Positions 1 through 64,000 of a stretch of DNA of 64,000 nucleotides are shown piece by piece. Within the stretch, counting starts at the first letter, position 1. Every line of letters begins with the position of its first letter. The stretch covers positions 1-64,000 of the forward strand of contig JAGYKP010000077.1 of the NCBI GenBank assembly GCA_018401555.1, read 5' to 3'. This stretch comes from Halomonas sp. GTDB taxonomy: Bacteria > Pseudomonadota > Gammaproteobacteria > Pseudomonadales > Halomonadaceae. A program made the position numbers and the translations under genes. Below the pieces are notes generated by a model. It saw only the letters and a program-made list of their open reading frames with translations. It was not told where the DNA came from and did not search any database.

Positions 1-523
1 CGAAGAGCCCTCGAAATACACCTTGGGACGATCGAGGCGACCCGAGACCACCTGCATGGGCTCCACCCCGCGCCACTGACCCGGACCTTAGCGTCGTCAA
101 GCCGGCGTCAGCATCAGGGAACAACCACCGATGCCACTGAAAAAGCCTCTCGGCGTCCAGCGACGTGTCAGGATTGAAGGTGGCATCCAGCATCAGCTCC
201 GCCAGGCCTTCGGAACGTGGTGAGGTAACGCCCTCAGGCTCCTCTACGCCAAGGCGTCGGGCCAAGGATGAGCGGACTGAGGCCACATTGAGCCGCTCCC
301 CCTCGATGGCCGAGGACGTGACAATGCTCTGCAACAGCGTGTCCAGGGCGGTTCTCGCATCGGCATCCTGATCGTCCGTGGGCGTCAGGGCCACAGACCG
401 ACCGACCAAGATACCGAGATCCCTCCAGCATACCTGGACCCGTGGCTGAATCTCTGCTGCCTGCCAGGTAAAGTTCGGCCAGCCAGGATGCTGCCAGATC
501 CATGTCGAGGCGTGATCAGTCAT
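1..523 (-). CDS. Fic family protein with DUF4172 N-terminus (partial, frameshifted)
   Basis: Translation from the ATG at 523 begins with the Trp-rich opening typical of DUF4172 (residues 7-20, WIWQHPGWPNFTW), followed by a helix with SSAIEGE at residues 70-76. That fits the (S/T)xxxE(G/N) inhibitory motif of class II Fic AMP-transferases, in which the Glu blocks the ATP site. The reading frame breaks near 78-84: removing one base from the CCC run restores QWRGVEPMQVVSGRLDRP, the conserved stretch before the Fic core. The catalytic HPFxxGNGR motif lies beyond the left edge, so activity cannot be judged. Known family role: adenylylation of a target protein, often self-regulated by a C-terminal winged helix. 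A good Shine-Dalgarno (GGAGG) lies 6 bases before the start. The upstream region carries an operator-like repeat array. Confidence 0.85.
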   Translation of the reverse strand, partial: MTDHASTWIWQHPGWPNFTWQAAEIQPRVQVCWRDLGILVGRSVALTPTDDQDADARTALDTLLQSIVTSSAIEGERLNVASVRSSLARRLGVEEPEGVTSPRSEGLAELMLDATFNPDTSLDAERLFQWHRWLFPDADAGLTTLRSGSVARGGAHAGGLGSPRSSQGVFRGLF

Positions 524-545
524 GCCAGACCTCCGAGAATACGGA

Positions 546-607
546 TGAGCCGAACCGCACGGCTTTCGGCTCACATAGTGAGCCGAATATTGATCGGTTT
601 CGGCTCA
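546..607. promoter_or_regulatory. Operator-like array of four alternating TGAGCCGAA sites
   Basis: Exact 9-mers TGAGCCGAA occur at 546-554 (+), 565-573 (-), 579-587 (+) and 599-607 (-). The middle two form a perfect inverted repeat of 10-bp arms around ATA. A weaker fifth half-site, TCGGCTC, lies at 634-640. The array begins 23 bases upstream of the fic start, so a bound protein would block its promoter. Autoregulation by the Fic protein or a partner is inference. Confidence 0.6.
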
Positions 608-741
608 GCTAGCAAGCCTGGGAGTCGTAAGGCCTCGGCTCGCCATCTTCTAATGTCATCGTGGCACCTACACTTACGCCCTGAGTTCCAAGCGGCCTGC
701 CCCCGGCACCAGAGCGTTGCCACGAGAGCAATGGAGAGATT

Positions 742-1026
742 GTGATGCATATAGGAATCCTCACCCTGCACATCTCGCTGCCCGGCTGTCGGTCGCTGAA
801 GGAGAAGCGCCAGCGTATGGGCGGCCTTCACGAGCGCTTCGGGCGCAACCCGGCGGTGGCGGTCTGCGAAAGCGGCGAACACGACCGACTGGAGGCGAGC
901 GAGTGGACCTTCGTGGCGGTGGCCAACGAGGGCCCCAAGGTAGAGGCGCTGCTCGCAGAGATCGAGGACAAGATCCAGCGCAGCGTGGACGGCCGGGTGA
1001 TGGAGGCGACCAGGGAGATGCTTTGA
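742..1026 (+). CDS. DUF503 family protein (YlxP-like)
   Basis: A 94-residue product starting IGILTLHISLPGCRSLKEKR at residues 4-23, the hallmark opening of DUF503 (YlxP in Gram-positives, where it sits near ribosome-maturation genes). The length is normal for the family. GTG at 742 and ATG at 745 are adjacent; GGAGA at 733-737 serves either, and ATG 745 is the usual choice. The molecular function is not established. It is divergent from the fic gene and convergent with the next gene, leaving a 27-base gap. A small RNA- or ribosome-associated role is only a guess from the family. Confidence 0.85.
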   Translation: MMHIGILTLHISLPGCRSLKEKRQRMGGLHERFGRNPAVAVCESGEHDRLEASEWTFVAVANEGPKVEALLAEIEDKIQRSVDGRVMEATREML

Positions 1027-1053
1027 CGGTGAGCCGCCATGCGGCCGCAGTTC

Positions 1054-2384
1054 TTACCGACCCGGCTGGGGCGGCGAGATGCGGCCGGCGGGGCCTGCAT
1101 CGCCAGGCAACTCCCGCAGGCGGAGACGAAGGTCATGGCGGCGATAGTCGAGATCGAAGGCCATCACCTCGAACAGGGTATCGTCCCGTGTGCTGACCAG
1201 GCGTGGCGCGGAGTGGTGCACGAAGCGCTCGCCATCCACCGTCAACTGCAGGTGCGGCAGGCCATCCGTGTCGTACTCCAGCCGCATCGCCTGGAAGCGC
1301 CAGCTCAACGGCGCCTGCCGGGCACAGCTTTCCACATCCAGCGGCACGCCTGGAGCCAGCTCGACGTGCTGGCGCTCCAGTTCCCTGCCCTCGGCATCGG
1401 TCACGACCAGCCGGTAGGCACGCGGCCCCGTGAAGGGCGCTCCCTGCTCTGGCAGGGAAGCCAGCAGCGCGGCGCGAACGGGCTCCACCGGCCGGAGTGG
1501 TGGCTGGTACACCACCGAGTTCCCGGCCCGGGACGATGGACGAAGCGCAAGGAGAGCAGCCGCTCGCTACTGATATCGAGCCCCGGCACGCTGCCGGACA
1601 TCGCCAGCGCCTCGCCCGGCTCCCAGGCGAGCTTGGCGTGGCGACCCCGAGCGGTGCGCAGGAAGAGCGTGCCGGGGGTGTCGTCCAGCGTCAGCCGGGA
1701 TTCGGCAGGCGACTCGGGCGAGGCGTCCCGATAGCGCAGCAGGTAGTCGTAGGAAGGATGGGTGATCCCCTGCGCCTCGGCCGAGACGAAGTGCAGCCCG
1801 CCCCCATCGGCGGCGGCCAGGGTGACTCGCAGCGGCTCGCGCTCCAGGGCGACGGGGAAGAGGTCGGCCCCGGCCGGGTCTCGCACCGGGGCGTGGTCGA
1901 TGAAGGACCAGCCGAAGGGCTCGCCGTCCTCGTCCCAGCCCAGGTAGGCAATCCCGCCGGGCAGGCGCTCCTCCCGTTCGGCCACCGTCTGCAGGGTCAA
2001 GGCCGCGCCAGGGGCCACATAGCCCGCATCGAGCCGCTGAAAGCCCTGCGCCTCGGCCACGAGACGGCCGCTGCCGTTACCCAGCAGCCACACCGGGCCG
2101 GGCAACGGCAGGCGAAAGCGCCCCTCGCCATCGGTGGTCGCGGTGGTTTCGTAGCGCTTGTCCCAGACCAGCTGTCGATCCGCGCCGCTCAGGCCCCAGC
2201 CCTGGCGGCTCAGGGTCAGGGTGGCGCCAGCCACCGGTGCATCACTGTGATATTCGATCAACCGCCCAGTCACCGGAGCGGGGGTAAGCCACTCGAGCAT
2301 CAGCCACATCGCCAGCACCAGCCCCGATAACGTGGCCCCCGATATCACGACCCACCGCCAACGGCGCCCGGCATGCTCGCTCAT
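1054..2384 (-). CDS. Membrane-anchored hypothetical protein with Ig-like/carboxypeptidase-regulatory-like domain (frameshifted)
   Basis: The start at 2384 gives a short cytoplasmic head, one membrane segment (about residues 13-33) and then an extracytoplasmic part. Residues about 38-90 (RLIEYHSDAPVAGATLTLS, then DGEGRFRLPLPG) look like a carboxypeptidase-regulatory-like or CNA-B type beta-sandwich. The frame shifts near 1525-1533 within the sequence for RFVHRPGPG, and the remaining 150 residues continue in another frame to the stop at 1054. The repaired product is about 440 residues. I do not recognise a specific family for the C-terminal half. It is divergent from the SDR gene and convergent with DUF503. 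A long antisense-frame extension of this ORF to 3665 is an artefact. Confidence 0.6.
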
Positions 2385-2525
2385 GGTTCGCCTCCCCTCC
2401 TCGCCACCGGCAGCGTAGCACTCCGTCCATCGCAACACGCTCCCTTTCGGCCACCATTGCCGAATCGGCTCCCGGGCCCTATGGTCGAGGCCCACCTCGC
2501 TCCCCCGCACTGAAAGGAAAACCGC

Positions 2526-3389
2526 ATGCCAGAAGCCCCGCCACAGACAACGCGAAGCCTGCTGATCACCGGTTGCTCCAGCGGTATCGGGTATTCCGCG
2601 GCCCACGCCATGGCAGAGCGTGGCTGGCGAGTCTTCGCCACGGCGCGCAAGGAAGAGGATGTGGCCCGGCTGCGCGAGGAGGGCCTGGAGGCGTTGGTGC
2701 TGGATCTGGACAGCAGCGCCTCCATCGAGGCCGCAGTGGCAGATGTGGCACAGCGCACCGGCGGCACATTGACGGCGCTCTTCAACAACGGCGCCTACGG
2801 CCAGCCCGGCGCGGTCGAGGACCTCTCCCGCGACGTGCTGAGACAACAGCTCGAGACCAACCTGCTCGGCACCCACGAGCTCACCACCAGGCTGCTGCCG
2901 ATGATGCGTGCCCAGGGGCATGGGCGCATCGTGCACAACAGCTCGGTGCTGGGCTTCGCCGCCCTGCCCTACCGCGGCGCTTACGTCTGCTCCAAGTTCG
3001 CACTCGAAGGCCTCGCCGACACCCTGCGCCAGGAGCTTGTCGGCAGCGGCATCCACGTCAGCCTGATCCAGCCCGGTCCCATCAGCAGCCGCTTTCGCGA
3101 GAATGCCTACCGCGCCTTCCGCGCCAACATCGATACCCGGCACAGCGCCCATGCCGATACCTACCGCAAGGTGGAGGCGCGCCTGGCCAGCCAGGACGGC
3201 AAGGGTGCCTTCACCCTGGGCCCCGAGGCGGTGGTGGCCAAGCTGATCCACGCCCTGGAACACCCGCGACCCAGACCGCGCTACGCGGTGACCCTGCCCA
3301 CCCACCTCTTCGCCGCCCTCAGGCGGGTACTCAGCACCCGCGGCATGGATCGGGTGCTGCTGCGCGCGACGCGGGATGAGAGGGAGTGA
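2526..3389 (+). CDS. SDR family oxidoreductase
   Basis: A 287-residue classical short-chain dehydrogenase. The NAD(P) loop TGCSSGIG is at residues 15-22, a variant of the NNAG motif (NNGA) near residue 87, and the catalytic pair is in YVCSK near residue 154 with an upstream serine (NSSVLG). The layout resembles the E. coli YbbO-like aldehyde or retinol reductases, which are NADP-linked. The substrate cannot be told from sequence. The start is supported by AAAGGAAAA just upstream. It stands alone, divergent from the preceding gene by about 140 bases. Confidence 0.88.
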   Translation: MPEAPPQTTRSLLITGCSSGIGYSAAHAMAERGWRVFATARKEEDVARLREEGLEALVLDLDSSASIEAAVADVAQRTGGTLTALFNNGAYGQPGAVEDLSRDVLRQQLETNLLGTHELTTRLLPMMRAQGHGRIVHNSSVLGFAALPYRGAYVCSKFALEGLADTLRQELVGSGIHVSLIQPGPISSRFRENAYRAFRANIDTRHSAHADTYRKVEARLASQDGKGAFTLGPEAVVAKLIHALEHPRPRPRYAVTLPTHLFAALRRVLSTRGMDRVLLRATRDERE

Positions 3390-3437
3390 ATGCCCGAGGG
3401 ATAACCCGCAGATAGCCCCCTTGCCGGGCAATCTCGG

Positions 3438-3456
3438 TGCGCATATGCTATGCGCA
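3438..3456. promoter_or_regulatory. Palindromic operator upstream of ccdAB
   Basis: TGCGCATA-TGC-TATGCGCA is a perfect 8-bp inverted repeat with a 3-base spacer, 28 bases before the ccdA start. Type II antitoxins normally bind such palindromes to repress their own operon, so this is the likely CcdA/CcdB operator. Confidence 0.65.
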
Positions 3457-3483
3457 TAGCCCTTCGAAACAGGAGACTTCTCC

Positions 3484-3729
3484 ATGTCGCCACTCTTCGA
3501 TGTCACGGCACCCAAGAAGGCCACCAACGTCAGCATCAACAGCGACCTGCTCCAACGTGCAAGGCGCCTGGGGATCAACCTCTCGGCCACCTTCGAAAGC
3601 GCGCTGACGGAAAAGGTACGTGCAGAGCAACGCGCACGGTGGCAACAGGAAAACACCGATGCCATTCGTGCCTACAACCAGTTCGTCGAAGAGAACGGCA
3701 CCTTCGGTGATGGCGAACGGCAGTTCTGA
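3484..3729 (+). CDS. ccdA: Type II antitoxin CcdA
   Basis: An 81-residue protein. Residues about 10-45 (KKATNVSINSDLLQRARRLG onwards) form the ribbon-helix-helix DNA-binding part that also binds the operator. The acidic, Gln-rich C-terminal tail (about 50-81, with RAYNQFVEENGTFGD) is the disordered segment that wraps the CcdB toxin. Size and both motifs match CcdA. AGGAGA at 3471-3476 is the ribosome site. The stop overlaps the ccdB start (TGATG), so translation is coupled. The pair is chromosomal here, with no plasmid genes around it. Confidence 0.9.
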   Translation: MSPLFDVTAPKKATNVSINSDLLQRARRLGINLSATFESALTEKVRAEQRARWQQENTDAIRAYNQFVEENGTFGDGERQF

Positions 3730-4046
3730 TGGCTCAGTTCAACGCCTACGAAAACCGGAATCCGGCCTCGCGACATCGATACCCCTACCTGCTTGATATC
3801 CAGAGCGACCTGCTGGAAGAGCTACGCACCACGGTTGTCGTGCCCCTCTGCCCTGTCACTCAAGCCGAAAGTGTGCGAATGACCTACTTGAATCCCGTCA
3901 TCGAGATAGATGGTGAACATTACATCGCCATGACGCAGGAGCTCGCCGGAATCGAAAGGAAGCGACTCGGCGAATCCGTGCATGACCTTGGCATCTATCG
4001 CGATCGGATCATGGCCGCCGTCGACTTCCTGATCACCGGCATCTGA
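3729..4046 (+). CDS. ccdB: Type II toxin CcdB
   Basis: A 105-residue protein beginning with the CcdB signature (QFNAYENRNPASRHRYPYLL), with the typical VVPLCP strand near residue 38 and the C-terminal segment ending in a hydrophobic helix and GI. CcdB poisons DNA gyrase by trapping the GyrA-DNA complex. The last residues contact GyrA: F-plasmid CcdB ends WGI, while this one ends TGI, so the Trp is replaced by Thr. That could weaken gyrase poisoning. It is coupled to ccdA by a one-base overlap. Confidence 0.92.
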   Translation: MAQFNAYENRNPASRHRYPYLLDIQSDLLEELRTTVVVPLCPVTQAESVRMTYLNPVIEIDGEHYIAMTQELAGIERKRLGESVHDLGIYRDRIMAAVDFLITGI

Positions 4047-4175
4047 TTCAACCAGCGGCCACCTGATGCGGCCGCAGTTCCCGCGCTGCCCATGCCTTGA
4101 TGTCGATCAAGGTGATCGCCGGACGGGCGACTACGCTGAGGGCCAGGCCCCCTGCCTCACCTAGAGGTCGTCGTC

Positions 4176-4763
4176 ATGCACCAGCGCATCCTGATCCTGC
4201 AGGGTCACCCCGACCGCAGCGAAGCCCACCTCTGCCACGCCCTGGCCGAACACTACCGCGCCGGTGCGGAGGAGCATGGCCATGAGATCCGCCAGATCGA
4301 CCTGGCCAGCCTCGAGTTTCCCCTGCTTCGCAGCCAGAAGGAGTGGGAGCACTCGCCCCTCCCCGACAGCCTGGCCGAAGCCCAGCAGGCCATTGGCTGG
4401 TGCCAGCACCTGGTACTCATCTTTCCCCTCTGGCTTGGCGACATGCCGGCGCTGGTCAAGGGCTTCCTGGAGCAGGTGCTGCGCCCAGGCTTCGCCTTCG
4501 AGTACGAGGAGGGCAACCCCCTGGGCAGGAAGGGGCTGACAGGTCGCTCGGCTCGAGTCATCGTGACCATGGGCATGCCGGCAGCCATCTACCGCCACCT
4601 CTACCGAGCCCATAGCCTCAAGTCGCTGGAGCGCAACATCCTCGGCTTCGTCGGACTGTCACCGATACGCGAGACGCTGATCGGCGGTGTGGAGGGGATG
4701 AGCCAGAAGGAGGTCGACGACTGGTTCCGCGAGATGCACACCTCCGGCGCCGAGGGCCGGTAG
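4176..4763 (+). CDS. NAD(P)H-dependent flavin oxidoreductase (MdaB/KefF/NQO-like)
   Basis: 195 residues with a flavodoxin-like fold. The N-terminal ILILQGHPDRSEAHLCHALA is the FMN/FAD phosphate-binding opening. LVLIFPLWLGDMPALVKGFLEQV (about 83-107) is the conserved NQO1-family segment, and GLTGRSARVIVTMGMP (about 122-137) contacts the flavin ring. Family members reduce quinones or regulate KefC-type K+ efflux. No kef gene is adjacent, so a general quinone reductase role is more likely. It is monocistronic and ends in a terminator shared with the convergent gene. Confidence 0.85.
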   Translation: MHQRILILQGHPDRSEAHLCHALAEHYRAGAEEHGHEIRQIDLASLEFPLLRSQKEWEHSPLPDSLAEAQQAIGWCQHLVLIFPLWLGDMPALVKGFLEQVLRPGFAFEYEEGNPLGRKGLTGRSARVIVTMGMPAAIYRHLYRAHSLKSLERNILGFVGLSPIRETLIGGVEGMSQKEVDDWFREMHTSGAEGR

Positions 4764-4792
4764 GCAGGCTCCGCTACGCTTCCGCCTACCGG
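4757..4792. terminator. Bidirectional hairpin between convergent genes
   Basis: CCGGTAGGC (4757-4765) pairs with GCCTACCGG (4784-4792) across an 18-base loop. The arms include the stop codons of both flanking genes. There is no strong T run on either side. Confidence 0.45.
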
Positions 4793-5250
4793 TCCAGCCC
4801 CAGCGACCGGGCCCGGCGATAAAGCGCAGTGATGCTACCGTTGCCCAGCATCATGCCGAGGCCCAGCACCACCACGACCAGGGCGTCATAGGCCACGGCG
4901 CCCGCGCCGGTGTAGGCCGCCACCAGCATGCCGAGGTGGCGCGCCACCAGGTACACGCCGATGAGGAAGGTGCCGGCACGCACCAGGTCCTCGTCCGCGA
5001 TGCGAGCGCCAGCGTCGGCCTCGACTCCGCCATGCAGCCTCTCCGCCAACCAGCCGGCGAAGCACCACAGGAGCACGCCACCGAGAATCGGCACCCCCAC
5101 CGTCGCCAAATAGATCAGCAGCAACTTCCCGACCCCGGGCTCGGCGGTATTGGGCCCCAGCAGCGCCAGCGCCGGAACCACCGAGAACAGCGTCTTCAGG
5201 AAGAGATAGAGGCCCAGAAGCCGGATCAGCAGGATGGAGAAGGGCTTCAT
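4786..5250 (-). CDS. Small integral membrane protein, function unknown
   Basis: A 154-residue protein with about four hydrophobic segments (residues 6-28, 42-66, 92-112 and 118-140) and a short basic tail. No catalytic motif is visible and I do not recognise a family. Its ATG overlaps the phzF stop (ATGA at 5247-5250), so it is the last gene of the rhuM-fic / phzF operon and is translationally coupled to phzF. Confidence 0.65.
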   Translation of the reverse strand: MKPFSILLIRLLGLYLFLKTLFSVVPALALLGPNTAEPGVGKLLLIYLATVGVPILGGVLLWCFAGWLAERLHGGVEADAGARIADEDLVRAGTFLIGVYLVARHLGMLVAAYTGAGAVAYDALVVVVLGLGMMLGNGSITALYRRARSLGLDR

Positions 5251-6144
5251 GGGGCCTCCCGGGAAAGCGTCAGTCCGCCTGGCAGGTGCAGAGTCCCGCT
5301 TCCCACAATCACTGCCTCTCCCGCGATGCGAATCGAAAGATCATCTTCGGTGCGCTCAGCCTCTGCAAGGATGCGGCTTGGGCGACCCATCTCGACCCCC
5401 TGCTCAATCTGCCAGCGCCATCGACCAACTCCTCTGTTCTGTGCCAGGTGCCCAGCCAAGGCCGCGGCCGCACTGCCGGTTGCCGGATCCTCACGCACGC
5501 CACCCGGCGTGGAAAACATACGGGCCCTCACGATGTGTGATGCACCAGCCTCCTTACCGGCCACATAGAGATAGACCTGATCGTGGCCGCTGGGTGACAC
5601 CCGGTCCGACCAGATGCCCGGCGATGGCCGTGCCCACACGAGGGCCTCAAGCGACGCGAGCTCGACCAGATGATAGGGCAGCCCGCAGGAGGCCAGTACG
5701 GGAGAACCGATAACCAGGTGCTCCTCCAAACCGAGCAGTTCAGCGGCGGAGATCCGAGTCAGGGGACTCGGCAGGCTGCTGAACGGCGCCGCCGTGGTAA
5801 ATCGAGTCAGCTCGTTCTCGAACTCCACTACGATAGGACCGACGTCGGCCTCGAGAATCAGCGGGCAATCCCGTGCGGCCAAGCCCAGCGCCACCAGCAG
5901 GTGGGCGGTACCTACTGTCGGATGGCCTGCGAAGGGCAGCTCCTCCCGTGGGTGTAAAGATGCGGATGGGGTAGCGATGATGGCCGGTTGCCCCTCCGAC
6001 GAACACCGTTTCGGAGAGTTTCAGCTCGTTGGCGATGGCCTGCATCGTGCCAGAGGCGAGGCCCTCGGCGTGGGGAAAAACCGCCAGCGGGTTGCCAGCA
6101 AAGGCTCGGTCGGTGAAGACATCGAGCAGGAAATACTCGGTCAT
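5247..6144 (-). CDS. PhzF family isomerase/epimerase-like protein (frameshifted)
   Basis: The N-terminal part (LLDVFTDRAFAGNPLAVF, residues 5-22) and the C-terminal signature EDPATGSAAAALAGHLA are diagnostic of the PhzF / diaminopimelate-epimerase fold. The frame shifts near 5948-5955; dropping one base yields REELPFAGHPTVGTAHLLV, the second conserved block. The repaired product is about 298 residues, normal for the family. PhzF of Pseudomonas isomerises a phenazine precursor, but most family members have unknown small-molecule substrates and no phenazine genes are present here. It overlaps the genes on both sides by ATGA junctions, so it is expressed only as part of this operon. Confidence 0.85.
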
Positions 6145-7157
6145 AAAGACTCTCCGGAAACTCGAGCTTCAGGGCTGGCCAGCATGTTCATGATTAACCG
6201 GACCATGGTCTCTTTGTTGGCCGGGTCGGACTCGGCGATCAGCAGCGTCAGGGCGGCGAGGCCCACGTCGTTGACCACCACCTCGCCGTGGGCATCGAGC
6301 AGGCGATCGTTGCGGTAGAGGAAGTCGACGAAGAGGTAGGCGGCACTACGCTTGTTGCCATCGGCAAAGGGATGGTTCTTGACCACGAAATAGAGCAGGT
6401 GCGCCGCCTTGGCCTCCACCGAGGGATAGGCCGGCTCGCCGAAGACCGTCTGGTCGAGATTGCCGAGCAGAGAACCGAGGCCGTCGCCACGCTCGCGGGC
6501 GAATAGCTCGGTGGCTTCCCCCTTGGCGATCAGCTCGGCCTTGAGCGACGCAAGCGCCGTGTGGGCCTCATCCAGCGTCGGCAGTCGGCCTCCGACCTGG
6601 GCATGGGGCTCTGTCAGCAGGCCCTCGTCGTAGCGCTGCAGCAGCAGGAAGGTCTGGGCGTAGCGGGTGACGATATCCACCAGGCCCCGTCCGCTGGTGG
6701 CATCCAGCGCTGGGCTGCCGGCCGTCTTGCGCACGAGGGCCATGGCGGCCTCGAGCTCGCGGGCATTCTCCTCGAAGCGCTGGCGATTCAGCGTCCAGCC
6801 CTGGGTGAGGTGCTCGCGCAGCACACGGGTGGCCCACTGACGGAACTGCACAGCGCGCCGAGAGTTGACGCGATAGCCCACCGAGATGATGGCATCGAGG
6901 TTGTAATACTCCACCTGATAGGTTTTGCCATCTGCGGCAGTTGTTGCATTTTTTGCAACAACTGACTCGCGATCCAGTTCCGCATCACCGAAGATGTTCT
7001 TCAAGTGTCGAGAAATCACAGACTTGTTGCGATCGAACACGTCGGATAGCTGCTGCAGACTGAGCCAAACGGTCTCATGTTCGGCATCCAGTCGTACCTC
7101 GACCTCACGGCCGGCCTCCTGATAGAAGACGATGGGTGTCTCGCGGTTGGTGGTCAT
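6141..7157 (-). CDS. RhuM-Fic/Doc fusion protein
   Basis: 338 residues. The N-terminal half (about 1-150) is a RhuM/virulence-protein domain: TVWLSLQQLSDVFDRNKSVI near 29-48 is a winged-helix-like region, and YNLDAIISVGYRVNS near 85-99 is the family signature. The C-terminal half carries HPFADGNKRSA near residues 260-270, the Doc-type variant of the Fic motif. In Doc the Lys in place of Gly turns the enzyme into a kinase (EF-Tu phosphorylation); the His, Phe, Asp and Arg positions are kept here. No Phd-like antitoxin is adjacent. The gene leads an operon with phzF and a membrane protein, coupled by ATGA overlaps. A host-target phosphotransferase or AMP-transferase toxin in a defence or stress setting is inference. 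Confidence 0.88.
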   Translation of the reverse strand: MTTNRETPIVFYQEAGREVEVRLDAEHETVWLSLQQLSDVFDRNKSVISRHLKNIFGDAELDRESVVAKNATTAADGKTYQVEYYNLDAIISVGYRVNSRRAVQFRQWATRVLREHLTQGWTLNRQRFEENARELEAAMALVRKTAGSPALDATSGRGLVDIVTRYAQTFLLLQRYDEGLLTEPHAQVGGRLPTLDEAHTALASLKAELIAKGEATELFARERGDGLGSLLGNLDQTVFGEPAYPSVEAKAAHLLYFVVKNHPFADGNKRSAAYLFVDFLYRNDRLLDAHGEVVVNDVGLAALTLLIAESDPANKETMVRLIMNMLASPEARVSGESL

Positions 7158-7180
7158 GTCCTATGTCCCCGATTCCCCTG

Positions 7181-7251
7181 CCTGCCCGTGCCTGCCCGTG
7201 CCTGCCCGTGCCTGCCCGATGCCTGCCCGTGCCTGCCCGTGCCTGCCCGTG
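7181..7251. repeat. 10-bp tandem repeat (CCTGCCCGTG), seven units
   Basis: Seven head-to-tail units of CCTGCCCGTG; the fourth (7211-7221) is an 11-base variant, CCTGCCCGATG. The tract lies 24-94 bases upstream of the rhuM-fic start, in the probable mRNA leader. Slipped-strand changes in copy number would alter leader length by about one helical turn per unit. Confidence 0.9.
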
Positions 7252-7297
7252 CCTGCATTATGCGACGACGGTCCCGAATAGCGCTCCTTGCAGACAC

Positions 7298-7327
7298 ATT
7301 ATGTGGATGCTAAGCCGCAGCGTTGAA
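7298..7327 (-). promoter_or_regulatory. Possible sigma-70 promoter for the rhuM-fic operon
   Basis: On the minus strand TTCAAC (7322-7327) and CATAAT (7298-7303) are separated by 18 bases. The -10 lies inside the palindrome CACATTATGTG (7295-7305), which could be an operator. Transcription from here would place the 10-bp repeats in the leader. Confidence 0.35.
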
Positions 7328-7369
7328 GGACGCCAATCGGCAAGTCCCCCGTACCACCCGCCCACAAAG

Positions 7370-7401
7370 CCACAAGCCCGGCTCGATGGCCGGGCTTGTG
7401 G
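7370..7401 (-). terminator. Hairpin downstream of the old yellow enzyme gene
   Basis: Perfect 13-bp stem CCACAAGCCCGGC / GCCGGGCTTGTGG around a 6-base loop, 27 bases past the stop of the minus-strand gene. The following sequence is only weakly T-rich. Confidence 0.6.
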
Positions 7402-7428
7402 CGTATCGGCTGGCTGTCTGGCGTCGGT

Positions 7429-8563
7429 TCAGCCGAGGCGGTCGTAGCCGTTGTCGAGGAAGGGATAGTCGGTGTAGCCCTCCTCGGCGCCGCCGTAGAA
7501 GGTGGCGTGGTCGGGTTCGTTGAGCGCGGCACCCACCCGGAGGCGCTCGGGCAGGTCGGGGTTGGCGATGAAGGGGCGGCCAAAGGCGATGGCGTCGGCA
7601 CTGTTCTCGTCGAGACGCACCTGGGCACTTTTCGCGTCATAGCCGCCGCAGTAGATCAGCCCGCCCTTGAAGCGCTCGCGCATCTGCTCGCGGAAGCCCT
7701 CGGGGTAGGTGATGTCGGCACCCGCGAAGCCGGGCTCGTTGAAGTGGAGATAGGCCAGGCCGCGCCGGTTGAGCTCATCGGCCAGGTAGTGGGCCATTTC
7801 CTCGGGCTCGTCGTCGGTAAGGCCGAACAGCTCGAGGAACGGCGTCAGGCGGATACCGACGCGCTCGGGGCCGAACACCTCGGCCACCGCATCGACCACC
7901 TCAAGAGTCAATCGCGCGCGGTTCTCGAGGGAACCCCCGTACTGGTCGGTGCGCTGGTTGGTGCCGGTGGCCAGGAACTGGTTGAGCAGGTAGGCGTTGG
8001 CGGCGTGGACCTCGACCATGTCGAAGCCGGCGCGCTTGGCACGCACGGCGGCCTGGCGGTAGTCCTCGACGATGCCGGGGATCTCGTCGGTCGCAAGCGC
8101 CCGCGGGGTGCTGGTGGGGTGCGGCCCCGCCGTGCCGTCCTCGAACTCGACGAAGCACTCCGCGCCCTCGCCTTTCAGGGCGCTGGGGGCCACGGGCGGC
8201 TGACCGTCGGGCTGGACCATTTCGTGGGAAACGCGGCCGACGTGCCACAGCTGCAGGGCGATGCGCCCACCCTTGGCATGCACGGCCTCCACGACGCCCT
8301 TCCAGCCGGCCTCCTGCTCGTCGGTCCAGATCCCCGGGGTGTAGACGTAGCCGCGGGCGGTGGGCGAGATATTGGTGGCCTCGCTGATGATCAGGCCCGC
8401 CCCTGGCGCGCTGGCCATAGTAGGCCTGCTGCAGCTTGCCGGGCACGCTGTCCGGGGTGCGTGAGCGGGTCAGCGGCGCCATGATCACGCGGTTGGGCAG
8501 GGTCAGGCTGCCGAGCTTGAGCGGCGTGAATAGCCCGGGATTGAACTGGGGTGTATCGGTCAT
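7429..8563 (-). CDS. Old yellow enzyme family alkene reductase (NemA-like, frameshifted)
   Basis: FMN-dependent TIM-barrel reductase. The N-terminus (LFTPLKLGSLTLPNRVIMAP) and the block HAANAYLLNQFL, with the substrate-binding His/Asn pair, followed by TDQYGGSLENRARL are diagnostic. AFGRPFIANPDL near the C-terminus binds the FMN phosphate. The frame shifts near 8397-8410, joining YYGQRA to GAGLIISEATN. The repaired length is about 377 residues, close to E. coli NemA. Family members reduce activated alkenes, nitrate esters and N-ethylmaleimide. No TetR/NemR regulator is adjacent. The start has a strong GGAGG. Confidence 0.88.
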
Positions 8564-8791
8564 GAATCGCCTCCTGAGGCAAAAGATATTTCACTGAATG
8601 AAGATGCGACACACCATAAGCCTGTTAACGGCCAGCGCCAAACCAGTGAGAGGATCGACCAGATAGCCTGGCGCTATCACGCAGGCACATTGCCCCGCCT
8701 TCGGCCCGCCCGGCGGGCATGGTAGGCTGCTGCGAGTCGTCCTCATGCTTGCCCGCCATTCCATCTCTCACCCTCAGTCTAGGAGTGCGCC

Positions 8792-9949
8792 ATGACCGCT
8801 GCCGAAATGCTCGACCGCCTGGTGGGCTTTCCCACCGTATCCCGGGATTCCAACCTGGCCCTGATCGAGTGGGTCGAAGCCTGGCTCGACGATTACGGCG
8901 TGGCGCACTGGCGGGTGGAGAGCGACGACGGCCGCAAGGCCAACCTGCTGGCACGCATCGGTCCGGACGTGGCCGGGGGCGTGGTGCTCTCCGGGCATAC
9001 CGACGTGGTGCCGGTGGATGGCCAGCCCTGGGCTACCGACCCCTTCACCCTGACCGACAAGGGGGATGGTCGCCTCTATGCCCGCGGCACCTGCGACATG
9101 AAGGGCTTCATCGCCTGCGCCCTGGCCGAGGTACCGCGCTGGGTGAGCATGGAGCTCGACACGCCGATCTGGCTGGCGCTCTCCTACGACGAGGAGGTGG
9201 GCTGCATCGGTGCGCCGCGCATGATCGAGAAGCTGATGGCCGAGCATCCGCTGCCGGCGGCGGTCATCGTCGGCGAGCCGACCCTGATGCACCCGGTGGT
9301 GGCCCACAAGGGCGCCACCAACCTGCGCACCACGGTCACCGGGCGGGCCAGCCACTCCAGCCAGGTCAACCAGGGGGTCTCGGCGATCCACGTGGCGGCG
9401 CGGCTGGTCACCTATATCGAGGAGGTGATGGCCGAGCTCCGCGCCGAAGGGCGGGTCGATGAGGCCTTCAACGTGGTGCACTCCAGCCTGCACGTGGGCA
9501 GGATCCAGGGTGGCACGGCGATCAACATCATGGCCCGGGAGTGCACCTTCGAGTGGGAGATCCGCCACCTGCCCTCGGACCGCTTCGAGGACCTGATCGG
9601 CCGGGTCGAGGCCCGCGCCGCCGAACTCGAGGCGGAGATGCGCCAGCTCGCGCCGGAGGCGAGCATCGTCACCCAGGCGCTCAACCAGACGGTGCCGGCG
9701 CTGGCCGACGACAACAACGCCGAGGTGCTGGCGCTGTGCCACGCCCTGCTCGGCGAGCGCCCCGCCGGGGCGGTGGCCTACGCCACCGAGGCCGGGTCAG
9801 TTCCAGCGCCAGGGGCTGCCCACGGTGATCTGCGGCCCGGGCAGCATCAGTCAGGCCCACCAGCCCGACGAGTATATCGAGCACGAACAGCTCGAAGCGG
9901 GAACACGCTTCATGGCGGCACTGGGCGAGCGCCTGCAACGAAAGTAGAA
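8792..9949 (+). CDS. argE: Acetylornithine deacetylase ArgE (frameshifted)
   Basis: M20 metallopeptidase. SGHTDVVPVDGQPW (about 67-80) and RGTCDMKGF (about 101-109) hold zinc-binding His and Asp; YDEEVGC (about 133-139) carries the catalytic and zinc Glu pair. It hydrolyses N-acetylornithine to ornithine in arginine synthesis. Near 9793-9797 one extra G in GGGTCAG breaks the frame; repaired, the tail reads QFQRQGLPTVICGPG ... QPDEYIEHEQLEAGTRFM and stops at 9947-9949, giving about 385 residues. The tail block GPGSISQAHQPDEYI contains the last zinc His. The downstream amidotransferase follows by 32 bases and may be cotranscribed. Confidence 0.9.
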
Positions 9950-9981
9950 TACGGGGCCGTTACCCCACGCCAGGAGTTCCC

Positions 9982-10704
9982 ATGCCCCGACTGCTGATCG
10001 TCAAGACCGGCGACGCCTTCCCCGAAGTGATCGACCAATACGGCGACTTCGAGGGGCTGTTCCGGGAAACCCTGACGGGAGCCGGCTTCGCGGCCGAGGT
10101 GTTCGACGCTCGCCATGAGCCGCTGCCCGACCTGGCCGGGATCGATGGCCTCATCATCACCGGCTCCCACGCCATGGTCAGCGACGAGGAACCCTGGAGC
10201 GAGTCGCTCAAGCCCTGGCTGGTCGCGGCCCGGGAGCGCAACCTGGCGATGCTCGGTGTGTGCTACGGCCACCAGCTGATGGCCGCGGCGTTCGGTGGGG
10301 TCAGCGGCTACCATCCCTCTGGGCGCGAATCCGGCACCCACGAGGTGACCCTCACCGAGTCGGGCCACGAGGACCCGCTGCTCGGCCGCCTGCCGGGGCA
10401 CTTTCCCGCCCAGCTGACCCACGCCCAGTCGGTGCTCAAGGCGCCCAGCGGCGCGGTGGTGCTGGCCCGCAACACCCACGATGCCCACCAGGCCCTGCGC
10501 TACGGCCCACGCCAGTGGAGCGTGCAGTTCCACCCCGAGTTCACCCCGGCGGTGATGCGCGCCTACCTGGCGCGCCAGGTCGACAAGCTGCGCGACCAGG
10601 GGCAGGACGCCCACGCGCTGATGCGTCGCGTCATCGACACGCCCGAGGCGCGCTCGCTGCTGGTGCACTTTGCCGAGGCGGCGGGGCAACACCCCAAGCG
10701 CTGA
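9982..10704 (+). CDS. Class I glutamine amidotransferase domain protein
   Basis: 240 residues with the type I GATase triad: nucleophile Cys in GVCYGHQLMA (about residue 93) and His/Glu in QFHPEF (about 177-182). It is the stand-alone GuaA-like amidotransferase family, whose members act as gamma-glutamyl hydrolases or supply ammonia. The partner is unknown and no synthase domain is present. It is 32 bases downstream of argE on the same strand, which hints at amino-acid or nitrogen metabolism, but this is weak context. Confidence 0.85.
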   Translation: MPRLLIVKTGDAFPEVIDQYGDFEGLFRETLTGAGFAAEVFDARHEPLPDLAGIDGLIITGSHAMVSDEEPWSESLKPWLVAARERNLAMLGVCYGHQLMAAAFGGVSGYHPSGRESGTHEVTLTESGHEDPLLGRLPGHFPAQLTHAQSVLKAPSGAVVLARNTHDAHQALRYGPRQWSVQFHPEFTPAVMRAYLARQVDKLRDQGQDAHALMRRVIDTPEARSLLVHFAEAAGQHPKR

Positions 10705-10793
10705 GGCCGAGTCAACACCAACACCGAGGCGCCTGACGGCGCCATTCGCCCGGGAAACCCGGCCTCCCACCAGGCAACGCCCTGGCCCATCAC

Positions 10794-10826
10794 GACACAA
10801 CCCCACCATATCGATAGGGTTGTGTC
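10794..10826. terminator. Bidirectional hairpin between convergent genes
   Basis: GACACAACCC (10794-10803) and GGGTTGTGTC (10817-10826) form a perfect 10-bp stem with a 13-base loop between the amidotransferase and the EamA gene. Confidence 0.55.
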
Positions 10827-10890
10827 CTCGCTTTCAGCTTCCAGCCGCGAAACGGCGCTCTTCCAGCTTCAGTCTCCCGGCTCAGCCGGG

Positions 10891-11873
10891 TCAGTGGCGC
10901 TCGCCCACCGGCGGGGCGGGGTCGCCGCGTGCGATGCTCGCCTCGGCGGCCTCATCACGCAGTCGCCGGGCATCCGGCGCCCCTTCGGCGGCCTTGCGGC
11001 GCTGGCGATAGAGGTCACGCAGCGAGCTTGCCAGCATGGCGGCGACGATCATGCCACCGCCCACGAAGGCCAGCGGCGCCGGCACCTCGCCGACCCACCA
11101 CCACACCAGCAGGGTGCCGACCAGGGTCTCGAGCAGCATCACCAGGCTCACCTCGGCGCCGGGCAGATAGCGTGCCCCGGTCTGGATCAGGAAATAGGCC
11201 AGCGGCAGCAGCAGTCCCATCAGCAACAGGCGCTGCATGTCCTCACCCCCGGCAGCTGGGCACCCCCCAGCAGGGCCGCAGGCAGCAGCATCGCCAGGCA
11301 GCCCAGCGGCAGCACCACGGTGGTATCCAGGCCACGCTGGCCGGTGCCGGGCCGCGAGCTGGCCACGCTGGTATTGACCGCGATGGAGACCGGGATGATC
11401 AGCGCCACCGCCAGCCCCAGCAGGCTGCCCTGCCCCATCTCGCCGGCGGCCATCAGGCTGGCACCGACGATGCACACCGCGATCACCAGCCAGGTCTGGC
11501 GGCGCAGCCGCTGGCCGAAGAACAGCATGCCGATCAACCCGGCCACCAGCGGCGCCAGGTTGAGCATCACCAGCACGTTGCCCGCCGAGGTCAGCCGGGT
11601 TGCCCCCACGAAGGCCCAGGCGCTGGCCGCGAAGGCCAGCGGACACCAAAGTGCCGCCGGGCCGCAGTCGAGGATCGCCTGACCCAGACGCTGGCGGTAG
11701 CGTGCGGCGGCGATCAGCAGCAGCACCAGGCCCAGCATCAGCCCGCGCCAGAACATGAAGGTGGCCACGTCCACCGTGGTGTCCTTGACCAGCAGGGCAT
11801 CCGGCGAGAGCAGCAGTACGCCGCTCATGGTGATCAGGTAGCCGCGCAGACGAAACGGCAGCCGCTTCCACAT
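10891..11873 (-). CDS. EamA/DMT superfamily transporter (frameshifted)
   Basis: About ten hydrophobic segments in two EamA repeats; the first begins with RGYLITMSGVLLLSPDALLV and includes FWRGLMLGLVLLL. The frame is lost near 11240-11255, after the seventh segment, and continues in another frame as MQRLLLMGLLLPLAYFLIQT through the last segments to the stop at 10891. The repaired size is about 327 residues. Members export amino acids or other small metabolites; the substrate cannot be assigned. It lies downstream of deaD but is separated by a terminator-like hairpin. Confidence 0.8.
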
Positions 11874-11910
11874 GGGGGAGTCCTCCTTCCCGGCGGGATG
11901 GCGTGGTTAC

Positions 11911-11950
11911 CAACGACAACAGGCCGGAGCAAGGCTCCGACCTGTCGTTG
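11911..11950 (-). terminator. Hairpin downstream of deaD
   Basis: CAACGACA-ACAGG-CC-GGAGC pairs imperfectly with GCTCC-GA-CCTG-TCGTTG around AAG. It lies 35 bases after the deaD stop and before the EamA start. Confidence 0.5.
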
Positions 11951-11984
11951 AGTGGGGTGCCGCCCGAGGGCGGCATCCGAGGCG

Positions 11985-13692
11985 TTACGCGCGCGACTGG
12001 CGGCGAATCGGTGACTCGCCGTCATCGCTGCGACGACGCGGGGCACGCTCGGGGGCGCCACGGTCCTCGCTGATCTCCAGCGGACGACCGGCGACGCGGG
12101 CGCGGGCCATCTTGGCCAGGATGCTGGCGGGCAGCGAGTTGGGCAGCTCGACCACCGAGAAGGCGTTACGGATATCGATGCGCCCGATGCGGGCCCCTTC
12201 GATACCGCCCTCGTTGGCCAGGGCGCCGACCAGCTGACCGGGCTTGACGCCATCCTTGTGGCCCACGGAGACGCGATAGCGAGTCATGCCCTCGCTGGGG
12301 CCACGCTCGCGGCGCGCCGGCTTGCCGTCACGCGGGGCGCGATCATTGCGCTCCTTGCGCGGCGCCTGCAGGCGACCGATGGGCGCCTCGTCGGCACGCG
12401 CCAGGCGGGCGAAGGCACAGGCCAGCTCGACGGGGTCATAGCCCTCGCCGATCAGGCGCTCGACCAGGGCCTGCTGCTCCTCGGCACCGGCGGTCAGGGC
12501 GGCGATCACCTTCTGGTGGAAGGCCTCGTCGCGATGGGCGCGGATGGCCGCCTCGTCGGGCACTTCCATCTCGCTCATCTTCTGGCCGGTGGCCTGCTCG
12601 ATCCAGCCCGCCTTGCGGCCTTCGCGGAAGCCCACGAAGGTGATCGAGATACCGGTACGCCCGGCACGGCCGGTACGGCCAATGCGGTGGGTGTAGGCCT
12701 CTGAGTCCTGGGGCAGGTCGTAGTTGAAGACGTGGGTGATGCGCGGCACGTCGAGACCACGGGCGGCCACGTCGGTGGCGATCAGCACGTCGACCTTGCC
12801 ACGCTTGAGGCGCTGGATGGTGCGCTCGCGCAGGCTCTGGTCGAGGTCACCGGAGAGGCTGGCCACGTTGAGACCGCGGGCGGAGAGCTGCTCCATCAGG
12901 GTGGTACAGGCCGCACGGGTACGCACGAAGACGATGGCACCGTCCACCGGCTCCACCTCGAGGATGCGGGCCAGCGCTTCCAGCTTGGCGCCACCATCGA
13001 CGCGCACCAGGCGCTGCTCGATGTTCTCGCCGGTGGTGGTGCGTGACTCGATGGCCACCTTCACCGGGTCCACCAGGTAGCGATTGACGATGCGCTCGAT
13101 CTCGGCAGGCAGGGTCGCGGAGAAGAACACCCGCTGGGCGGCCTTGGGGGTGTCGGCGACCACGCGCTTGACGTCGTCGATGAAGCCCATGCGCAGCATC
13201 TCGTCGGCTTCGTCCAGCACCAGGGCGCTGGAGGCCGTCGAGCTTGAGGCTGCCGCGATCCAGGTGATCGATGATCCGGCCCGGCGTGCCCACCACGACC
13301 TGGGCGCCGCGCTTCAGCGCGCCCAGCTGCTCACGGTACTCCTGGCCGCCACACAGGGTGGCCACTTCCAGGCCCTTGAGGTTCTGACCGTAGCGGGTGA
13401 AGGAGACGGCAACCTGCTGCGCCAGCTCGCGGGTCGGTGCCATCACCAGCACCTGGGGCTCGCGACGGGTCAGCTCGAGACGCGAGAGCAGCGGCAGGGC
13501 GAAGGCCGCGGTCTTGCCGGTGCCGGTCTGGGCCTGGCCCAGCATGTCGCGCCCTTCCAGCAGTGCCGGAATGGTCTCGACCTGGATCGGCGAGGGAGTC
13601 TGGTAGCCCAGAGACTCGACGGCAGAGAGAACGGCAGGCAGCAGAGCGAGATCGCCGAAGCTCGGCGAAGCGACAGAAGAAGAGGTCATCAA
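11985..13692 (-). CDS. deaD: ATP-dependent RNA helicase DeaD/CsdA (frameshifted)
   Basis: DEAD-box helicase: Q motif (GYQTPSPIQVETIP), motif I AQTGTGKT (about 54-61), motif Ia PTRELAQQ, motif II DEAD, motif III SAT, motif VI HRIGRTGRAGR. The C-terminal region has the DbpA-type RNA-binding fold (about residues 455-540, RYRVSVGHKDGVKPGQLVGA) and a basic Arg-rich tail typical of DeaD, which acts in cold-shock ribosome assembly and mRNA turnover. An extra C near 13228-13234 breaks the frame just before motif II; removing it joins LKLDGL to SALVLDEADEML. The repaired product is about 568 residues. A long upstream gap may hold a cold-shock leader. Confidence 0.92.
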
Positions 13693-14122
13693 TCACACCT
13701 TGGTAGGCCGGGATCACCGGCGTAAATTCATTGGCGTCCCTGACGCAGCAATAACGGTCAGGCGCGCTGTGCCCTCGAGGGGTGGCAGCACGGGACATCG
13801 GAGTCGGGGACGCCGGTCGCACCTGGCATCGGTTCCTGCCATCGTGGATGGCGAACAGGAACCCTGTGGCGACCGTTTGCGCCGATCTCGCCAGAACGGC
13901 GGGATCTCGGTGGCGCTCCATCTACACAATTCGAACGCTTGCGGTGCGGCCTGATTCGCGGCCGGACCTGGCGTTGCGGCGCCCACCGGCCTGAGTGGCG
14001 GTGGCGTCGTACATGATGGTGGGGTCAACACATGCGAGGAACGCGCATGCTACCATCGTCGACCTGTTCTGGCCAGCCCTTTCGGCCGCTCTCTTGTTGC
14101 TGCTGTTAATCGAGGAGATGTC
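13693..14122. other. Intergenic region between divergent deaD and yaiI (430 bases)
   Basis: I see no protein with homology in this stretch. Its GC content is similar to the genes. deaD genes often have long, structured cold-shock leaders, and this could be one, but no specific cold-box sequence was recognised. Confidence 0.4.
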
Positions 14123-14572
14123 ATGCCCAGCCTGTGGGTCGATGCCGACGCCTGCCCCAAGGTGGCCCGCGAGATCATCGTACGCGCCGCCGAGCGTACC
14201 CGGACGACGACCTGGTTCGTGGCCAACCATACGGTGCCGCTGCCGCGTTCCCCGTGGGTCAAGGCGCTGTCGGTAAGCCAGGGCTTTGATGCCGCCGACG
14301 ACGAGATCGTCGAGCGCATCCAGCCGGGGGACCTGCTGATCACCTCGGACCTGCCGCTGGCCATGGCCGCCATCGAGCGGCAGGCGAAGGTGATGACCAC
14401 CCGCGGCGAGGCCCTGGACGCCAACAACATTCGCGCCCGGGTGCAGATGAGGGACTTCATGGAGACCATGCGCGCCAGCGGCGAGCATACCGGCGGGCCC
14501 AGCGGCTATTCCGATACCGACCGCCGGGAATTTGCCAACGCCCTGGATCGCTGGCTGGCGAAGAACGCCTGA
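14123..14572 (+). CDS. yaiI: YaiI/YqxD family protein (UPF0178)
   Basis: 149 residues, full length. SLWVDADACPKVAREIIVRA (3-22) with acidic Asp residues, and LLITSDLPLA (about 72-81), match the NYN/PIN-like nuclease fold predicted for UPF0178. [20 protein letters not shown] near the C-terminus is the conserved family tail. The function is unproven; a nuclease role is inferred from the fold. Codons for the last 35 residues are duplicated just downstream. Confidence 0.9.
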   Translation: MPSLWVDADACPKVAREIIVRAAERTRTTTWFVANHTVPLPRSPWVKALSVSQGFDAADDEIVERIQPGDLLITSDLPLAMAAIERQAKVMTTRGEALDANNIRARVQMRDFMETMRASGEHTGGPSGYSDTDRREFANALDRWLAKNA

Positions 14573-14727
14573 ACCGTGACGCATCTGTACCCGGGTGCAG
14601 ATGCGTCTGATACAGGACCCACATGGAGACCATGCGTGCCAGCGGCGAGCATACCGGCGGTCCCAGCGGCTATTCCGATACCGACCGCCGGGAATTTGCC
14701 AACGCCCTGGATCGCTGGCTGGCGAAG
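14458..14727. repeat. 106-bp direct repeat of the yaiI 3' end
   Basis: Copy A (14458-14563, inside yaiI) and copy B (14622-14727, downstream) match over 106 bases with two differences, both at third codon positions of the yaiI frame (CGC/CGT and GGG/GGT). A further 14-base match (CCCGGGTGCAGATG at 14436 and 14590) is offset by ten bases less, so copy B carries a 10-base difference in between. Copy B ends with its own in-frame stop (AAGCAGCGGTAG). Confidence 0.92.
14578..14607 (+). terminator. Hairpin after yaiI
   Basis: Perfect 10-bp stem GACGCATCTG / CAGATGCGTC with a 10-base loop, 6 bases after the yaiI stop. It sits exactly between the two repeat copies; there is no T run. Confidence 0.4.
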
Positions 14728-15129
14728 CAGCGGTAGCCTGTCTTACTCCCCTGATTGCGCTGGAAGCGCTGGATCTCGCGACGCTGCTTCTTGTCGGGGC
14801 GCTTGAGCGGGATGCTGCATGGCCTGGTTGGTGAGCCGGCGCGCCTCGGCTTCGCGCTCGCGACGCGCCACGCTCTCCTCGGTCTCGCGGTAGAGCGCGC
14901 GCGCCTCCGGGGCACCGCGACGCTGGTCGGAGAGTGCGATGACCTCCACCTCCCAGATATCCCAGCCCTGGGGCACGCGAATGATGGCCCCCACCTCTAC
15001 GGTCTTGCTGGTCTTGGCACGGGCACCGTTGTAGTGCACCTTGCCGCCCTCGATGGCCTTCTTGGCCAGGCCGCGGGTCTTGAAGAAGCGCGCCGCCCAA
15101 AGCCACTTGTCGAGCCGTACGCTATCCAT
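14670..15129 (-). CDS. hslR: Ribosome-associated heat shock protein Hsp15 (frameshifted)
   Basis: S4 RNA-binding domain at residues 1-60: [20 protein letters not shown] and [12 protein letters not shown] are diagnostic of Hsp15/HslR, which recycles 50S subunits with stalled nascent chains. The basic C-terminal extension is broken near 14809; restoring the frame gives [18 protein letters not shown], the conserved tail. After GSKTG the frame runs on through the antisense of the yaiI repeat copy B to a stop at 14670, adding about 21 residues unlike the family. So the natural 3' end may have been changed by the duplication. It overlaps yrfG by 8 bases. Confidence 0.85.
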
Positions 15130-15835
15130 GGGCGCCCTCCCCTCCATTGGCCCCCGTCTCGGCCCCGGGGGCCAGCGGCGGCTCGTTGCCGGGCAGGATG
15201 GCAGCGAAGGTATCCAGGGCGACGAACTCCTCCAGCTCACGCTCGGGCCGCCGACTGTCGGGCTGCTTGATGCCCAGCAGATGGCGGATGCCGAACTCCC
15301 GGGCGCTCTCCAGCACCCGCGGGTTGTCATCGATGAACAGGGTGCGGGCGGGGTCGAAGGGTTCCACCTCCTGCAGCGCGAACCAGAACGCCTGCTCCTC
15401 CTTGGGCACGCCGAGGTCGGCCGAGGAGACGACGGCATCCAGGTACTGCTCCAGGCCGGTGAGCGGCAGCTTGAGTTCGAGGCTGGCGCGGTCGGCGTTG
15501 GTGGCAAGCACCACCCGGGGGTGGGCCTGCTTGAGCCACTTGAGGAAATCCAGGGCATCGCCGCGCAGGCCGATCAGGTGCTGGATCTCACGCTTCAAGG
15601 CGACCACGTCGACGTCGAGCTCACGGCTCCAGTAGTCGAGGCTGTACCAGTTGAGGGTGCCCTGCTCGTGCAGCACCTTGGAGCGCACCACCTCCTGGGT
15701 GGCCTCGTCGAGCTGGTGCAGCTCGACGTAGCGGCGCGGCAGGTGCTCGAGCCAGAAATGGCTGTCGAAATGCAGGTCCAGCAGGGTGCCGTCCATGTCC
15801 AGCAGGACGGTATCGATGGCGCGCCAGTCGATCAT
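15122..15835 (-). CDS. yrfG: GMP/IMP nucleotidase YrfG (HAD family)
   Basis: HAD hydrolase: motif I DMDGTLLDL (about 13-21) with nucleophile and acid Asp, motif II LATNADR, motif III Lys in KLPLTGLEQYLDAVVSSADLGVPKEE, and motif IV TLFIDDNPRVLESARE. The length (237 residues) and the neighbour hslR match E. coli YrfG, a purine 5'-nucleotidase. The start at 15835 is the first ATG preceding MIDWRAIDTVLLDMDG. It is divergent from nudE with a 72-base gap and overlaps hslR, forming a two-gene operon. Confidence 0.9.
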   Translation of the reverse strand: MIDWRAIDTVLLDMDGTLLDLHFDSHFWLEHLPRRYVELHQLDEATQEVVRSKVLHEQGTLNWYSLDYWSRELDVDVVALKREIQHLIGLRGDALDFLKWLKQAHPRVVLATNADRASLELKLPLTGLEQYLDAVVSSADLGVPKEEQAFWFALQEVEPFDPARTLFIDDNPRVLESAREFGIRHLLGIKQPDSRRPERELEEFVALDTFAAILPGNEPPLAPGAETGANGGEGAHG

Positions 15836-15907
15836 GGGGATTCCGGGTCGTGGCTTGCGGGAGGTGATATGGTAACAGGCGATCCCTCCCCCAGAAACGG
15901 AGCCGCC

Positions 15908-16492
15908 ATGACCTCGCCCAGCTGGCCGCAGAAACCCGCCATCCTCGACCGCCGCTCGGTGGCCAGGAGCCGCCTGTTCCACGTGGAGTCACTGGACCTG
16001 CGCTTCTCCAACGGCGCGGAGCGCACCTTCGAGCGCCTGACCGGCAGCGACAGCGGCGCGGTGATGATCGTGGCCATGCCCGACCCGGAGCATGTGCTGC
16101 TGATCCGCGAGTACGCCGCGGGATTCGAGGACTATGTGCTGACCCTGCCCAAGGGGCTGGTGGACCCCGGCGAGGATATCGTCAGCGCCGCCAATCGCGA
16201 GCTGATGGAGGAGTGTGGCTTCGGCGCCCACAACATCCAGCCGCTGGTCGAGCTGTCGCTGGCGCCCAACTACATGCGCCATCGCATGCAGGTGCTGCTG
16301 GCCAGCGACCTCTACCCCAAGCGCCTGCCCGGTGACGAACCCGAGCCACTGATCGTCGAGACCCACTCGATCCACGAGCTGCCCGCCCTGCTCGCCCGGG
16401 AGGATTTCCACGAGGCCCGGGCCATCGCCGCGCTGTATATCGCCCGCGACAAGCTGCTCGAACGCGAGGCGGAGACGGCCCTGCGCTGGTAG
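15908..16492 (+). CDS. nudE: ADP compounds hydrolase NudE
   Basis: 194 residues with a complete Nudix box, G-x5-E-x7-REx2EExG, at about residues 83-105 (GLVDPGEDIVSAANRELMEE). The sequence around PNYMRHRMQVLLASDLYP is typical of NudE, which hydrolyses ADP-ribose, NADH and Ap3A. The position opposite yrfG/hslR is the common gammaproteobacterial arrangement. The start ATG at 15908 is supported by the length. Confidence 0.92.
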   Translation: MTSPSWPQKPAILDRRSVARSRLFHVESLDLRFSNGAERTFERLTGSDSGAVMIVAMPDPEHVLLIREYAAGFEDYVLTLPKGLVDPGEDIVSAANRELMEECGFGAHNIQPLVELSLAPNYMRHRMQVLLASDLYPKRLPGDEPEPLIVETHSIHELPALLAREDFHEARAIAALYIARDKLLEREAETALRW

Positions 16493-16498
16493 CGCGGC

Positions 16499-17585
16499 TC
16501 AGCGCCGGTGCAGTCGCTGGCGCTGCAGCCCGTTGCCCTCCTTGAGACGCACCCAGCGCGCCTGGCGATAGCTGTCCAGGCCCGCCTCCAGCAGCTCCAT
16601 CACCTCCATCGCGCCGTCCAGCGGCACCGGCGGTGGCGCACCGTGCAGCAGCATCTCGGCCGACCCCGGCGTAGAAGGCCGGGTAGTCGCCGGGCCGGTT
16701 GGGCTGCTCATGCACCGCCGGTGTGTCGCTCTCGTCGCTGGCCAGGGTCAACCGCCCGAGGTCGGGATCGTCGCCCAGGCCCGCCACCACCGCCAGGCTC
16801 TCCCTGAGGTGTGCCTCCTGGGGATCCTGGCCGAACTTCACGTAGCTGCCGTGGGTCCCGTGCACCCGGAAGCGGGGTGTGGGGTCGGCCACCAGCGAGC
16901 TCGCCTGGAGGGTGACCCGCGGGCCGTCGTACTCCAGCAGGCAGAGGAAATCGTCGTCCACCTCGGCGCCGTCGCGCAGGGTGGCGAGCTCCAGCAGGAT
17001 CGCCCGCGGCATGCCGAACAGCTGCACCACCTGGTCGAGCAGGTGCGGCCCCAGGTCGTACCAGATCCCCCGCCCGGACGATGGTTCTCGAGCCAGCGAT
17101 CGGTCACCGTGGGGCCGGAAGCGATCGAGGCGCGACTCCAGCGACACCACCCGCCCCAGGGTGCCCGCCTCGAGCAGCCCCTTGAGGGTCAGGAAATCGC
17201 TGTCCCAGCGGCGATTGTGGAAGACGCTCAAGCTACGCTCGGCGTTATCCGCCTGGGTGCGCAGCAGGCGTGCCTCGGAGAGCGACACCGTGAAGGGCTT
17301 GTCCACCACCACATGCTTGCCCGCGGCGAGCGCCGCCTTGGTCAGCGGGAAGTGGGTATCGTTGGGGGTGGCGATGACCACCAGGTCGATATCGCGACGC
17401 GCGAACAGGGCCGGCGCCTTGGCCAGTACCTCCACCTCCGGCAGGTTGGCGTGGACCCGCTCGGCATCACCGCTGACCACGGCGGCGAGCTCCATGCCCT
17501 CGGTGGCCTGGATCAGGGGGCGTGCAACACCGGGCCCGGCCTGGCCGTAACCGACCAGCCCGACGCTGAGCGTATGGGTCTTCAT
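16499..17585 (-). CDS. Gfo/Idh/MocA family oxidoreductase (several frameshifts)
   Basis: Rossmann NAD(P) domain at the N-terminus (LSVGLVGYGQAGPGVARPLI); the EKP-type motif is present as VDKPFTVSLSEA, and the Gfo/Idh C-terminal domain follows (GSYVKFGQDPQEAHLR). Two compensating indels lie at about 17109-17114 (extra C) and 17067-17072 (missing base): repaired, the segment reads RPTVTDRWLENHRPGGGIWYDLGPHLLDQ in pieces, as in family members, whereas the frame as given reads nonsense there. A third shift near 16668-16672 precedes the last 50 residues. The repaired size is about 360 residues, E. coli YdgJ-like. The substrate is unknown, probably a sugar or inositol. It ends 6 bases from convergent nudE. 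Confidence 0.85.
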
Positions 17586-17610
17586 CGCAGCCTTCCTTGA
17601 AAGAGACGCC

Positions 17611-17636
17611 GACGCCCCGGCCAGAACCGGGGCGTC
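17611..17636 (-). terminator. Hairpin downstream of ilvD
   Basis: Perfect 10-bp stem GACGCCCCGG / CCGGGGCGTC with a 6-base loop, 11 bases past the ilvD stop. Confidence 0.65.
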
Positions 17637-17646
17637 GGGGAGTGGA

Positions 17647-19491
17647 TCAATCGAGCTTGGTGAGGTCGCGCACCGCGCCCTTGTCGGCCGAGGTGGCGAG
17701 CAGTGCATAGGCCTTGAGTGCCGCGGAGACCTTGCGGTCGCGCTGGATAGCGGGCTTCCAGGCATCGGCGCCCTTGGCCTCCATGGCCGCGCGGCGCTCG
17801 GCCAGCTCCGCATCGGAGAGCTTGACGTTGATGGCGCGGTTGGGGATATCGATCTGGATGATATCGCCCTGCTCGACCAGGCCGATGGCGCCGCCGGCAG
17901 CGGCCTCAGGGGAGGCGTGGCCGATGGAGAGGCCGGAGGTACCGCCGGAGAAGCGGCCGTCGGTGAGCAGCGCACACGCCTTGCCCAGCCCCTTGGACTT
18001 CAGGTAGCTGGTCGGGTAGAGCATCTCCTGCATGCCGGGACCGCCCTTGGGCCCCTCGTAGCGGATGACGACCACGTCGCCCTCCTTCACCTTGCCGCCG
18101 AGGATATGCTCCACTGCCTGGTCCTGGGATTCCACCACGTGGGCCGGCCCCTCGAACACCAGGATCGACTCGTCGACCCCGGCGCTCTTCACCACGCAGC
18201 CGTCGACGGCGATGTTGCCCTTGAGCACCGCCAGGCCGCCCTCCGTCGAGAAGGCGTGTTCCAGGTCGCGGATGCAGCCGGTGGCGCGGTCGCCGTCGAG
18301 GCTCGGCCAGCGAGCGCTCTGGGAGAAGGCGGTCTGGGTGGGGATGCCGCCGGGACCGGCCTTGTAGAACTCCACCACCTCGGGACTGGGACTGCGCATG
18401 ATGTCCCACTCATCCAGGGCGGCCTTCATGGAGTCGCCGTAGACGGTGGGCACCCGGGTATCCAGCACTCCGGCGCGATCCAGCTCGCCGAGGATGGCCA
18501 TGATGCCGCCGGCGCGGTGCACATCCTCGATATGGTACTTCTGGGTATTCGGGGCCACCTTGCACAGCTGCGGCACCTCACGCGAGAGGCGATCGATGTC
18601 CTCCATGGTGAAGTCGACCTCGGCCTCCTGGGCGGCGGCCAGCAGGTGCAGGATGGTGTTGGTGGAACCGCCCATGGCGATATCCAGGGTCATGGCGTTC
18701 CTGAACGCTGCCTTGGAACCGATGGCACGCGGCAGCAGATGCGACTCGTCACCCTCGTAGACCCGCTTGGCCAGCTCGACGATGCGGTGGCCGGCGTTCT
18801 CGAACAGGCGACGGCGATCGGCATGGGTGGCCACCACGGTGCCGTTGCCCGGCAGCGCCAGGCCCAGCGCCTCCATCAGGCAGTTCATGGAGTTGGCGGT
18901 GAACATCCCGGAGCAGCTGCCGCAGGTAGGGCAGGCGCTGCGTTCCACCTCGGCGAGGGTCTCGTCGTCGACGCTGTCGTCGGCGGCCATCACCATGGCG
19001 TCCACCAGGTCGAGGCCGTGGTCGAGCAGCTTGGTCTTGCCCGCCTCCATGGGGCCGCCGGAGACGAAGATCACCGGGATATTGAGGCGCATGGCGGCCA
19101 TCAGCATTCCGGGAGTGATCTTGTCGCAGTTGGAGATGCACACCAGGGCGTCGGCGCAGTGGGCATTGACCATGTACTCGACGCTGTCGGCGATCAGGTC
19201 GCGGCTGGGCAGCGAATAGAGCATGCCGTCATGGCCCATGGCGATGCCGTCGTCCACGGCGATGGTGTTGAACTCCTTGGCCACCCCGCCGGCCTTCTCG
19301 ATCTCGCGGGCCACCAGCTGTCCCATGTCCTTCAGGTGCACGTGGCCCGGCACGAACTGGGTGAAGGAGTTGGCCACCGCGATGATCGGCTTGTGGAAGT
19401 CGTCATCCTTCATGCCGGTGGCGCGCCACAGGGCGCGGGCGCCGGCCATGTTGCGGCCGGCGGTGGTGGTGCGGGAACGATACTCGGGCAT
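17647..19491 (-). CDS. ilvD: Dihydroxy-acid dehydratase IlvD
   Basis: 614 residues, intact, matching E. coli IlvD (616). [20 protein letters not shown] is the canonical N-terminus, so the start is at 19491 rather than the upstream in-frame ATG. The Fe-S cluster cysteines are in CISNCDK (about 122-128) and [11 protein letters not shown] (about 195-205). [11 protein letters not shown] and [10 protein letters not shown] near the C-terminus are conserved substrate/Mg sites. It catalyses the penultimate step of valine and isoleucine synthesis. It stands alone with its own terminator. Confidence 0.97.
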
Positions 19492-19574
19492 GGTGTCCTC
19501 TTCTTCGCGTGCGGCCGCCTGTGCCGGCGGCTCGGTGTCCAGATCAGCCCACGATTCTGGCACGCGACCGGCCG

Positions 19575-20242
19575 TCAGGCCAGTGACTCAGGCAGCGGCA
19601 CCAGCCGCCCCGCCTCCAGCCGGCAGCGACGATCGGCCAGGGCGTCGATGTCATCGCGGTCGTGACTGACCAGGATCACCGCGGCGCCCGCCTCCTGCTG
19701 GCGTCGCACCAGCGCCCAGAGCCCCTCGCGGGTGGCCTCGTCGAGGCCGGTGAAGGGGCTCGTCGAGCAGCAGCAGGGGCGAGGCCCGCAACAGGGCGCG
19801 CAACAGCGCCACCCGCTGGCGCTGGCCGCCGGAGAGCTCGCTGGGCAGGCGCGCCTCGAGGCCGGCGAGCCCCACCTCGGCCAGGCCTTCCGTGATGCGC
19901 CGGCGCTGGTCGGTGGTGAGCCTCAGGTCGGGCGCCATGCCCAGCCCCAGGTTGGCCCATACCGGCAGGTGGTCGAAGAGGTTGTGCTCCTGGAAGACGG
20001 TGGTGATGCCACGCTCCCAGGGCGGCCGCGCCAGCGAGGCCCTCGCCCCGCCAGGTCAGGGCGCCCCCTTCGGGCTCGAGAAACCCGGCCAGCAGCCCCA
20101 GCAACGTGCTCTTGCCACAGCCGGAGGGTCCCTCCACGGACAGGCACTCGCCCGGAGCCAGGCGGAAGGTGAAGGAGAAGGCCGGCGTCTCGCCGGGGTC
20201 GGCGCGATCATAGTGGAAGGTCAGGTCGCGACAGTCGAGCAT
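19575..20242 (-). CDS. thiQ: Thiamine ABC transporter ATP-binding protein ThiQ (frameshifted)
   Basis: ABC ATPase: Walker [10 protein letters not shown] (about 39-47), signature LSGGQRQR, Walker B LLLLDEP. Two breaks are visible. Near 20040 the frame must change to give [20 protein letters not shown] (Q-loop). Near 19757 the frame after LLLLDEP changes to [16 protein letters not shown] and then [14 protein letters not shown], ending at 19575. Repaired length is about 222 residues, typical for ThiQ. It is the last gene of thiB-thiP-thiQ and begins one base after thiP. Confidence 0.88.
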
Positions 20243-20243
20243 C

Positions 20244-21903
20244 TCAGGGTCTCCAGCGCGGGTGCGGCGGGCGCCGGGTCAGGCCACCCAGCACGGCGAA
20301 GGTCAGGGTCACCAGAACCAGCAGCAGCAAGGCGGTGGCCGCCGCCCCCTGCCAGCGGTAGCCACCCAGCTGCTGGTAGAGCAGCATCGGCAGGGTCGGC
20401 GCCGAGGGGCTGCCGAACAGGGCGATGACGCTGAAGTCCCCCAGCGACAGCGTCATCGCGTAGGCCAGCGCCAGGGCCAGCGGGCGGCGCAGCCGCGGCC
20501 AGGTGAGCCAGCGCAGGCGTGCCGGCCCGCGCACCCCGAGCTGGTCGGCCAGACGCGCCTCGGGGGCGGTCAGCCCCGGCAGCGCCCCACGCAGCACCTG
20601 CATGGCGAAGGGCAGCGCCATCAGGGCGTTGACCAGTACCACCAGGGCGTAGCCTTCCCAGCCGCTGCCCAGGGTGGGACGCAGCAGCAGGAAGAGCCCG
20701 GTGCCCAGCACCAGTGCCGGCACCACCAGGATCAGCTGACCGCCGCCCTCCATGACCAGGCCCAGGGCCCCGCGACCGCGGCGGCGCGGCCAGCGGCTGC
20801 CGGCCAGCAGCGCCAGCGCCAGGACGAGCGCCCCGAGGCCCGCTCCCAGCGCCATGACGAGGCTCCTGGCCGCCGCCGGCCACAGGCTCGCGGCCCGGGG
20901 TAGCTCGGCCAGGCCGCCCAGGCCGGCGATGACGATGGCCGCCAGGGGCGGGGCCAGCAGCGCCACCAGGGCCAGCAACCAGGCGGCATCGATCCAGCGC
21001 GATAGCCCCAGGGCGTCGCGGCGGCGCCAGCGCCCCAGGGCCGGCAGGACGCACGCTGCCCACCATCAGCGAGGGCGCCCCGCCCCGGGAGAGCGCCAGC
21101 AGCCACAGGCCCAGGCAGATCGTCAGCTGAGTCAGCGCCAGCAGCGCGGCAAGGGCCAGGTCGTGATCGAACTTGAGCGCCTGGTAGATCGCCACCTCGA
21201 GGGTGGAGCTGCGCGGCCCGCCGCCCAGGGTCATGACGATGGCGAAGCTGGTGAAGCAGAGCGTGAAGACCAGCGCCGCCAGCCGCGGCAGCAGCGATGC
21301 CAGGCGCGGCCACTCCAGGGTGCGCCAGATCGCGCCTCGCGAGAGTCCCAGCTGGGCGGCCAGCCGCCAGTGGGCCGCCGGCGCCGTCTCCAGCGCCTGC
21401 AGCATCAGTCGTGCGGCGAGCGGCAGGTTGTAGAACACATGGGCCAGCACGATGCCCGAGAGGCCGTAGAGATAGCCCGCCTCGAGACCGAACAACCACT
21501 CCCACAGCGGCGCCGCCCAGCCGCGCCGGCCATGCACCGCCACCAGGCCGAACAGGCCGATCAGGGTGGGCAGCACCAGCGAGAGCTCCATGGCGCGCAG
21601 CAGCAGGGCCCGGCCGGGGAAGGCGGGTCGCCGCGCCAGGGCCACGGCCACGGGCACGGCGAGCCCCACGCTGAGCAGCGTGGAGAGCGTGGCCTGCCAC
21701 AGGGTGAAGCGCAGGATGGCGGCGAACCATGGCTCCTGCCAGAGCATGGCCGGGTGCACCTCGCGGGCCTGCCACAGCAGCGCCCCCAGGCTGCCGAGCC
21801 CGAGGCCCGCCACCAGCGCCAGGGCGGCGAACCCCAGCCCCGGCGGCCAGGGCGAGGGGCGCGCCCAGCGCGGCGGCGTCAACGCGCCGCGGCGTTCAGC
21901 CAC
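20244..21903 (-). CDS. thiP: Thiamine ABC transporter permease ThiP (frameshifted)
   Basis: Twelve or so hydrophobic segments in two permease halves; each half has the EAA-like loop (AHWRLAAQLGLSRGAIWRTL and EARLADQLGVRGPARLRWLT). PTLIGLFGLVAVHGRRGW and LVVPALVLGTGLFLLL are characteristic of ThiP. A frame change near 21045-21060, between the two halves, splits the ORF. The repaired size is about 553 residues, close to E. coli ThiP (536). Its start overlaps the end of thiB by 25 bases. It forms the membrane channel for thiamine/TPP uptake. Confidence 0.9.
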
Positions 21904-22877
21904 TCGCGGATCCAGGCGCGGCGATTGTCGCGCACCTCCTCGGGCGTGAACGTCAGGCTCTCGGGGTCGATCAACCGCTCGAACACCGCCGGCAGCTCGT
22001 CACCCAGGTCGATGGCCGGGTTCATCACGTTGCCCAGCGGGATATGACGCTGGAAATCGGGCGTGAGCATGAAGGCCAGGAAGTCGCGGGCCAGCTCGGG
22101 CTCGTCGCTGGAGCTCAGCATCGCCGCGGTCTCCACCTGCAGGTAGTGGCCTTCCGCGAACTCGGCGGCCTGGTAACGGTCGGTCTCCTCCACCGCCATG
22201 TGGTAGGCCGGCGAGGTGGCGTAGGAGAGCACCATGGGCGCCTCGCCGTTCATGAACAGCGAGAAGTAGGCCTGGCTCCAGCCGTTGGTCACGGTGAGCA
22301 CCCGCTCGTTGAGCCTCGCCCAGGCCGCAGGGGCTTCATCGCCGTAGACATGCTTCATCCACAGCAGCAGCCCCTGTCCGGTGACGCTGGTGCGTGGGTC
22401 CTGGAGGATGATCTTGACGTCGTCCGGGGCCTCGAGCAGTTCGGCGAAGCTGCCCGGTGGATCCTCCAGCTGCTCGCTGTCGTAGACGAAGGCGAAGTGC
22501 CCCCAGTCGTAGGGCAGGAAGGTGTCGTCATCCCATGCGATGGGCAGCTCGAGCGCGCTCGTGTCGACGCCATGGGGCGCCAGCAGCTCGAGCCCGCGGG
22601 CCTCGGCCATCAGGTTCATGTCGAGGCCGAGCACCAGGTCGGCGCCGCTGCCCTCCCCCTCCAGGCGCAGGCGCTGGAGGATATCCACGCCACCATCCAG
22701 GGCCACGAAGCGCAGGTCGCAGTCGCCACAGCGCGCCTCGAAGGCCTCTTCGATGCCGGGTCCGGGCCCCCACTCGGAGACGAAGGAGTCATAGGTATAG
22801 ACGGTAAGCGTGCGCTCGGCGGCGGTAGCGGTGCCCGCCGCCGCCATGGTCAGGAGCAGGGCTGCCAGTCGTTGCAT
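21879..22877 (-). CDS. thiB: Thiamine-binding periplasmic protein ThiB
   Basis: 332 residues, intact. A Sec signal peptide occupies residues 1-19 (hydrophobic core LAALLLTMAAAGTATA, cleavage after ATA). LTVYTYDSFVSEWGPGPGIE onwards is the ThiB opening, and LPYDWGHFAFVYDSE and GLLLWMKHVYG are conserved. It binds thiamine, TMP and TPP for ThiPQ. The start at 22877 is the ATG of the signal peptide; longer upstream ORF extension is not supported. The leader has a hairpin but no recognisable TPP riboswitch. Confidence 0.93.
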   Translation of the reverse strand: MQRLAALLLTMAAAGTATAAERTLTVYTYDSFVSEWGPGPGIEEAFEARCGDCDLRFVALDGGVDILQRLRLEGEGSGADLVLGLDMNLMAEARGLELLAPHGVDTSALELPIAWDDDTFLPYDWGHFAFVYDSEQLEDPPGSFAELLEAPDDVKIILQDPRTSVTGQGLLLWMKHVYGDEAPAAWARLNERVLTVTNGWSQAYFSLFMNGEAPMVLSYATSPAYHMAVEETDRYQAAEFAEGHYLQVETAAMLSSSDEPELARDFLAFMLTPDFQRHIPLGNVMNPAIDLGDELPAVFERLIDPESLTFTPEEVRDNRRAWIREWLNAAAR

Positions 22878-22898
22878 GGGATGTCCCTTGTGATGGAT

Positions 22899-22932
22899 AA
22901 CCCCGGAATCGGTTCGGCACCGACCCGGGGTT
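22899..22932 (-). promoter_or_regulatory. Hairpin in the thiB leader
   Basis: AACCCCGG / CCGGGGTT (8 bp) encloses a second stem, TCGGT / ACCGA. It lies 22 bases upstream of the thiB start on the same strand. It could be an attenuator or the terminator of an insertion; I cannot tell which. Confidence 0.4.
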
Positions 22933-23037
22933 GTCTTGCCGCTGGTAGATTCCCCTGGGGTCAGACCCCGGCCAAGCCAGCAAAGCCTATCAAGGTGCAC
23001 CATTCCAGCGGTAATACCCTCCGCCGGGGTCTGACCC

Positions 23038-24344
23038 TGAGGCCTCCCCACGAATTATACAGTGACCCCCAGTTCGGCTTCTTGTCGCATGAGCCGAAGG
23101 AGTCTGTCCATTCGGCCCGCGGGATAGCGGGCTAGGATGGCTTCACAGCCAAGTCGCCAAAGCGAGACGCCTCGCCGTGAGCGACGCGTATTGCTCTGAT
23201 AGGCCGGTGCCTTCCCGCTCTATCAAGGGAAAGGCCGCTGGCCAGGAGGCGGAAGCTAGCCAGCATGGCGATGAGAAGCAGGATCTCGATACGGCGTGCA
23301 TGTCGGGTGCCATGCAAGTTAAACGCAAACCCGAACCGCTCGCTCTTGATATCCCGAAAGCCTTCCTCGATTTCCATGCGTCTGCTGTAGAGCTGCACGA
23401 CCTTGGCGGCGGTATGGTGGCGGGGTGTCAGATTACTGACTAGCACCCAGGGTTCTCGGTGCCCCTTGGCCACCTTGCGGCTTCGGGCAGCGCGTGACGC
23501 ACTGCCATTCTTGTTGCGGTCTTTGCGCCCTCGGTAGGGGGCGCGGTACAGGTACAGATGGGTCGCCAGTGACCGTGTCTTGGCCAGGGTGACGGAACCG
23601 CGTGCTGCTGGCTCGCGTGTCGCCAGCGGAAACAGCGATTCCAGGCGGCGCCAGTCGGACTCGCCGTCGTGCTTCAGTTGAGTTGCCCCACGCACTCGGC
23701 CGACGTAGTACCAGCCATACGCCTCAACAGCCCGTAACCAAGCTGTCTTGAAGCCGGCATCAGTGATGAGGATGGGCTTGGCCTGTGACGGCAACATCCA
23801 CGCCAGGTCCGCAAGGAGGGCCTTCTGGCAGCGGGGGCAGGCGTCTTTGTGATGCACACGTTCATAGATCGGAAACGATCGCTTCCCGAAGGGGATCGCG
23901 GCACGCAGCAGAAAATGATGTCCTCGGTCGTCGATCGGTGACCAGTCAACCAGAATGGTGGGATGTCGCTGAGTGCCCACGAGCAGGCGAGCGACATCTG
24001 CATAAAGCCAACGACGCTCACGCTGCAGGCGAGGGTTGCTGAGCAGGCGATCGACACACTTGATCGCGTGCTTGGGCTGAGCCTGGCGCGGGAGCTGGCG
24101 ACCGATTGCCGTCAGGGACAGGCGCTGCCCCGACAACAAGGCCTCGACGCATGTGGCGAGAGCATTGAAGCGGGCTGAATGCAGAAGGGAGGCTGAAGTC
24201 ATCAGAATCCTGTGCAAGAATTGGCGCGTCTGCATGGGCTCCTCGGCATATTGTTGGTTTGGCGATTAACAACATGCCTGCCCATGCAGACTTTTTTCAA
24301 TCCTAATATACTGATTTTCTTATTCTATTCGTGGGGAGGCCTCA
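23038..24344 (-). mobile_element. IS4-family insertion sequence, about 1307 bp
   Basis: Terminal inverted repeats of at least 18 bp: TGAGGCCTCCCCACGAAT at 23038-23055, with its exact complement at 24327-24344. The flanks carry an 11-bp direct repeat, GGGTCTGACCC (23027-23037 and 24345-24355), consistent with the 9-12 bp duplications of the IS4 family. One transposase gene fills the element on the minus strand. The AT-rich right end contrasts with the host sequence. Confidence 0.88.
23132..24235 (-). CDS. IS4-family transposase
   Basis: 367 residues, apparently intact. DDE-type acidic residues: Asp in LVDWSPIDD (about 95-103), Asp in LITDAGFKTAW (about 153-163), and Glu in the YREK signature YSRRMEIEEGFRDIKSERFG (about 284-303), which is specific to the IS4 family. 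A Cys pair in CPRCQKAL is a small subgroup feature. The inverted repeats lie just outside, and the element may still be active. Confidence 0.93.
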   Translation of the reverse strand: MQTRQFLHRILMTSASLLHSARFNALATCVEALLSGQRLSLTAIGRQLPRQAQPKHAIKCVDRLLSNPRLQRERRWLYADVARLLVGTQRHPTILVDWSPIDDRGHHFLLRAAIPFGKRSFPIYERVHHKDACPRCQKALLADLAWMLPSQAKPILITDAGFKTAWLRAVEAYGWYYVGRVRGATQLKHDGESDWRRLESLFPLATREPAARGSVTLAKTRSLATHLYLYRAPYRGRKDRNKNGSASRAARSRKVAKGHREPWVLVSNLTPRHHTAAKVVQLYSRRMEIEEGFRDIKSERFGFAFNLHGTRHARRIEILLLIAMLASFRLLASGLSLDRAGRHRPIRAIRVAHGEASRFGDLAVKPS

Positions 24345-24376
24345 GGGTCTGACCCCAAGATGGTGCCCGTCGCCGG

Positions 24377-26821
24377 TCAGCCGAATACCACCTTTGCCAC
24401 ATCCTTGTAGCGCCTGGCGAAGTGTACCGTCATGCCCTCCTTGAGGTGCTCCGGCAACTCGTCGTAGTCGCGGTGGTTGGCCTCGGGAAGGATCACCTCG
24501 AAGATGCCGCTGCGCCGGGCGGCGATCACCTTCTCGCGGATACCACCCACCGGCAGCACATGCCCGGTCAGGGTCAGTTCACCGGTCATCGCCAGATTGC
24601 GATCGATGGCCTGGTGGCGGGCCAGCGAGAGCAGCGCCGTGGTCATGGTCACCCCCGCCGAGGGGCCATCCTTGGGCGTGGCGCCCTCCGGCACGTGCAT
24701 ATGCACGAAGGCGGAATCGAAGAAGTCGGCGTCGGCGCCATACTCGGCCAGGTGCCCCAGCACATAGCTGTAGGCGATGTTGGCCGACTCCTGCATCACC
24801 TCGCCGAGCTTGCCGGTGAGCTTGAAGCCGCGGGTCAGCGAATGCACCTTGCCGGCCTCGATGGGCAGGGTCGCGCCGCCCATGGAGGTCCAGGCCAGGC
24901 CGGTGACCACGCCCTCGCCCTCGAGCACCTGCTCCTTGCGGAACAGTGGGGCCCCCAGATACTCCTCGAGATTCTTCACCGAGACCTTCACCGACTGCTG
25001 CTCACTCTCCAGCAGCTTGACCGCCGCCTTGCGCACGATGCGATGCAGCTGCTTCTCGAGCTGGCGTACCCCGGCTTCTCGTGCATAGCCCTCGATCACC
25101 TGGCGCAGCGCGGCGTCGGTGAGATTGATGCGCTTCTTGGGGATATTGTCGCGCTTGAGCAGCTTGGGCCACAGATGGTTCTTGGCGATCGCCACCTTCT
25201 CCTCGGCGATGTAGCCGGAGAGGCGAATCTGCTCCATGCGGTCGAGCAGCGCCGGGGGAATCGAGTCCAGGGTGTTGGCGGTACACACGAAGAGCACCTT
25301 GGAGAGGTCCAGGCGCACGTCCAGGTAGTGGTCGAGGAAGTCGACGTTCTGCTCCGGGTCGAGCACCTCGAGCAGCGCCGAGGCGGGGTCGCCCTGGAAG
25401 GACTGCCCCATCTTGTCGATCTCGTCGAGCATGATCACCGGGTTCTCGACCTCGACCTCCTTGAGGGCCTGGGCGAGCTTGCCGGGCATGGCGCCGATGT
25501 AGGTGCGCCGGTGGCCCTTGATCTCCGCCTCGTCGCGCATGCCACCCACCGAGAAGCGGTAGAACTCGCGCCCCAGCGCCTCGGCGATGGAGCGACCCAC
25601 CGAGGTCTTGCCGACCCCGGGCGGACCCACCAGCAGCACGATGGAGCCACCCACGTCGCCCTTGAAGGTACCCTCGGCGAGGAACTCGACGATGCGCTCC
25701 TTGACGTCGGCCAGGCCGTCATGGTCGCGGTCGAGCACCTGGCGCGCATGGGTGAGGTCGAGCTGGTCGTGGCTGCGTACGCCCCAGGGCATGCTGGTGA
25801 GCCAGTCGAGGTAGTTGCGGGTGGTGCCGTACTCCGGCGAGCCGGTCTCGAGCACCGCGAGCTTGTCGAGCTCCTCCTCGATGCGGGTCAGCACCTTGGG
25901 CGGCACCACCAGGCTCTCGAGGCGGTCACGGAAGGTATCGACGTCGTTCTCGCGGTCATCCTTGGAGATGCCCAGCTCGCGCTGGATCACCTTGAGCTGC
26001 TCGCGCAGGAAGAACTCGCGCTGGCGATCCTGCATCTGGGCGTTGACCTGGTCGCTGATCTCGCTCTGCAGCTGGGCAACCTCGATCTCCTTGCGCAGCA
26101 GCGGCAGCACCTTCTGCATGCGCGCCAGCACCGGCAGGGTGGCCAGCACGTCCTGCAGCTCGTGCCCCTTGGCCGAGGTGATGGCGGCGGCGAAGTCGGT
26201 GAGCGGCCCCGGCTCGTGGGGGCTGAAGCGATTGAGGTAGTGCTTGAGCTCCTCGCCGTAGAGCGGGTTGATCGGCAGCAGCTCCTTGATGCCGTTGATC
26301 AGCGACATGGCGTAGGCGCGCGCCTCGTCCGCCTCGGAATCCACCGGCTCGCGGGGGTAGCTCACCTCCACCAGGTAGGGCGGCTCCCGGGAGATCCAGC
26401 GCTGGATCCGGAAGCGCTGCAGGCCCTGGGCGATGAACTGCAGCTGGTCATCCTCGCCCTGCAGCTTGTGCATCTTCACCGCGGTACCGATCTCGGGGAA
26501 GTCGCCGTGATCCAGCCCCTCCAGGGCAGCATCACCGACGAAGGCCAGGCCCACGGTATGGTGGGGCGTCTTGGCGACCCGCTCGATGGTCTCCTCCCAG
26601 CGCTCGCGGTTGATCACCAGCGGCTGCACCTGGGCGGGGAAGAAGGGGCGGTTATGGATGGGCAGCAGGTAGATGCGCTCGGGCAGTGTCTCGCGGGCCG
26701 GCACCACGGAACGCTGGCTGTCGCCGGACGCCTCACCGAGGTCGAGGGCCTCATCCTGCTCCTGCTCGTCGTGGATCCATTCCGGCTCGTCAGAATCGTG
26801 GCGGTCCTGGTCGTCGCTCAT
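24377..26821 (-). CDS. lon: ATP-dependent protease Lon
   Basis: 814 residues, intact. N-terminal LAN substrate domain (about 45-250, LPERIYLLPIHNRPFFPAQV), AAA+ module with Walker A GPPGVGKTSV (about 394-403) and Walker B VIMLDEIDKM, and a serine protease domain with the catalytic Ser in PKDGPSAG (about 716-723) and Lys in REKVIAARRSG (about 760). It degrades misfolded and regulatory proteins, including type II antitoxins such as those in this window. An acidic 35-residue N-terminal extension precedes the usual start. A heat-shock-like promoter lies upstream. The IS sits 32 bases beyond its stop. Confidence 0.97.
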   Translation of the reverse strand: MSDDQDRHDSDEPEWIHDEQEQDEALDLGEASGDSQRSVVPARETLPERIYLLPIHNRPFFPAQVQPLVINRERWEETIERVAKTPHHTVGLAFVGDAALEGLDHGDFPEIGTAVKMHKLQGEDDQLQFIAQGLQRFRIQRWISREPPYLVEVSYPREPVDSEADEARAYAMSLINGIKELLPINPLYGEELKHYLNRFSPHEPGPLTDFAAAITSAKGHELQDVLATLPVLARMQKVLPLLRKEIEVAQLQSEISDQVNAQMQDRQREFFLREQLKVIQRELGISKDDRENDVDTFRDRLESLVVPPKVLTRIEEELDKLAVLETGSPEYGTTRNYLDWLTSMPWGVRSHDQLDLTHARQVLDRDHDGLADVKERIVEFLAEGTFKGDVGGSIVLLVGPPGVGKTSVGRSIAEALGREFYRFSVGGMRDEAEIKGHRRTYIGAMPGKLAQALKEVEVENPVIMLDEIDKMGQSFQGDPASALLEVLDPEQNVDFLDHYLDVRLDLSKVLFVCTANTLDSIPPALLDRMEQIRLSGYIAEEKVAIAKNHLWPKLLKRDNIPKKRINLTDAALRQVIEGYAREAGVRQLEKQLHRIVRKAAVKLLESEQQSVKVSVKNLEEYLGAPLFRKEQVLEGEGVVTGLAWTSMGGATLPIEAGKVHSLTRGFKLTGKLGEVMQESANIAYSYVLGHLAEYGADADFFDSAFVHMHVPEGATPKDGPSAGVTMTTALLSLARHQAIDRNLAMTGELTLTGHVLPVGGIREKVIAARRSGIFEVILPEANHRDYDELPEHLKEGMTVHFARRYKDVAKVVFG

Positions 26822-26867
26822 GGGGTCTCCCTTTCCAAGCGGTTGGGCGTGTGCCGTTGCACTGTGG

Positions 26868-26895
26868 AATGCGGGCGATGACCGGCAACTTCAAG
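26868..26895 (-). promoter_or_regulatory. Candidate sigma-32 promoter for lon
   Basis: On the minus strand CTTGAAG (26889-26895) and CCCGCATT (26868-26875) are 13 bases apart, close to the sigma-32 consensus CTTGAAA / CCCCATnT. It is about 47 bases before the lon start and overlaps the last codons of the preceding gene. Heat-shock control of lon is known in Enterobacteria. Confidence 0.5.
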
Positions 26896-26900
26896 TCTGG

Positions 26901-28137
26901 CTATCGCCATAGTGGCGGCAGCGGGCGGCCATTGACGCGCACCTTGCCCCGCACCACGTCCACCGCCAGCTCCCGGGTGTCCAGCGGCAGTCCCAGCCAC
27001 AGCGCCACCACGGTGGGCACCTCGCGCCAGACGAAGTCACCGTCCAGGCGGCTGCGCCAACGGGCCTGCTCGGCGGGATCATCGAGTCGTGCGACGCTGA
27101 GCTCATCGAGGCGCCGTGGATCGAAGATCAGCGCCCCCTCCCCTTGGGCGGAAAGGCCCAGCATGGGGCTGTCGAGCGCCACCGCGGTGACATCCAGGCG
27201 CGGCGAATCCTGCAGCAGCGCCTTGAGCTCCGGCTCGAGCCGCTCGATCAGCTCACGTGGGGTCTGCCGATGGACCTGCATGACCTCTTCGCGCAGGCGG
27301 CGCAGCAGGGTACGCAACGCCTCGGCATCGACGCGGGAAAACTGCGCCGTCGCGCCTCCGGTAAGCAGCACCTGATCGGCAGCCATCAGCTGCCCCAGGT
27401 TCAGCTCGCCGTCGATGAGAAGCTCGCTATCGTCGAGCTGCATGCGACTGCGGTAGACCAGCTCGCTGCCATCCAGCTCGAGGTCCGGCTGACTCCAGGA
27501 GACCCGGTCGAGGCGCAGCAGGTCATGCTGGGTGAAATGGTGGGCATCGGCGGTATAGGCGTAGCGACTCTCCAGGCTGGTCGGCCCGGCCTCCAGGGTG
27601 ACGACCCCATCGGTGAGACGCAGCGGCTTGAGACGGGCGCGCAGCCACCAGTCGCCATACTCGCCGCCGAAGGTGACCTGCCCACCCTGGAAGTCGAGCT
27701 CGCGCTGGCCCTGGCGCACCACGAAGGGAGCCAGCCCGACACTGCCCTTGAGGGCGCCGCCCAGGGTCTGGTAGCGGGCGTGCCAGCGCGGCGCCGTGGA
27801 GGGCAGCGCATCGCCGAACAGGCGCTGGCGTGCCAGTGCCCAGGGTGGGCTGGATCTCGCCGTCCAGCCGGGTGCTGAGCACGCCGTGGCGCGCGGTATA
27901 GGTGAAGGCGAGCTGCCAGCCGTCGCCCAGCAGCGGGGCGATCAGCACGCGCCCCGACGAAGAGAGCCAGCCGCGTTCGACATCCTCGCGCTCGACCACC
28001 AGCTCACCGCGCGCCTCCAGGTCGTTCAGGGTGCGCAGCAGCTCGCGTTCGAAGAGCAGCGAGGCGGCGTACTGGGCCACCGCCCAGACCAGCGCCAGGC
28101 CTACCACCACCGGCACGATCAGTCGTTCCTTGCGCAT
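26901..28137 (-). CDS. YdgA/DUF945 family protein (frameshifted)
   Basis: N-terminal membrane anchor (about residues 6-28, VPVVVGLALVWAVAQYAASLL), then a long beta-rich periplasmic region with repeated LxLxxLxLxxG patterns (WLRARLKPLRLTDGVVTLEA), as in YdgA/DUF945 proteins. The frame breaks near 27838-27842 after QPTLGT, and the C-terminal 270 residues continue in another frame. The repaired size is about 411 residues. The function is unknown; AsmA-like envelope proteins are distant analogues. It lies directly upstream of lon. Confidence 0.65.
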
Positions 28138-28195
28138 GCTCACTCCCTTCCCTGCGACGCCTGCTCCGGCATCCGCGAAATACCGCCGTGCCGTT

Positions 28196-28669
28196 CTAGT
28201 GCAGCCAGAACCACAGGTGCATGAGGCTCCAGGCGTAGATGCCGGCGAGGACATCGTCGATCATGATGCCGAAGCCACCGGCCACATGGCGGTCGGCCCA
28301 GCGGATGGGGAACGGCTTGATCACGTCGAATACCCGGAAGACCAGGAACCCCCAAAGCGCCGACTCCCAGGAGAAGGGCACCGCCGCCATGGTGATCCAA
28401 TAGCCCACGAACTCATCCCAGACAATACCCGAATGGTCGTGGACGCCGAGGTCGCGGGAGGTCTTCTCGCACAACCACACGCCCCACACGAAGGCGATGA
28501 AGACCACCCCCCAGTACCAGGAGAGCGGCAGTTCGGAGAGCAACCAGTAGAAGGGGATGGCGGCCAGGGTACCGAAGGTCCCCGGTGCCCAGGGCACGGT
28601 ACCGCTCCCCAGGCCGAAGGCCAGGAAGTGGGAGGGGCGATGCCAGACGCTGGATGGGGCGCGATTCAT
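28196..28669 (-). CDS. pgpA: Phosphatidylglycerophosphatase A
   Basis: 157 residues. FGLGSGTVPWAPGTFGTLAA (about 18-37), the acidic catalytic block IVWDEFVGYWI (about 82-92), FRVFDVIKPFP and the C-terminal GGFGIMIDDVLAGIYA are the PgpA signatures. It removes phosphate from PGP in phosphatidylglycerol synthesis at the inner membrane. Its ATG overlaps the thiL stop (ATGA), so it is the last gene of the nrdR-rib-nusB-thiL block. Confidence 0.96.
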   Translation of the reverse strand: MNRAPSSVWHRPSHFLAFGLGSGTVPWAPGTFGTLAAIPFYWLLSELPLSWYWGVVFIAFVWGVWLCEKTSRDLGVHDHSGIVWDEFVGYWITMAAVPFSWESALWGFLVFRVFDVIKPFPIRWADRHVAGGFGIMIDDVLAGIYAWSLMHLWFWLH

Positions 28670-29633
28670 GAAGTGCCTCCCGGAGGGGCGCCACGGAAGT
28701 GCTGCCAACCGGTGCGCTGGGCCGCCGGCACGCCACTTACGCCCGGCGCCTGGGTCAGGCGACCGACCACCGTCAGCGGCAGCTCGAGTGCTGCCAGGCG
28801 TCGGCGGGCCTCGTCCAGGTGCTCGGCGGGCAGGCACACAAGCAGCTCGTAGTCATCGCCGCCGGTGAGCGCCGCCTGGCGCGCGCCCTCCTCGCCCAGC
28901 GCCGCTCACCAGCCCCTCGGCCAGCGGCAACGTCTCGGGCTCGAGATGGGCGCCGCCCCGGAGTGTTCGAGGATATGGCCCAGGTCGGCGAGCAGCCCAT
29001 CGGAGATATCCACCGCGGCCGAGGCCAGCCCGGCCAGGGCTCCTCGCCGGCGGCCAGCCGCGGCCGGGGAGTGAGATAGCGCCGCAGCAGTGGATGCGCG
29101 GGGTCGCGTTCGCCTGCCTGCCACGCCGCCAGGCCACCGGCACCACCACCCAGGGCGCCGGTCACCGCTACCAGGTCGCCGGGACGGCCGCCGCCGCGGG
29201 TCATGGCCGCCTCGGGTGCCACCTCGCCCATCACGGTGACGCCGATGGCCAGTTCACCGCGGGTGATGTCGCCCCCGGCCAGGCGGGTACCGGTCGTCTC
29301 GCAGAGTGCCAGGAAGCCACGCGAGAAGCCCTCCAGCCAGGCGTCCTCGCTCTCTTCCAGCGACAGCGACATGAAGCACCAGCGCGCCCTGGCGCCCATG
29401 GCGGCCAGGTCGGAGAGGCTGACCGCCAGGGCCCGATGGCCAACCGCCTCGGGCGGGGCGTCGGGAGGGAAGTGCACCCCGCATACGGAGGTATCGACGC
29501 TCACCGCCAGCCGGCATCCCGGGGTGGGGGCCAGCAGCGCACAGTCGTCGCCCACGCCCAGCACCACGCCGGACTCAGGGTCGGGGGCGGCGGGAGTGAA
29601 GTAGCGCGCGATGAGATCGAATTCGCTGTGCAT
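28666..29633 (-). CDS. thiL: Thiamine-monophosphate kinase ThiL (several frameshifts)
   Basis: The N-terminal two thirds are clear: GVGDDCALL (about 26-34) binds Mg/ATP, and VSVDTSVCGVHFPPDAPPEA, LSDLAAMGA and GGDITRG are ThiL motifs. Beyond about 29045 the frame shifts at least three times (near 29040, 28957 and 28905). Pieces in the other frames read AVDISDGLLADLGHILEHSG, GDDYELLVCLP and a tail ending GAPPGGTS with the stop at 28666. The repaired product is about 323 residues. It phosphorylates TMP to TPP, the last essential step, so true loss is unlikely given the intact operon. Confidence 0.9.
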
Positions 29634-29644
29634 CCGGTCACCCT

Positions 29645-30142
29645 TCAGCGGCGGCGGGCGGCCACCTCGGCGCCGCGAAGGCGCCCGGCAAGCTTGTCGA
29701 GGATGCCGTTGACGTACTTGTGGCCGTCGGTGGCACCGAACGACTTGGCCAGCTCGACGCCTTCGTTGATCGCCACGCGGTAGGGCACGTCCAGGCGCCG
29801 CGAGAGCTCGTAGGCGCCCAGGCGCAGGATGGCCAGCTCGATGGCGTCGAGCTCCTCGAGCTTACGGTCGAGTAGCGGCGCGATGGAGGCGTCGAGGTCG
29901 GCGCGGAAGCGCGCCACGTTGTGCACCAGCTCATGGAACAGCGCCAGATCGGCGATCTCCATGACCTTGTGCCAGTTCTCGTGGTCCTCGAGGTCATCGT
30001 CGGCCAGCTGGCTACGGAATTCCATCTCCACCGCACTCATCGACTTGCCGGTCATCTGCCACTGATAGAGACACTGCACCGCCAGTTCGCGGGCGGCACG
30101 CCGACCCTGCTGCGCCTTCGAGGGCGTGCGCTCGCGGCTCAT
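29645..30142 (-). CDS. nusB: Transcription antitermination factor NusB
   Basis: 165 residues. [19 protein letters not shown] (about 14-32) and the C-terminal [32 protein letters not shown] region (in two blocks, about 117-150) are the NusB hallmarks. It binds boxA RNA with NusE for rRNA antitermination. The start overlaps the ribH stop by ATGA. Confidence 0.97.
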
Positions 30143-30633
30143 GCCTCCTCCTCGGCGCCACCGCCCAGCTGGCGCATCAGCGAGACCATTTCCATGGCCG
30201 CCATGGCCGCCTCGGCGCCCTTGTTGCCGGCCTTGGTGCCGGAACGCTCGATGGCCTGCTCGATGGAATTGACGGTGAGCACGCCGTTGGCGATGGGGGT
30301 CTCGAACTCCAGCTGCAGGTTGCCCAGCGCCGTGTTGCAGCCGCCCGCCACGTACTCGAAATGCGGGGTGCCGCCGCGGATCACCGCGCCCAGGGCGATA
30401 ACCGCCTCGGGGCGCGCCACCTTGAGCACCTGCTGGACCGCCAGCGGCAGCTCCCAGGCGCCGGGCACGTGGACGATGTCGATGTTCTCGGCATCCACAC
30501 CATGGCGCACCAGGATATCCACGGCTCCCTCGACGAGGCTATCCACCACATGGTGGTTGAAGCGCCCCACCACGATCACATAGCGGCCGTCGACGTCGAC
30601 GAAGCTGCCTTCCAGTTGAGAAATGGGTTCCAT
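30139..30633 (-). CDS. ribH: 6,7-dimethyl-8-ribityllumazine synthase
   Basis: 164 residues. [17 protein letters not shown] (about 23-39), [10 protein letters not shown] (about 56-65) and [17 protein letters not shown] (about 80-96), with the catalytic His, are the lumazine synthase motifs. It makes the riboflavin precursor from the RibB and RibD products. The start at 30633 follows GAAACCGACATG; the upstream in-frame extension lacks homology. It overlaps nusB by ATGA. Confidence 0.97.
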
Positions 30634-30724
30634 GTCGGTTTCCTGCTGAGACTCTCGGGCGCAGCCGAGCCGCGCCTGGTATTGAACAAGAGTGTTGAAT
30701 ATAGAGTGTCGAATTGGCGCCGGC

Positions 30725-31894
30725 TCACTCGCCGACGGTATCGTCACCGCCAGCCGGCACATCCTCGGGGCCCAGGCGCTCCACCACCTCCAGGTCGAAG
30801 CCGGAGATCGCCGAGAACTTCCAGGGCGAGCTGAGCAGGCGCATCTGACCCACGCCCAGGTGGCGCAGGATCTGCGAGCCGGTGCCGATGGTCAGGTAGT
30901 TTCCGGCGCCATCGGAATCGCTGGTACGCGGGGCACGGCGACGCTCGAGGAAGATATCGAGCTGGTCGCGCAGGTCGAGGCGCGGTCGGCCATGGTCGAG
31001 CAGCACGAAGACGCCGCGCTCGCTGCGCGCCACCTCGGCGATGGCCTGGTGGGAGGTCCAGTGCCCCCCCTCGCCCTTCTGCAGGCAGAGCAGGTCGCGC
31101 ATGGTGTCGGCCAGGTGCACGCGAACCGTGGTCGGCGACTCGGGACTCGGCCGGCCCTTGACCAGTGCCAGGTGGTGGGCGCCCTGGATGCTGTCACGGA
31201 AGACGTGCAGGGTGAGCTCGCCGTGGGCGGTCTTCACCGTGGTCGACTCCTCGTGATCCACGGTCTGCTCGTTGTGGATGCGATAGTGGATCAGGTCGGC
31301 GATGGTGCCCATCCTGATGCCATGCTCCTCGGCAAAGCGCTCGAGCTCGGGGCGGCGAGCCATGGTGCCGTCGTCGTTCATGATCTCGCAGATCACGCCG
31401 CTGGGGTCGAGGCCGGCCAGGGAGGCCAGGTCGCAGGCGGCCTCGGTATGGCCAGCACGCCGCAGCACGCCGCCGGGCTCGGCCATCAGCGGAAAGATAT
31501 GGCCGGGCTGGACGATATCCTCGGGGCGGGCGTCGCGGGCCACGGCGGCCTGTACGGTGCGCGCGCGGTCGGCGGCGGAGATGCCGGTGGTGACGCCCTC
31601 GGCGGCCTCGATGGAGAGGGTGAACTTGGTGCCGAAGCCGGAACCGTTGTCGTTGACCATCAGTGGCAGCTTGAGCCGCTCGCAGCGACTGCGGGTCATC
31701 GGCAGGCAGATCAGGCCGCGGGCATGGCGGGCCATGAAGTTGATGTGCTCGGACTGCACCTTCTCGGCGGCCATGATGATGTCGCCTTCGTTCTCGCGAT
31801 CCTCATCGTCCATCAGGATCACCATCTTGCCCTGACGGATGTCCTCGATCAGGTCTTCGATAGGGGCCAGGCCCCCGGCAGTGGCGTGCACCAT
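30725..31894 (-). CDS. ribB: 3,4-dihydroxy-2-butanone-4-phosphate synthase with degenerate GCH II-like domain (RibBX type)
   Basis: 389 residues. The N-terminal RibB domain (1-200) is complete: [20 protein letters not shown] (about 24-43) with the acidic metal site, THEGGxxR-like region ([10 protein letters not shown]), and [12 protein letters not shown]. The C-terminal half resembles GTP cyclohydrolase II, but the zinc triad CxSECLTGD...RCDCG is missing: the aligned stretch reads [15 protein letters not shown]...GGHW. So this half should not make the pyrimidine product, and RibA must be encoded elsewhere. RibBX-type proteins are known in other Proteobacteria. It lies between ribD and ribH, with a repeat-bearing 166-base gap upstream. 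Confidence 0.93.
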
Positions 31895-31988
31895 GAGATC
31901 TCCAGAAATTCTGCGTGGCAGGCGTCGGCAGGCGGCGACAATCATGTCGTCCACAGGCGTCGCCTCGCCTCGAAACGGCGTCAGGGTA

Positions 31989-32044
31989 CCTTGGCGCGGC
32001 AGCGGGCGCCAGTAAAGAGGCCTTGGCGCGGCAGCGGGCGCCAG
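31989..32044. repeat. Two 24-bp direct repeats, each a small hairpin
   Basis: Identical 24-base units at 31989-32012 and 32021-32044, period 32, in the ribD-ribB gap. Each can fold TGGCGC / GCGCCA. The gap is where ribE sits in related operons. Confidence 0.85.
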
Positions 32045-32060
32045 AGAGCCCTAGCCAAGA

Positions 32061-33206
32061 TCAAGTGCTCGCCACTCGCCGCCGCGGCCGGGCGATAATG
32101 CGCCAGTCCTGCCCCACGGCGCGGATATCGAGGATCTCCAGGCCGCGCTGGTGGGCCATGGTCTCGATGCCGGCGAGCTGGAACAGCGGACGGGCGTCGC
32201 CGCCGAGCAGGGTGGGCGCCACGAACAGCTGCATCTCGTCCACCAGGCCGGCATCGAGCATGGCACCGGCCAGGGTCGCCCCGGTCTCCAGCAGCACCTC
32301 GTTGGCCTGCTCGACCTCGGCCAGGTGACGCAGCAGGGCGTCGAGGTCGACCCGGCCATCACCGCCGGCGGGCAGGGTGAGCACCTCGGCCCCGGCATGG
32401 GTCAGGCGCGCAATGCGCTCCACCTCGACGCCCTCCACGGCAACCACCAGGGTACGCCCCGGCTCGCTGAGACAGGCCGCCGCCTCGGGCAGGCGCAGGC
32501 GGCTGTCGACGATCACCCGCAGCGGCTGACGCGCGGCAATGGCCTCGACATCGTCGAGACCGAGCTGGTCGGCACGCACGGTGAGTCGCGAGTTGTCGAA
32601 GATTACCGACTCGACACCGGTGAGCACGGCGCTCGAGCGGGCGCGCAGGCGCTGCACCTGACGCCTGGCCTGGGGACCGGTGATCCACTGTGATTCACCG
32701 GACTGCATGGCGGTGCGGCCGTCGAGGCTCATGGCCATCTTCAGGCGCACGAAGGGGCGGCCGTGGTCCATGCGCCGCACGAAGCCGACGTTCAGCGCCC
32801 GGGCCTGGTCCTCGGCGATACCCACGGTCACCTCGATACCCGCCTCGCGCAGCAGGGCGATGCCACGCCCGGCCACCGCCGGGTTGGGGTCCTCCATGGC
32901 CACCACCACACGGGCCACGCCAGCCTCGATCAGGGCCACCGCGCAGGGCCCGGTACGGCCGTGATGGGAGCAGGGCTCCAGCGTCACGTAGGCGGTGGCG
33001 CCGCGGGCCGCCTCGCCGGCGGATCTCAGCGCATGCACCTCGGCGTGGGGCTCGCCGGCGCGGGCGTGGTAGCCCTCCCCTACCAGGCGCCCATCCTTTA
33101 CCAGCACACAACCGACCCGGGGATTGGGATGCGCGGTATAGAGGCCGCGCCGGGCCAGCTCGAGGGCTCGGGCCATCCAGGTTTCCGGGGGCGTGGGGTG
33201 GGCCAT
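32061..33206 (-). CDS. ribD: Bifunctional riboflavin deaminase/reductase RibD
   Basis: 381 residues. The N-terminal deaminase domain has zinc ligands in HAEVHAL (about 50-56) and PCSHHGRTGPC (about 75-85). The C-terminal reductase domain shows FVRLKMAMSLDGRTAM (about 147-162), QWITGPQARRQVQRLRA and the C-terminal LLETGATLAGAML and LFVAPTLLGG. It converts the GCH II product in two steps. The start at 33206 gives the usual N-terminus; it begins 16 bases after nrdR. Confidence 0.97.
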   Translation of the reverse strand: MAHPTPPETWMARALELARRGLYTAHPNPRVGCVLVKDGRLVGEGYHARAGEPHAEVHALRSAGEAARGATAYVTLEPCSHHGRTGPCAVALIEAGVARVVVAMEDPNPAVAGRGIALLREAGIEVTVGIAEDQARALNVGFVRRMDHGRPFVRLKMAMSLDGRTAMQSGESQWITGPQARRQVQRLRARSSAVLTGVESVIFDNSRLTVRADQLGLDDVEAIAARQPLRVIVDSRLRLPEAAACLSEPGRTLVVAVEGVEVERIARLTHAGAEVLTLPAGGDGRVDLDALLRHLAEVEQANEVLLETGATLAGAMLDAGLVDEMQLFVAPTLLGGDARPLFQLAGIETMAHQRGLEILDIRAVGQDWRIIARPRRRVAST

Positions 33207-33222
33207 GGGGGGGGGCTCCGGG

Positions 33223-33696
33223 TCAGCGAGGTGGCGTCTGGTCGGGATCCTGGGCGAGACGCTCGATCTCGGCGCGGAACTCGTCGATGTCCTGGAAGCG
33301 GCGGTAGACCGAGGCGAAGCGGATGTAGGCCACCTGGTCGAGGCCACGCAGCGCGGCCATTACCGCCTCACCGATGTCGCGGGCATGAATCTCGCGCTCG
33401 CCCCGGGCACGCAGGGTCTGGCGGATGCGCTGCACCGAGGCCTCGATGGCCTCGGCGCTGACCGGGCGCTTCTCCAGGGCGCGCAGCATGCCGGCACGCA
33501 GCTTCTGCTCGTTGAAGGCTTCACGGGAGCCATCGCCCTTGATCACCCGCGGCATGATCAGCTCGGCGGTCTCGTAGGTGGTAAAGCGCTCGCCGCAGGC
33601 CACGCACTGGCGACGCCGGCGCACCTGGTCCCCTTCGGCGACCAGCCGCGAGTCGGTGACCTTGGTGTCGTGGGTGCCGCAGAAGGGACAGTGCAT
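33223..33696 (-). CDS. nrdR: Transcriptional repressor NrdR
   Basis: 157 residues. Zinc ribbon CPFCG...[12 protein letters not shown] (residues 3-42), then an ATP-cone domain (about 49-139) starting [20 protein letters not shown]. It represses ribonucleotide reductase genes through (d)ATP sensing. First gene of the rib-nusB-thiL-pgpA operon, as in many Gammaproteobacteria. Confidence 0.97.
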
Positions 33697-33772
33697 GGCA
33701 GGGTTCCAGAACGGGGAAACGGGACTCCTCGTATTGTACTGACTCGAGCCCCGCCCGCCCAGCGGCGCCGCC

Positions 33773-34276
33773 TCAGTGGCCGGAGTGCGACATCCCCGCG
33801 GCCGGCTCGTTCGCCTGGCCGTGACCCATGGTCTCGATGCGACGCACCGGCGCCTGGAGCTCCAGGGTCTGGCCGTCGTCGAAGGTCAGGCTGAGCGCCA
33901 CCTCGTCACCCTCGTGGAGCGGCTCGACCAGGCCGATCAGCATCAGGTGATAGCCGCCCGGGGCCAGTTGCGCACCCTCGCCCGCCGGCACCGGGATCGT
34001 TTCCACCTGGCGCATCTGCATCACGCCATCCACATCCACATGGTTGTGGAGTTCCGCCACCCGGGCCGCCGGGGTGCTGGCCGCCACCAGGGCGCGATCC
34101 GACTCGCCTTCGTTATGCAGCATCATGAAGGCGGCAGTGGTCGTGGAGACCGGCGGCACGGCACGCACATGCGCACCCTCGACGCTCAGCGAGTCGGCCA
34201 GTGCCGCGCTGCTGGCCAGACAGGTAAGCAGCGCAACCATCGGGCCGCGCCAGGACAGGGGGAAACGTGGCAGCAT
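33773..34276 (-). CDS. Periplasmic copper chaperone PCu(A)C
   Basis: 167 residues with a signal peptide (1-27, [19 protein letters not shown]). The copper site H-x10-M-x21-H-x-M fits: His and Met in [16 protein letters not shown] and the pair in [11 protein letters not shown] His-rich end (GMSHSGH) may add sites. Known role: delivery of Cu(I) to cytochrome oxidase. The start at 34276 is the ATG of MLPRFPL. It is divergent from the TlpA fusion, with 184 bases between starts, and groups with thiol-redox genes. Confidence 0.93.
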
Positions 34277-34460
34277 GCTGGTGATCCTCTCGGAAATGGG
34301 AACCTGATGGCACAGCATAGGTCAGGAGCAGCCGTGTGTTCGCGCTTGCGACATAACGCCCCAGCGCGGTGGAGATTAATGCACCGCTAATCACCGGCTG
34401 TCAGGCTCTGCTCCTGGCGGCATGACCGCCGACGGATTCATCGGCAAGGAGCCTTTCCCC

Positions 34461-35281
34461 ATGCAGGCATTGAACCAGAGCATCGCCGTGGGTCCCATGG
34501 GATTCTCGATCGGCCAGCTGCTGATCATCCTGGCCTTCGGCATCGCCCTGTTGACCGGGGCGCTGATCGGCCGACGCCACCGCACGCCCACGGCCGACAC
34601 CCTCTTCAACCTGCTGCTGATCGCCCTGGTCGGCGCACGCCTGGTATTCGTGGTGCGCTACTGGGGCAGCTACGACGGCGTCCTTTCACTGCTGGACATC
34701 CGCGATGGCGGCTTCGACCCCCTGGGCGGCCTCGCAGCCGGCCTGGGCTATGCCACACCGGCGGCTGTGGCGCTCCCCGCCAGCGAGTGCCGCTGGGCGG
34801 CGCGCTGCTGGCCGGCGCCCTGACCTGGGGGCTGACCGCGGGCCCGCTGCTGTTGATGGAAGATCGCGGCCGCCCGCTTCCCGACACGCCCCTGACCACC
34901 CTGGCGGGAGAGGCCACCGACCTGCCGGGCCTGGCCGAGCGTCAGGGCCAGCCGCTGGTGGTCAACCTGTGGGCCACCTGGTGCCCGCCGTGCCGGCGCG
35001 AGATGCCGGTATTCGAGCAGGCCCAGGACGAGGCCAGCGACATCACCTTCGCCTTCGTCAACCAGGGCGAGGATGTGGCGCTGGTGAACCGCTTCCTCGA
35101 CGAGCAGTCTCTGGAACTGGACAACGTGCTGCTCGATGCGCGCACCGCCCTGGGTGACGTGACCGGCGCCATGGCCATGCCCACCACGCTTTTCTATGAC
35201 GCCGAGGGGCGTCTGGTGGATACCCACTTCGGCGAACTCTCCCACGCCACCCTGCGCCAGGGGCTGGAACGCCTGCGCTGA
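34461..35281 (+). CDS. TlpA-type thioredoxin with Lgt-like membrane N-terminus (frameshifted)
   Basis: The N-terminal half has membrane segments resembling prolipoprotein diacylglyceryl transferase (FGIALLTGALIGRR and GARLVFVVRYWGSYDG, then GGFDPLGGLAAG). The C-terminal half is a TlpA/thioredoxin domain with the active site WATWCPPCRREMPVFEQ and the cis-Pro loop AMPTTLFYDAEGR. Between 34745 and 34790 the frame changes, probably through two indels; RRLWRSPPAS in a third frame is the linker. The product is about 273 residues. AAGGAG before 34461 decides the start over the upstream ATG at 34422. It is a membrane-tethered periplasmic reductase and likely partners DsbG and PCu(A)C. Confidence 0.82.
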
Positions 35282-35340
35282 CGCCCTGCTTCGAGACACT
35301 GCACCTCAGCCTTTACGACAACCGTCACAAGGACCCCACA

Positions 35341-36102
35341 ATGCGACACCCACTCAAGTTACCGGCCATCGGCGCCCTGACCCTGGCCTTCGCGGCTCCC
35401 GCCCTGGCCAATGATGACCTGCCCGCCCCGGTGGCCGCCCTCACCGAGCAGGGCCTGACCATCCACGGCGAGTTCGAGGGCCCGGCCGGGCTGACCGGCT
35501 GCGGCGCCAGCCACCCCGCCGGCGAAGTGGCCATCTACCTGCTGCCGGGTGGCGAGCACGCCATCGTCGGCACCCTGGTCGATGCCAAGGGCAACAACCT
35601 CTCCGAGCCTGCACTGGACAAGCACGTGCGCGCCGCCCAGTTCGCCGAGGTGTGGCGGGACCTGGAGGCAAGCCACTGGATCGCTGATGGCGACCCCGAG
35701 GCCGAGCATGTCGTGTATACCTTTACCGACCCCAACTGCCCCTACTGCCGCCAGTTCTGGCACGACGCCCGCCCCTGGGTCGAAGCCGGCAAGGTGCAGC
35801 TGCGCCACATCATGATCGGCGTGCTGGCCTCGGACAGCCCGGCCAAGGCCGCCGCCCTGCTCGGCGCCGACGATCCCGCCGCCGCCCTCCACGCCCACAG
35901 TGGCGACGGCGAGGAGATCGAGGCCGGACCCCAGTCACGCGAGGTCGAGGAGCAGGTCTACGCCAACAACCAGCTGTTCGACTCGCTGGGCTTCATGGCC
36001 ACCCCGACCACCCTCTTCCGCAATGGCGACCGGGTCGATCGCATCGAGGGCGTGCCCAGCCCCGAGCGCCTCGAGGAGGCCATGGGCGGTCCGGCACCCT
36101 GA
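35341..36102 (+). CDS. dsbG: Thiol:disulfide interchange protein DsbG
   Basis: 253 residues with signal peptide (1-23, cleavage after ALA). An N-terminal dimerisation domain is followed by the thioredoxin fold with active site DPNCPYCRQFW (about 130-140); CPYC rather than CGYC points to DsbG over DsbC. The cis-Pro loop is ATPTTLFRNGDR (about 219-230). It protects single cysteines from sulfenylation and is reduced by a DsbD-like membrane protein, possibly the TlpA fusion upstream (60-base gap, same strand). Confidence 0.92.
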   Translation: MRHPLKLPAIGALTLAFAAPALANDDLPAPVAALTEQGLTIHGEFEGPAGLTGCGASHPAGEVAIYLLPGGEHAIVGTLVDAKGNNLSEPALDKHVRAAQFAEVWRDLEASHWIADGDPEAEHVVYTFTDPNCPYCRQFWHDARPWVEAGKVQLRHIMIGVLASDSPAKAAALLGADDPAAALHAHSGDGEEIEAGPQSREVEEQVYANNQLFDSLGFMATPTTLFRNGDRVDRIEGVPSPERLEEAMGGPAP

Positions 36103-36140
36103 GCGCAGTCGCCTTCCCGCCCACGCGGCTACTGACGAAA

Positions 36141-36174
36141 CAGGCCCCGCCCGGCAGCTGCCGGGCGGGGCCTG
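36141..36174. terminator. Strong bidirectional terminator
   Basis: A perfect 17-bp inverted repeat (36141-36157 with 36158-36174) beginning CAGGCCCCGCC, between convergent dsbG and tsdA. A short TTTCGTC follows on the tsdA side. Confidence 0.7.
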
Positions 36175-36210
36175 TCGATCTGGCGCCAGGTTACCGGCGC
36201 CGGGGGCGGA

Positions 36211-37249
36211 TCACTTCTCGACGTCGAGGTCCTCGAAGCGCGGCTGGCCGACGTTCCAGGGCTTGACCTCCTCGCCCTTCTCGCCCCAGTTGGCGTGGTC
36301 GGCGAGACGATGGCCATCGACCTCACGTTCCTGGCCGTAGCTGGAGTTCTTGTGGAAGGTCGGTCCGAACTTCTCCAGCACCTCGTCCACGCTGCCGGTG
36401 TAGCGCGGGTCCTGCGGGCGCTCCTGCTGGGTCATGTAGTAGGCGATGTCCCAGGCCTCCTGGTCGGAGAGCGACAGCGGCTGCCCCAGCGGCATGTTGT
36501 TCTTGATGAACCCGGCCGCGGTATGGGTGCGCACGATGCCGGCACCCCAGTTGTTGGAGCCGTCACCCCAGGGAGCGGGGAACACGTACTCGCCATCCTG
36601 GTAGAGGCCGGAGCCGTCCTCGCTGTGGCAGACCGCACAGTTCTCCACATAGAGCTGCTCGCCGTTGGCGTAGCTCAGTTCGTCGGGACGCTCCGGGGCC
36701 GGGAAGCCGCGGCCGTAGATGGGCTGGTCCGGATACACCGGGGCGCCCTTGGCCAGCCACTGGTGGTAGGCGAGAGAGCGCCAGCATGTCGTCGCTGCCA
36801 TACTCCGGCGGCGTACCGTTCATGGAGTAGGCGAAGCAACCGGCGATGCGCTCCTCGAGATTGTTGACGTGCTGGTTCTTGCCGCGGAAGTCCGGCAGGG
36901 TCACCGCCGCCGGCCACACCGGGGCGCTGAACGGCTGGCGACCTTCGCCCAGGTGGCAACTGGAGCAGTTCATGTCGTTGAAGACGTTCTTGCCACGCAG
37001 CTGCTGGGTGTTGGTGAAGAGGTCGTAACCACGGCGAATGACCGCCTTGGTTTCCGGCTTCATATCAGCGGCCTCGAGGTCCGCCATGGTGGGCGGCACA
37101 TGAACCAGCTCACCCTCCTGGGGGGCCGGATAGCCCATTTCCACCAGCTTGTCATAGGGATGGCCGTCGGTCTCTGCCCAGGCGGCCAGGCTTGCGCTGG
37201 CGGCCAGGGTCACACCGGCCAGTGCCAGCGTCTTCCTGTGCTTGATCAT
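36211..37249 (-). CDS. tsdA: Thiosulfate dehydrogenase TsdA, dihaem cytochrome c (frameshifted)
   Basis: Signal peptide (1-25). First haem at CSSCHLGEGR (about 94-103), second at CAVCHSEDGSG. The linking sequence RGKNQHVNNLEERIAGCFAY includes the Cys that serves as the unusual axial ligand in TsdA, followed by SMNG. WGAGIVRTHTAAGFIKNNMP and DQEAWDIAYYMTQQERPQDP also match TsdA. The frame breaks near 36777 (MLAL to LAYHQWLAKGAPVY). The repaired size is about 346 residues. It couples two thiosulfates to tetrathionate in the periplasm and follows tsdB by 13 bases. Confidence 0.93.
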
Positions 37250-37262
37250 TGTCTGTTCCCCC

Positions 37263-37912
37263 TTACTCGTCGGTCGCCGGCTGACTGGCCAGCCAGGCCG
37301 CCACGGCGGTGATGTCCTCGTCGCTCATGCGCTTGGCGATCGACCCCATCAGGTTCTGGGGTCGTTGGCACGACGACCCTCCTGCCAGGCGTGCAGCTGA
37401 TTCTCGATGTAGCCGGCATGCTGGCCGGCGATGCCCGGGAAGGTGCTGCCCACGCCCTGGTTGCCGGGGCCATGGCAGCTCTTGCAGGAGACGATGTACT
37501 CGTCCCAGTCGCCACGCAGGGCGAGTTGCTCGCCGCGCGCCAGTACTGCCTCGTCGGCGTCGCCGCCATCGGCTTCGGTGGCCGGCATCTGGCTGTAGTA
37601 GGCGGCCAGGTCGGCGATCGTCTGATCATCGAGCCCGTTGACGAAAGGCATCATGGTGGGTGCCTCGCGACTCCCATCCTTGACGTCGTGCAGCTGCTTG
37701 GCGAAGTAGTCTGCATCGAGCCCCGCCAGGCGCGGCCAGGATTCACCACCCGGCACGTTCATGCCACTGCCGTCGGCCTGGTGGCAGGCGACACAGGTCC
37801 CCGCGGCCTCCTCGCCACGCTGGGCGTCTCCCTCGAGCGCCACGGCCTGGCCGGCGGCCAGGCCGGCACCCAGCAGCAGGCCGAGCCCACTCAAGATCCT
37901 CTTGCTGGTCAT
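37263..37912 (-). CDS. tsdB: TsdB-like dihaem cytochrome c4-type protein (frameshifted)
   Basis: Signal peptide (1-25). Two c-type haem sites: CVACHQADGSG (about 40-50) and CKSCHGPGNQG (about 141-151), each followed by a Met-containing domain (TMMPFVNGL), the c4 pattern. A missing C near 37357-37366 breaks the frame; repaired, the tail reads QNLMGSIAKRMSDEDITAVA and ends at 37263. The size is about 216 residues. TsdB accepts electrons from TsdA and passes them to a terminal oxidase. It lies 46 bases after the histidine kinase on the same strand. Confidence 0.87.
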
Positions 37913-37958
37913 CGGTATTCCCCTCGTTTTGTCGTGGCCCCTCGGATGGGGCAGTCTC

Positions 37959-39297
37959 TCATTGCCCCTCCGGGGCAGTGCGATTCGCCTGTACCGGGAA
38001 GGTCAGGCGAGCCTCCAGCCCACCCCTCGCGGGACGGACAAATTTCAGGTCACCGCCGAAGCGCTCGGCGATGGCCACCACGATGGCCAGCCCCAGGCCG
38101 CTGCCGTGCTGCTTGCTGGCACGCCAGAAGCGTCTGGCCATCTGCTCCAGGGCTTCGTCATCGACGCCGGGCCCCTGGTCGATCACCCGGAATGTCAGGG
38201 TATTGTGGTCTTCGCACTCCACATCGAGGGTGACTCGTGACCCCTCGCCGCCGTGGCGGAGCGCATTGTCGATCAGGTTGCGCAGCGCGGTCACCGCCAG
38301 CTCCCGCGGCAACGCCAGGGGTGCCTCGGGCCACGCCTCGGGCAGTTCGAAGCGCGCGGTCGCTGCACCGCTGTCGCGCAGCGCCAGGGCCACCACATCG
38401 GCGGGGCGGCACGGGGTGCCGTCCTCGAAGGCCAGCCGGCCCTCCACCCGCGCCAGCATCAGCAGCTGGTCGAGTATCCGTGCCAGGCGCTCGACACCCT
38501 CCTCAGCGTAGCCGACGGCATCACGCGCCGCTTCGCCCTCTACCCGGCTGGCCACCTGCAGGTGGGTCTTGATGGCGGTGAGCGGCGTACGCAGCTCATG
38601 GGCGGCATCGTTGGTGAAGCGCTGCTCGCGCACGATGGCCTGCTGAACGCGGGCCAGCAGGCCGTTGAGGGTCTCCACCAGCGGGCGCAGCTCGCTGGGC
38701 ACCCCGTAGGTGGCCACCGGCGCCAGGGCATCCGGGTGACGACGCGCCAGGGAGTCACGCAGCCGGGCGATGGGCGACAGGCCGCGCACCACGCCGATCC
38801 ACAGCGCCACCAGGCTGCCCAGCATGGCTACCACGAAGGGCACCGTGGCCACCTTGATGACGTTGCCAAGCAGCAGGTCGCGCTCATCCATGCGGTCGGC
38901 GGTGGTGATGGTCAGCCCGCCCCGCTCGTAGGTGAATACCCGCCAGGTCACGCCGCCCTCTTCACGGTAGGCATGTCCGCCGACCTCGCCCACCGCCAGG
39001 ATCGACTCCAGGTCGGTGTGGGTACGCGCCATGATCTCGCCGCGCGGCGAGTGAGCCTGGCAGGCCAGCCCCTCGATGGGCAGGATCGACAGCGCCCGCC
39101 GGTCGGCCTCGAGCCACACATCCTGGGGCAGCTGCGCCATCCAGCCCCGCCACCATGCGCGCCGACTGGGCGAGCCGCTGGTCGAGGGTGGCCACGAACT
39201 GCTCCTCCAGATCGCGCAGCAGCCAGGCGGCGGCCAGCCCCCAGAGCAGCACCAGGGTGACCCCGAGGGTCACCAGCAGCCGCGTGCGCAGGCTCAC
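37959..39297 (-). CDS. QseC-type sensor histidine kinase (frameshifted)
   Basis: GTG start at 39297 overlaps the regulator stop (GTGA). First membrane segment about 6-26 (LLVTLGVTLVLLWGLAAAWL), periplasmic sensor of about 130 residues, second segment about 160-182, HAMP, then H box DAAHELRTPLTAIKTH, N box LIDNALRHG, and G boxes DQGPGVDD and GSGLGLAIV. The frame breaks near 39145-39150 in the sensor domain (MVAGL to MAQLPQDVW). The repaired size is about 446 residues. The sensor has one Cys (GLACQAHS). The signal is unknown; the operon suggests a thiosulfate- or redox-related cue. Confidence 0.9.
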
Positions 39298-39983
39298 GGA
39301 CGCTCCTTCTCGCCGGACTCGCCCAGCGGCGGTCCCGGCCAGTAGCCCAGCCCGCGCACCGTCTCGATCACCTCGCTGCCGAGCTTGCGGCGCAGGTGAT
39401 GGATATGCACGTTGAGGGCGTTGCTCTCCACATCCTCGCTCATGCCGTAGAGGCTGTCCTTGAGCTGGTCCGCCGAGAGCACGCTGCGCGGCGCCTGCAG
39501 GAAGGCCTCCAGCAGCACCAGCTCGCGGCGCGAGAGGGCCACCGGGCTGCCGCCGAGAGTAACTTCCCGGGCCACCGGGTCGAGGCACAGGGCGCCGTGC
39601 TCGATCAGCGGGTGCGAGCGCCCCGCCGCGCGCCGCAACAGCGCCTGCAGCCGGGCCACCAGCTCGTCGAGATCGAAGGGCTTGACCAGATAGTCGTCGG
39701 CACCGCCCTGCGGGCCGGCCACCCGGTCGCTGACCGCATCGCGGGCGGTCAGCACCAGCACCGGCGTGGTCACCCCGGCGTCGCGCCACTCCTCGAGCAG
39801 GCTCAGGCCATCACCGTCGGGCAGGCCGCGGTCGAGGATCACCACATCGCTGTCGACACTCTCCAGGGCGCGACGCGCCTCGGCAATGGAGGCCACGTGA
39901 TCGACGACATAATCGTGCACGGCGAGCCCGGCGCGAATGCCTGAGGCCACCAGGGCGTCATCCTCGATCAGCAGTACGTGCAT
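39294..39983 (-). CDS. OmpR/QseB-type response regulator
   Basis: 229 residues. Receiver domain with acidic pocket (IEDD, residues 6-9), phospho-acceptor Asp in ILDRGLPDGDG (residue 51) and Lys in LVKPFDL (about 102). C-terminal winged helix (about 125-220) with SRRELVLLEAFLQAPRSVLS and NALNVHIHHLRRKLGSE. The start at 39983 follows MHVLLIEDD. First gene of the operon regulator-kinase-tsdB-tsdA. Confidence 0.95.
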   Translation of the reverse strand: MHVLLIEDDALVASGIRAGLAVHDYVVDHVASIAEARRALESVDSDVVILDRGLPDGDGLSLLEEWRDAGVTTPVLVLTARDAVSDRVAGPQGGADDYLVKPFDLDELVARLQALLRRAAGRSHPLIEHGALCLDPVAREVTLGGSPVALSRRELVLLEAFLQAPRSVLSADQLKDSLYGMSEDVESNALNVHIHHLRRKLGSEVIETVRGLGYWPGPPLGESGEKERP

Positions 39984-40090
39984 GGCGTAAGGTCCTCTCG
40001 TTGTGCGACATCCTGTCACTGGGCCATTAAGCCTGCGTTAATCGCCATATGGATATAAGCAGGATGGCGGCATCCATTGGTCGTAGACAC

Positions 40091-40125
40091 AGACTCCCCC
40101 GCAGGCCGGGCCTGCGGGGGAGTCT
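40091..40125 (-). terminator. Terminator downstream of the YeeE pair
   Basis: Perfect 15-bp stem beginning AGACTCCCCCGCAGG with a 5-base loop CCGGG, 18 bases after the last YeeE stop. Confidence 0.7.
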
Positions 40126-40142
40126 CTTGATCGAGCACAAGT

Positions 40143-40556
40143 TCAGCTGCGCGCGGGAATCGCCCTGGCCAAGAACCAGCCGGCGACCATTGCCACCAGC
40201 ATCGCCACCAGCGGTACGCTGGGCCCGGCGATGGAGGCGATGGCCGGCCCCGGGCAGTAGCCGGAGAGCCCCCAGCCGATGCCGAACAGAGCCGAGCCGC
40301 CGATCAGCCGCCCATCGAGATCCTGGCGGGTAGGCAGCTGGAAGGCCTCGCCGTAGACCGGGGCCGTGCGCTTGAAGGCGAGGCGGTAGCCGATGAAGTT
40401 GGTCACCACGGCACCGCCGAGCACGAACATCAGGGTCGGGTCCCAGGCGCCGGCAAGGTCGAGGAAGCCGAGCACCCGCGCAGGGTCGGTCATGCCGGAG
40501 ACGGCAAGCCCCAGGCCGAACAACAGTCCGGCGATATAGCCCATCAGCGTCTTCAT
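40143..40556 (-). CDS. YeeE/YedE family protein, second half (DUF6691)
   Basis: 137 residues with four membrane segments. [20 protein letters not shown] (about 15-34) and [18 protein letters not shown] (about 93-110) are the two signature loops; the Cys in GYCPGPA is conserved in this transporter family. Together with the preceding half-size partner it makes a split YeeE-like protein. E. coli YeeE (TsuA) imports thiosulfate; split pairs are often next to sulfide-oxidation genes, as here. The ATGA overlap couples it to its partner. Confidence 0.9.
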
Positions 40557-41016
40557 GCGCCACCTCCGATCACGTGCCGAACCACGAACACGGTGATGAT
40601 CGCCATCACCAGGAAGGTGAGGGTCGCCACCAGCGAGCGCGGCGAGAGCCTGGCCAGGCCACAGACGCCGTGGCCGCTGGTGCAGCCGCTGCCCAGGCCG
40701 GTGCCCAGGCCCACCAGCAGGCCGGCAACCAGCATCAGCAGCACGCCACCGGCGGGCTCGCCAATGACCTCTCGCCGGCGGCACCCGCCACATTGCCCAG
40801 GCCGCCGCCCAGCAGCATCACCACGATGGGGCCGCTGATCATGCCGAGCAGGAAGGTCACGCGCCAGGCGCTGTCACCCTTCGGCCGGGCGGTGATCAGG
40901 GTGCCGATGATGCCGCTGATGCCGGCGATACGGCCCAGGGTGGCCATCAGCCAGGTGGCGGACAGGCCGATCAGCACGCCGCCGGCCAGCCCTTGCAGGG
41001 ATGAACTCCAGTCCAC
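40553..41016 (-). CDS. YeeE/YedE family protein, first half (frameshifted)
   Basis: GTG start at 41016 with AGGAG eight bases upstream. Membrane segments begin [19 protein letters not shown]; the signature loop [20 protein letters not shown] carries the conserved Cys pair. One frameshift near 40768-40775 (GERSLA to EVIGEPAGG) splits it. The repaired size is about 153 residues. It is the upstream partner of the DUF6691 gene. Role: probable thiosulfate or sulfur-compound uptake, inferred from family and context. Confidence 0.88.
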
Positions 41017-41044
41017 GCTTTTTTCTCCTATCGTCTCGATACTG

Positions 41045-41062
41045 ATTTGGTTAACTTCAAAT
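41045..41062. promoter_or_regulatory. AT-rich imperfect palindrome upstream of the YeeE pair
   Basis: ATTTG-GTTAACTT-CAAAT: matching 5-base arms with a GTTAAC centre, in otherwise GC-rich DNA, 29 bases before the GTG start. It is a candidate operator or promoter. Confidence 0.4.
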
Positions 41063-41206
41063 ACTCGGGGCTGACCCGGTGGCAAGCCTGCGAGGAGGCG
41101 CTGTGAATACCTCCATGTACGCTACCGACGCCATCCCTGGCGTAGGACCTCCTCTTCGGCTTGCCCCCGGCGCCCCTCGCTGGCTGTTATCGCTGCGGCC
41201 CTGCCG

Positions 41207-43015
41207 TCAGGGCATCCGCGGATGCGGTGCCTCGTCGTCGAACGTCGCGCCCGGCATGGCGCCCATCTGCATCTCGGCGCAGCGCCGCGACAGGCGACCA
41301 TCGCCGAAGCCGCGCAGCTCCTGCCAGGCATCGAAGGTACTGAGGAACACCTTGCCGGTCATCTCGTGGCAGAACTCGGTGTGCTGCAGGCGATCCATCA
41401 CCGGGCCCTTCACCTCGGCCAGGTGGAGGCGCACGCCGGAGTCCCTGAGGCGCGCGTTGATAGCCTCCAGACTCTCCAGCGCCGAGGCGTCGATGACGTT
41501 GACCGCCTGGCAGGCCAGCACGATGTGCTCGAGGCGCGGCTGGCGGGCGGCCAGTTCCATCACGGTGTCTTCCAGGTAGCGCGCATTGGCGAAGTAGAGA
41601 CTCTCGTCGACCCGCAGGATCGCCAGGCGTTCGTCGGTCTCCACCCGGTGGCGCTGCACGTTGCGAAAGTGCTCGGTACCGGGCACCCGCCCGACCACGG
41701 CACTGTGAGGGCGGCTGGTACGGTAGAGATGCAGCGCCAGCGACAGCCCTACGCCGACCATGATACCGCTCTCCACGCCATGGCCCAGGGTGACAGCGAT
41801 GGTGGCCAGCATGGCGGCGAAGTCGCCGCGTGAATAGTCCCAGGTGCGCTTGATCGCCGCGAAGTCGACCAGCGACAGCACCGCCACGATGATGGTGGCC
41901 GCCAGCGTCGCGATCGGCAGGTGGGCGATCAGCGGGGTGAGCAGCAGCGCGGCCACGCCGATCCCCACCGCGGTAAAGGCGCCGGCGGCCGGGGTCTCGG
42001 CGCCGGCGTCGAAGTTGACTACCGAGCGCGAGAAGCCGCCGGTCACCGGCATGCCGCCGGTCAGCGAGGCGGCGATGTTGGAGGTGCCCAGGCCCACCAG
42101 CTCCTGGTCGGGGTCGATACGTTGGCGGCGCTTGGCGGCCAGGGTCTGGCCCACCGACACCGATTCCACGAAGCCGACGATGCTGATCAGCAGCGCCGCC
42201 ACGAACAGCTGGCTCCACAGGCCGCTGTCGAAGCCGGGCAGGGTCAGCGGCGGCAGGCCACGGCAGGCACCGCGCCGACCACCGCCACGCCGTGCTGGTC
42301 CAGTCCCAGCCCCCAGCTGGCCAGGGTGGTGGCCGCCACGGCGAGGATCGGCGCCGCCTTGGTGAGCATGTCCGCCGGGCGCGACGGTACCCCGAGCCGG
42401 ACGCAGGGTGGGCTTGAGCCAACGCCGCGCGACGTAAAGGAAGGCCAGCACCCCGAGGCCGATCACCAGGGTGGGCAGGTTGACGCTGCCCAGCTGGCTG
42501 CCCAGCCCGATCAACAGCTCCAGCAGGTTGTGGCCGCTCGCCTCGACGCCCAGCACATGCTTGAGCTGACTGGCGGCGATGATCAGCCCCGAGGCGGTGA
42601 TGAACCCTGAGATCACCGGGTGGCTAAGGAAGTTGGCCAGAAAGCCCAGCCGAGCTACCCCCATCAGGGTCAGGATCAACGCGGACATCAACGCCAGCAC
42701 CAGGGCCGCACCGAGATACTCCGGCGTGCCCTGGGGTGCCACCTGCCCCACCGCTGCCGCCGTCATCAGCGACACCACCGCCACCGGCCCCACGGCCAGG
42801 GTGCGACTGGTGCCGAACACCGCATAGACCACCAGCGGTGTGATGCTGGCGTAGAGCCCCACCTCGGGTGGCAGCCCGGCCAGCATGGCGTAGGCCAGCG
42901 ACTGCGGGATCAGCATGATGGTGACGATCACCGCCGCCAGCAGGTCGCTGGCCAGGGTGGCTCTATCATAGCCGGGCAGCCACTGCAGGATCGGCAGATA
43001 GCGTTTCGGGTTCAT
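41207..43015 (-). CDS. SulP family anion permease with STAS domain (compensating frameshifts)
   Basis: N-terminal SulP transporter of about ten segments: LIPQSLAYAMLAGLPPEVGL (about 36-55) is the family signature, with GFIT near 140 and SVSVGQTLAAKRRQ later. The C-terminal STAS domain (about 450-570) has RVDESLYFANARYLED and VNVIDASALESLEAIN. Two indels near 42405 and 42260 cancel each other: repaired, the interval reads MLTKAAPILAVAATTLASWG, a membrane segment, while the given frame is a Gly/Arg-rich nonsense stretch. The size is about 602 residues. It transports sulfate or a related oxyanion, here likely sulfite/sulfate from persulfide oxidation. It follows the DUF442 gene by one base. Confidence 0.9.
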   Translation of the reverse strand: MNPKRYLPILQWLPGYDRATLASDLLAAVIVTIMLIPQSLAYAMLAGLPPEVGLYASITPLVVYAVFGTSRTLAVGPVAVVSLMTAAAVGQVAPQGTPEYLGAALVLALMSALILTLMGVARLGFLANFLSHPVISGFITASGLIIAASQLKHVLGVEASGHNLLELLIGLGSQLGSVNLPTLVIGLGVLAFLYVARRWLKPTLRPARGTVAPGGHAHQGGADPRRGGHHPGQLGAGTGPARRGGGRRGACRGLPPLTLPGFDSGLWSQLFVAALLISIVGFVESVSVGQTLAAKRRQRIDPDQELVGLGTSNIAASLTGGMPVTGGFSRSVVNFDAGAETPAAGAFTAVGIGVAALLLTPLIAHLPIATLAATIIVAVLSLVDFAAIKRTWDYSRGDFAAMLATIAVTLGHGVESGIMVGVGLSLALHLYRTSRPHSAVVGRVPGTEHFRNVQRHRVETDERLAILRVDESLYFANARYLEDTVMELAARQPRLEHIVLACQAVNVIDASALESLEAINARLRDSGVRLHLAEVKGPVMDRLQHTEFCHEMTGKVFLSTFDAWQELRGFGDGRLSRRCAEMQMGAMPGATFDDEAPHPRMP

Positions 43016-43016
43016 C

Positions 43017-43451
43017 TCAACGCTGCCCGGCGGCGGCTTCCAGTAGCGGGCGCCGCTCCTCGAGATCATGCCCCGCAGCATGGGCCGCGGCCAGCAGCGC
43101 CGGGATATCACAGCTCTCTCCCTGGCTGCGAGCATGGGCCCACAGGTGAACGGCGCGCTTGCCGGTCTTGCAGAAGGCCAGGATCGGCGTTCGCAGTGTC
43201 TCCAGCGCCTCGCCGAAGGCGGCGATGTCAGCGGCGTCATACTGCCCCGGGGTCACCGGAATGCAGCGCCACTCGAGGCCGAGCTCGGCGGCGCGGGCCT
43301 TGAGGGGACGGTCGTCGGGATGGTCCTCGGCCTCGCCGGGGCGGCGGTTGCAGATCACCGAGCGGAAGCCGCGACGGGCGACCTCGTCGAGATCGGCCGG
43401 ACTGACCGCGTCGGTGATGGCGAAGCCGGGTTCGAGCTGATGAATCTGCAT
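43017..43451 (-). CDS. DUF442/Blh N-terminal-like phosphatase-fold protein
   Basis: 144 residues of the TIGR01244 / beta-lactamase-hydrolase-like family: GFAITDAVSPADLDEVARRG (about 9-28), SVICNRRPGEAEDHP, and the P-loop FCKTGKRAVHLWA (about 93-105). Related proteins have CxTGxR; this copy has Lys at two positions. In other bacteria this domain is fused to a persulfide dioxygenase (Blh), and here it is a separate gene between one and SulP. A sulfurtransferase role with glutathione persulfide is the current view of such fusions. Confidence 0.87.
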   Translation of the reverse strand: MQIHQLEPGFAITDAVSPADLDEVARRGFRSVICNRRPGEAEDHPDDRPLKARAAELGLEWRCIPVTPGQYDAADIAAFGEALETLRTPILAFCKTGKRAVHLWAHARSQGESCDIPALLAAAHAAGHDLEERRPLLEAAAGQR

Positions 43452-43471
43452 ATCGACTGACTCCTGAGCCT

Positions 43472-44338
43472 TCAGAACTTGTTGATCGGGACCTTGAGGT
43501 AGACCTGACCGTTATCCTCGGCGGGCGGCATCTGGCCGGCACGCATGTTGACCTGCACCGAAGGAATGATCAGCCTCGGCATGCCGAGAGTGGCATCACG
43601 CTCGGTGCGCATCTTGACGAACTCCTCCTCGCCGATGCCCTCGTGGACATGGACGTTGTGGGCACGCTGCTCGGCCACCGTGGTCTCGTGCTGGTACTCC
43701 TCGCGCTCCGGCGCCTTGTAGTCGTGACACAGGAAGAGGCGTGTCTCGTCGGGCAGCACCAGCACCTTCTGGATGGAGCGGTAGAGGGCGCGGGCATCGC
43801 CGCCCGGGAAGTCGCAGCGCGCGGTGCCGTAGTCGGGCATGAACAGGGTGTCACCGACGAAGGCGGCATCGCCGATCACGTAGGTCAGGCAGGCCGGCGT
43901 ATGGCCCGGAGTGTGCAGCACTCGCCCTTCCAGGTTGCCGATGGCAAAGGTGTCGCCCTCCTCGAAGAGGCGGTCGAACTGGCTGCCGTCCCGGGCGAAC
44001 TCGGTGCCGGCGTTGAAAGCCTTGCCGAAGACGTCCTGGACCACGGTGATGTTGGCGCCGATGCCGGTCTTGCCGCCCAGCTTCTCGTGCAGGTAGGGCG
44101 CGGCGGAGAGGTGGTCGGCGTGAACGTGGGTCTCGAGGATCCACTCCACCTCGAGGTCGTTGTCACGCACGAAGGCGATGATCTCGTCGGCGGAGCGCAC
44201 GTCGGTGCGCCCGGCGGCATAGTCGAAGTCGAGCACCGAGTCGAGGATCGCGCAGGCGCGGCTCGCGGGATCCTGCACCACGTAGCTGAAGGTGTTGGTG
44301 GGCTCGTCGAAGAAAGGGGTCACGATTGGCTGGGACAT
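43472..44338 (-). CDS. Persulfide dioxygenase-like MBL fold hydrolase (ETHE1/Blh group)
   Basis: 288 residues from the ATG at 44338 (GGAGG nine bases upstream; an earlier TTG is possible). Metal site THVHADHL (about 71-78), HTPGHTPACLTYVIGD (about 137-152) with the third His, GDTLFMPDYGTARCDFPGGD (about 157-176), and the late LCHDY. The DYG-ARCDF segment is typical of ETHE1-like persulfide dioxygenases, which oxidise glutathione persulfide to sulfite with a mononuclear iron. First gene of an operon with DUF442 and SulP. Confidence 0.9.
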   Translation of the reverse strand: MSQPIVTPFFDEPTNTFSYVVQDPASRACAILDSVLDFDYAAGRTDVRSADEIIAFVRDNDLEVEWILETHVHADHLSAAPYLHEKLGGKTGIGANITVVQDVFGKAFNAGTEFARDGSQFDRLFEEGDTFAIGNLEGRVLHTPGHTPACLTYVIGDAAFVGDTLFMPDYGTARCDFPGGDARALYRSIQKVLVLPDETRLFLCHDYKAPEREEYQHETTVAEQRAHNVHVHEGIGEEEFVKMRTERDATLGMPRLIIPSVQVNMRAGQMPPAEDNGQVYLKVPINKF

Positions 44339-44399
44339 GGGAAACAACCTCCATCGGATGTCGCTGGCCGAAGCATGGAGACAGCATAGCCGAAAACAG

Positions 44400-44415
44400 G
44401 TTCTAAGAATAGAAT
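44400..44415. promoter_or_regulatory. Candidate operator upstream of the first MBL operon
   Basis: GTTC-TAAGAATA-GAAT resembles the ATTC-N8-GAAT site of the persulfide sensor SqrR/BigR group, with one mismatch. The surrounding AT-rich stretch to about 44430 stands out against the GC-rich host. No ArsR-family regulator is encoded in the window. Confidence 0.35.
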
Positions 44416-44454
44416 ATTTGGCTATATAAAGGTCTGGACTACCCTCCTCACGGC

Positions 44455-44487
44455 ACGAGCCCCGACGGCAGGGCCTGCGGGGCTCGT
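44455..44487. terminator. Hairpin downstream of the second MBL gene
   Basis: ACGAGCCCCG (44455-44464) pairs with CGGGGCTCGT (44478-44487), loop 13 bases. TTTT follows on the plus strand; the gene itself is on the minus strand and ends 20 bases away. Confidence 0.55.
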
Positions 44488-44506
44488 TTTCCAGTACGGC
44501 CGGGGA

Positions 44507-45420
44507 TTACTCCCAGGCTGCCCCCTCCAGGGCATCCAGCGGGATCTTAAGGTAGCGCTTGCCGTTGGCCTCCGGCTCCGGCAGGCGACCGCCGCGGGTG
44601 TTTACCTGGAGCGAGTGCAGGATCAACTTGGGCATGGGCAGTTCGCTGTCGCGCTGGTCGCGCATTGCCGCGTAGTCATCCTCGGTGACGCCGCCGGCCA
44701 GGTGCTTGTTGGTCTCGCGCTGCTCGCGCACCGTACTCTCCCACTGCGGCTCGCGACCGTCGGGCATGTAGTCGTGGCCGGTGAACAGCCGGGTGTCGTC
44801 GGGCAGCGCCAGGATCGCCTGGATGGAGCGCCACAGCTGGTGGGCATCGCCGCCGGGGAAGTCGGCCCGGGCGGTGCCGAAGTCCGGCTGGAAGAGGGTG
44901 TCGTGGACGAAGGCCGCATCGCCCACCACGTAGGTGATCGAGGCCAGGGTGTGCCCGGGAGAGAACATCACCCGCACTTCCAGTTCGCCGATGGCGAAGG
45001 TATCACCCTCGGCGAAGAGCCGATCCCACTGGGAGCCATCGGCGGGGAAGTCGGGCCAGTGGTAGATCTCCTTCCACAGCTTCTGCACCTCCACCACCTT
45101 CTCGCCGATGGCGGTGGGCGCCCCGGTCTGCTCGCTCAGGTATTGCGCCGCCGAGAAGTGGTCGGCATGGGGATGGGTGTCGAGGATCCACTCCACCTCC
45201 AACCCCTTCTCCTTCACATAGGTGAGCAGCTCATCGGCATGGTGACTGGCGGTGGCGCCCGGACTTCTCGTCGAAGTCATACACCGGATCGATGATGGCG
45301 CACTTGCCGGTGGCCGGGTCGCTGACCACGTACTGGATGGAGAAGGTACGCGGGTCGAAGAAGCCGGCGACCTCAGGGCTGACGGCACCGGTGCTGGGCG
45401 AGAGGGCAAAGGTCTGCATG
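44507..45420 (-). CDS. Second persulfide dioxygenase-like MBL fold hydrolase (frameshifted)
   Basis: About 304 residues after repair. Metal site THPHADHFSAAQYL, FSPGHTLASITYVVGD, HDTLFQPDFGTARADFPGGD and FTGHDYMPDGREPQ match the ETHE1/Blh-like group and parallel the neighbour gene, to which it is clearly related but not a recent copy. The frame breaks near 45257-45265 (DFDEKSG to ATASHHADELL), so the N-terminus MQTFALSPSTGAVSPEVAGF lies in another frame; the start is at 45420. Its own promoter region is AT-rich. The two MBL enzymes could differ in substrate (glutathione versus other persulfides). Confidence 0.9.
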
Positions 45421-45465
45421 GGGATACCTCCGATAGCGTATTGCGGTGAGTCGACCACCAATTGC

Positions 45466-45502
45466 TTTATATGGAATAAGCTTATCTTAAAATGAACTAT
45501 AT
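45466..45502. promoter_or_regulatory. AT-rich promoter/operator region upstream of the second MBL gene
   Basis: It contains the perfect palindrome ATAAGCTTAT (45476-45485) flanked by TATAT on both sides. It lies 46-82 bases before the start and is far below the local GC content. A promoter and regulator site is likely; the regulator is unknown. Confidence 0.4.
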
Positions 45503-45570
45503 GACGATTGTGCCACTGCATGGGGCCGATAGCCTTTCCGCGACAACCTCCCGCGCGGGAGGCCACCAAC

Positions 45571-45608
45571 GCACGGCGCCCGCGACCTGAAGGCCGCGGG
45601 CGCCGTGC
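45571..45608 (-). terminator. Terminator of the rhodanese/DsrE/DUF2892 operon
   Basis: Perfect 14-bp stem GCACGGCGCCCGCG / CGCGGGCGCCGTGC with a 10-base loop, 28 bases after the DUF2892 stop. A further palindrome CCTCCCGCGCGGGAGG is at 45548. Confidence 0.7.
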
Positions 45609-45636
45609 ATCGATAGCCGGCCGTGGCCGACGGTGA

Positions 45637-45828
45637 CTATTTCTTCAGCTTGCAGGTATTCACGCCCAGCAGCTTGTAGGCCGGGCAGAAGTTGAACAGG
45701 CCGGTGGCCAGCGGCACCACGCCGATCCAGCCCCAGGCACCGATGGTGCCGGTCAATGCCAGCAGGATCAGCACGATGCCGACCACGATACGGGCAATCC
45801 TGTCGATACCACCCACGTTACGGGTCAT
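45637..45828 (-). CDS. DUF2892 family small membrane protein (YgaP membrane-domain-like)
   Basis: 63 residues. MTRNVGGIDRIARIVVGIVL opens the DUF2892 family; two membrane segments (about 9-28 and 31-48), then NFCPAYKLLGVNTCKLKK with two cysteines (about 49 and 59), as in the membrane part of E. coli YgaP, a rhodanese. Here the rhodanese and membrane parts are separate genes in the same operon. The second Cys is conserved. Possible role: anchoring or sulfur transfer at the membrane. Confidence 0.88.
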   Translation of the reverse strand: MTRNVGGIDRIARIVVGIVLILLALTGTIGAWGWIGVVPLATGLFNFCPAYKLLGVNTCKLKK

Positions 45829-45868
45829 GGCGTTCTCCTCGATGCTTGGACGCAAGAGTTGCTTGGAT

Positions 45869-46357
45869 TCAGAAGGTGAAGACCGGAACGGACGGGTCAC
45901 GCATCAGTTCGGCGATCGGCCCCGGAGCCGCGACACCCACGCCATCCAGCAGCACTTCCTGGCCATAATCGCGGTTGGGCAGGTAGATGGCACAGACGTC
46001 TACCTGGGCGCCATTACCCATCAGCATCTGCATGATGCCCTCGGGCGTCACCTGACCGGCCGGGTTGCTTGGCGGGGTGTTGATGGGCTGGGCGCTCTGA
46101 TAGCCCTCCACCGCCAGGTCACCGGCCTGGTCACACAGCAACAGCTGCAGGTCAGTGCCCTGCTGCTGCATGGCATTGGCGAGGATCATGGCCATGCCCT
46201 GGGTCTCCAGGGAGTCGCTGGTCAGGATCATCAGTGCCTTGTCGCCGGCGGCCTTGTCACCCTCGGCCTCGCCACCGTGATTGTCCGCCAGGGCACTGGC
46301 GCCGAAGGCAATGGCACCCGTGGCCAGCGCCACACTCAGGGTCGTCTTGAAACTCAT
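45869..46357 (-). CDS. Periplasmic DsrE-like protein
   Basis: 162 residues with a signal peptide (1-23, cleavage after ALA). The mature part fits the DsrE fold: ALMILTSDSLETQGMAMILANA, LLLCDQAGDLAVEG with one Cys, VTPEGIMQMLMGNGAQVDVCAIYLPN in pieces with the second Cys (the usual active-site position), and a C-terminal PGPIAELMRDPSVPVFTF. DsrE/TusD-family proteins carry persulfide sulfur on a Cys; a periplasmic version is less common. Middle gene of rhodanese-DsrE-DUF2892. Confidence 0.85.
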   Translation of the reverse strand: MSFKTTLSVALATGAIAFGASALADNHGGEAEGDKAAGDKALMILTSDSLETQGMAMILANAMQQQGTDLQLLLCDQAGDLAVEGYQSAQPINTPPSNPAGQVTPEGIMQMLMGNGAQVDVCAIYLPNRDYGQEVLLDGVGVAAPGPIAELMRDPSVPVFTF

Positions 46358-46466
46358 GGGCCTCTCCTTGCTTGGGTCGAAGACTTGCGTGGAAATCTCT
46401 TGGCGGAAACGTCTTGCCCGGAAGCGCAGGGAGGCCACCGGCCCCACCCGCGTGCCGCTCATCGGG

Positions 46467-47057
46467 CTACTCGGCGGGCTGCCAGGCAACCTCGGGGTCG
46501 ATCTCGTAGCTCCACGGCAGGCCGGAGTTGCGCCAACCGTTTACGGCGCGCACGCCCTTCGAGTCGCCCTCCTCGAGCTTGCCGCCCTCGAAGCCATCGG
46601 TCACCGAGTAGACCTGGCTGAAGCCCATCTCGGCGATGGCATCGGCGGCGGGGGCGCTGCGCGTGGAACCCGAGCGGCACATGACGATGATCGGGTCATC
46701 CTCGGCCACCCCCAGCGCCTCGAGCTCGGCGCGCATCTGGGTGTCAAAGTCGGTGTTCTTGACCATCGGCCAGCTCTTCGCCTCGGCATTGAAGCTGTCG
46801 CGATCGGCCAGCACCCAGGGCACGTGGATGTCGGTGGGCTCGGCGAAGCCGGTGAACTTGATCTCTATCGGGTCGCGCACGTCGATCAGCACGGCCCGGT
46901 CGTTCTCCTGCATCAGCTCCCATGCCTCGGCGGCGTTGACGTAGAGCCCGAGCGACGTCTCGCGATAGGCCTCGGCCTCCTCGGCGAGGGCCGGCCCGCT
47001 GGCCAGCATGGCTGCCATGACAGAGCCGGCCAGCAGGGTCTTCATCGCTGCTTTCAT
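46467..47057 (-). CDS. Periplasmic rhodanese-like sulfurtransferase
   Basis: 196 residues with a signal peptide (1-25, cleavage after ALA). Rhodanese motifs: LIDVRDPIEIKFTG (about 57-70) and the active loop VMCRSGSTRSA (about 126-136) with nucleophile Cys, then a C-terminal GFEGGKLEEGDSKGVRAVNG. AGAGGAAG precedes the start. It likely moves sulfane sulfur from thiosulfate or persulfide in the periplasm, and pairs with the DsrE protein downstream (109-base gap). Confidence 0.9.
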   Translation of the reverse strand: MKAAMKTLLAGSVMAAMLASGPALAEEAEAYRETSLGLYVNAAEAWELMQENDRAVLIDVRDPIEIKFTGFAEPTDIHVPWVLADRDSFNAEAKSWPMVKNTDFDTQMRAELEALGVAEDDPIIVMCRSGSTRSAPAADAIAEMGFSQVYSVTDGFEGGKLEEGDSKGVRAVNGWRNSGLPWSYEIDPEVAWQPAE

Positions 47058-47264
47058 AACCACTTCCTCTAAAACTATGACATAACTCGACGTTAATCCC
47101 AGCGTAGTCCAGAAGCGGCCGCGCCGGCATGAGACATGTGGCCGCACCTTGATATGCATCAACAGAAAGGCAGCCCTCGGGCGCGGGACAACGTGCCGCA
47201 GCCACGGCGTGTGCGAAACGGGCATCATGCACCGAGGTCAACGACACCACTGGCGGAGACGCGC

Positions 47265-47891
47265 ATGTCCAGAATCTGGCAATGGATCACTCTGCCCTAC
47301 CGGCGCTACCCCATGATTACCGGCATCCTGGTGCCCCTGGCACTGGTGGCGGCCTTCATGCTCGCGCCCGGCCTGATGGAACCGCCGCCGGAGGCGGTGG
47401 ACCCGCTGGGTCGTACGGCGCTGACCCTGGCGGCCGAGAACGGCGAGACCGAGCGGGTACTGGCGATGCTCGACGCTGGCACCGCGATGGATGCCAGCGA
47501 CCGCTGTGGGTGGACGGCACTGATGAAGGCAGCCGCCAACGGCCATCTGGAGATGCTCGAGGCACTGCTGGCCCGCGGTGCCGACACCGAGCACCGCGAC
47601 CAGGCTGGCTACACGCCACTGCTGGTGGCCGTGGTCAACAACCAGGCGGCCACCAGCCAGGCACTGCTCGCCGCCGGCGCCGATGTCGATGCCGTGGATG
47701 ACGAGGCGGGCTGGTCGAGCCTGACATGGGCCGCCAAGGATGGACGCCCGGAGCTGGTCGAGCTGCTGCTGGAGCATGGTGGCGACCCCACCCATGTGGC
47801 GGGCGACGGCACCACGCCGCTGCACTGGGCGCGGGAGAATGGCCACACGGAGATCGTCTCGCGCCTGGAAGCCGCCGGCGCCGGCGAATAG
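47265..47891 (+). CDS. Membrane-anchored ankyrin repeat protein
   Basis: 208 residues. One membrane segment (about 17-37, PMITGILVPLALVAAFMLAPGL), then about five ankyrin repeats (GRTALTLAAENGETERVLAM, GWTALMKAAANGHLEMLEAL, and so on to GTTPLHWARENGHTEIVSRL). The repeats face the periplasm if the N-terminus is inside. Ankyrin proteins of this kind often partner catalase or sulfur enzymes, but the partner here is unknown. It is divergent from the rhodanese operon. The start is ATG 47265 with GGAG upstream. Confidence 0.88.
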   Translation: MSRIWQWITLPYRRYPMITGILVPLALVAAFMLAPGLMEPPPEAVDPLGRTALTLAAENGETERVLAMLDAGTAMDASDRCGWTALMKAAANGHLEMLEALLARGADTEHRDQAGYTPLLVAVVNNQAATSQALLAAGADVDAVDDEAGWSSLTWAAKDGRPELVELLLEHGGDPTHVAGDGTTPLHWARENGHTEIVSRLEAAGAGE

Positions 47892-47897
47892 CCCGTC

Positions 47898-48869
47898 TCA
47901 GGCCGGTTCGGCCGGCCCGAACAGGCGATCCGAGAAGCGCACGTACCAGGCCGCGGACTGCACCTGGATGATATAGGCCAGGGCGATCAGCAGGGCGGCG
48001 TCGGTTCCGGCCTCGCCGAAGGCGTTCATGGCCAGCGCCAGGGCGATGGAGAGGTTGCGCATCACCGTGCCGTAGACCAGGGCGATGCCGTCGCCGCGCG
48101 AGAGCCAGGCCCGGGCCGCCAGGGTGCTGATCAGGTAGTTGACGGCGTAGAGGATCAGCAGCGGCACGGCGATATCCAGCAGCAGCCCGGGGCTGGCCAG
48201 CAGGTCATCGGCCTTGAGCGCCATGGCCACGAAGACGATGCCCAGCACCCCCAGGGTGGAGAGCGGTGGAAAGCGCGGCGCCCACTGCTTGCGGAAGCCC
48301 TCGGCGCCATGACGCTTGATAAGGAAGTGTCGCGTGAGCTGGCCGGCCAGCATGGGAATGCCGACCACCAGGATGATCTGACGGAACACCGCCACCAGGT
48401 CCACCGGGATGGCAGCCCCCATCAGCCATTTCACGTAGAGCGGCGTGGCAAGCGACCCCAGGATCAGCCCGACCACGGTCATCTTCACCGCCGCCGGCAG
48501 GTTGCCCTTGGCGAAGCCGGTCCAGGAGATGGTCATGCCGCTGGTCGGCAGTAGCGCCGCCAGCAGCAGCCCCAGCGCCAGGTAGGGCTGATCGGCAAAC
48601 CACCACAGGCCCAGGCCGAAGGCGATAAAGGGGATCACCGCGAAATTGATCAGCTGCGCGAGTCCCTGGGCGCGGCCGTCGCCGCCCATCAGCAGCTCAC
48701 GCAGGCGCAGGTTGACCATCATCGGGTAGATCATCAGCAGCGTCAGCGGTATCACCAGTGCCGAGAGCCAGGCCACTGGCGCGACGGCCCCGAAGGCCAG
48801 CCCCAGCAGCAGGGTCACCGGTATCGCCACCACCAGATTACGCGTCAGCGCCTGGATCACGCCCATCAT
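47898..48869 (-). CDS. Bile acid:sodium symporter / arsenite permease-like (BASS superfamily) transporter
   Basis: 323 residues with ten membrane segments. LTLLMIYPMMVNLRLREL (about 42-59), LLPTSGMTISWTGFAKGNLP and VVGIPMLAGQLTR are shared with ACR3-like and BASS proteins. The Cys of ACR3 arsenite exporters is absent from the segment 4 region (GMTISWT), so arsenite transport is doubtful. Similar genes occur beside sulfur-oxidation loci; sulfur-compound transport is possible. Convergent with the ankyrin gene (6 bases apart). Confidence 0.83.
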   Translation of the reverse strand: MMGVIQALTRNLVVAIPVTLLLGLAFGAVAPVAWLSALVIPLTLLMIYPMMVNLRLRELLMGGDGRAQGLAQLINFAVIPFIAFGLGLWWFADQPYLALGLLLAALLPTSGMTISWTGFAKGNLPAAVKMTVVGLILGSLATPLYVKWLMGAAIPVDLVAVFRQIILVVGIPMLAGQLTRHFLIKRHGAEGFRKQWAPRFPPLSTLGVLGIVFVAMALKADDLLASPGLLLDIAVPLLILYAVNYLISTLAARAWLSRGDGIALVYGTVMRNLSIALALAMNAFGEAGTDAALLIALAYIIQVQSAAWYVRFSDRLFGPAEPA

Positions 48870-48948
48870 GCTCGTCCCTCCCGCTCCATTGATACCGTCA
48901 CGCTGCGCCTCCGCCCGGGTGACGACAAGACGGCAGGTTGTCGCGGCG

Positions 48949-50358
48949 CTAGAGCTCGATGCGGTCGCCGTAGGCGGGAATCTCGGCCTCGATCTCGCTC
49001 TCGGCCAGCGCCGCCTGGAGCACCTTCTGGGTCTCGGGCTCGCCGTGCACCAGATAGAAGCGCGGACGGTTGCGGAAGGCCCCGGCCCAGCCGATCAGCT
49101 GACTCTGGCCGGCATGGGCCGAGAAACCGCCGATGGTATGCACCTTCGCCTTCACCGCCAGATCGTGGCCGAACACGCGGATGCGCTCGGCGCCGTCGAC
49201 GATCTGGCGACCGATGGTGCCACCGGCCTGGAAGCCGACGATCACCAGCCGGGTGGCGGGCTTCTCCAGGTTGTAGCGGAAGTGGTGGACGATACGCCCG
49301 CCGTTGCACATGCCCGCACCGGCGATGATGATCGCCCCGCCGTGGATGCGGTTGATGGCCATGGACTCCTCCACCGTGCGGGTCATGCGCAGCACCGGCA
49401 GGTACTGGCCCGGGTCACCGCTGGCCGCCTTGTTGAGCACCTTGAGATCCTCGGCATCCAGCGCCTTGCGCGCCCGGTGGTAGAGCTCGGTGACCCGGAT
49501 CGCCATGGGGCTGTCGAGGAACACCATCTGCTGGCGCAGGCGCCCCTCGTGGTAGAGCACGCTGAGGTGGTAGAGGATCTCCTGGCTGCGCCCCACCGCG
49601 AAGGCCGGGATCAGCACGTTGCCGCCGTCGGCGTGGGCCTCCTCCAGCACCCTGGCGAACTCCTCGAGGGTCTCCTCCAGGGGGCGGTGGTCGCGGTCAC
49701 CATAGGTGCTCTCCATCAGCACCAGGTCGGCTTCATAGAGCTTCTCGGGGTCCTTCATCAGCACCGAGCTGGGATTGCCCAGGTCGCCGGAGAACACCAG
49801 GTGCTTCTGCTGGCCGCCGGAGGGCACATTGAGCTCGACGATGGCCGAACCGAGGATATGACCGGCGTCGCGGAACACCAGGGTCACCCCGCCGGGCAGG
49901 TTGACCGGCTGGCCGTAGGGGTGGGAGACGCACTGGGCGAGGGTCTGCTCCACGTCATCGAGGTCATAGAGCGGTGCGACCAACGGCCTGTCGTTGCGCT
50001 TGCGCCACTTGTTCTCCCACTCGATGTCCTTGGCCATCACGAAGGCCGCATCCTGGAGCATGATCTCCAGCAGGTCGCGAGTGCCACGGGTGCAGTGGAT
50101 GGGCCCGCGATAGCCCTCGCGCACCAGCTTGGGCAGCAGGCCCGAGTGGTCCAGGTGGCCGTGGGAGAGCACCACCGCCTCGAGCTCCTTCACCAGCTTG
50201 CCGAAGGGCTTCTCGTTGGCGCGGTCGGCGTCCGCCCCACCCTGGTGCAGGCCGCACTCCAGCAGCAACCGGTGGGGCCCCTCTTCGCCGTCCACCTCGA
50301 GCAGGTAGCGGGACCCGGTGACTTCCCCCACCGCGCCCAGAAAGGTCAATGTCGACAT
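48949..50358 (-). CDS. Beta-CASP MBL ribonuclease-like protein
   Basis: 469 residues. The start at 50358 follows CAAGGAG, rather than the in-frame codon 45 bases earlier. MBL motif HGHLDHSG (about 65-72), RDAGHILGSAIVEL, SGDLGN, then the beta-CASP domain with FAVGRSQEILYHL and the C-terminal FSAHAGQSQL and LVHGEPETQ RNA-specificity motifs. Relatives are CPSF-73/Ysh1-like and bacterial exonucleases (TTHA0252 type). It likely processes RNA. It sits 79 bases upstream of the BASS gene on the same strand. Confidence 0.92.
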   Translation of the reverse strand: MSTLTFLGAVGEVTGSRYLLEVDGEEGPHRLLLECGLHQGGADADRANEKPFGKLVKELEAVVLSHGHLDHSGLLPKLVREGYRGPIHCTRGTRDLLEIMLQDAAFVMAKDIEWENKWRKRNDRPLVAPLYDLDDVEQTLAQCVSHPYGQPVNLPGGVTLVFRDAGHILGSAIVELNVPSGGQQKHLVFSGDLGNPSSVLMKDPEKLYEADLVLMESTYGDRDHRPLEETLEEFARVLEEAHADGGNVLIPAFAVGRSQEILYHLSVLYHEGRLRQQMVFLDSPMAIRVTELYHRARKALDAEDLKVLNKAASGDPGQYLPVLRMTRTVEESMAINRIHGGAIIIAGAGMCNGGRIVHHFRYNLEKPATRLVIVGFQAGGTIGRQIVDGAERIRVFGHDLAVKAKVHTIGGFSAHAGQSQLIGWAGAFRNRPRFYLVHGEPETQKVLQAALAESEIEAEIPAYGDRIEL

Positions 50359-50478
50359 GGTGGTGCACTCCTTGGCCAGCGGAATTGCCTCTCCTTGCAG
50401 CATAATGGTTCAGGGCGAGGGTGCACATCCGAAGTTGACGATATGTCATATCGGCCTGCATAAGATGTCATAACGACG

Positions 50479-50510
50479 ACGCCCCGCGCCGTTCTCACAG
50501 CGCGGGGCGT
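50479..50510 (-). terminator. Terminator of glyA
   Basis: Perfect 11-bp stem ACGCCCCGCGC / GCGCGGGGCGT with a 10-base loop, 46 bases after the glyA stop. Confidence 0.65.
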
Positions 50511-50556
50511 AGCCTGTCGATCATGCTCGGCCCCTGTGGCAGGAGCCTGTCATCGC

Positions 50557-51822
50557 TCAGCGATAGACCGGGAACTTGGTGCAGACGGTGGCGACCTTCG
50601 CCTTGACCTCGGCCTCGATGGCGGCGGAGTCTTCGCCCTTCGCCATCACGTCGAGGATGTCACAGATCCAGCCGGCCAGGTCCTTGCACTCACCTTCGCC
50701 GAAGCCGCGGGTGGTCACCGCCGGGGTGCCGATGCGCAGGCCGGAGGTGACGAAGGGGCTCTGCGGGTCGCCGGGCACGGCGTTCTTGTTGACGGTGATA
50801 TGGGCACGGCCCAGGGCGGCATCCGCGTCCTTGCCGGTCAGCTCCTGCTTGATCAGCGAGAGCAGGAAGAGGTGGTCCTCCGTTCCGCCGGAGACCACGT
50901 CATAGCCGCGCTCGAGGAACACGCTGGCCATGGCCTGGGCGTTCTTGACCACCTGCTGCTGGTAGGCCTTGAACTCGGGGGCCATGGCCTCCTTGAAGCA
51001 GATCGCCTTGGCGGCAATGACGTGCTCCAGGGGGCCACCCTGGCTGCCCGGGAAGACTGCTGACTGCAGCTTCTTCTCGATCTGCTCGTCGCCCTCGCTG
51101 GAGAGGATCAGGCCGCCACGCGGACCACGCAGGGTCTTGTGGGTGGTGGTGGTCACCACGTGGGCGTGGGGCAGCGGCGTCGGGTAGACGCCGGCGGCCA
51201 CCAGGCCGGCCACGTGGGCCATGTCGACCAGCAGGTAGGCCCCCACTTCGTCGGCGATCTCGCGGAACTTCGCCCAGTCGATGATCTGGGAGTAGGCGGA
51301 GAAGCCGGCGATGATCATCTTCGGCTGGTGCTCGCGGGCGAGCTTGGCCACTTCCTCGTAGTCGATGCGCCCGCTCTCGTCGATCCCGTACTGCACGGCG
51401 TGGTAGTGCTTGCCGGAGAAGTTGGGCTTGGCGCCGTGGGTGAGGTGGCCGCCGGCGTCGAGGCTCATGCCCAGCACGGTGTCGCCCGGCTTGACCAGCG
51501 CCTGGAATACGGCACCGTTGGCCTGGGAGCCGGAGTGGGGCTGGACGTTGGCGTAGGTGGCGCCGAACAGCTCCTTGGCGTAGTCGATGGCCAGCTGCTC
51601 GACGATGTCGACGTATTCACAGCCGCCGTAGTAGCGCTTGCCGGGATAGCCTTCCGCGTACTTGTTGGTCAGCTGGCTGCCCTGGGCCTCCATCACCCGG
51701 GGGCTGGCATAGTTCTCGGAAGCGATCAGCTCGATATGGGCCTCCTGGCGCTGCACTTCCTTCTGCATGGCGTCAAAGAGGGCATCATCGAAACCGGCAA
51801 TCGTCATGTCACGGCTGAACAT
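50557..51822 (-). CDS. glyA: Serine hydroxymethyltransferase
   Basis: 421 residues, intact. [20 protein letters not shown] (about 31-50), YGGCEYVD, the PLP-binding Lys in [15 protein letters not shown] (about 223-237), and [15 protein letters not shown] (about 360-374). It interconverts serine and glycine with THF. No riboswitch was recognised upstream. Single gene with its own terminator. Confidence 0.98.
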
Positions 51823-51951
51823 CGGCGGAAAACCTCATATCACGGGGGTAAGGTGAATCACGGCATGATACCCCAGCCCCCCGCCCCTTTCACATGAAAC
51901 GACGTCATCCCGGCCCGCACCGCATTCATCTTCCCGTGCCGGCTGCCGGGT

Positions 51952-53112
51952 TCAGCGCGTCTCCACCTGCATGGCGAAACGTTCGGGCAGCACCAGGGGA
52001 TCCTCGGCGAAGCTCTCGAGGCGCTCCTCGGCGGGCAGCTCGAGGGTGACCACCAGCTCCTCGGCGCCACCGGCCATGAGGTCGACCAGGCCGTTGAGCA
52101 GCTCGCGCACCTGGGGGCCGAACATCATCCCGAAGCCCTCGGCCTGGGTACGCGCCTGCTCGAGATACTGGGCCTTGCTGATCCCCTCCATGGTGGCGCC
52201 CAGAGTCGCCAGCCGAGCGAAGAGCCCCCGCTCGGCGAGGCGCAGCTCGAACCGGCCGCCCCCAGGGCGGCCTCCTCCAGCAGCGTCCCGTCGGCCAGAA
52301 GCGTGGCGACCTCAGCCCCTTCGGGCAGGGCCAGCAGGCTCTCCAGGTCGATCGCCATGACCAGGGCATCGCGCAGGGCCAACTCACCGTCACTGAACAG
52401 CCGTCCCGTCTGCTCGTCCTCAGGCTCCCAGCGGGCGTCGAAGTCGGCATCCAGATACAGCTGGCCGCTGCCGTCGGTCAGCACATTGCTGGCCATGCGC
52501 AGGCGGGTGCGCTCCTCCTCGGGGGAGAGCGTGATCAGGCGGTCCAGGTCGACCGCCAGGGCCTCGAGCGCAAGCCTACCCTGGCCGTCCTCGAAGTCAC
52601 CATCCAGGTCGAGACTGGCCAGGGAGGCGAGTGTCCCCTCGGGGTGCTCCAGGCTGAGCTCGGTCAGGGTCATCACATCGAGCCACTCCTCCGCCAGCGC
52701 CTCGTCGTCCTGGGGCGGCACGGCACTGCCGGGATCATCCAGCACGATACGCGCGACGCCCAGCGTCAGGGAGTCCTCCAGTTCCTGCGGGGCGTCCTCC
52801 AGGCGAATTCCCTCCACGCGGATGCCCTCCAGCGTGACGGAGTCCGGGCGCGCGTAGTCACCCTTCACCACGTAGCGGTCTATCCACTGGCGTCTCGCCG
52901 TCGGGGCCCTCGAAGCGCAGCTCCTCGGCGCGGGTCTCGCCACCCAGCAGCGAGGTGGAAAGATCACCGATGACAAGCTCGCCGTGCTCGGCGACCAGGG
53001 CCTGCAGGTCGCTCTCGAGACGCTCGGTATCGGCGAATGCCGGGGCGCTGGCCAGCAGGGCAAATGCCAGGGGCAGCGCCAGGCGCGGCGGGACAGGATT
53101 CGGAAAGGACAT
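51952..53112 (-). CDS. Periplasmic hypothetical protein (frameshifted)
   Basis: Signal peptide at residues 1-31 (LALPLAFALLASAPAFA). The mature part is acidic and Leu-rich with repeated LxxLxLxxx blocks, including DLDGDFEDGQGRLALEALAV and LESLLALPEGAEVATLLADG, resembling DUF945-like beta-solenoid envelope proteins, but I cannot name the family. The frame is broken near 52890 (DGETPV to WIDRYVVKGDYA) and near 52262 (LGA to GGRFELRLAERG). The repaired size is about 386 residues. It lies downstream of pap on the same strand. Confidence 0.6.
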
Positions 53113-53170
53113 GGGATCACCTCCGTGTGTGATCGAGCTGAGCGATCGTGGGGTCTGGCAGCAGTCTAGC

Positions 53171-54608
53171 CTAACGGGATGACTGCAGGCGTGCCTCGAG
53201 GTGGGCATTGACCGTGTCGATGACCGTCAGCCGGGCACGCCGCTTGTCATCGCAGCCGACCAGCGTCCATTCGGCGCCGTGGCGGGTGGGTGGCAGCGAA
53301 CATCTCGTCGATGGCCAGCCGATAGTCGTCCCAGCGCTCGCGGTTGCGCCAGTCCTCGTCGGTCAGCTTGTGACGCTTGTGGGGCGTGGCGGCGCGCGCC
53401 TCGAAGCGGCGCAGCTGCTCCGCCTTGCTGATGGCAAGGAACAGCTTGATCACCACCCCGCCGTGCTCGAGCAGCTGCTGCTCGAACTGCCGGATCTCGG
53501 CGAAGGCACGCTGCCACTCATCGGGCCTGGCGAGCGCCTCGACCCGCTCCACCAGCACCCGGCCGTACCAGCTGCGATCGAAGATGGCGATGCGCCCGTC
53601 GGCGGGCAGACGCCGCCAGAAGCGCCAGACCCAGGGACGCAGGGCCTCCTCGTCGCTGGGCGCGGCGATGCGATGCACCCGGTACTGCCGGGCATCCAGC
53701 GCCGCGGTCAGGCGGTGAATGCTGCCGCCCTTGCCCGCCGCATCCTGCCCCTCGAAGACGATGACCACCGGCAGGCGGCGCCGGGCGGCCTCCCGCGCGT
53801 TGATCGCCAGGCGCGCCTGAGCGGCGGCAAGGCGCTCTCCGGATAGCGGGACTTGTCCAGGCGCTGGGCGACCTCGGGGTCCGGTGTGGCGCAGCGCGGG
53901 GGACTCGGCGCGGGCTCGCCAGGCGACGCAAGCCGCCACCGGTCGGCGGCGATGCGGCCGGCGCCTCGAGGGCACCCAGCAGCGCCTCGCCCACCCGTGG
54001 CAGCTGTTCGTCCGGGGCGCGCAAGGCGAGCCGCCGCCAGCTGGCGTAGGGCAGCCTCGGTGGCGTCACGCAGGCGTCGTCCCAGCGCCTGGATGGCGGC
54101 ATGCTGGACGTGGCGCTGCCACTCCGTCGGCCCCACCTGCCAGGCAAGCGCGGGATCGGCCTGCAACGCCTGCAGGCGCTCGCGCTGGGCATGGCGACCG
54201 ATATCCATCCACAGCTTGACCAGCACCACCCCCGGCGGCGGCAGTTCGGCCTCGAACGCGCGGATCCCTGCCAGGCGATCGCTCGAAGGCGCCGGCGGAG
54301 AGGCGGCGCTCGGCGCGGGCGAACAGCGCGTCGCCATGCCAGCCGTGGATGAATATGCCGACCCGCCCGCGCTCCGGCACCCGCCGCCAGTAGCGCCACC
54401 AGTAAGGCCTGGCCTGCTCCTCGCTGCTGGGCGCGAGGGCATGCACCTCGGTATGGCGGTTGTCGAGCCAGTGGTTGAGGCGGTTGACCAGCTGGCCCTT
54501 GTGGGTCACCGCATGCCCGGTCAGCAGCAGCACCACCGCGCGATCGCCACGTCGGGCCAGCTCGAGTTGGGCTTCCAGCAGCCGGTAACGCAGGGTGTCC
54601 TGTTTCAT
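53171..54608 (-). CDS. pap: Polyphosphate:AMP phosphotransferase, two PPK2 domains (several frameshifts)
   Basis: Two fused PPK2 domains, about 480 residues after repair. The N-terminal domain has a degenerate Walker A (TGHAVTHKGQLVNRL) but keeps the ALAPSSEEQARPYWWRYW block. The C-terminal domain is catalytic: VFEGQDAAGKGGSIHRL (Walker A), APSDEEALRPWVWRFWRRLP, and the lid IAIFDRSWYGRVLVERVEAL. Breaks lie near 54280, 54000, 53840 and 53290; in another frame the last residues read RHGAEWTLVGCDDKRRARLT, ending at 53171. It makes ADP from AMP and polyphosphate. It follows ybbP by 24 bases. Confidence 0.88.
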
Positions 54609-54632
54609 CTGCTGCTCCGCATGTCGTACACC

Positions 54633-57217
54633 TCAGGTCTCGCCCAGCAGGCCCAAGCTCGTCGCCGGGGCCTGGCGGCGCAGGTCCCGGGAGAGCAGGT
54701 GGCCGATGGCACCAATCAGCAGCGCCCCACCCAGCGGCAGCGCCAGCCACAGCAGCCACAGGTGCAGGCGCGGCGTCAGGTCGAGCCAGGCCAGGTAGAG
54801 CGCGGCGCTGGCCAGTTCGGCGAGCAGTGCGCCCATCAGGCCACTGGCCAGGCCGAGGATGGCGAACTCGGCGCCCTGCACCCGGGAGAGCAGGCGATTG
54901 CCGGCACCGAAGACCCGCAGCAGGCCGCTCTCGTGGGCGCGCACCGGACGGCTGGCGGTCAGCGCCGCATACAGCACGCTGACGCCGGCCAGCAGCACGA
55001 AGGCCAGCACCACCTCTACGGCACGCGTCACCCGGGTGAGCAGGTCACGCACCTGGGCGAGGATGGCGTCGACGTTGAGCAGGGTGACGCCGGGGAAATC
55101 ACGCACCAGGTTGCGCTGCACGTCGCGCTCCGCGTCGTCGAGGTGGAAGGCGGTGATATAGCTGTGGCCGAAGCGCTCCAGCACACCGGGCGGGAAGATC
55201 ACGAAGAAGTTGGGGCGGAAGCTATCCCAGTCGAGGTCGCGCAGGCTGGTCACCTCGCCGACGATATCGGCGGCGCCGATGGTGAAGGTGAGGGTGTCCC
55301 CCAGTTCCAGGCTGAAGCGCTCGGCCAGGCCATCCTCCATGGAGATCGGCACCCGCTCGACCCCGGGCTCGGCGACCACCTCGTCGTACCAGCCAGCGGA
55401 CTCGGCCTGTTGTTCCGCATCGAACCACTCCCCCGCCACCAGGCGATTGCCGTCGGGCAGCGTCTCGCGCCAGGTGAGGTTGAGCTCGCGACGCAGGGCG
55501 TTGTCGCCGCGCGCCTCGGGGGGCACCGCCTCGCGCGGCGCCATGCCGTTGATGGCGGTGATGCGCCCGCGCACCATGGGGTAGAGGGCGCTGCGGGCGT
55601 CGGCGGCACCGCTGAGCGAGGCCTCGAAGGCCTCACGCTCGTGGGGCTGGATATTGATGGCGAAATAGTTGGGGGTGTCCGCGGGGAGCTGCGCTTCCCA
55701 GGTGGAGAGCAGGTCACCGCGCACCAGGGCGATCATCGCCATGGCGAAGAAGGTCACGGCGAAGGCCAGCAGCTGGCCGAGGCTGGCGGTGTGCCGGCGC
55801 GCCAGCTGGGCACCGCCCAGGCGCAGTGCCTGGGTGACGCCTGCCTCGGCCCCGTCACGCGGCAGGCGGGCGGCCAGGCGCAACACGCCGCCGAGCAGCA
55901 GCGAGCCCAGCCCCCACAGCACCACCAGCATCACCAGGCCTCCCAGCAGCAGTCCCAGCGCCAGTGCCGAGTCGCCGGAGTAGAGCCACAGCAGCCCGCC
56001 GAAGACGCCGCTGGCCACCGCCACCACCAGCCAGGCCGATGCCGGCAGGGGGTCGAGCTCGCGGCGCAGCACCTTGAGGGCGCTGACCTTCTTGAGTCGC
56101 AGCAGCGTCGGCCCGGCGAAGCCCACCAGCACCGCCAGGGCAGTGAACACCCCGAGCCACAGCGGCAGCATGCCCGGGGCCGGCAGCTCCATGGGCAGCA
56201 AGGCCGTGAGCAACGCCAGCAGCGCGCCTGGCCGGCCAGCCCCAGCAACGCTCCCAGCACCGAGGCCGCCAGCGCCAGCCACAGCAGCTGCAGGCCGAAC
56301 AGTCGGGTCAGCTCGCCCTGGGTAGCGCCGAAACAGCGCAGCAGCGCGGCGGTATCCAGGTGACGGTCGACATAGCGCCGGGTGGACATCGCCACCGCCA
56401 CGCCGGCCAGCAGCACCGCGGCGAGCCCAGCAAGGCTCAGGTAGCGCTCGGCGCGCTCCAGGGCGCTGCCCAGCCCCGGGCGGTCGCGGCGCACGTCACG
56501 GACCTCCACCCCGTCGCGGCGCAGACGCTCCAGCAGCGGCGCCAGGTCGTCGAGGATATCCGGCGGCCCGGCGGCGAGCAGTTCGAACTCCACTCGTGAG
56601 CCATCCTGGACCAGGTCGGTGGCCTCCATGTCGTCGCGATGCATCATCAGCCGCGGGTTGAAGCTGCCGAAGCCCGCGGACTGGTCGGGTTCGCGCTCCA
56701 CCAGCCCGGCCACGACCAGCTCGCTCTCGCCCAGGCGCACACGGTCGCCGATCTCGGCCTCGAGCAGCAGCGCCAGGCGCGGCGCCAGCCACACCTCGCC
56801 CGGGGAGGGGCCACGGGCCACCACCTCGACGCCCTCCCCCAGGTCGACGTGCACCCCGCCGTAGAGCGGATAGCGACCATCCACCACCTTGAGGCTGGCG
56901 GGCTGGAAGGCGTCCCCCAGGCTGACCATGGAGACCATGTCCACCTGATCGCTGAGCACCAGGCCCGCCTCCTCGAGGGTGCCGCGCAGCTCGCTGTCGA
57001 AGGGCCGCCCCTGCTCCAGTACCAGGTCGCCGCCCAGCAGCTGGCTGGCCTGGCGGGTCAGGCCGCGATCCAGGCGGTCGAGGAAGAAACCGATCATGGT
57101 GGAGGCGGCCACCGCCAGGGCGAGTGCCACGAACAGCGCACGCACGTCCGGGGCGCGCAGGTCACGGGCGAGCCCCCGGGCCGAGAAGCGCGCCAGGCGC
57201 AGGGCGGAGAGGCTCAT
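54633..57217 (-). CDS. ybbP: FtsX-like ABC permease YbbP (frameshifted)
   Basis: About 861 residues. Membrane segments at the N-terminus (DVRALFVALALAVAASTMIG), a cluster of three near 260-400, further segments mid-protein (LGQLLAFAVTFFAMAMIALV) and the C-terminal FtsX cluster (VEVVLAFVLLAGVSVLYAAL). Large periplasmic domains lie between (MacB-PCD like). The frame changes once near 56230. YbbP pairs with YbbA in an exporter linked to TesA or lysophospholipid/outer-layer metabolism. ATGA overlap with ybbA. Confidence 0.9.
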
Positions 57218-57906
57218 GCGCTCACCTCGTCGAGATGCATCTCCTCCAGGCGGCCATGCTCCAGGCGCAGGCAGCGATCGCAGCGGCGAGCCAAGGCGTG
57301 GTCGTGGGTGACCAGCACCAGGGTGGTGCCCGCCTCACGGTTGAGCGAGAACAGGGCGTCGATGATGCGCTCGCCGGTGTCGGGATCGAGGTTGCCGGTG
57401 GGCTCGTCGGCGAACACCAGCTCGGCGCCGGTAACGAAGGCGCGCGCCAGGGCCACGCGCTGCTGCTCGCCGCCGGAGAGCTGCTTGGGCAGGTGGTCGA
57501 GGCGCTCGCTCAGGCCCACCCGCGTGAGCCACTCGCGGGCGCGCTGCTCGCTGTCGGAGCGCGGCGAGAGCTCCAGCGGCAGCAGCACGTTCTCCAGGGC
57601 AGTGAGGGTCGGCAGCAGCTGGAAGTTCTGGAACACGAAACCGACGCGACCGGCGCGCAATCGCGCCCGGCCATCCTCGTCGAGGTCGGCGAGCCGGTGC
57701 CCGAACATCTCAAGCTCGCCGCCGGTGGGTAGGTCGAGCCCGGCCAGCAGCCCCAGCAGGGTCGACTTGCCGGCACCGCTCTGGCCGAGGATCGCCACCG
57801 TCTCGCCGGGGAACACCGAGATCGCCAGGTCACTAAGAATGGTGAGCCGTCGATCGCCGCTGATAACCTGCTTGCTCAGCCGCTCGGCGTGTAGAATCGG
57901 CGTCAT
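57214..57906 (-). CDS. ybbA: ABC transporter ATP-binding protein YbbA
   Basis: 230 residues from the ATG at 57906 (a second ATG at 57930 would overlap the tesA start). Walker A LGQSGAGKST, Q-loop FVFQNFQLLP, signature LSGGEQQRVALARAF, Walker B LVFADEPTGNLD, H-loop VTHDHALARR. MacB/LolD-like group. It energises YbbP. Divergent from tesA with a 22-base gap between starts. Confidence 0.95.
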   Translation of the reverse strand: MTPILHAERLSKQVISGDRRLTILSDLAISVFPGETVAILGQSGAGKSTLLGLLAGLDLPTGGELEMFGHRLADLDEDGRARLRAGRVGFVFQNFQLLPTLTALENVLLPLELSPRSDSEQRAREWLTRVGLSERLDHLPKQLSGGEQQRVALARAFVTGAELVFADEPTGNLDPDTGERIIDALFSLNREAGTTLVLVTHDHALARRCDRCLRLEHGRLEEMHLDEVSA

Positions 57907-57928
57907 ATCCGTGCGAGAGGTAGCGTTC

Positions 57929-58610
57929 ATGAAGAAGGGACTCCCTGATGTTCCATTGCGTTGGGCCCTGGGCTGGCTGCTGGCCCTGACGCTTGCGCTG
58001 GGCGCGGGCTCACTGGCGGCCGATGAGCGCCCCACCCTGCTGGTGATGGGCGACAGTCTGAGCGCCGCCTACGGCATCGAATCCGACAGGGGCTGGGTCC
58101 AGTCTGCTGCAGGCGAGGCTGGACGGAAAGGCGCGCGTGATCAACGCCAGCATCAGCGGCGAGACCTCCAGCGGCGGGGCCAGTCGTTTTCCTGAGCTTC
58201 TCGGACAGCATGACCCCGACATCGTTCTGCTCGAGCTGGGCGGCAACGACGGCCTGCGCGGCCTGCCGCCCGGCCAGTTCGAGGCCAACATGCGGCGCAT
58301 GATCGAGGCCAGCCACGCGGCCGACGCCGAGGTGCTGCTGCTGGGGATCGACATCCCGCCCAACTACGGCCGCGCCTACCGCGAGGCCTTCACCGGGGTC
58401 TACCGCCGCCTGGCGGACGACTTCGACCTGGCACTGGTGCCCTTCCTGCTCGAGGGCGTGGCGCTTGACGACAACCTGATGCAGGACGACGGCATCCATC
58501 CCACCGCCGCCGCCCAACCGATGATTCTCGACACCGTGTGGCCCGAACTCGCTCCCCTCCTCGAGGAGAATGGCCTGACACTAGCCAGCGGCTCGCAGGA
58601 AGACCATTGA
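57929..58610 (+). CDS. tesA: TesA-type arylesterase/lysophospholipase (frameshifted)
   Basis: Signal peptide (1-31). SGNH hydrolase blocks: GDSLSAAYGI (Ser nucleophile), SISGETSSGG, ELGGNDGLRGL, and QDDGIHPTAAAQ (Asp/His). An extra T near 58101 breaks the frame in GWVQLLQARLDG; the rest continues to 58610. The repaired size is about 226 residues. TesA is a periplasmic thioesterase I / protease I / lysophospholipase L1. The partnership with YbbAP is conserved. Confidence 0.93.
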
Positions 58611-58628
58611 TGGACTAAAATTGGTCCA
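58611..58628. promoter_or_regulatory. Palindromic operator upstream of the TA pair
   Basis: TGGAC-TAAAATTG-GTCCA, directly after the tesA stop and 24 bases before the antitoxin start. A Phd/YefM-type antitoxin would be expected to bind such a site. Confidence 0.55.
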
Positions 58629-58651
58629 CCATCCTCTGCGGGGGAACCGTC

Positions 58652-58915
58652 ATGCGCACGGAAACCATCAGCTATCTCAAGCAGAATGCCGCCACCCTGG
58701 ATGTCCAGGAGCCTCTGGTCATCACCCAGAAGGGCAAGCCTACCTACGTGGTGGAGTCCTACGCCGCCCATGAGCGCCGCGAGCAGGCCATCGCTCTGCT
58801 CAAGCTGCTGAGCCTGGGCGAGAAGAGCCGCGAGGAAGGCAAAACCATGCGCGCCGACGAATTCATGGCCAAGCTTAAGGAAGATGAAAGGGACGAGCTG
58901 GGCGAAACGCTGTGA
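58652..58915 (+). CDS. Phd/YefM-like type II antitoxin
   Basis: 87 residues. SYLKQNAATLDVQEPLVITQKGKPTYVV (first half, in pieces) is the Phd/YefM DNA-binding fold, and the C-terminal half is helical and charged (EEGKTMRADEFMAKLKED), the toxin-binding tail. The stop overlaps the toxin GTG (GTGA), so translation is coupled. Confidence 0.88.
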   Translation: MRTETISYLKQNAATLDVQEPLVITQKGKPTYVVESYAAHERREQAIALLKLLSLGEKSREEGKTMRADEFMAKLKEDERDELGETL

Positions 58916-59259
58916 TCCTTCTCCTGCCTGTCACCCTCGAGGATACTGCCCTTCGGTCGCTGCGCAGCTGTCGTCACTTCCTGATTGATCATCAGCAGTG
59001 GGCACCAGCGGAGGCGCACGCCTACACACAGCGACTCGTCGCTGGTGCCCTGCAACGACTCTCCGAGCAGCCCGGCATCTACCCGACTTGCCGGCTGGCC
59101 CTGGAACTCGGCATCAGCCAGTACCATGAGCTGCTGATCGAGGGCTATCGCGTCATCTATCGCTACTGGCCCGGGCAGGGCCAGGTCTCGATCTACCTCT
59201 TCTGCCACCAACGCCAGGACTTCAAGCAGTTGCTCTTCGAGTATCAGCTGCTCTCCTGA
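58912..59259 (+). CDS. ParE/RelE superfamily toxin
   Basis: 115 residues with the ParE/RelE fold: LEDTALRSLRSCRHFLIDHQ in the first helix pair, and ISQYHELLIEGYRVIYRYWP near residues 67-86 with the conserved Arg/Tyr strand. The GTG start overlaps the antitoxin stop. RelE-type toxins cut mRNA, ParE-type block gyrase; the active-site residues do not settle which this is. Its 3' end overlaps the convergent EamA gene by 16 bases. Confidence 0.87.
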   Translation: MILLLPVTLEDTALRSLRSCRHFLIDHQQWAPAEAHAYTQRLVAGALQRLSEQPGIYPTCRLALELGISQYHELLIEGYRVIYRYWPGQGQVSIYLFCHQRQDFKQLLFEYQLLS

Positions 59260-60142
59260 GGCACCGGCGCCTTCTGCCACTGCTGCAACCCGAGCCCGGC
59301 GAGGATCAGCACCAGGCCGACCAGTGTCGAGGCCAGGATCGGCTCCCCCACCACCAGGTAGAGGAGCAGCAGCGACACCGGCGGCGACAGGAAGATCAGG
59401 TTGGAGACTCTGGACGTGCGCGATACCCCGTGCACGGCCAGCTGCCACAGAGCACGAAGGCGATACCCATCTCGAACAGCCCCACATAGACCCCGGCGCC
59501 CAGCGCCGGCTCAGCCGTGCCACGCGAGGCCCGGCCCGGCCAGCAGCAGCGCCGTGAGCACCGGCACCCCGACGCTGAAGTTCTGCCACTGCGGGCCACC
59601 AGCGGCGGGCGGTGATCGCGGGCGTTGAGCAGCCAGTAGAGCGCCCAGATCAGCGTCGAGGCCAGCGCCATGCCCACGCCGAGCGGGTCGGCGAAGGCCA
59701 CGTCCGAACACCGCGCCGCGGGTGGCGATCACCCACACCCCGGCATAGGCGATCAGCCCGGCCGCGACGTCCGTGCGGGTCAGCCGCTGGCCAAGGATCG
59801 GCACCGCCAGGAAGGCCATGGCCAGCGCCCAGGTGTAGTTGAGCGCCATGGCCTCCTGGCCCGGCAGGCGGTCGTAGGCACCGAACAGCACCAGGTAGTA
59901 GGCCACCGGGTTCATCAGCCCCGCCCAGGCGGCGGTGCGCCAGCCGTGCCTGCAGCGCCTGGCCCACTCAGCCCCTGGCGGGCCACCAGCACGCCGATCA
60001 ACGCCCAGGAGACCAGCGAGGCGAGCCACATCAGCTCGAGGGGTGACATGTAGCCCAGCGCCACCTTGAAGGCGGTCGCCACGGTGGACCACAGCGCCAC
60101 CGCGCCGAGGCCGTACAGCATTGCCTGGCCGTCGCGGGTCAT
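59244..60142 (-). CDS. EamA/DMT superfamily transporter (heavily frameshifted)
   Basis: Fragments in all three frames are consecutive pieces of one ten-segment EamA protein: MLYGLGAVALWSTVATAFKV (start at 60142), LMNPVAYYLVLFGAYDRLPG, TWALAMAFLAVPILGQRLTR, LIAYAGVWVIATRGAV, ALASTLIWALYWLLNAR, VYVGLFEMGIAFVLCGS and VSNLIFLSPPVSLLLLYLVV to 59244. At least five indels are needed, the highest density in the window, so a true pseudogene is possible here. The size would be about 299 residues. Substrate unknown. Confidence 0.75.
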
Positions 60143-60244
60143 GAGGCCGGCCTCGGGTGGCTGGTGCAGTCGAGAAGTCTTATAGGTGACACGGCGGCCT
60201 CCCTGTCGCGACAATAGGGACCCATCCTACCAGCGAGGAGCCCC

Positions 60245-61558
60245 ATGGCCGCACCCGAGATCAGCCAGCGCCGCCTCTACGAGTGGCTGACCGGCGACGA
60301 TGACAGCCGGATGTGCAAGGACATTCCCGACGAGGCCTGCGACGAGCAGCCGCGCAGCTTCTTCCTGCATCTGGTCGCCTCGCTGGGCAACAAGCTGGCC
60401 GACGAGCTGTCCAGCGCACGCCTGGTGCTGCCCTGGCTGCTGGGGGTGATCGGTGCACCGCTGTGGATGGTGGGCCTGCTGGTGCCGATCCGCGAATCCG
60501 GCGCCCTGCTGCCGCAGCTGTTTGTGGCCGGTTTCATCCGCCTCAAGCCCCAGCGCAAGTGGGTGTGGGTGGCCGGCGGACTGCTCCAGGCCGCCGCCGC
60601 CGCGGTGCTCGCCCTGCTGGCGCTGTTCGGCTCGGGCGGCATCGGCGGGGGCCTGGTGCTCGTCGCCCTGGTGGCACTCTCGCTGGCCCGGGGGCTCTCC
60701 TCCATCGCCACCAAGGACGTGCTGGGCAAGACCATCGCCAAGCAGCGGCGCGGCACCCTGATGGGCTGGAGCGGCAGCGTGGCGGGGGCCGTGACCTTGG
60801 CCGCCGGCGGCGTGCTGATGCTCTTCGAGGATCGCCCCGGCGAGATCGCCCTGGCCGTGCTGCTCGGGGTGGCAGCGCTGGGCTGGGCGCTGAACGCCCT
60901 GTGCGCGGCGCGCATCCGCGAGGCCCCCGGGGCGGTGGAAGGCGGCGAGAACGCCTGGGACAGCGTCAAGCTGGGCCTGCGCCTGCTGCGCGAGGACCGC
61001 GCCTTCCTGCATTTCAACATCTCCCGCACCCTGCTGCTGGCCAGCGCCCTGGCACTGCCCTGGGTGGCGCTGCTCGGCCAGCAGCAGAGCGGCACCGAAC
61101 TGGGCGGCCTGGGGGTGCTGATCGTGGTCTCGGGACTCGCCGGCATGCTGGCAAGCCCGGTATGGGGCAAGCGCGCCGACACCTCGAGCCGGCGGGTGAT
61201 GCGCGACGCCGGCCTGGGCGCGGCGGCCTGCTGCCTGCTCGGCGCCGCCATCGCCTGGCTGCCAGGCGGCTGGACCCAGACGGTATGGCCCTATGCACTG
61301 GTCTATGCGCTGCTGGTGATCGTCCACGCCGGGGTGCGCCTGGGCCGCAAGACCTACGTGGTCGACATGGCCGGGGGTGACAAGCGCGCCCTCTATGTGG
61401 CTCTCTCCAACACCATTACCGGCGTGCTGCTGCTGGTGGTGGGCGGCGCGGTCGGCGCCCTTGGCCAATGGCTGGGTAGCCCCGCCCTGCTGGTGCTGCT
61501 CGCCGCCATGGCACTGGCCGCCGCCGCCAGCGCCAGCCGCCTGCCCGAGGTGGAGTGA
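60245..61558 (+). CDS. MFS transporter
   Basis: 437 residues, about twelve membrane segments, intact. The cytoplasmic N-terminus has an unusual acidic, Cys-containing stretch (DSRMCKDIPDEACDEQPRSF, about 20-39) before the first segment. GSLFR-like MFS loop appears as RLKPQRKWVWVAG; a second cytoplasmic helix block GKRADTSSRRVMRDAG lies mid-protein. Family assignment is only to MFS level. The substrate is unknown. Confidence 0.8.
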   Translation: MAAPEISQRRLYEWLTGDDDSRMCKDIPDEACDEQPRSFFLHLVASLGNKLADELSSARLVLPWLLGVIGAPLWMVGLLVPIRESGALLPQLFVAGFIRLKPQRKWVWVAGGLLQAAAAAVLALLALFGSGGIGGGLVLVALVALSLARGLSSIATKDVLGKTIAKQRRGTLMGWSGSVAGAVTLAAGGVLMLFEDRPGEIALAVLLGVAALGWALNALCAARIREAPGAVEGGENAWDSVKLGLRLLREDRAFLHFNISRTLLLASALALPWVALLGQQQSGTELGGLGVLIVVSGLAGMLASPVWGKRADTSSRRVMRDAGLGAAACCLLGAAIAWLPGGWTQTVWPYALVYALLVIVHAGVRLGRKTYVVDMAGGDKRALYVALSNTITGVLLLVVGGAVGALGQWLGSPALLVLLAAMALAAAASASRLPEVE

Positions 61559-61716
61559 TCACCGGCGACGACAGCCGGCGACGAGCCGAGGGCCGCGTTG
61601 AAATCCCGCCGGCTACTGGCCATGCTATCTGGCACAATCGAGTGCATTACGCACGTCGTCACCCAGGCGGCCAGGACCGGATCCGCGACAGGAACGCCCA
61701 TAATGGAACTCCCGAC

Positions 61717-62151
61717 ATGAAACGATCCCCACTGATCAGCCCGGACCTGCTCGAACGCATCGTCGATGCCTCCGAGGATGGCATCGTGGTCGCCGAACAG
61801 GAGGGCGACGAGAACATCCTGATCTACGTCAACCAGGGGTTCGAACGCCTGACCGGCTACAGCGCCGACGAGATCCTCTATCAGGATTGCCGCTTCCTGC
61901 AGAACCAGGACCGCGATCAGGAGGGCCTGGTGGCCATCCGCAAGGCGCTGGCCGAGGGTCGCCCCTGCCGCACGGTGCTGCGCAACTACCGCAAGGACGG
62001 CACCCTGTTCTGGAACGAGCTCTCGATCACGCCGGTCCACGACGACGACGACAACCTCACCTACTACATCGGCGTGCAGAAGGACGTCACCGAGCGGGTC
62101 GAGGCCCAGCTGGAACTGGAGCGGCTCAAGGCCGAGCACGGCCTGGAGTAA
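61717..62151 (+). CDS. Short LOV-domain photoreceptor
   Basis: 144 residues, one PAS/LOV domain and no effector. The photoactive Cys is Cys58 in YQDCRFLQ (canonical GxNCRFLQ). The flavin contacts Asn90 and Asn100 (NYRKDGTLFWNEL) and the beta-5 Gln121 (YYIGVQKDV) are present. The sequence is close to the Pseudomonas putida short LOV proteins: VDASxDGIVVAE, ILIYVNxxFExLTGYSxDEI and EGRPCRxVLRNYRKDG are shared. The C-terminal helix (about 125-144) is a likely dimer coiled coil. It should bind FMN and form a blue-light cysteinyl adduct. No kinase or GGDEF gene is adjacent. Confidence 0.92.
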   Translation: MKRSPLISPDLLERIVDASEDGIVVAEQEGDENILIYVNQGFERLTGYSADEILYQDCRFLQNQDRDQEGLVAIRKALAEGRPCRTVLRNYRKDGTLFWNELSITPVHDDDDNLTYYIGVQKDVTERVEAQLELERLKAEHGLE

Positions 62152-62233
62152 CCGGCCCGGAGCGACCACCCGGCGCGGTGCCGCGAAAAAAACCGGCGGC
62201 GGGGCTTGTGCTCCACGCGCGTTGCATATATAC

Positions 62234-62264
62234 AGCGCCCAGGCAACCCCGTTGCCTGGGCGCT
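62234..62264 (+). terminator. Hairpin downstream of the LOV gene
   Basis: Perfect 13-bp stem AGCGCCCAGGCAA / TTGCCTGGGCGCT with a 5-base loop, 82 bases past the LOV stop. No T run follows. Confidence 0.6.
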
Positions 62265-62349
62265 TCGGATTCCACAGCCGCATAGAGGAAGAGAAGCGAT
62301 ACGTGATCGGTCGACGCCCGTCGACCACTGGCCATGGGAGGAACACCAC

Positions 62350-62553
62350 ATGGGCCGTGAACACCTTCTCGATCCTGGATACGACGACGACCAGGAACTC
62401 TCCGACGCGATGAACGATGACGACTACGCGCGTCCCCGTGCCAGCAGTCGCGCTGACACCCTGCGCGCCCGACGCCGCGTGGAGGCGCTGCTCGAGGAGC
62501 GGCGTCTGCGCCGCGCCATCGAGGACGACTGGGCCATCGACGAAGAGGAGTAG
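62350..62553 (+). CDS. Small Arg-rich acidic-tailed protein (PA3496-like)
   Basis: 67 residues from the ATG at 62350, which has GGAGG before it; a longer upstream reading frame would run through the terminator hairpin. It begins with Asp-rich sequence (DDDQELSDAMNDDDYARP), then RRRVEALLEERRLRRAIEDDW and an acidic end (DEEE). The RRxxExxLExRRLRxxIEDDW pattern resembles the Pseudomonas PA3496 family, tentatively linked to envelope integrity. The function is unproven. Confidence 0.6.
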   Translation: MGREHLLDPGYDDDQELSDAMNDDDYARPRASSRADTLRARRRVEALLEERRLRRAIEDDWAIDEEE

Positions 62554-62642
62554 CCCCGCCGGAGCGGGACAGTGGCTGGCCTTTGCCTGTTGCGGGCTCT
62601 ATCATCCGTGGGTCAGCCAATCCTTCAACCAAGTGGAACTCC

Positions 62643-64000
<1,358 letters not shown>

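Follow-up and report, generated by a model that had tools for sequence, protein, structure and literature searches.

Several described systems come close to the locus analysed here. Halomonas titanicae SOB56 forms tetrathionate and up-regulates tsdA and tsdB in response to thiosulfate, while its enzyme could not be made, and in the accessible text of the same report (PMC9237845) nine Halomonas genomes show the tsdB-tsdA order with a QseB-type regulator upstream, accompanied by a kinase in five of them, and with DsbG downstream together with rib genes and, in six, a thioredoxin gene too; soxH-like genes lie close to some tsdB. As to persulfides, the available part of PMC5823870 describes coupled DUF442 and ETHE1 activities in Blh and a bigR operon of Xylella and Agrobacterium in which a DUF442 and an ETHE1-like dioxygenase form a working pair, and that of PMC7315123 presents yeeE-yedE-pdo2 of Acinetobacter as an operon for sulfur detoxification under BigR control. 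ThsSR and TtrSR of Shewanella are two-component sensors of thiosulfate or tetrathionate encoded beside sulfur redox genes (accessible part of PMC5408782), and DsrE3A of Metallosphaera, a DsrE family protein with two conserved cysteines that is paired with TusA, accepts thiosulfate groups from tetrathionate (accessible part of PMC4175335).

The window, i.e. the whole stretch of 64,000 nucleotides of a Halomonas genome analysed here, carries genes for thiosulfate oxidation next to genes for the detoxification of reactive sulfur. The sequence-only reading had listed them between 36211 and 47891, and they are indeed present in the order it gave, as established by profile searches for most families, with matches for TsdA, TsdB, an OmpR-type regulator, a histidine kinase, the DUF6691 half of a transporter, SulP with STAS, BLH_phosphatase (DUF442), two Lactamase_B proteins, a YgaP-like TM protein (DUF2892) and a rhodanese. 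Not everything there lies on the minus strand, as had been stated, since 47136-47891 is a plus-strand ankyrin gene. In the window the reading frame is broken in tsdA, tsdB, the kinase, the first YeeE half and MBL2, and a short stretch of the SulP gene is locally frame-shifted. Because further breaks occur outside the island (at about 34.8, 52-54 and 56 kb), the assembly is rated 77% complete and the frame-broken genes are open in the sister genome G052, we read the breaks, without proof, as assembly errors rather than decay. An island of pseudogenes was considered and found less likely, given the breaks outside the island and the open copies in G052.

A perfect 18-nt inverted repeat (36140-36175) lies where the 3' ends of tsdA and dsbG face each other, a perfect 17-nt one (40091-40125) separates the YeeE genes from the regulator-kinase-tsdBA genes, and imperfect ones are located between MBL2 and MBL1 (44455-44487) and after the rhodanese-DsrE-DUF2892 genes (45556-45623); it is likely that these repeats divide the island into transcription units. 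Scanning yielded 6 terminator-like sites versus 3.0 expected and 1 sigma-70 promoter versus 1.2 expected, and no Rfam element reached its gathering score in 33.0-50.5 kb.

The tsdA gene (36211-37249, minus strand, frame broken near 36.77 kb) encodes by profile a dihaem thiosulfate dehydrogenase with a SoxA-TsdA cytochrome domain and a cytochrome c domain, and tsdB (37266-37912, minus strand, frame broken near 37.36 kb) its dihaem cytochrome partner with two cytochrome c stretches. Two CxxCH sites, a cysteine axial ligand and a methionine ligand region are found in TsdA, also in both window reading frames, and the haem motifs, the cysteine ligand (RIAGCFAYSMNG) and the NNMPLG motif are conserved in an alignment (A2) of nine relatives. 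Preceding them are a QseC-like histidine kinase (37959-39297, minus strand, frame broken near 39.14 kb) and an OmpR/QseB-type response regulator, found by profile search (39294-39983, minus strand). The idea that tsdBA has a two-component system of its own holds in the window, but two loci (L030, L117) have tsdBA without an adjacent system. Together, tsdBA and the QseBC-like pair are a separate operon that is partly published, whereas the kinase cysteine, the boxes described below and the DUF442/SulP/YeeE and DsrE units are not mentioned in the accessible text of PMC9237845.

Two long helices enclose the sensor region of the kinase, which is about 80 residues long and contains one cysteine; in contrast, the accessible part of PMC5408782 deals with a search for kinases with PhnD-like sensor domains. 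This single periplasmic cysteine (position 79 in homologues) is present in 20/20 aligned kinase homologues and in 5/5 from a second search, three of which are repeats, and it is absent from the first 150 residues of 16/16 paralogues, a comparison that omits L002 for its out-of-frame reading and in which the readings of L160 and L166 may start late. Relative to the literature found, it is a new feature, and its lone conserved position suggests that the kinase probably reports thiol-reactive sulfur. The cysteine is also seen in L016 and L019, in a more divergent kinase and without tsdBA. As the regulator-kinase pair adjoins dsbG/tlpA even where tsdBA is missing (L011, L177), its original target may have been something other than tsdBA.

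Upstream of the regulator there is a tandem box, TTAAC-N6-TTAAT (40026-40041, minus strand), probably an autoregulatory operator, which we take to resemble a PmrA-type box; our literature search found no paper on a PmrA/QseB box. It occurs in 18 of 21 regulator upstream regions, being missing before the regulator in L016, L017 and L019, with L177 having no box of any kind. Its pattern has no other match in the window and none in 100 shuffles, and the only exact match of a stricter pattern in the whole assembly is the regulator box itself. A weaker second box, TTAAT-N6-CTAAT (34373-34398, plus strand), precedes by about 49 bases a gene for a membrane-anchored TlpA-like thioredoxin with a CPPC motif (34422-35281, plus strand, frame broken near 34.76 kb), which is followed by a gene for a DsbG-like thiol oxidoreductase with CPYC (35341-36102, plus strand), convergent to tsdA. 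The second box was found before tlpA or dsbG in 6/7 Halomonas/Billgrantia loci with the two-component system, in 0/8 other loci with it and in 0/17 loci without it or with a different one (0/25 together), against 5/493 control regions, where it needs to be mentioned that the threshold and the groups were fixed after the results of an earlier box scan were known and that the L118 and L119 regions dropped out of this comparison for having too little sequence. Vreelandella-type loci did not show this second box. Relative to the literature found, the regulator box and the weaker one at tlpA-dsbG appear, like the kinase cysteine, to be new here.

Weak boxes were also seen before the rhodanese gene, in the window and in L014. 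At the threshold used, none was found within 100 bases upstream of YeeE1 (0/47), MBL1 (0/95) or SulP (0/61), nor in the MBL2 upstream regions tested. A similar box before tlpA-dsbG, and weakly before rhodanese, makes some co-regulation possible. Control of the whole island by the two-component system was considered and rejected, as the boxes stand only at its own operon, at tlpA-dsbG and, weakly and in two loci, at rhodanese.

On the other side of the 17-nt repeat, still on the minus strand, lie a DUF6691-type YeeE/YedE half (40143-40556), the first YeeE/YedE half (40556-41016, frame broken near 40.78 kb), a SulP permease with a STAS domain (41207-43015), a stand-alone DUF442 sulfurtransferase above the TIGR01244 cut-off (43017-43451), MBL1 (43472-44335) and MBL2 (44507-45421, frame broken near 45.26 kb). 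The split YeeE/YedE transporter proposed earlier is borne out by profile for the DUF6691 half, but the other half reaches 19.8 bits against a Sulf_transp cut-off of 27 (G052 orthologue). MBL1 has the sequence features of a persulfide dioxygenase: it lies near structures 4ysk, presumably the P. putida PDO, and 9g8t, matches 4ysk with 399 bits along residues 5-286 and has HxHxDH, PGHT and DT motifs that are invariant across 8 aligned proteins. MBL2 is a free-standing protein related to the dioxygenase domain of Blh: its G052 orthologue matches the Blh model NF040641 (557 bits, below the cut-off of 625) over the dioxygenase part only and does not qualify as a bifunctional Blh. Because no signal peptide was seen by eye in MBL1, MBL2 or DUF442, the sulfur relay does not seem to be wholly periplasmic, contrary to what had been proposed.

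MBL1, DUF442, SulP and YeeE are, judged by family, a persulfide module of a known type. Compared with the bigR operon (available part of PMC5823870), the DUF442 and both MBL proteins are separate, and the island has SulP instead, with neither BigR nor TauE. The YeeE/YedE pair with a persulfide dioxygenase recalls yeeE-yedE-pdo2 of Acinetobacter and Serratia (available part of PMC7315123), all the more so as Vreelandella loci read MBL1-YeeE1-YeeE2, but here BigR is not adjacent and tsdBA with its two-component system is joined on. Among 80 loci anchored on MBL1, SQR lies directly downstream of MBL1-DUF442 in 15 (e.g. as a separate protein in L010/L130), in L085 DUF442 and an SQR-like domain form one chain, and an ArsR gene occurs in 13, one of them, L078, with the order ArsR-YeeE-DUF2892-MBL1-DUF442-SQR-SulP. 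The window contains neither an SQR nor an ArsR gene; in the genome to which it belongs, the four HTH_5 matches all lie outside contig C1, and the nearest BigR-like relative is on C3. In three near genomes, the window's own (G000), G052 and G099, neither the type of SQR searched for nor FCSD was detected (G092 and G039 being positive for SQR and FCSD, respectively), which fits a thiosulfate or sulfane source rather than sulfide, within the limits set by the 77% completeness of G000 and by other SQR types that could escape detection. H. halodenitrificans is named among species with SQR or FCSD (PMC8014003).

Further minus-strand genes encode a YgaP-like TM protein (DUF2892, by profile search; 45637-45828), a DsrE/YchN-fold protein with two invariant cysteines (75 and 122; 45869-46357) and a rhodanese, identified by profile, with a CRSGSTRSA loop (46467-47057), the latter two exported as judged by eye; an SBF-type symporter (47898-48869, minus strand), whose gene adjoins DsrE in two other genera, is a possible extra member. 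The DsrE-like protein had no profile match (Pfam at E up to 0.1, NCBIfam at E up to 0.001), and a sequence search for a solved relative returned nothing meaningful. The name DsrE is nevertheless correct by fold: the AlphaFold model (mean pLDDT 77.5, rising to about 90 for most of residues 41-162) gave 13 Foldseek hits with E up to 0.001, the best being YchN 1jx7 (4e-7), DsrE 3pnx and DsrEFH 2hy5, which places it in the DsrE/DsrF fold. Unlike DsrE3A with its TusA partner (accessible part of PMC4175335), this protein has a signal peptide as judged by eye, and its contig yielded no TusA match.

Of the 80 MBL1-anchored loci, 29 bear Halomonadaceae names and the other 51 were counted separately; contigs that end early were retained, so that the locus counts are lower bounds, and some loci or genomes are of the same species (e.g. 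L010/L130, L019/L132, L085/L140), with L047 and L118 alike. Within the 29, YeeE is found in at least 25, tsdA in 12, the DsrE-like gene in 10 and MBL2 in 3. The order of the island recurs in relatives, with proteins mostly 60-95% identical, and its co-localisation is therefore not a matter of chance. Still, modules come and go, so the proposed comparison of gene order across Halomonadaceae supports co-occurrence of the operons but not a coherent unit. L011 has the two-component system but not tsdBA, and the island of G052 lacks rhodanese and DsrE, the DsrE-like gene being found nowhere in that genome. Out of 101 genomes tsdA is present in 19; in 8 of the 15 neighbourhoods compared, besides the window, there is no MBL1 or YeeE; as a ninth case, L127 lacks both but does have MBL2. 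The DsrE-like gene is present in 14 of the 101, with 10 further neighbourhoods compared and G073 left out.

How should this arrangement be understood? We favour, with a probability of about 0.6, two sulfur modules of known type that are now neighbours in Halomonadaceae. One could also imagine, with the sequence-only reading, that all these genes serve one route in which thiosulfate and persulfide end up as sulfite or sulfate, here co-regulated and run by the two-component system. The adjacency of MBL1, YeeE and tsdBA conserved in Halomonas and Vreelandella, the SQR and FCSD results and the weak rhodanese boxes speak for it, but it seems unlikely to us, as modules are gained and lost independently, inverted repeats lie between the units, no box reaches the threshold used in the regions tested before YeeE, MBL1, MBL2 and SulP, and tetrathionate would be made outside, while we know of no MBL enzyme that takes it directly as a substrate. 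At the other extreme, sulfur genes may simply have accumulated at a permissive site, with no functional connection. Module turnover between rather stable borders, formed by dsbG and, at the opposite end, an RNase-like MBL gene, would agree with that; we nonetheless find it very improbable, since YeeE, DUF2892, MBL1, DUF442, SulP and DsrE cluster as subsets in other genera too, some with SQR or ArsR (L078, L085, L142).

Under the two-module reading, regulator, kinase, tsdB and tsdA would form, judged by spacing, a single operon with its own box, in which TsdA would by family link pairs of thiosulfate into tetrathionate on the periplasmic side, with TsdB handing the electrons onward. Taken together, gene order, the cysteine and the pair of boxes suggest that the regulator probably also drives the convergent tlpA-dsbG operon, and TlpA and DsbG may keep single periplasmic thiols reduced, perhaps including the kinase cysteine. 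In the other module (exported rhodanese and DsrE-fold protein, DUF2892, MBL2, MBL1-DUF442-SulP and the YeeE pair), the families suggest that sulfane sulfur would be captured outside or imported via the YeeE pair, passed by DUF442 to a low-molecular-weight thiol and oxidised as persulfide to sulfite by the dioxygenases, with SulP, perhaps also SBF, moving the anion; the order of these steps is our proposal. The modules share chemistry, and a common regulator is suggested for tsdBA, tlpA-dsbG and, weakly, rhodanese only.

What the two-component system senses is a question of its own. A true QseBC quorum-sensing relay over thiosulfate oxidation was proposed in PMC9237845, as far as its accessible text goes. 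Among named NCBIfam models QseC (NF007664) does match the kinase best, yet its 187.5 bits (G052 orthologue) are a long way short of the curated cut-off, 475 bits, and together with the conserved cysteine that paralogues lack and the dsbG/tlpA neighbours bearing a similar box in Halomonas this leaves such a relay little credit. Instead, we tentatively suggest, while regarding it as somewhat less than an even bet, that the QseBC-like pair is a new sulfur sensor, in which the cysteine on the first sensor strand would undergo modification through the chemistry of tetrathionate, polysulfide or thiosulfate, set the kinase, and be reset by TlpA/DsbG driven from the second box by the same regulator, so that one thiol switch would tune both periplasmic thiol repair and thiosulfate oxidation.

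The locus is ordinary in kind. In it a persulfide-detoxification module, elsewhere often accompanied by SQR or ArsR, is joined to a thiosulfate dehydrogenase. It also contains an exported DsrE-fold family, unnamed in Pfam and NCBIfam, that adjoins persulfide dioxygenases in most Halomonadaceae having the family and in a few other genera. On the means by which Halomonas and similar heterotrophs detect thiosulfate and tetrathionate, the literature searched offers no answer beyond the quorum-sensing proposal. The sulfur-sensor role is a testable hypothesis, and the lone sensor cysteine, along with a similar box at the neighbouring dsbG operon, would allow an alternative to quorum sensing to be tested at a single residue.

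As a set of sulfur families, the island at 36211-47891 is ordinary; its neighbourhood is conserved among relatives but modular, and the island is already partly in print. All families named in the sequence-only reading were recovered by profile searches, the DsrE label by fold only. The genes fall into groups parted by inverted repeats (36140-36175, 40091-40125, 44455-44487 and 45556-45623), namely rhodanese-DsrE-DUF2892, MBL2, MBL1-DUF442-SulP with the YeeE pair, regulator-kinase-tsdB-tsdA, and the convergent dsbG. Between MBL1-DUF442-SulP and the YeeE pair sits a dispersed palindromic intergenic repeat, about 117 bases long (41063-41184), which recurs in at least 37 further places in the assembly with 80-97% identity (among 40 scored of 485 candidates). 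As single-stranded DNA, this copy is predicted to fold well (z -4.1). The sister genome G052 is much shorter in sequence between SulP and YeeE. A plus-strand ankyrin-repeat gene (47136-47891), whose product by eye has a membrane segment near the N-terminus, lies between rhodanese and an SBF gene (47898-48869); it is also present in the related locus L011, where SBF likewise lies near rhodanese-DsrE.

The window forms the first part of contig C1 in an assembly of 3.25 Mb and 106 contigs, with completeness rated at 77%. Judged by MBL1, the nearest named relatives are Halomonas and Billgrantia species; H. halodenitrificans DSM 735 (L050) is close across the island, and G052 is the closest relative compared, with DNA identity of about 90-95%. 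Against intact orthologues, frames are broken in tsdA, tsdB, the kinase, one YeeE half and MBL2, and SulP has a stretch with a local frame shift. Similar breaks occur outside the island, and the genes broken here are open in G052; we thus treat the island breaks, without proof, as assembly errors. Because frame breaks are frequent against several Halomonas genomes at 34422-35281, at 52000-56700 and in the island genes, the comparison suggests a low-quality or uncorrected assembly.

The proposal that these genes form one system called for a comparison of gene order across Halomonadaceae, which bore out a conserved sulfur neighbourhood and showed it to be modular. Among 80 MBL1-anchored loci, the 29 named as Halomonadaceae carry YeeE1 in 25, DsbG in 21, SulP in 14, tsdA in 12, DsrE in 10, rhodanese in five and MBL2 in three, with the regulator in 14 (two of these divergent). 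The 51 others carry SulP in 36, YeeE1 in seven, an MBL2-like gene in three, DsrE in two and a tsdA-like gene in one. Without anchoring on MBL1, TsdA of the window type was found in 19 of 101 family genomes; six of 15 fetched tsdA neighbourhoods had MBL1 and YeeE beside tsdBA, one had MBL2 and the two-component system, and eight lacked MBL1, YeeE and MBL2. A second TsdA type, of about 44-49% identity, occupies the same position in L013, L030, L126 and L127, as though one tsdA had replaced the other in situ in some relatives. The joint pathway from thiosulfate and persulfide to sulfite or sulfate that was originally proposed remains a hypothesis.

With 399 bits to 4ysk, MBL1 lies close to persulfide dioxygenase-type proteins of solved structure, and the accessible text of PMC8014003 reports a group II PDO in 204 of 206 Halomonas genomes. 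MBL2 shares about 53% identity with MBL1 and comes closest to the dioxygenase half of Blh, at 557 bits. Sulfur import by YeeE and SoxT is treated in the accessible parts of PMC11073785 and PMC11582611. SQR is the next gene after MBL1-DUF442 in 15 of the 80 MBL1 loci, and in the Arhodomonas locus L085 (10899-12638) a single chain joins DUF442 to a sulfide:quinone oxidoreductase-like domain; an ArsR gene is present in 13 of the 80. The H. cerina SQR had no match at E 0.001 in the window's own genome, G052 or G099 and matched its own copy in G092, and FCSD was not found in the same three genomes by a search that matched G039. Persulfide in these species would therefore come from thiosulfate, polysulfide or thiols and not from SQR, a reading that hinges on the reach of the searches; contrary to it, H. 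halodenitrificans is listed among species with SQR or FCSD in the accessible text of PMC8014003.

The DsrE-like protein has a signal peptide by eye, a YchN/DsrE fold and, in 13 sequences, 28 invariant columns including Cys75 and Cys122. Its gene occurs in 14 of 101 family genomes (the own, G039 and G099 copies included); eight of ten further neighbourhoods hold MBL1-SulP-YeeE, and two carry DsrE with an ArsR gene and SBF in place of these. Class-wide, nine of 369 genomes matched, the own included. Of eight neighbourhoods fetched, L142 reads MBL1-YeeE1-YeeE2-SulP-DsrE-DUF442 and has an ArsR gene close by, L140 (on the same contig as L085) has rhodanese-like, exporter, MBL1 and DUF442-SQR genes, L141 has a rhodanese-like gene, and the other five show no such sulfur genes next to DsrE. 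In L138 (G051) and L139 (G013) an SBF symporter gene directly follows the DsrE-like gene, with a divergent BigR-like ArsR gene; multihaem cytochrome genes lie beyond in L138. In Metallosphaera, a two-cysteine DsrE protein acquires thiosulfate groups of tetrathionate (accessible text of PMC4175335). Our guess is that the DsrE-like protein of the island might bind tetrathionate or polysulfide in the periplasm.

About 43 bases ahead of the regulator start codon stands a tandem TTAAC-N6-TTAAT box (40026-40041), present at this place in 18 of 21 loci. The pattern matches once in the window and never in 100 shuffles, and a stricter form has one exact match in the whole assembly. A profile from the 18 regulator sites was run on upstream regions, before tlpA or, where tlpA was not found, before dsbG. 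A second box scoring at least 6 appeared in six of seven Halomonas/Billgrantia loci with the two-component system (the window, at 34373-34398, L011, L013, L017, L050 and L115), L014 reaching 2.3, in none of eight other loci with this system (Vreelandella-type loci and L127), and in none of 17 with no or another two-component system. L017 has the second box but lacks the one ahead of the regulator. As a control, five of 493 upstream regions of other genes reached 6: two rhodanese (L014 and the window), two DUF2892 and one tsdB. Threshold and locus groups were set after the first profile scores had been seen, and the putative link between the second box and the Halomonas/Billgrantia system is therefore a lead, not a test. 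A weak box-like site (47074-47099; 7.5 on the 18-base profile) lies about 31 bases ahead of rhodanese, and a like site in L014 scores 10.1; the other eight rhodanese loci have none of at least 6 there.

What the two-component system senses can be read in two ways. The accessible text of PMC9237845 offers quorum sensing, and the kinase does match the QseC profile, though far under its cut-off; beyond that paper we found no literature joining tsdA, QseB and the two-component system. The boldest reading the data allow is that the kinase would be a thiol switch reading tetrathionate or polysulfide and reset by DsbG. One sensor cysteine is common to 20 aligned homologues, the divergent L016 and L132 included, and is also present in the window's own kinase fragment. 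When six genomes were searched, all five near homologues (three being repeats) carried this cysteine; the 16 paralogues, with identities of 40% or less, had no cysteine within their first 150 residues as read. In a model covering residues 1-185 of the H. halodenitrificans kinase (mean pLDDT 82, pTM 0.61), the sensor cysteine sits, between two long helices, on the first strand. The regulator-kinase pair and the dsbG and tlpA genes lie next to each other in convergent orientation, also in loci without tsdBA (L011, L177). Among the titles and abstract openings listed, no report of a cysteine-sensor kinase for thiosulfate or tetrathionate with tsdA was found; related work includes PMC7089426 and PMC5408782, as far as accessible. 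The parts of the island that deserve a bench test are the kinase cysteine, the two boxes with dsbG, and the exported DsrE fold.
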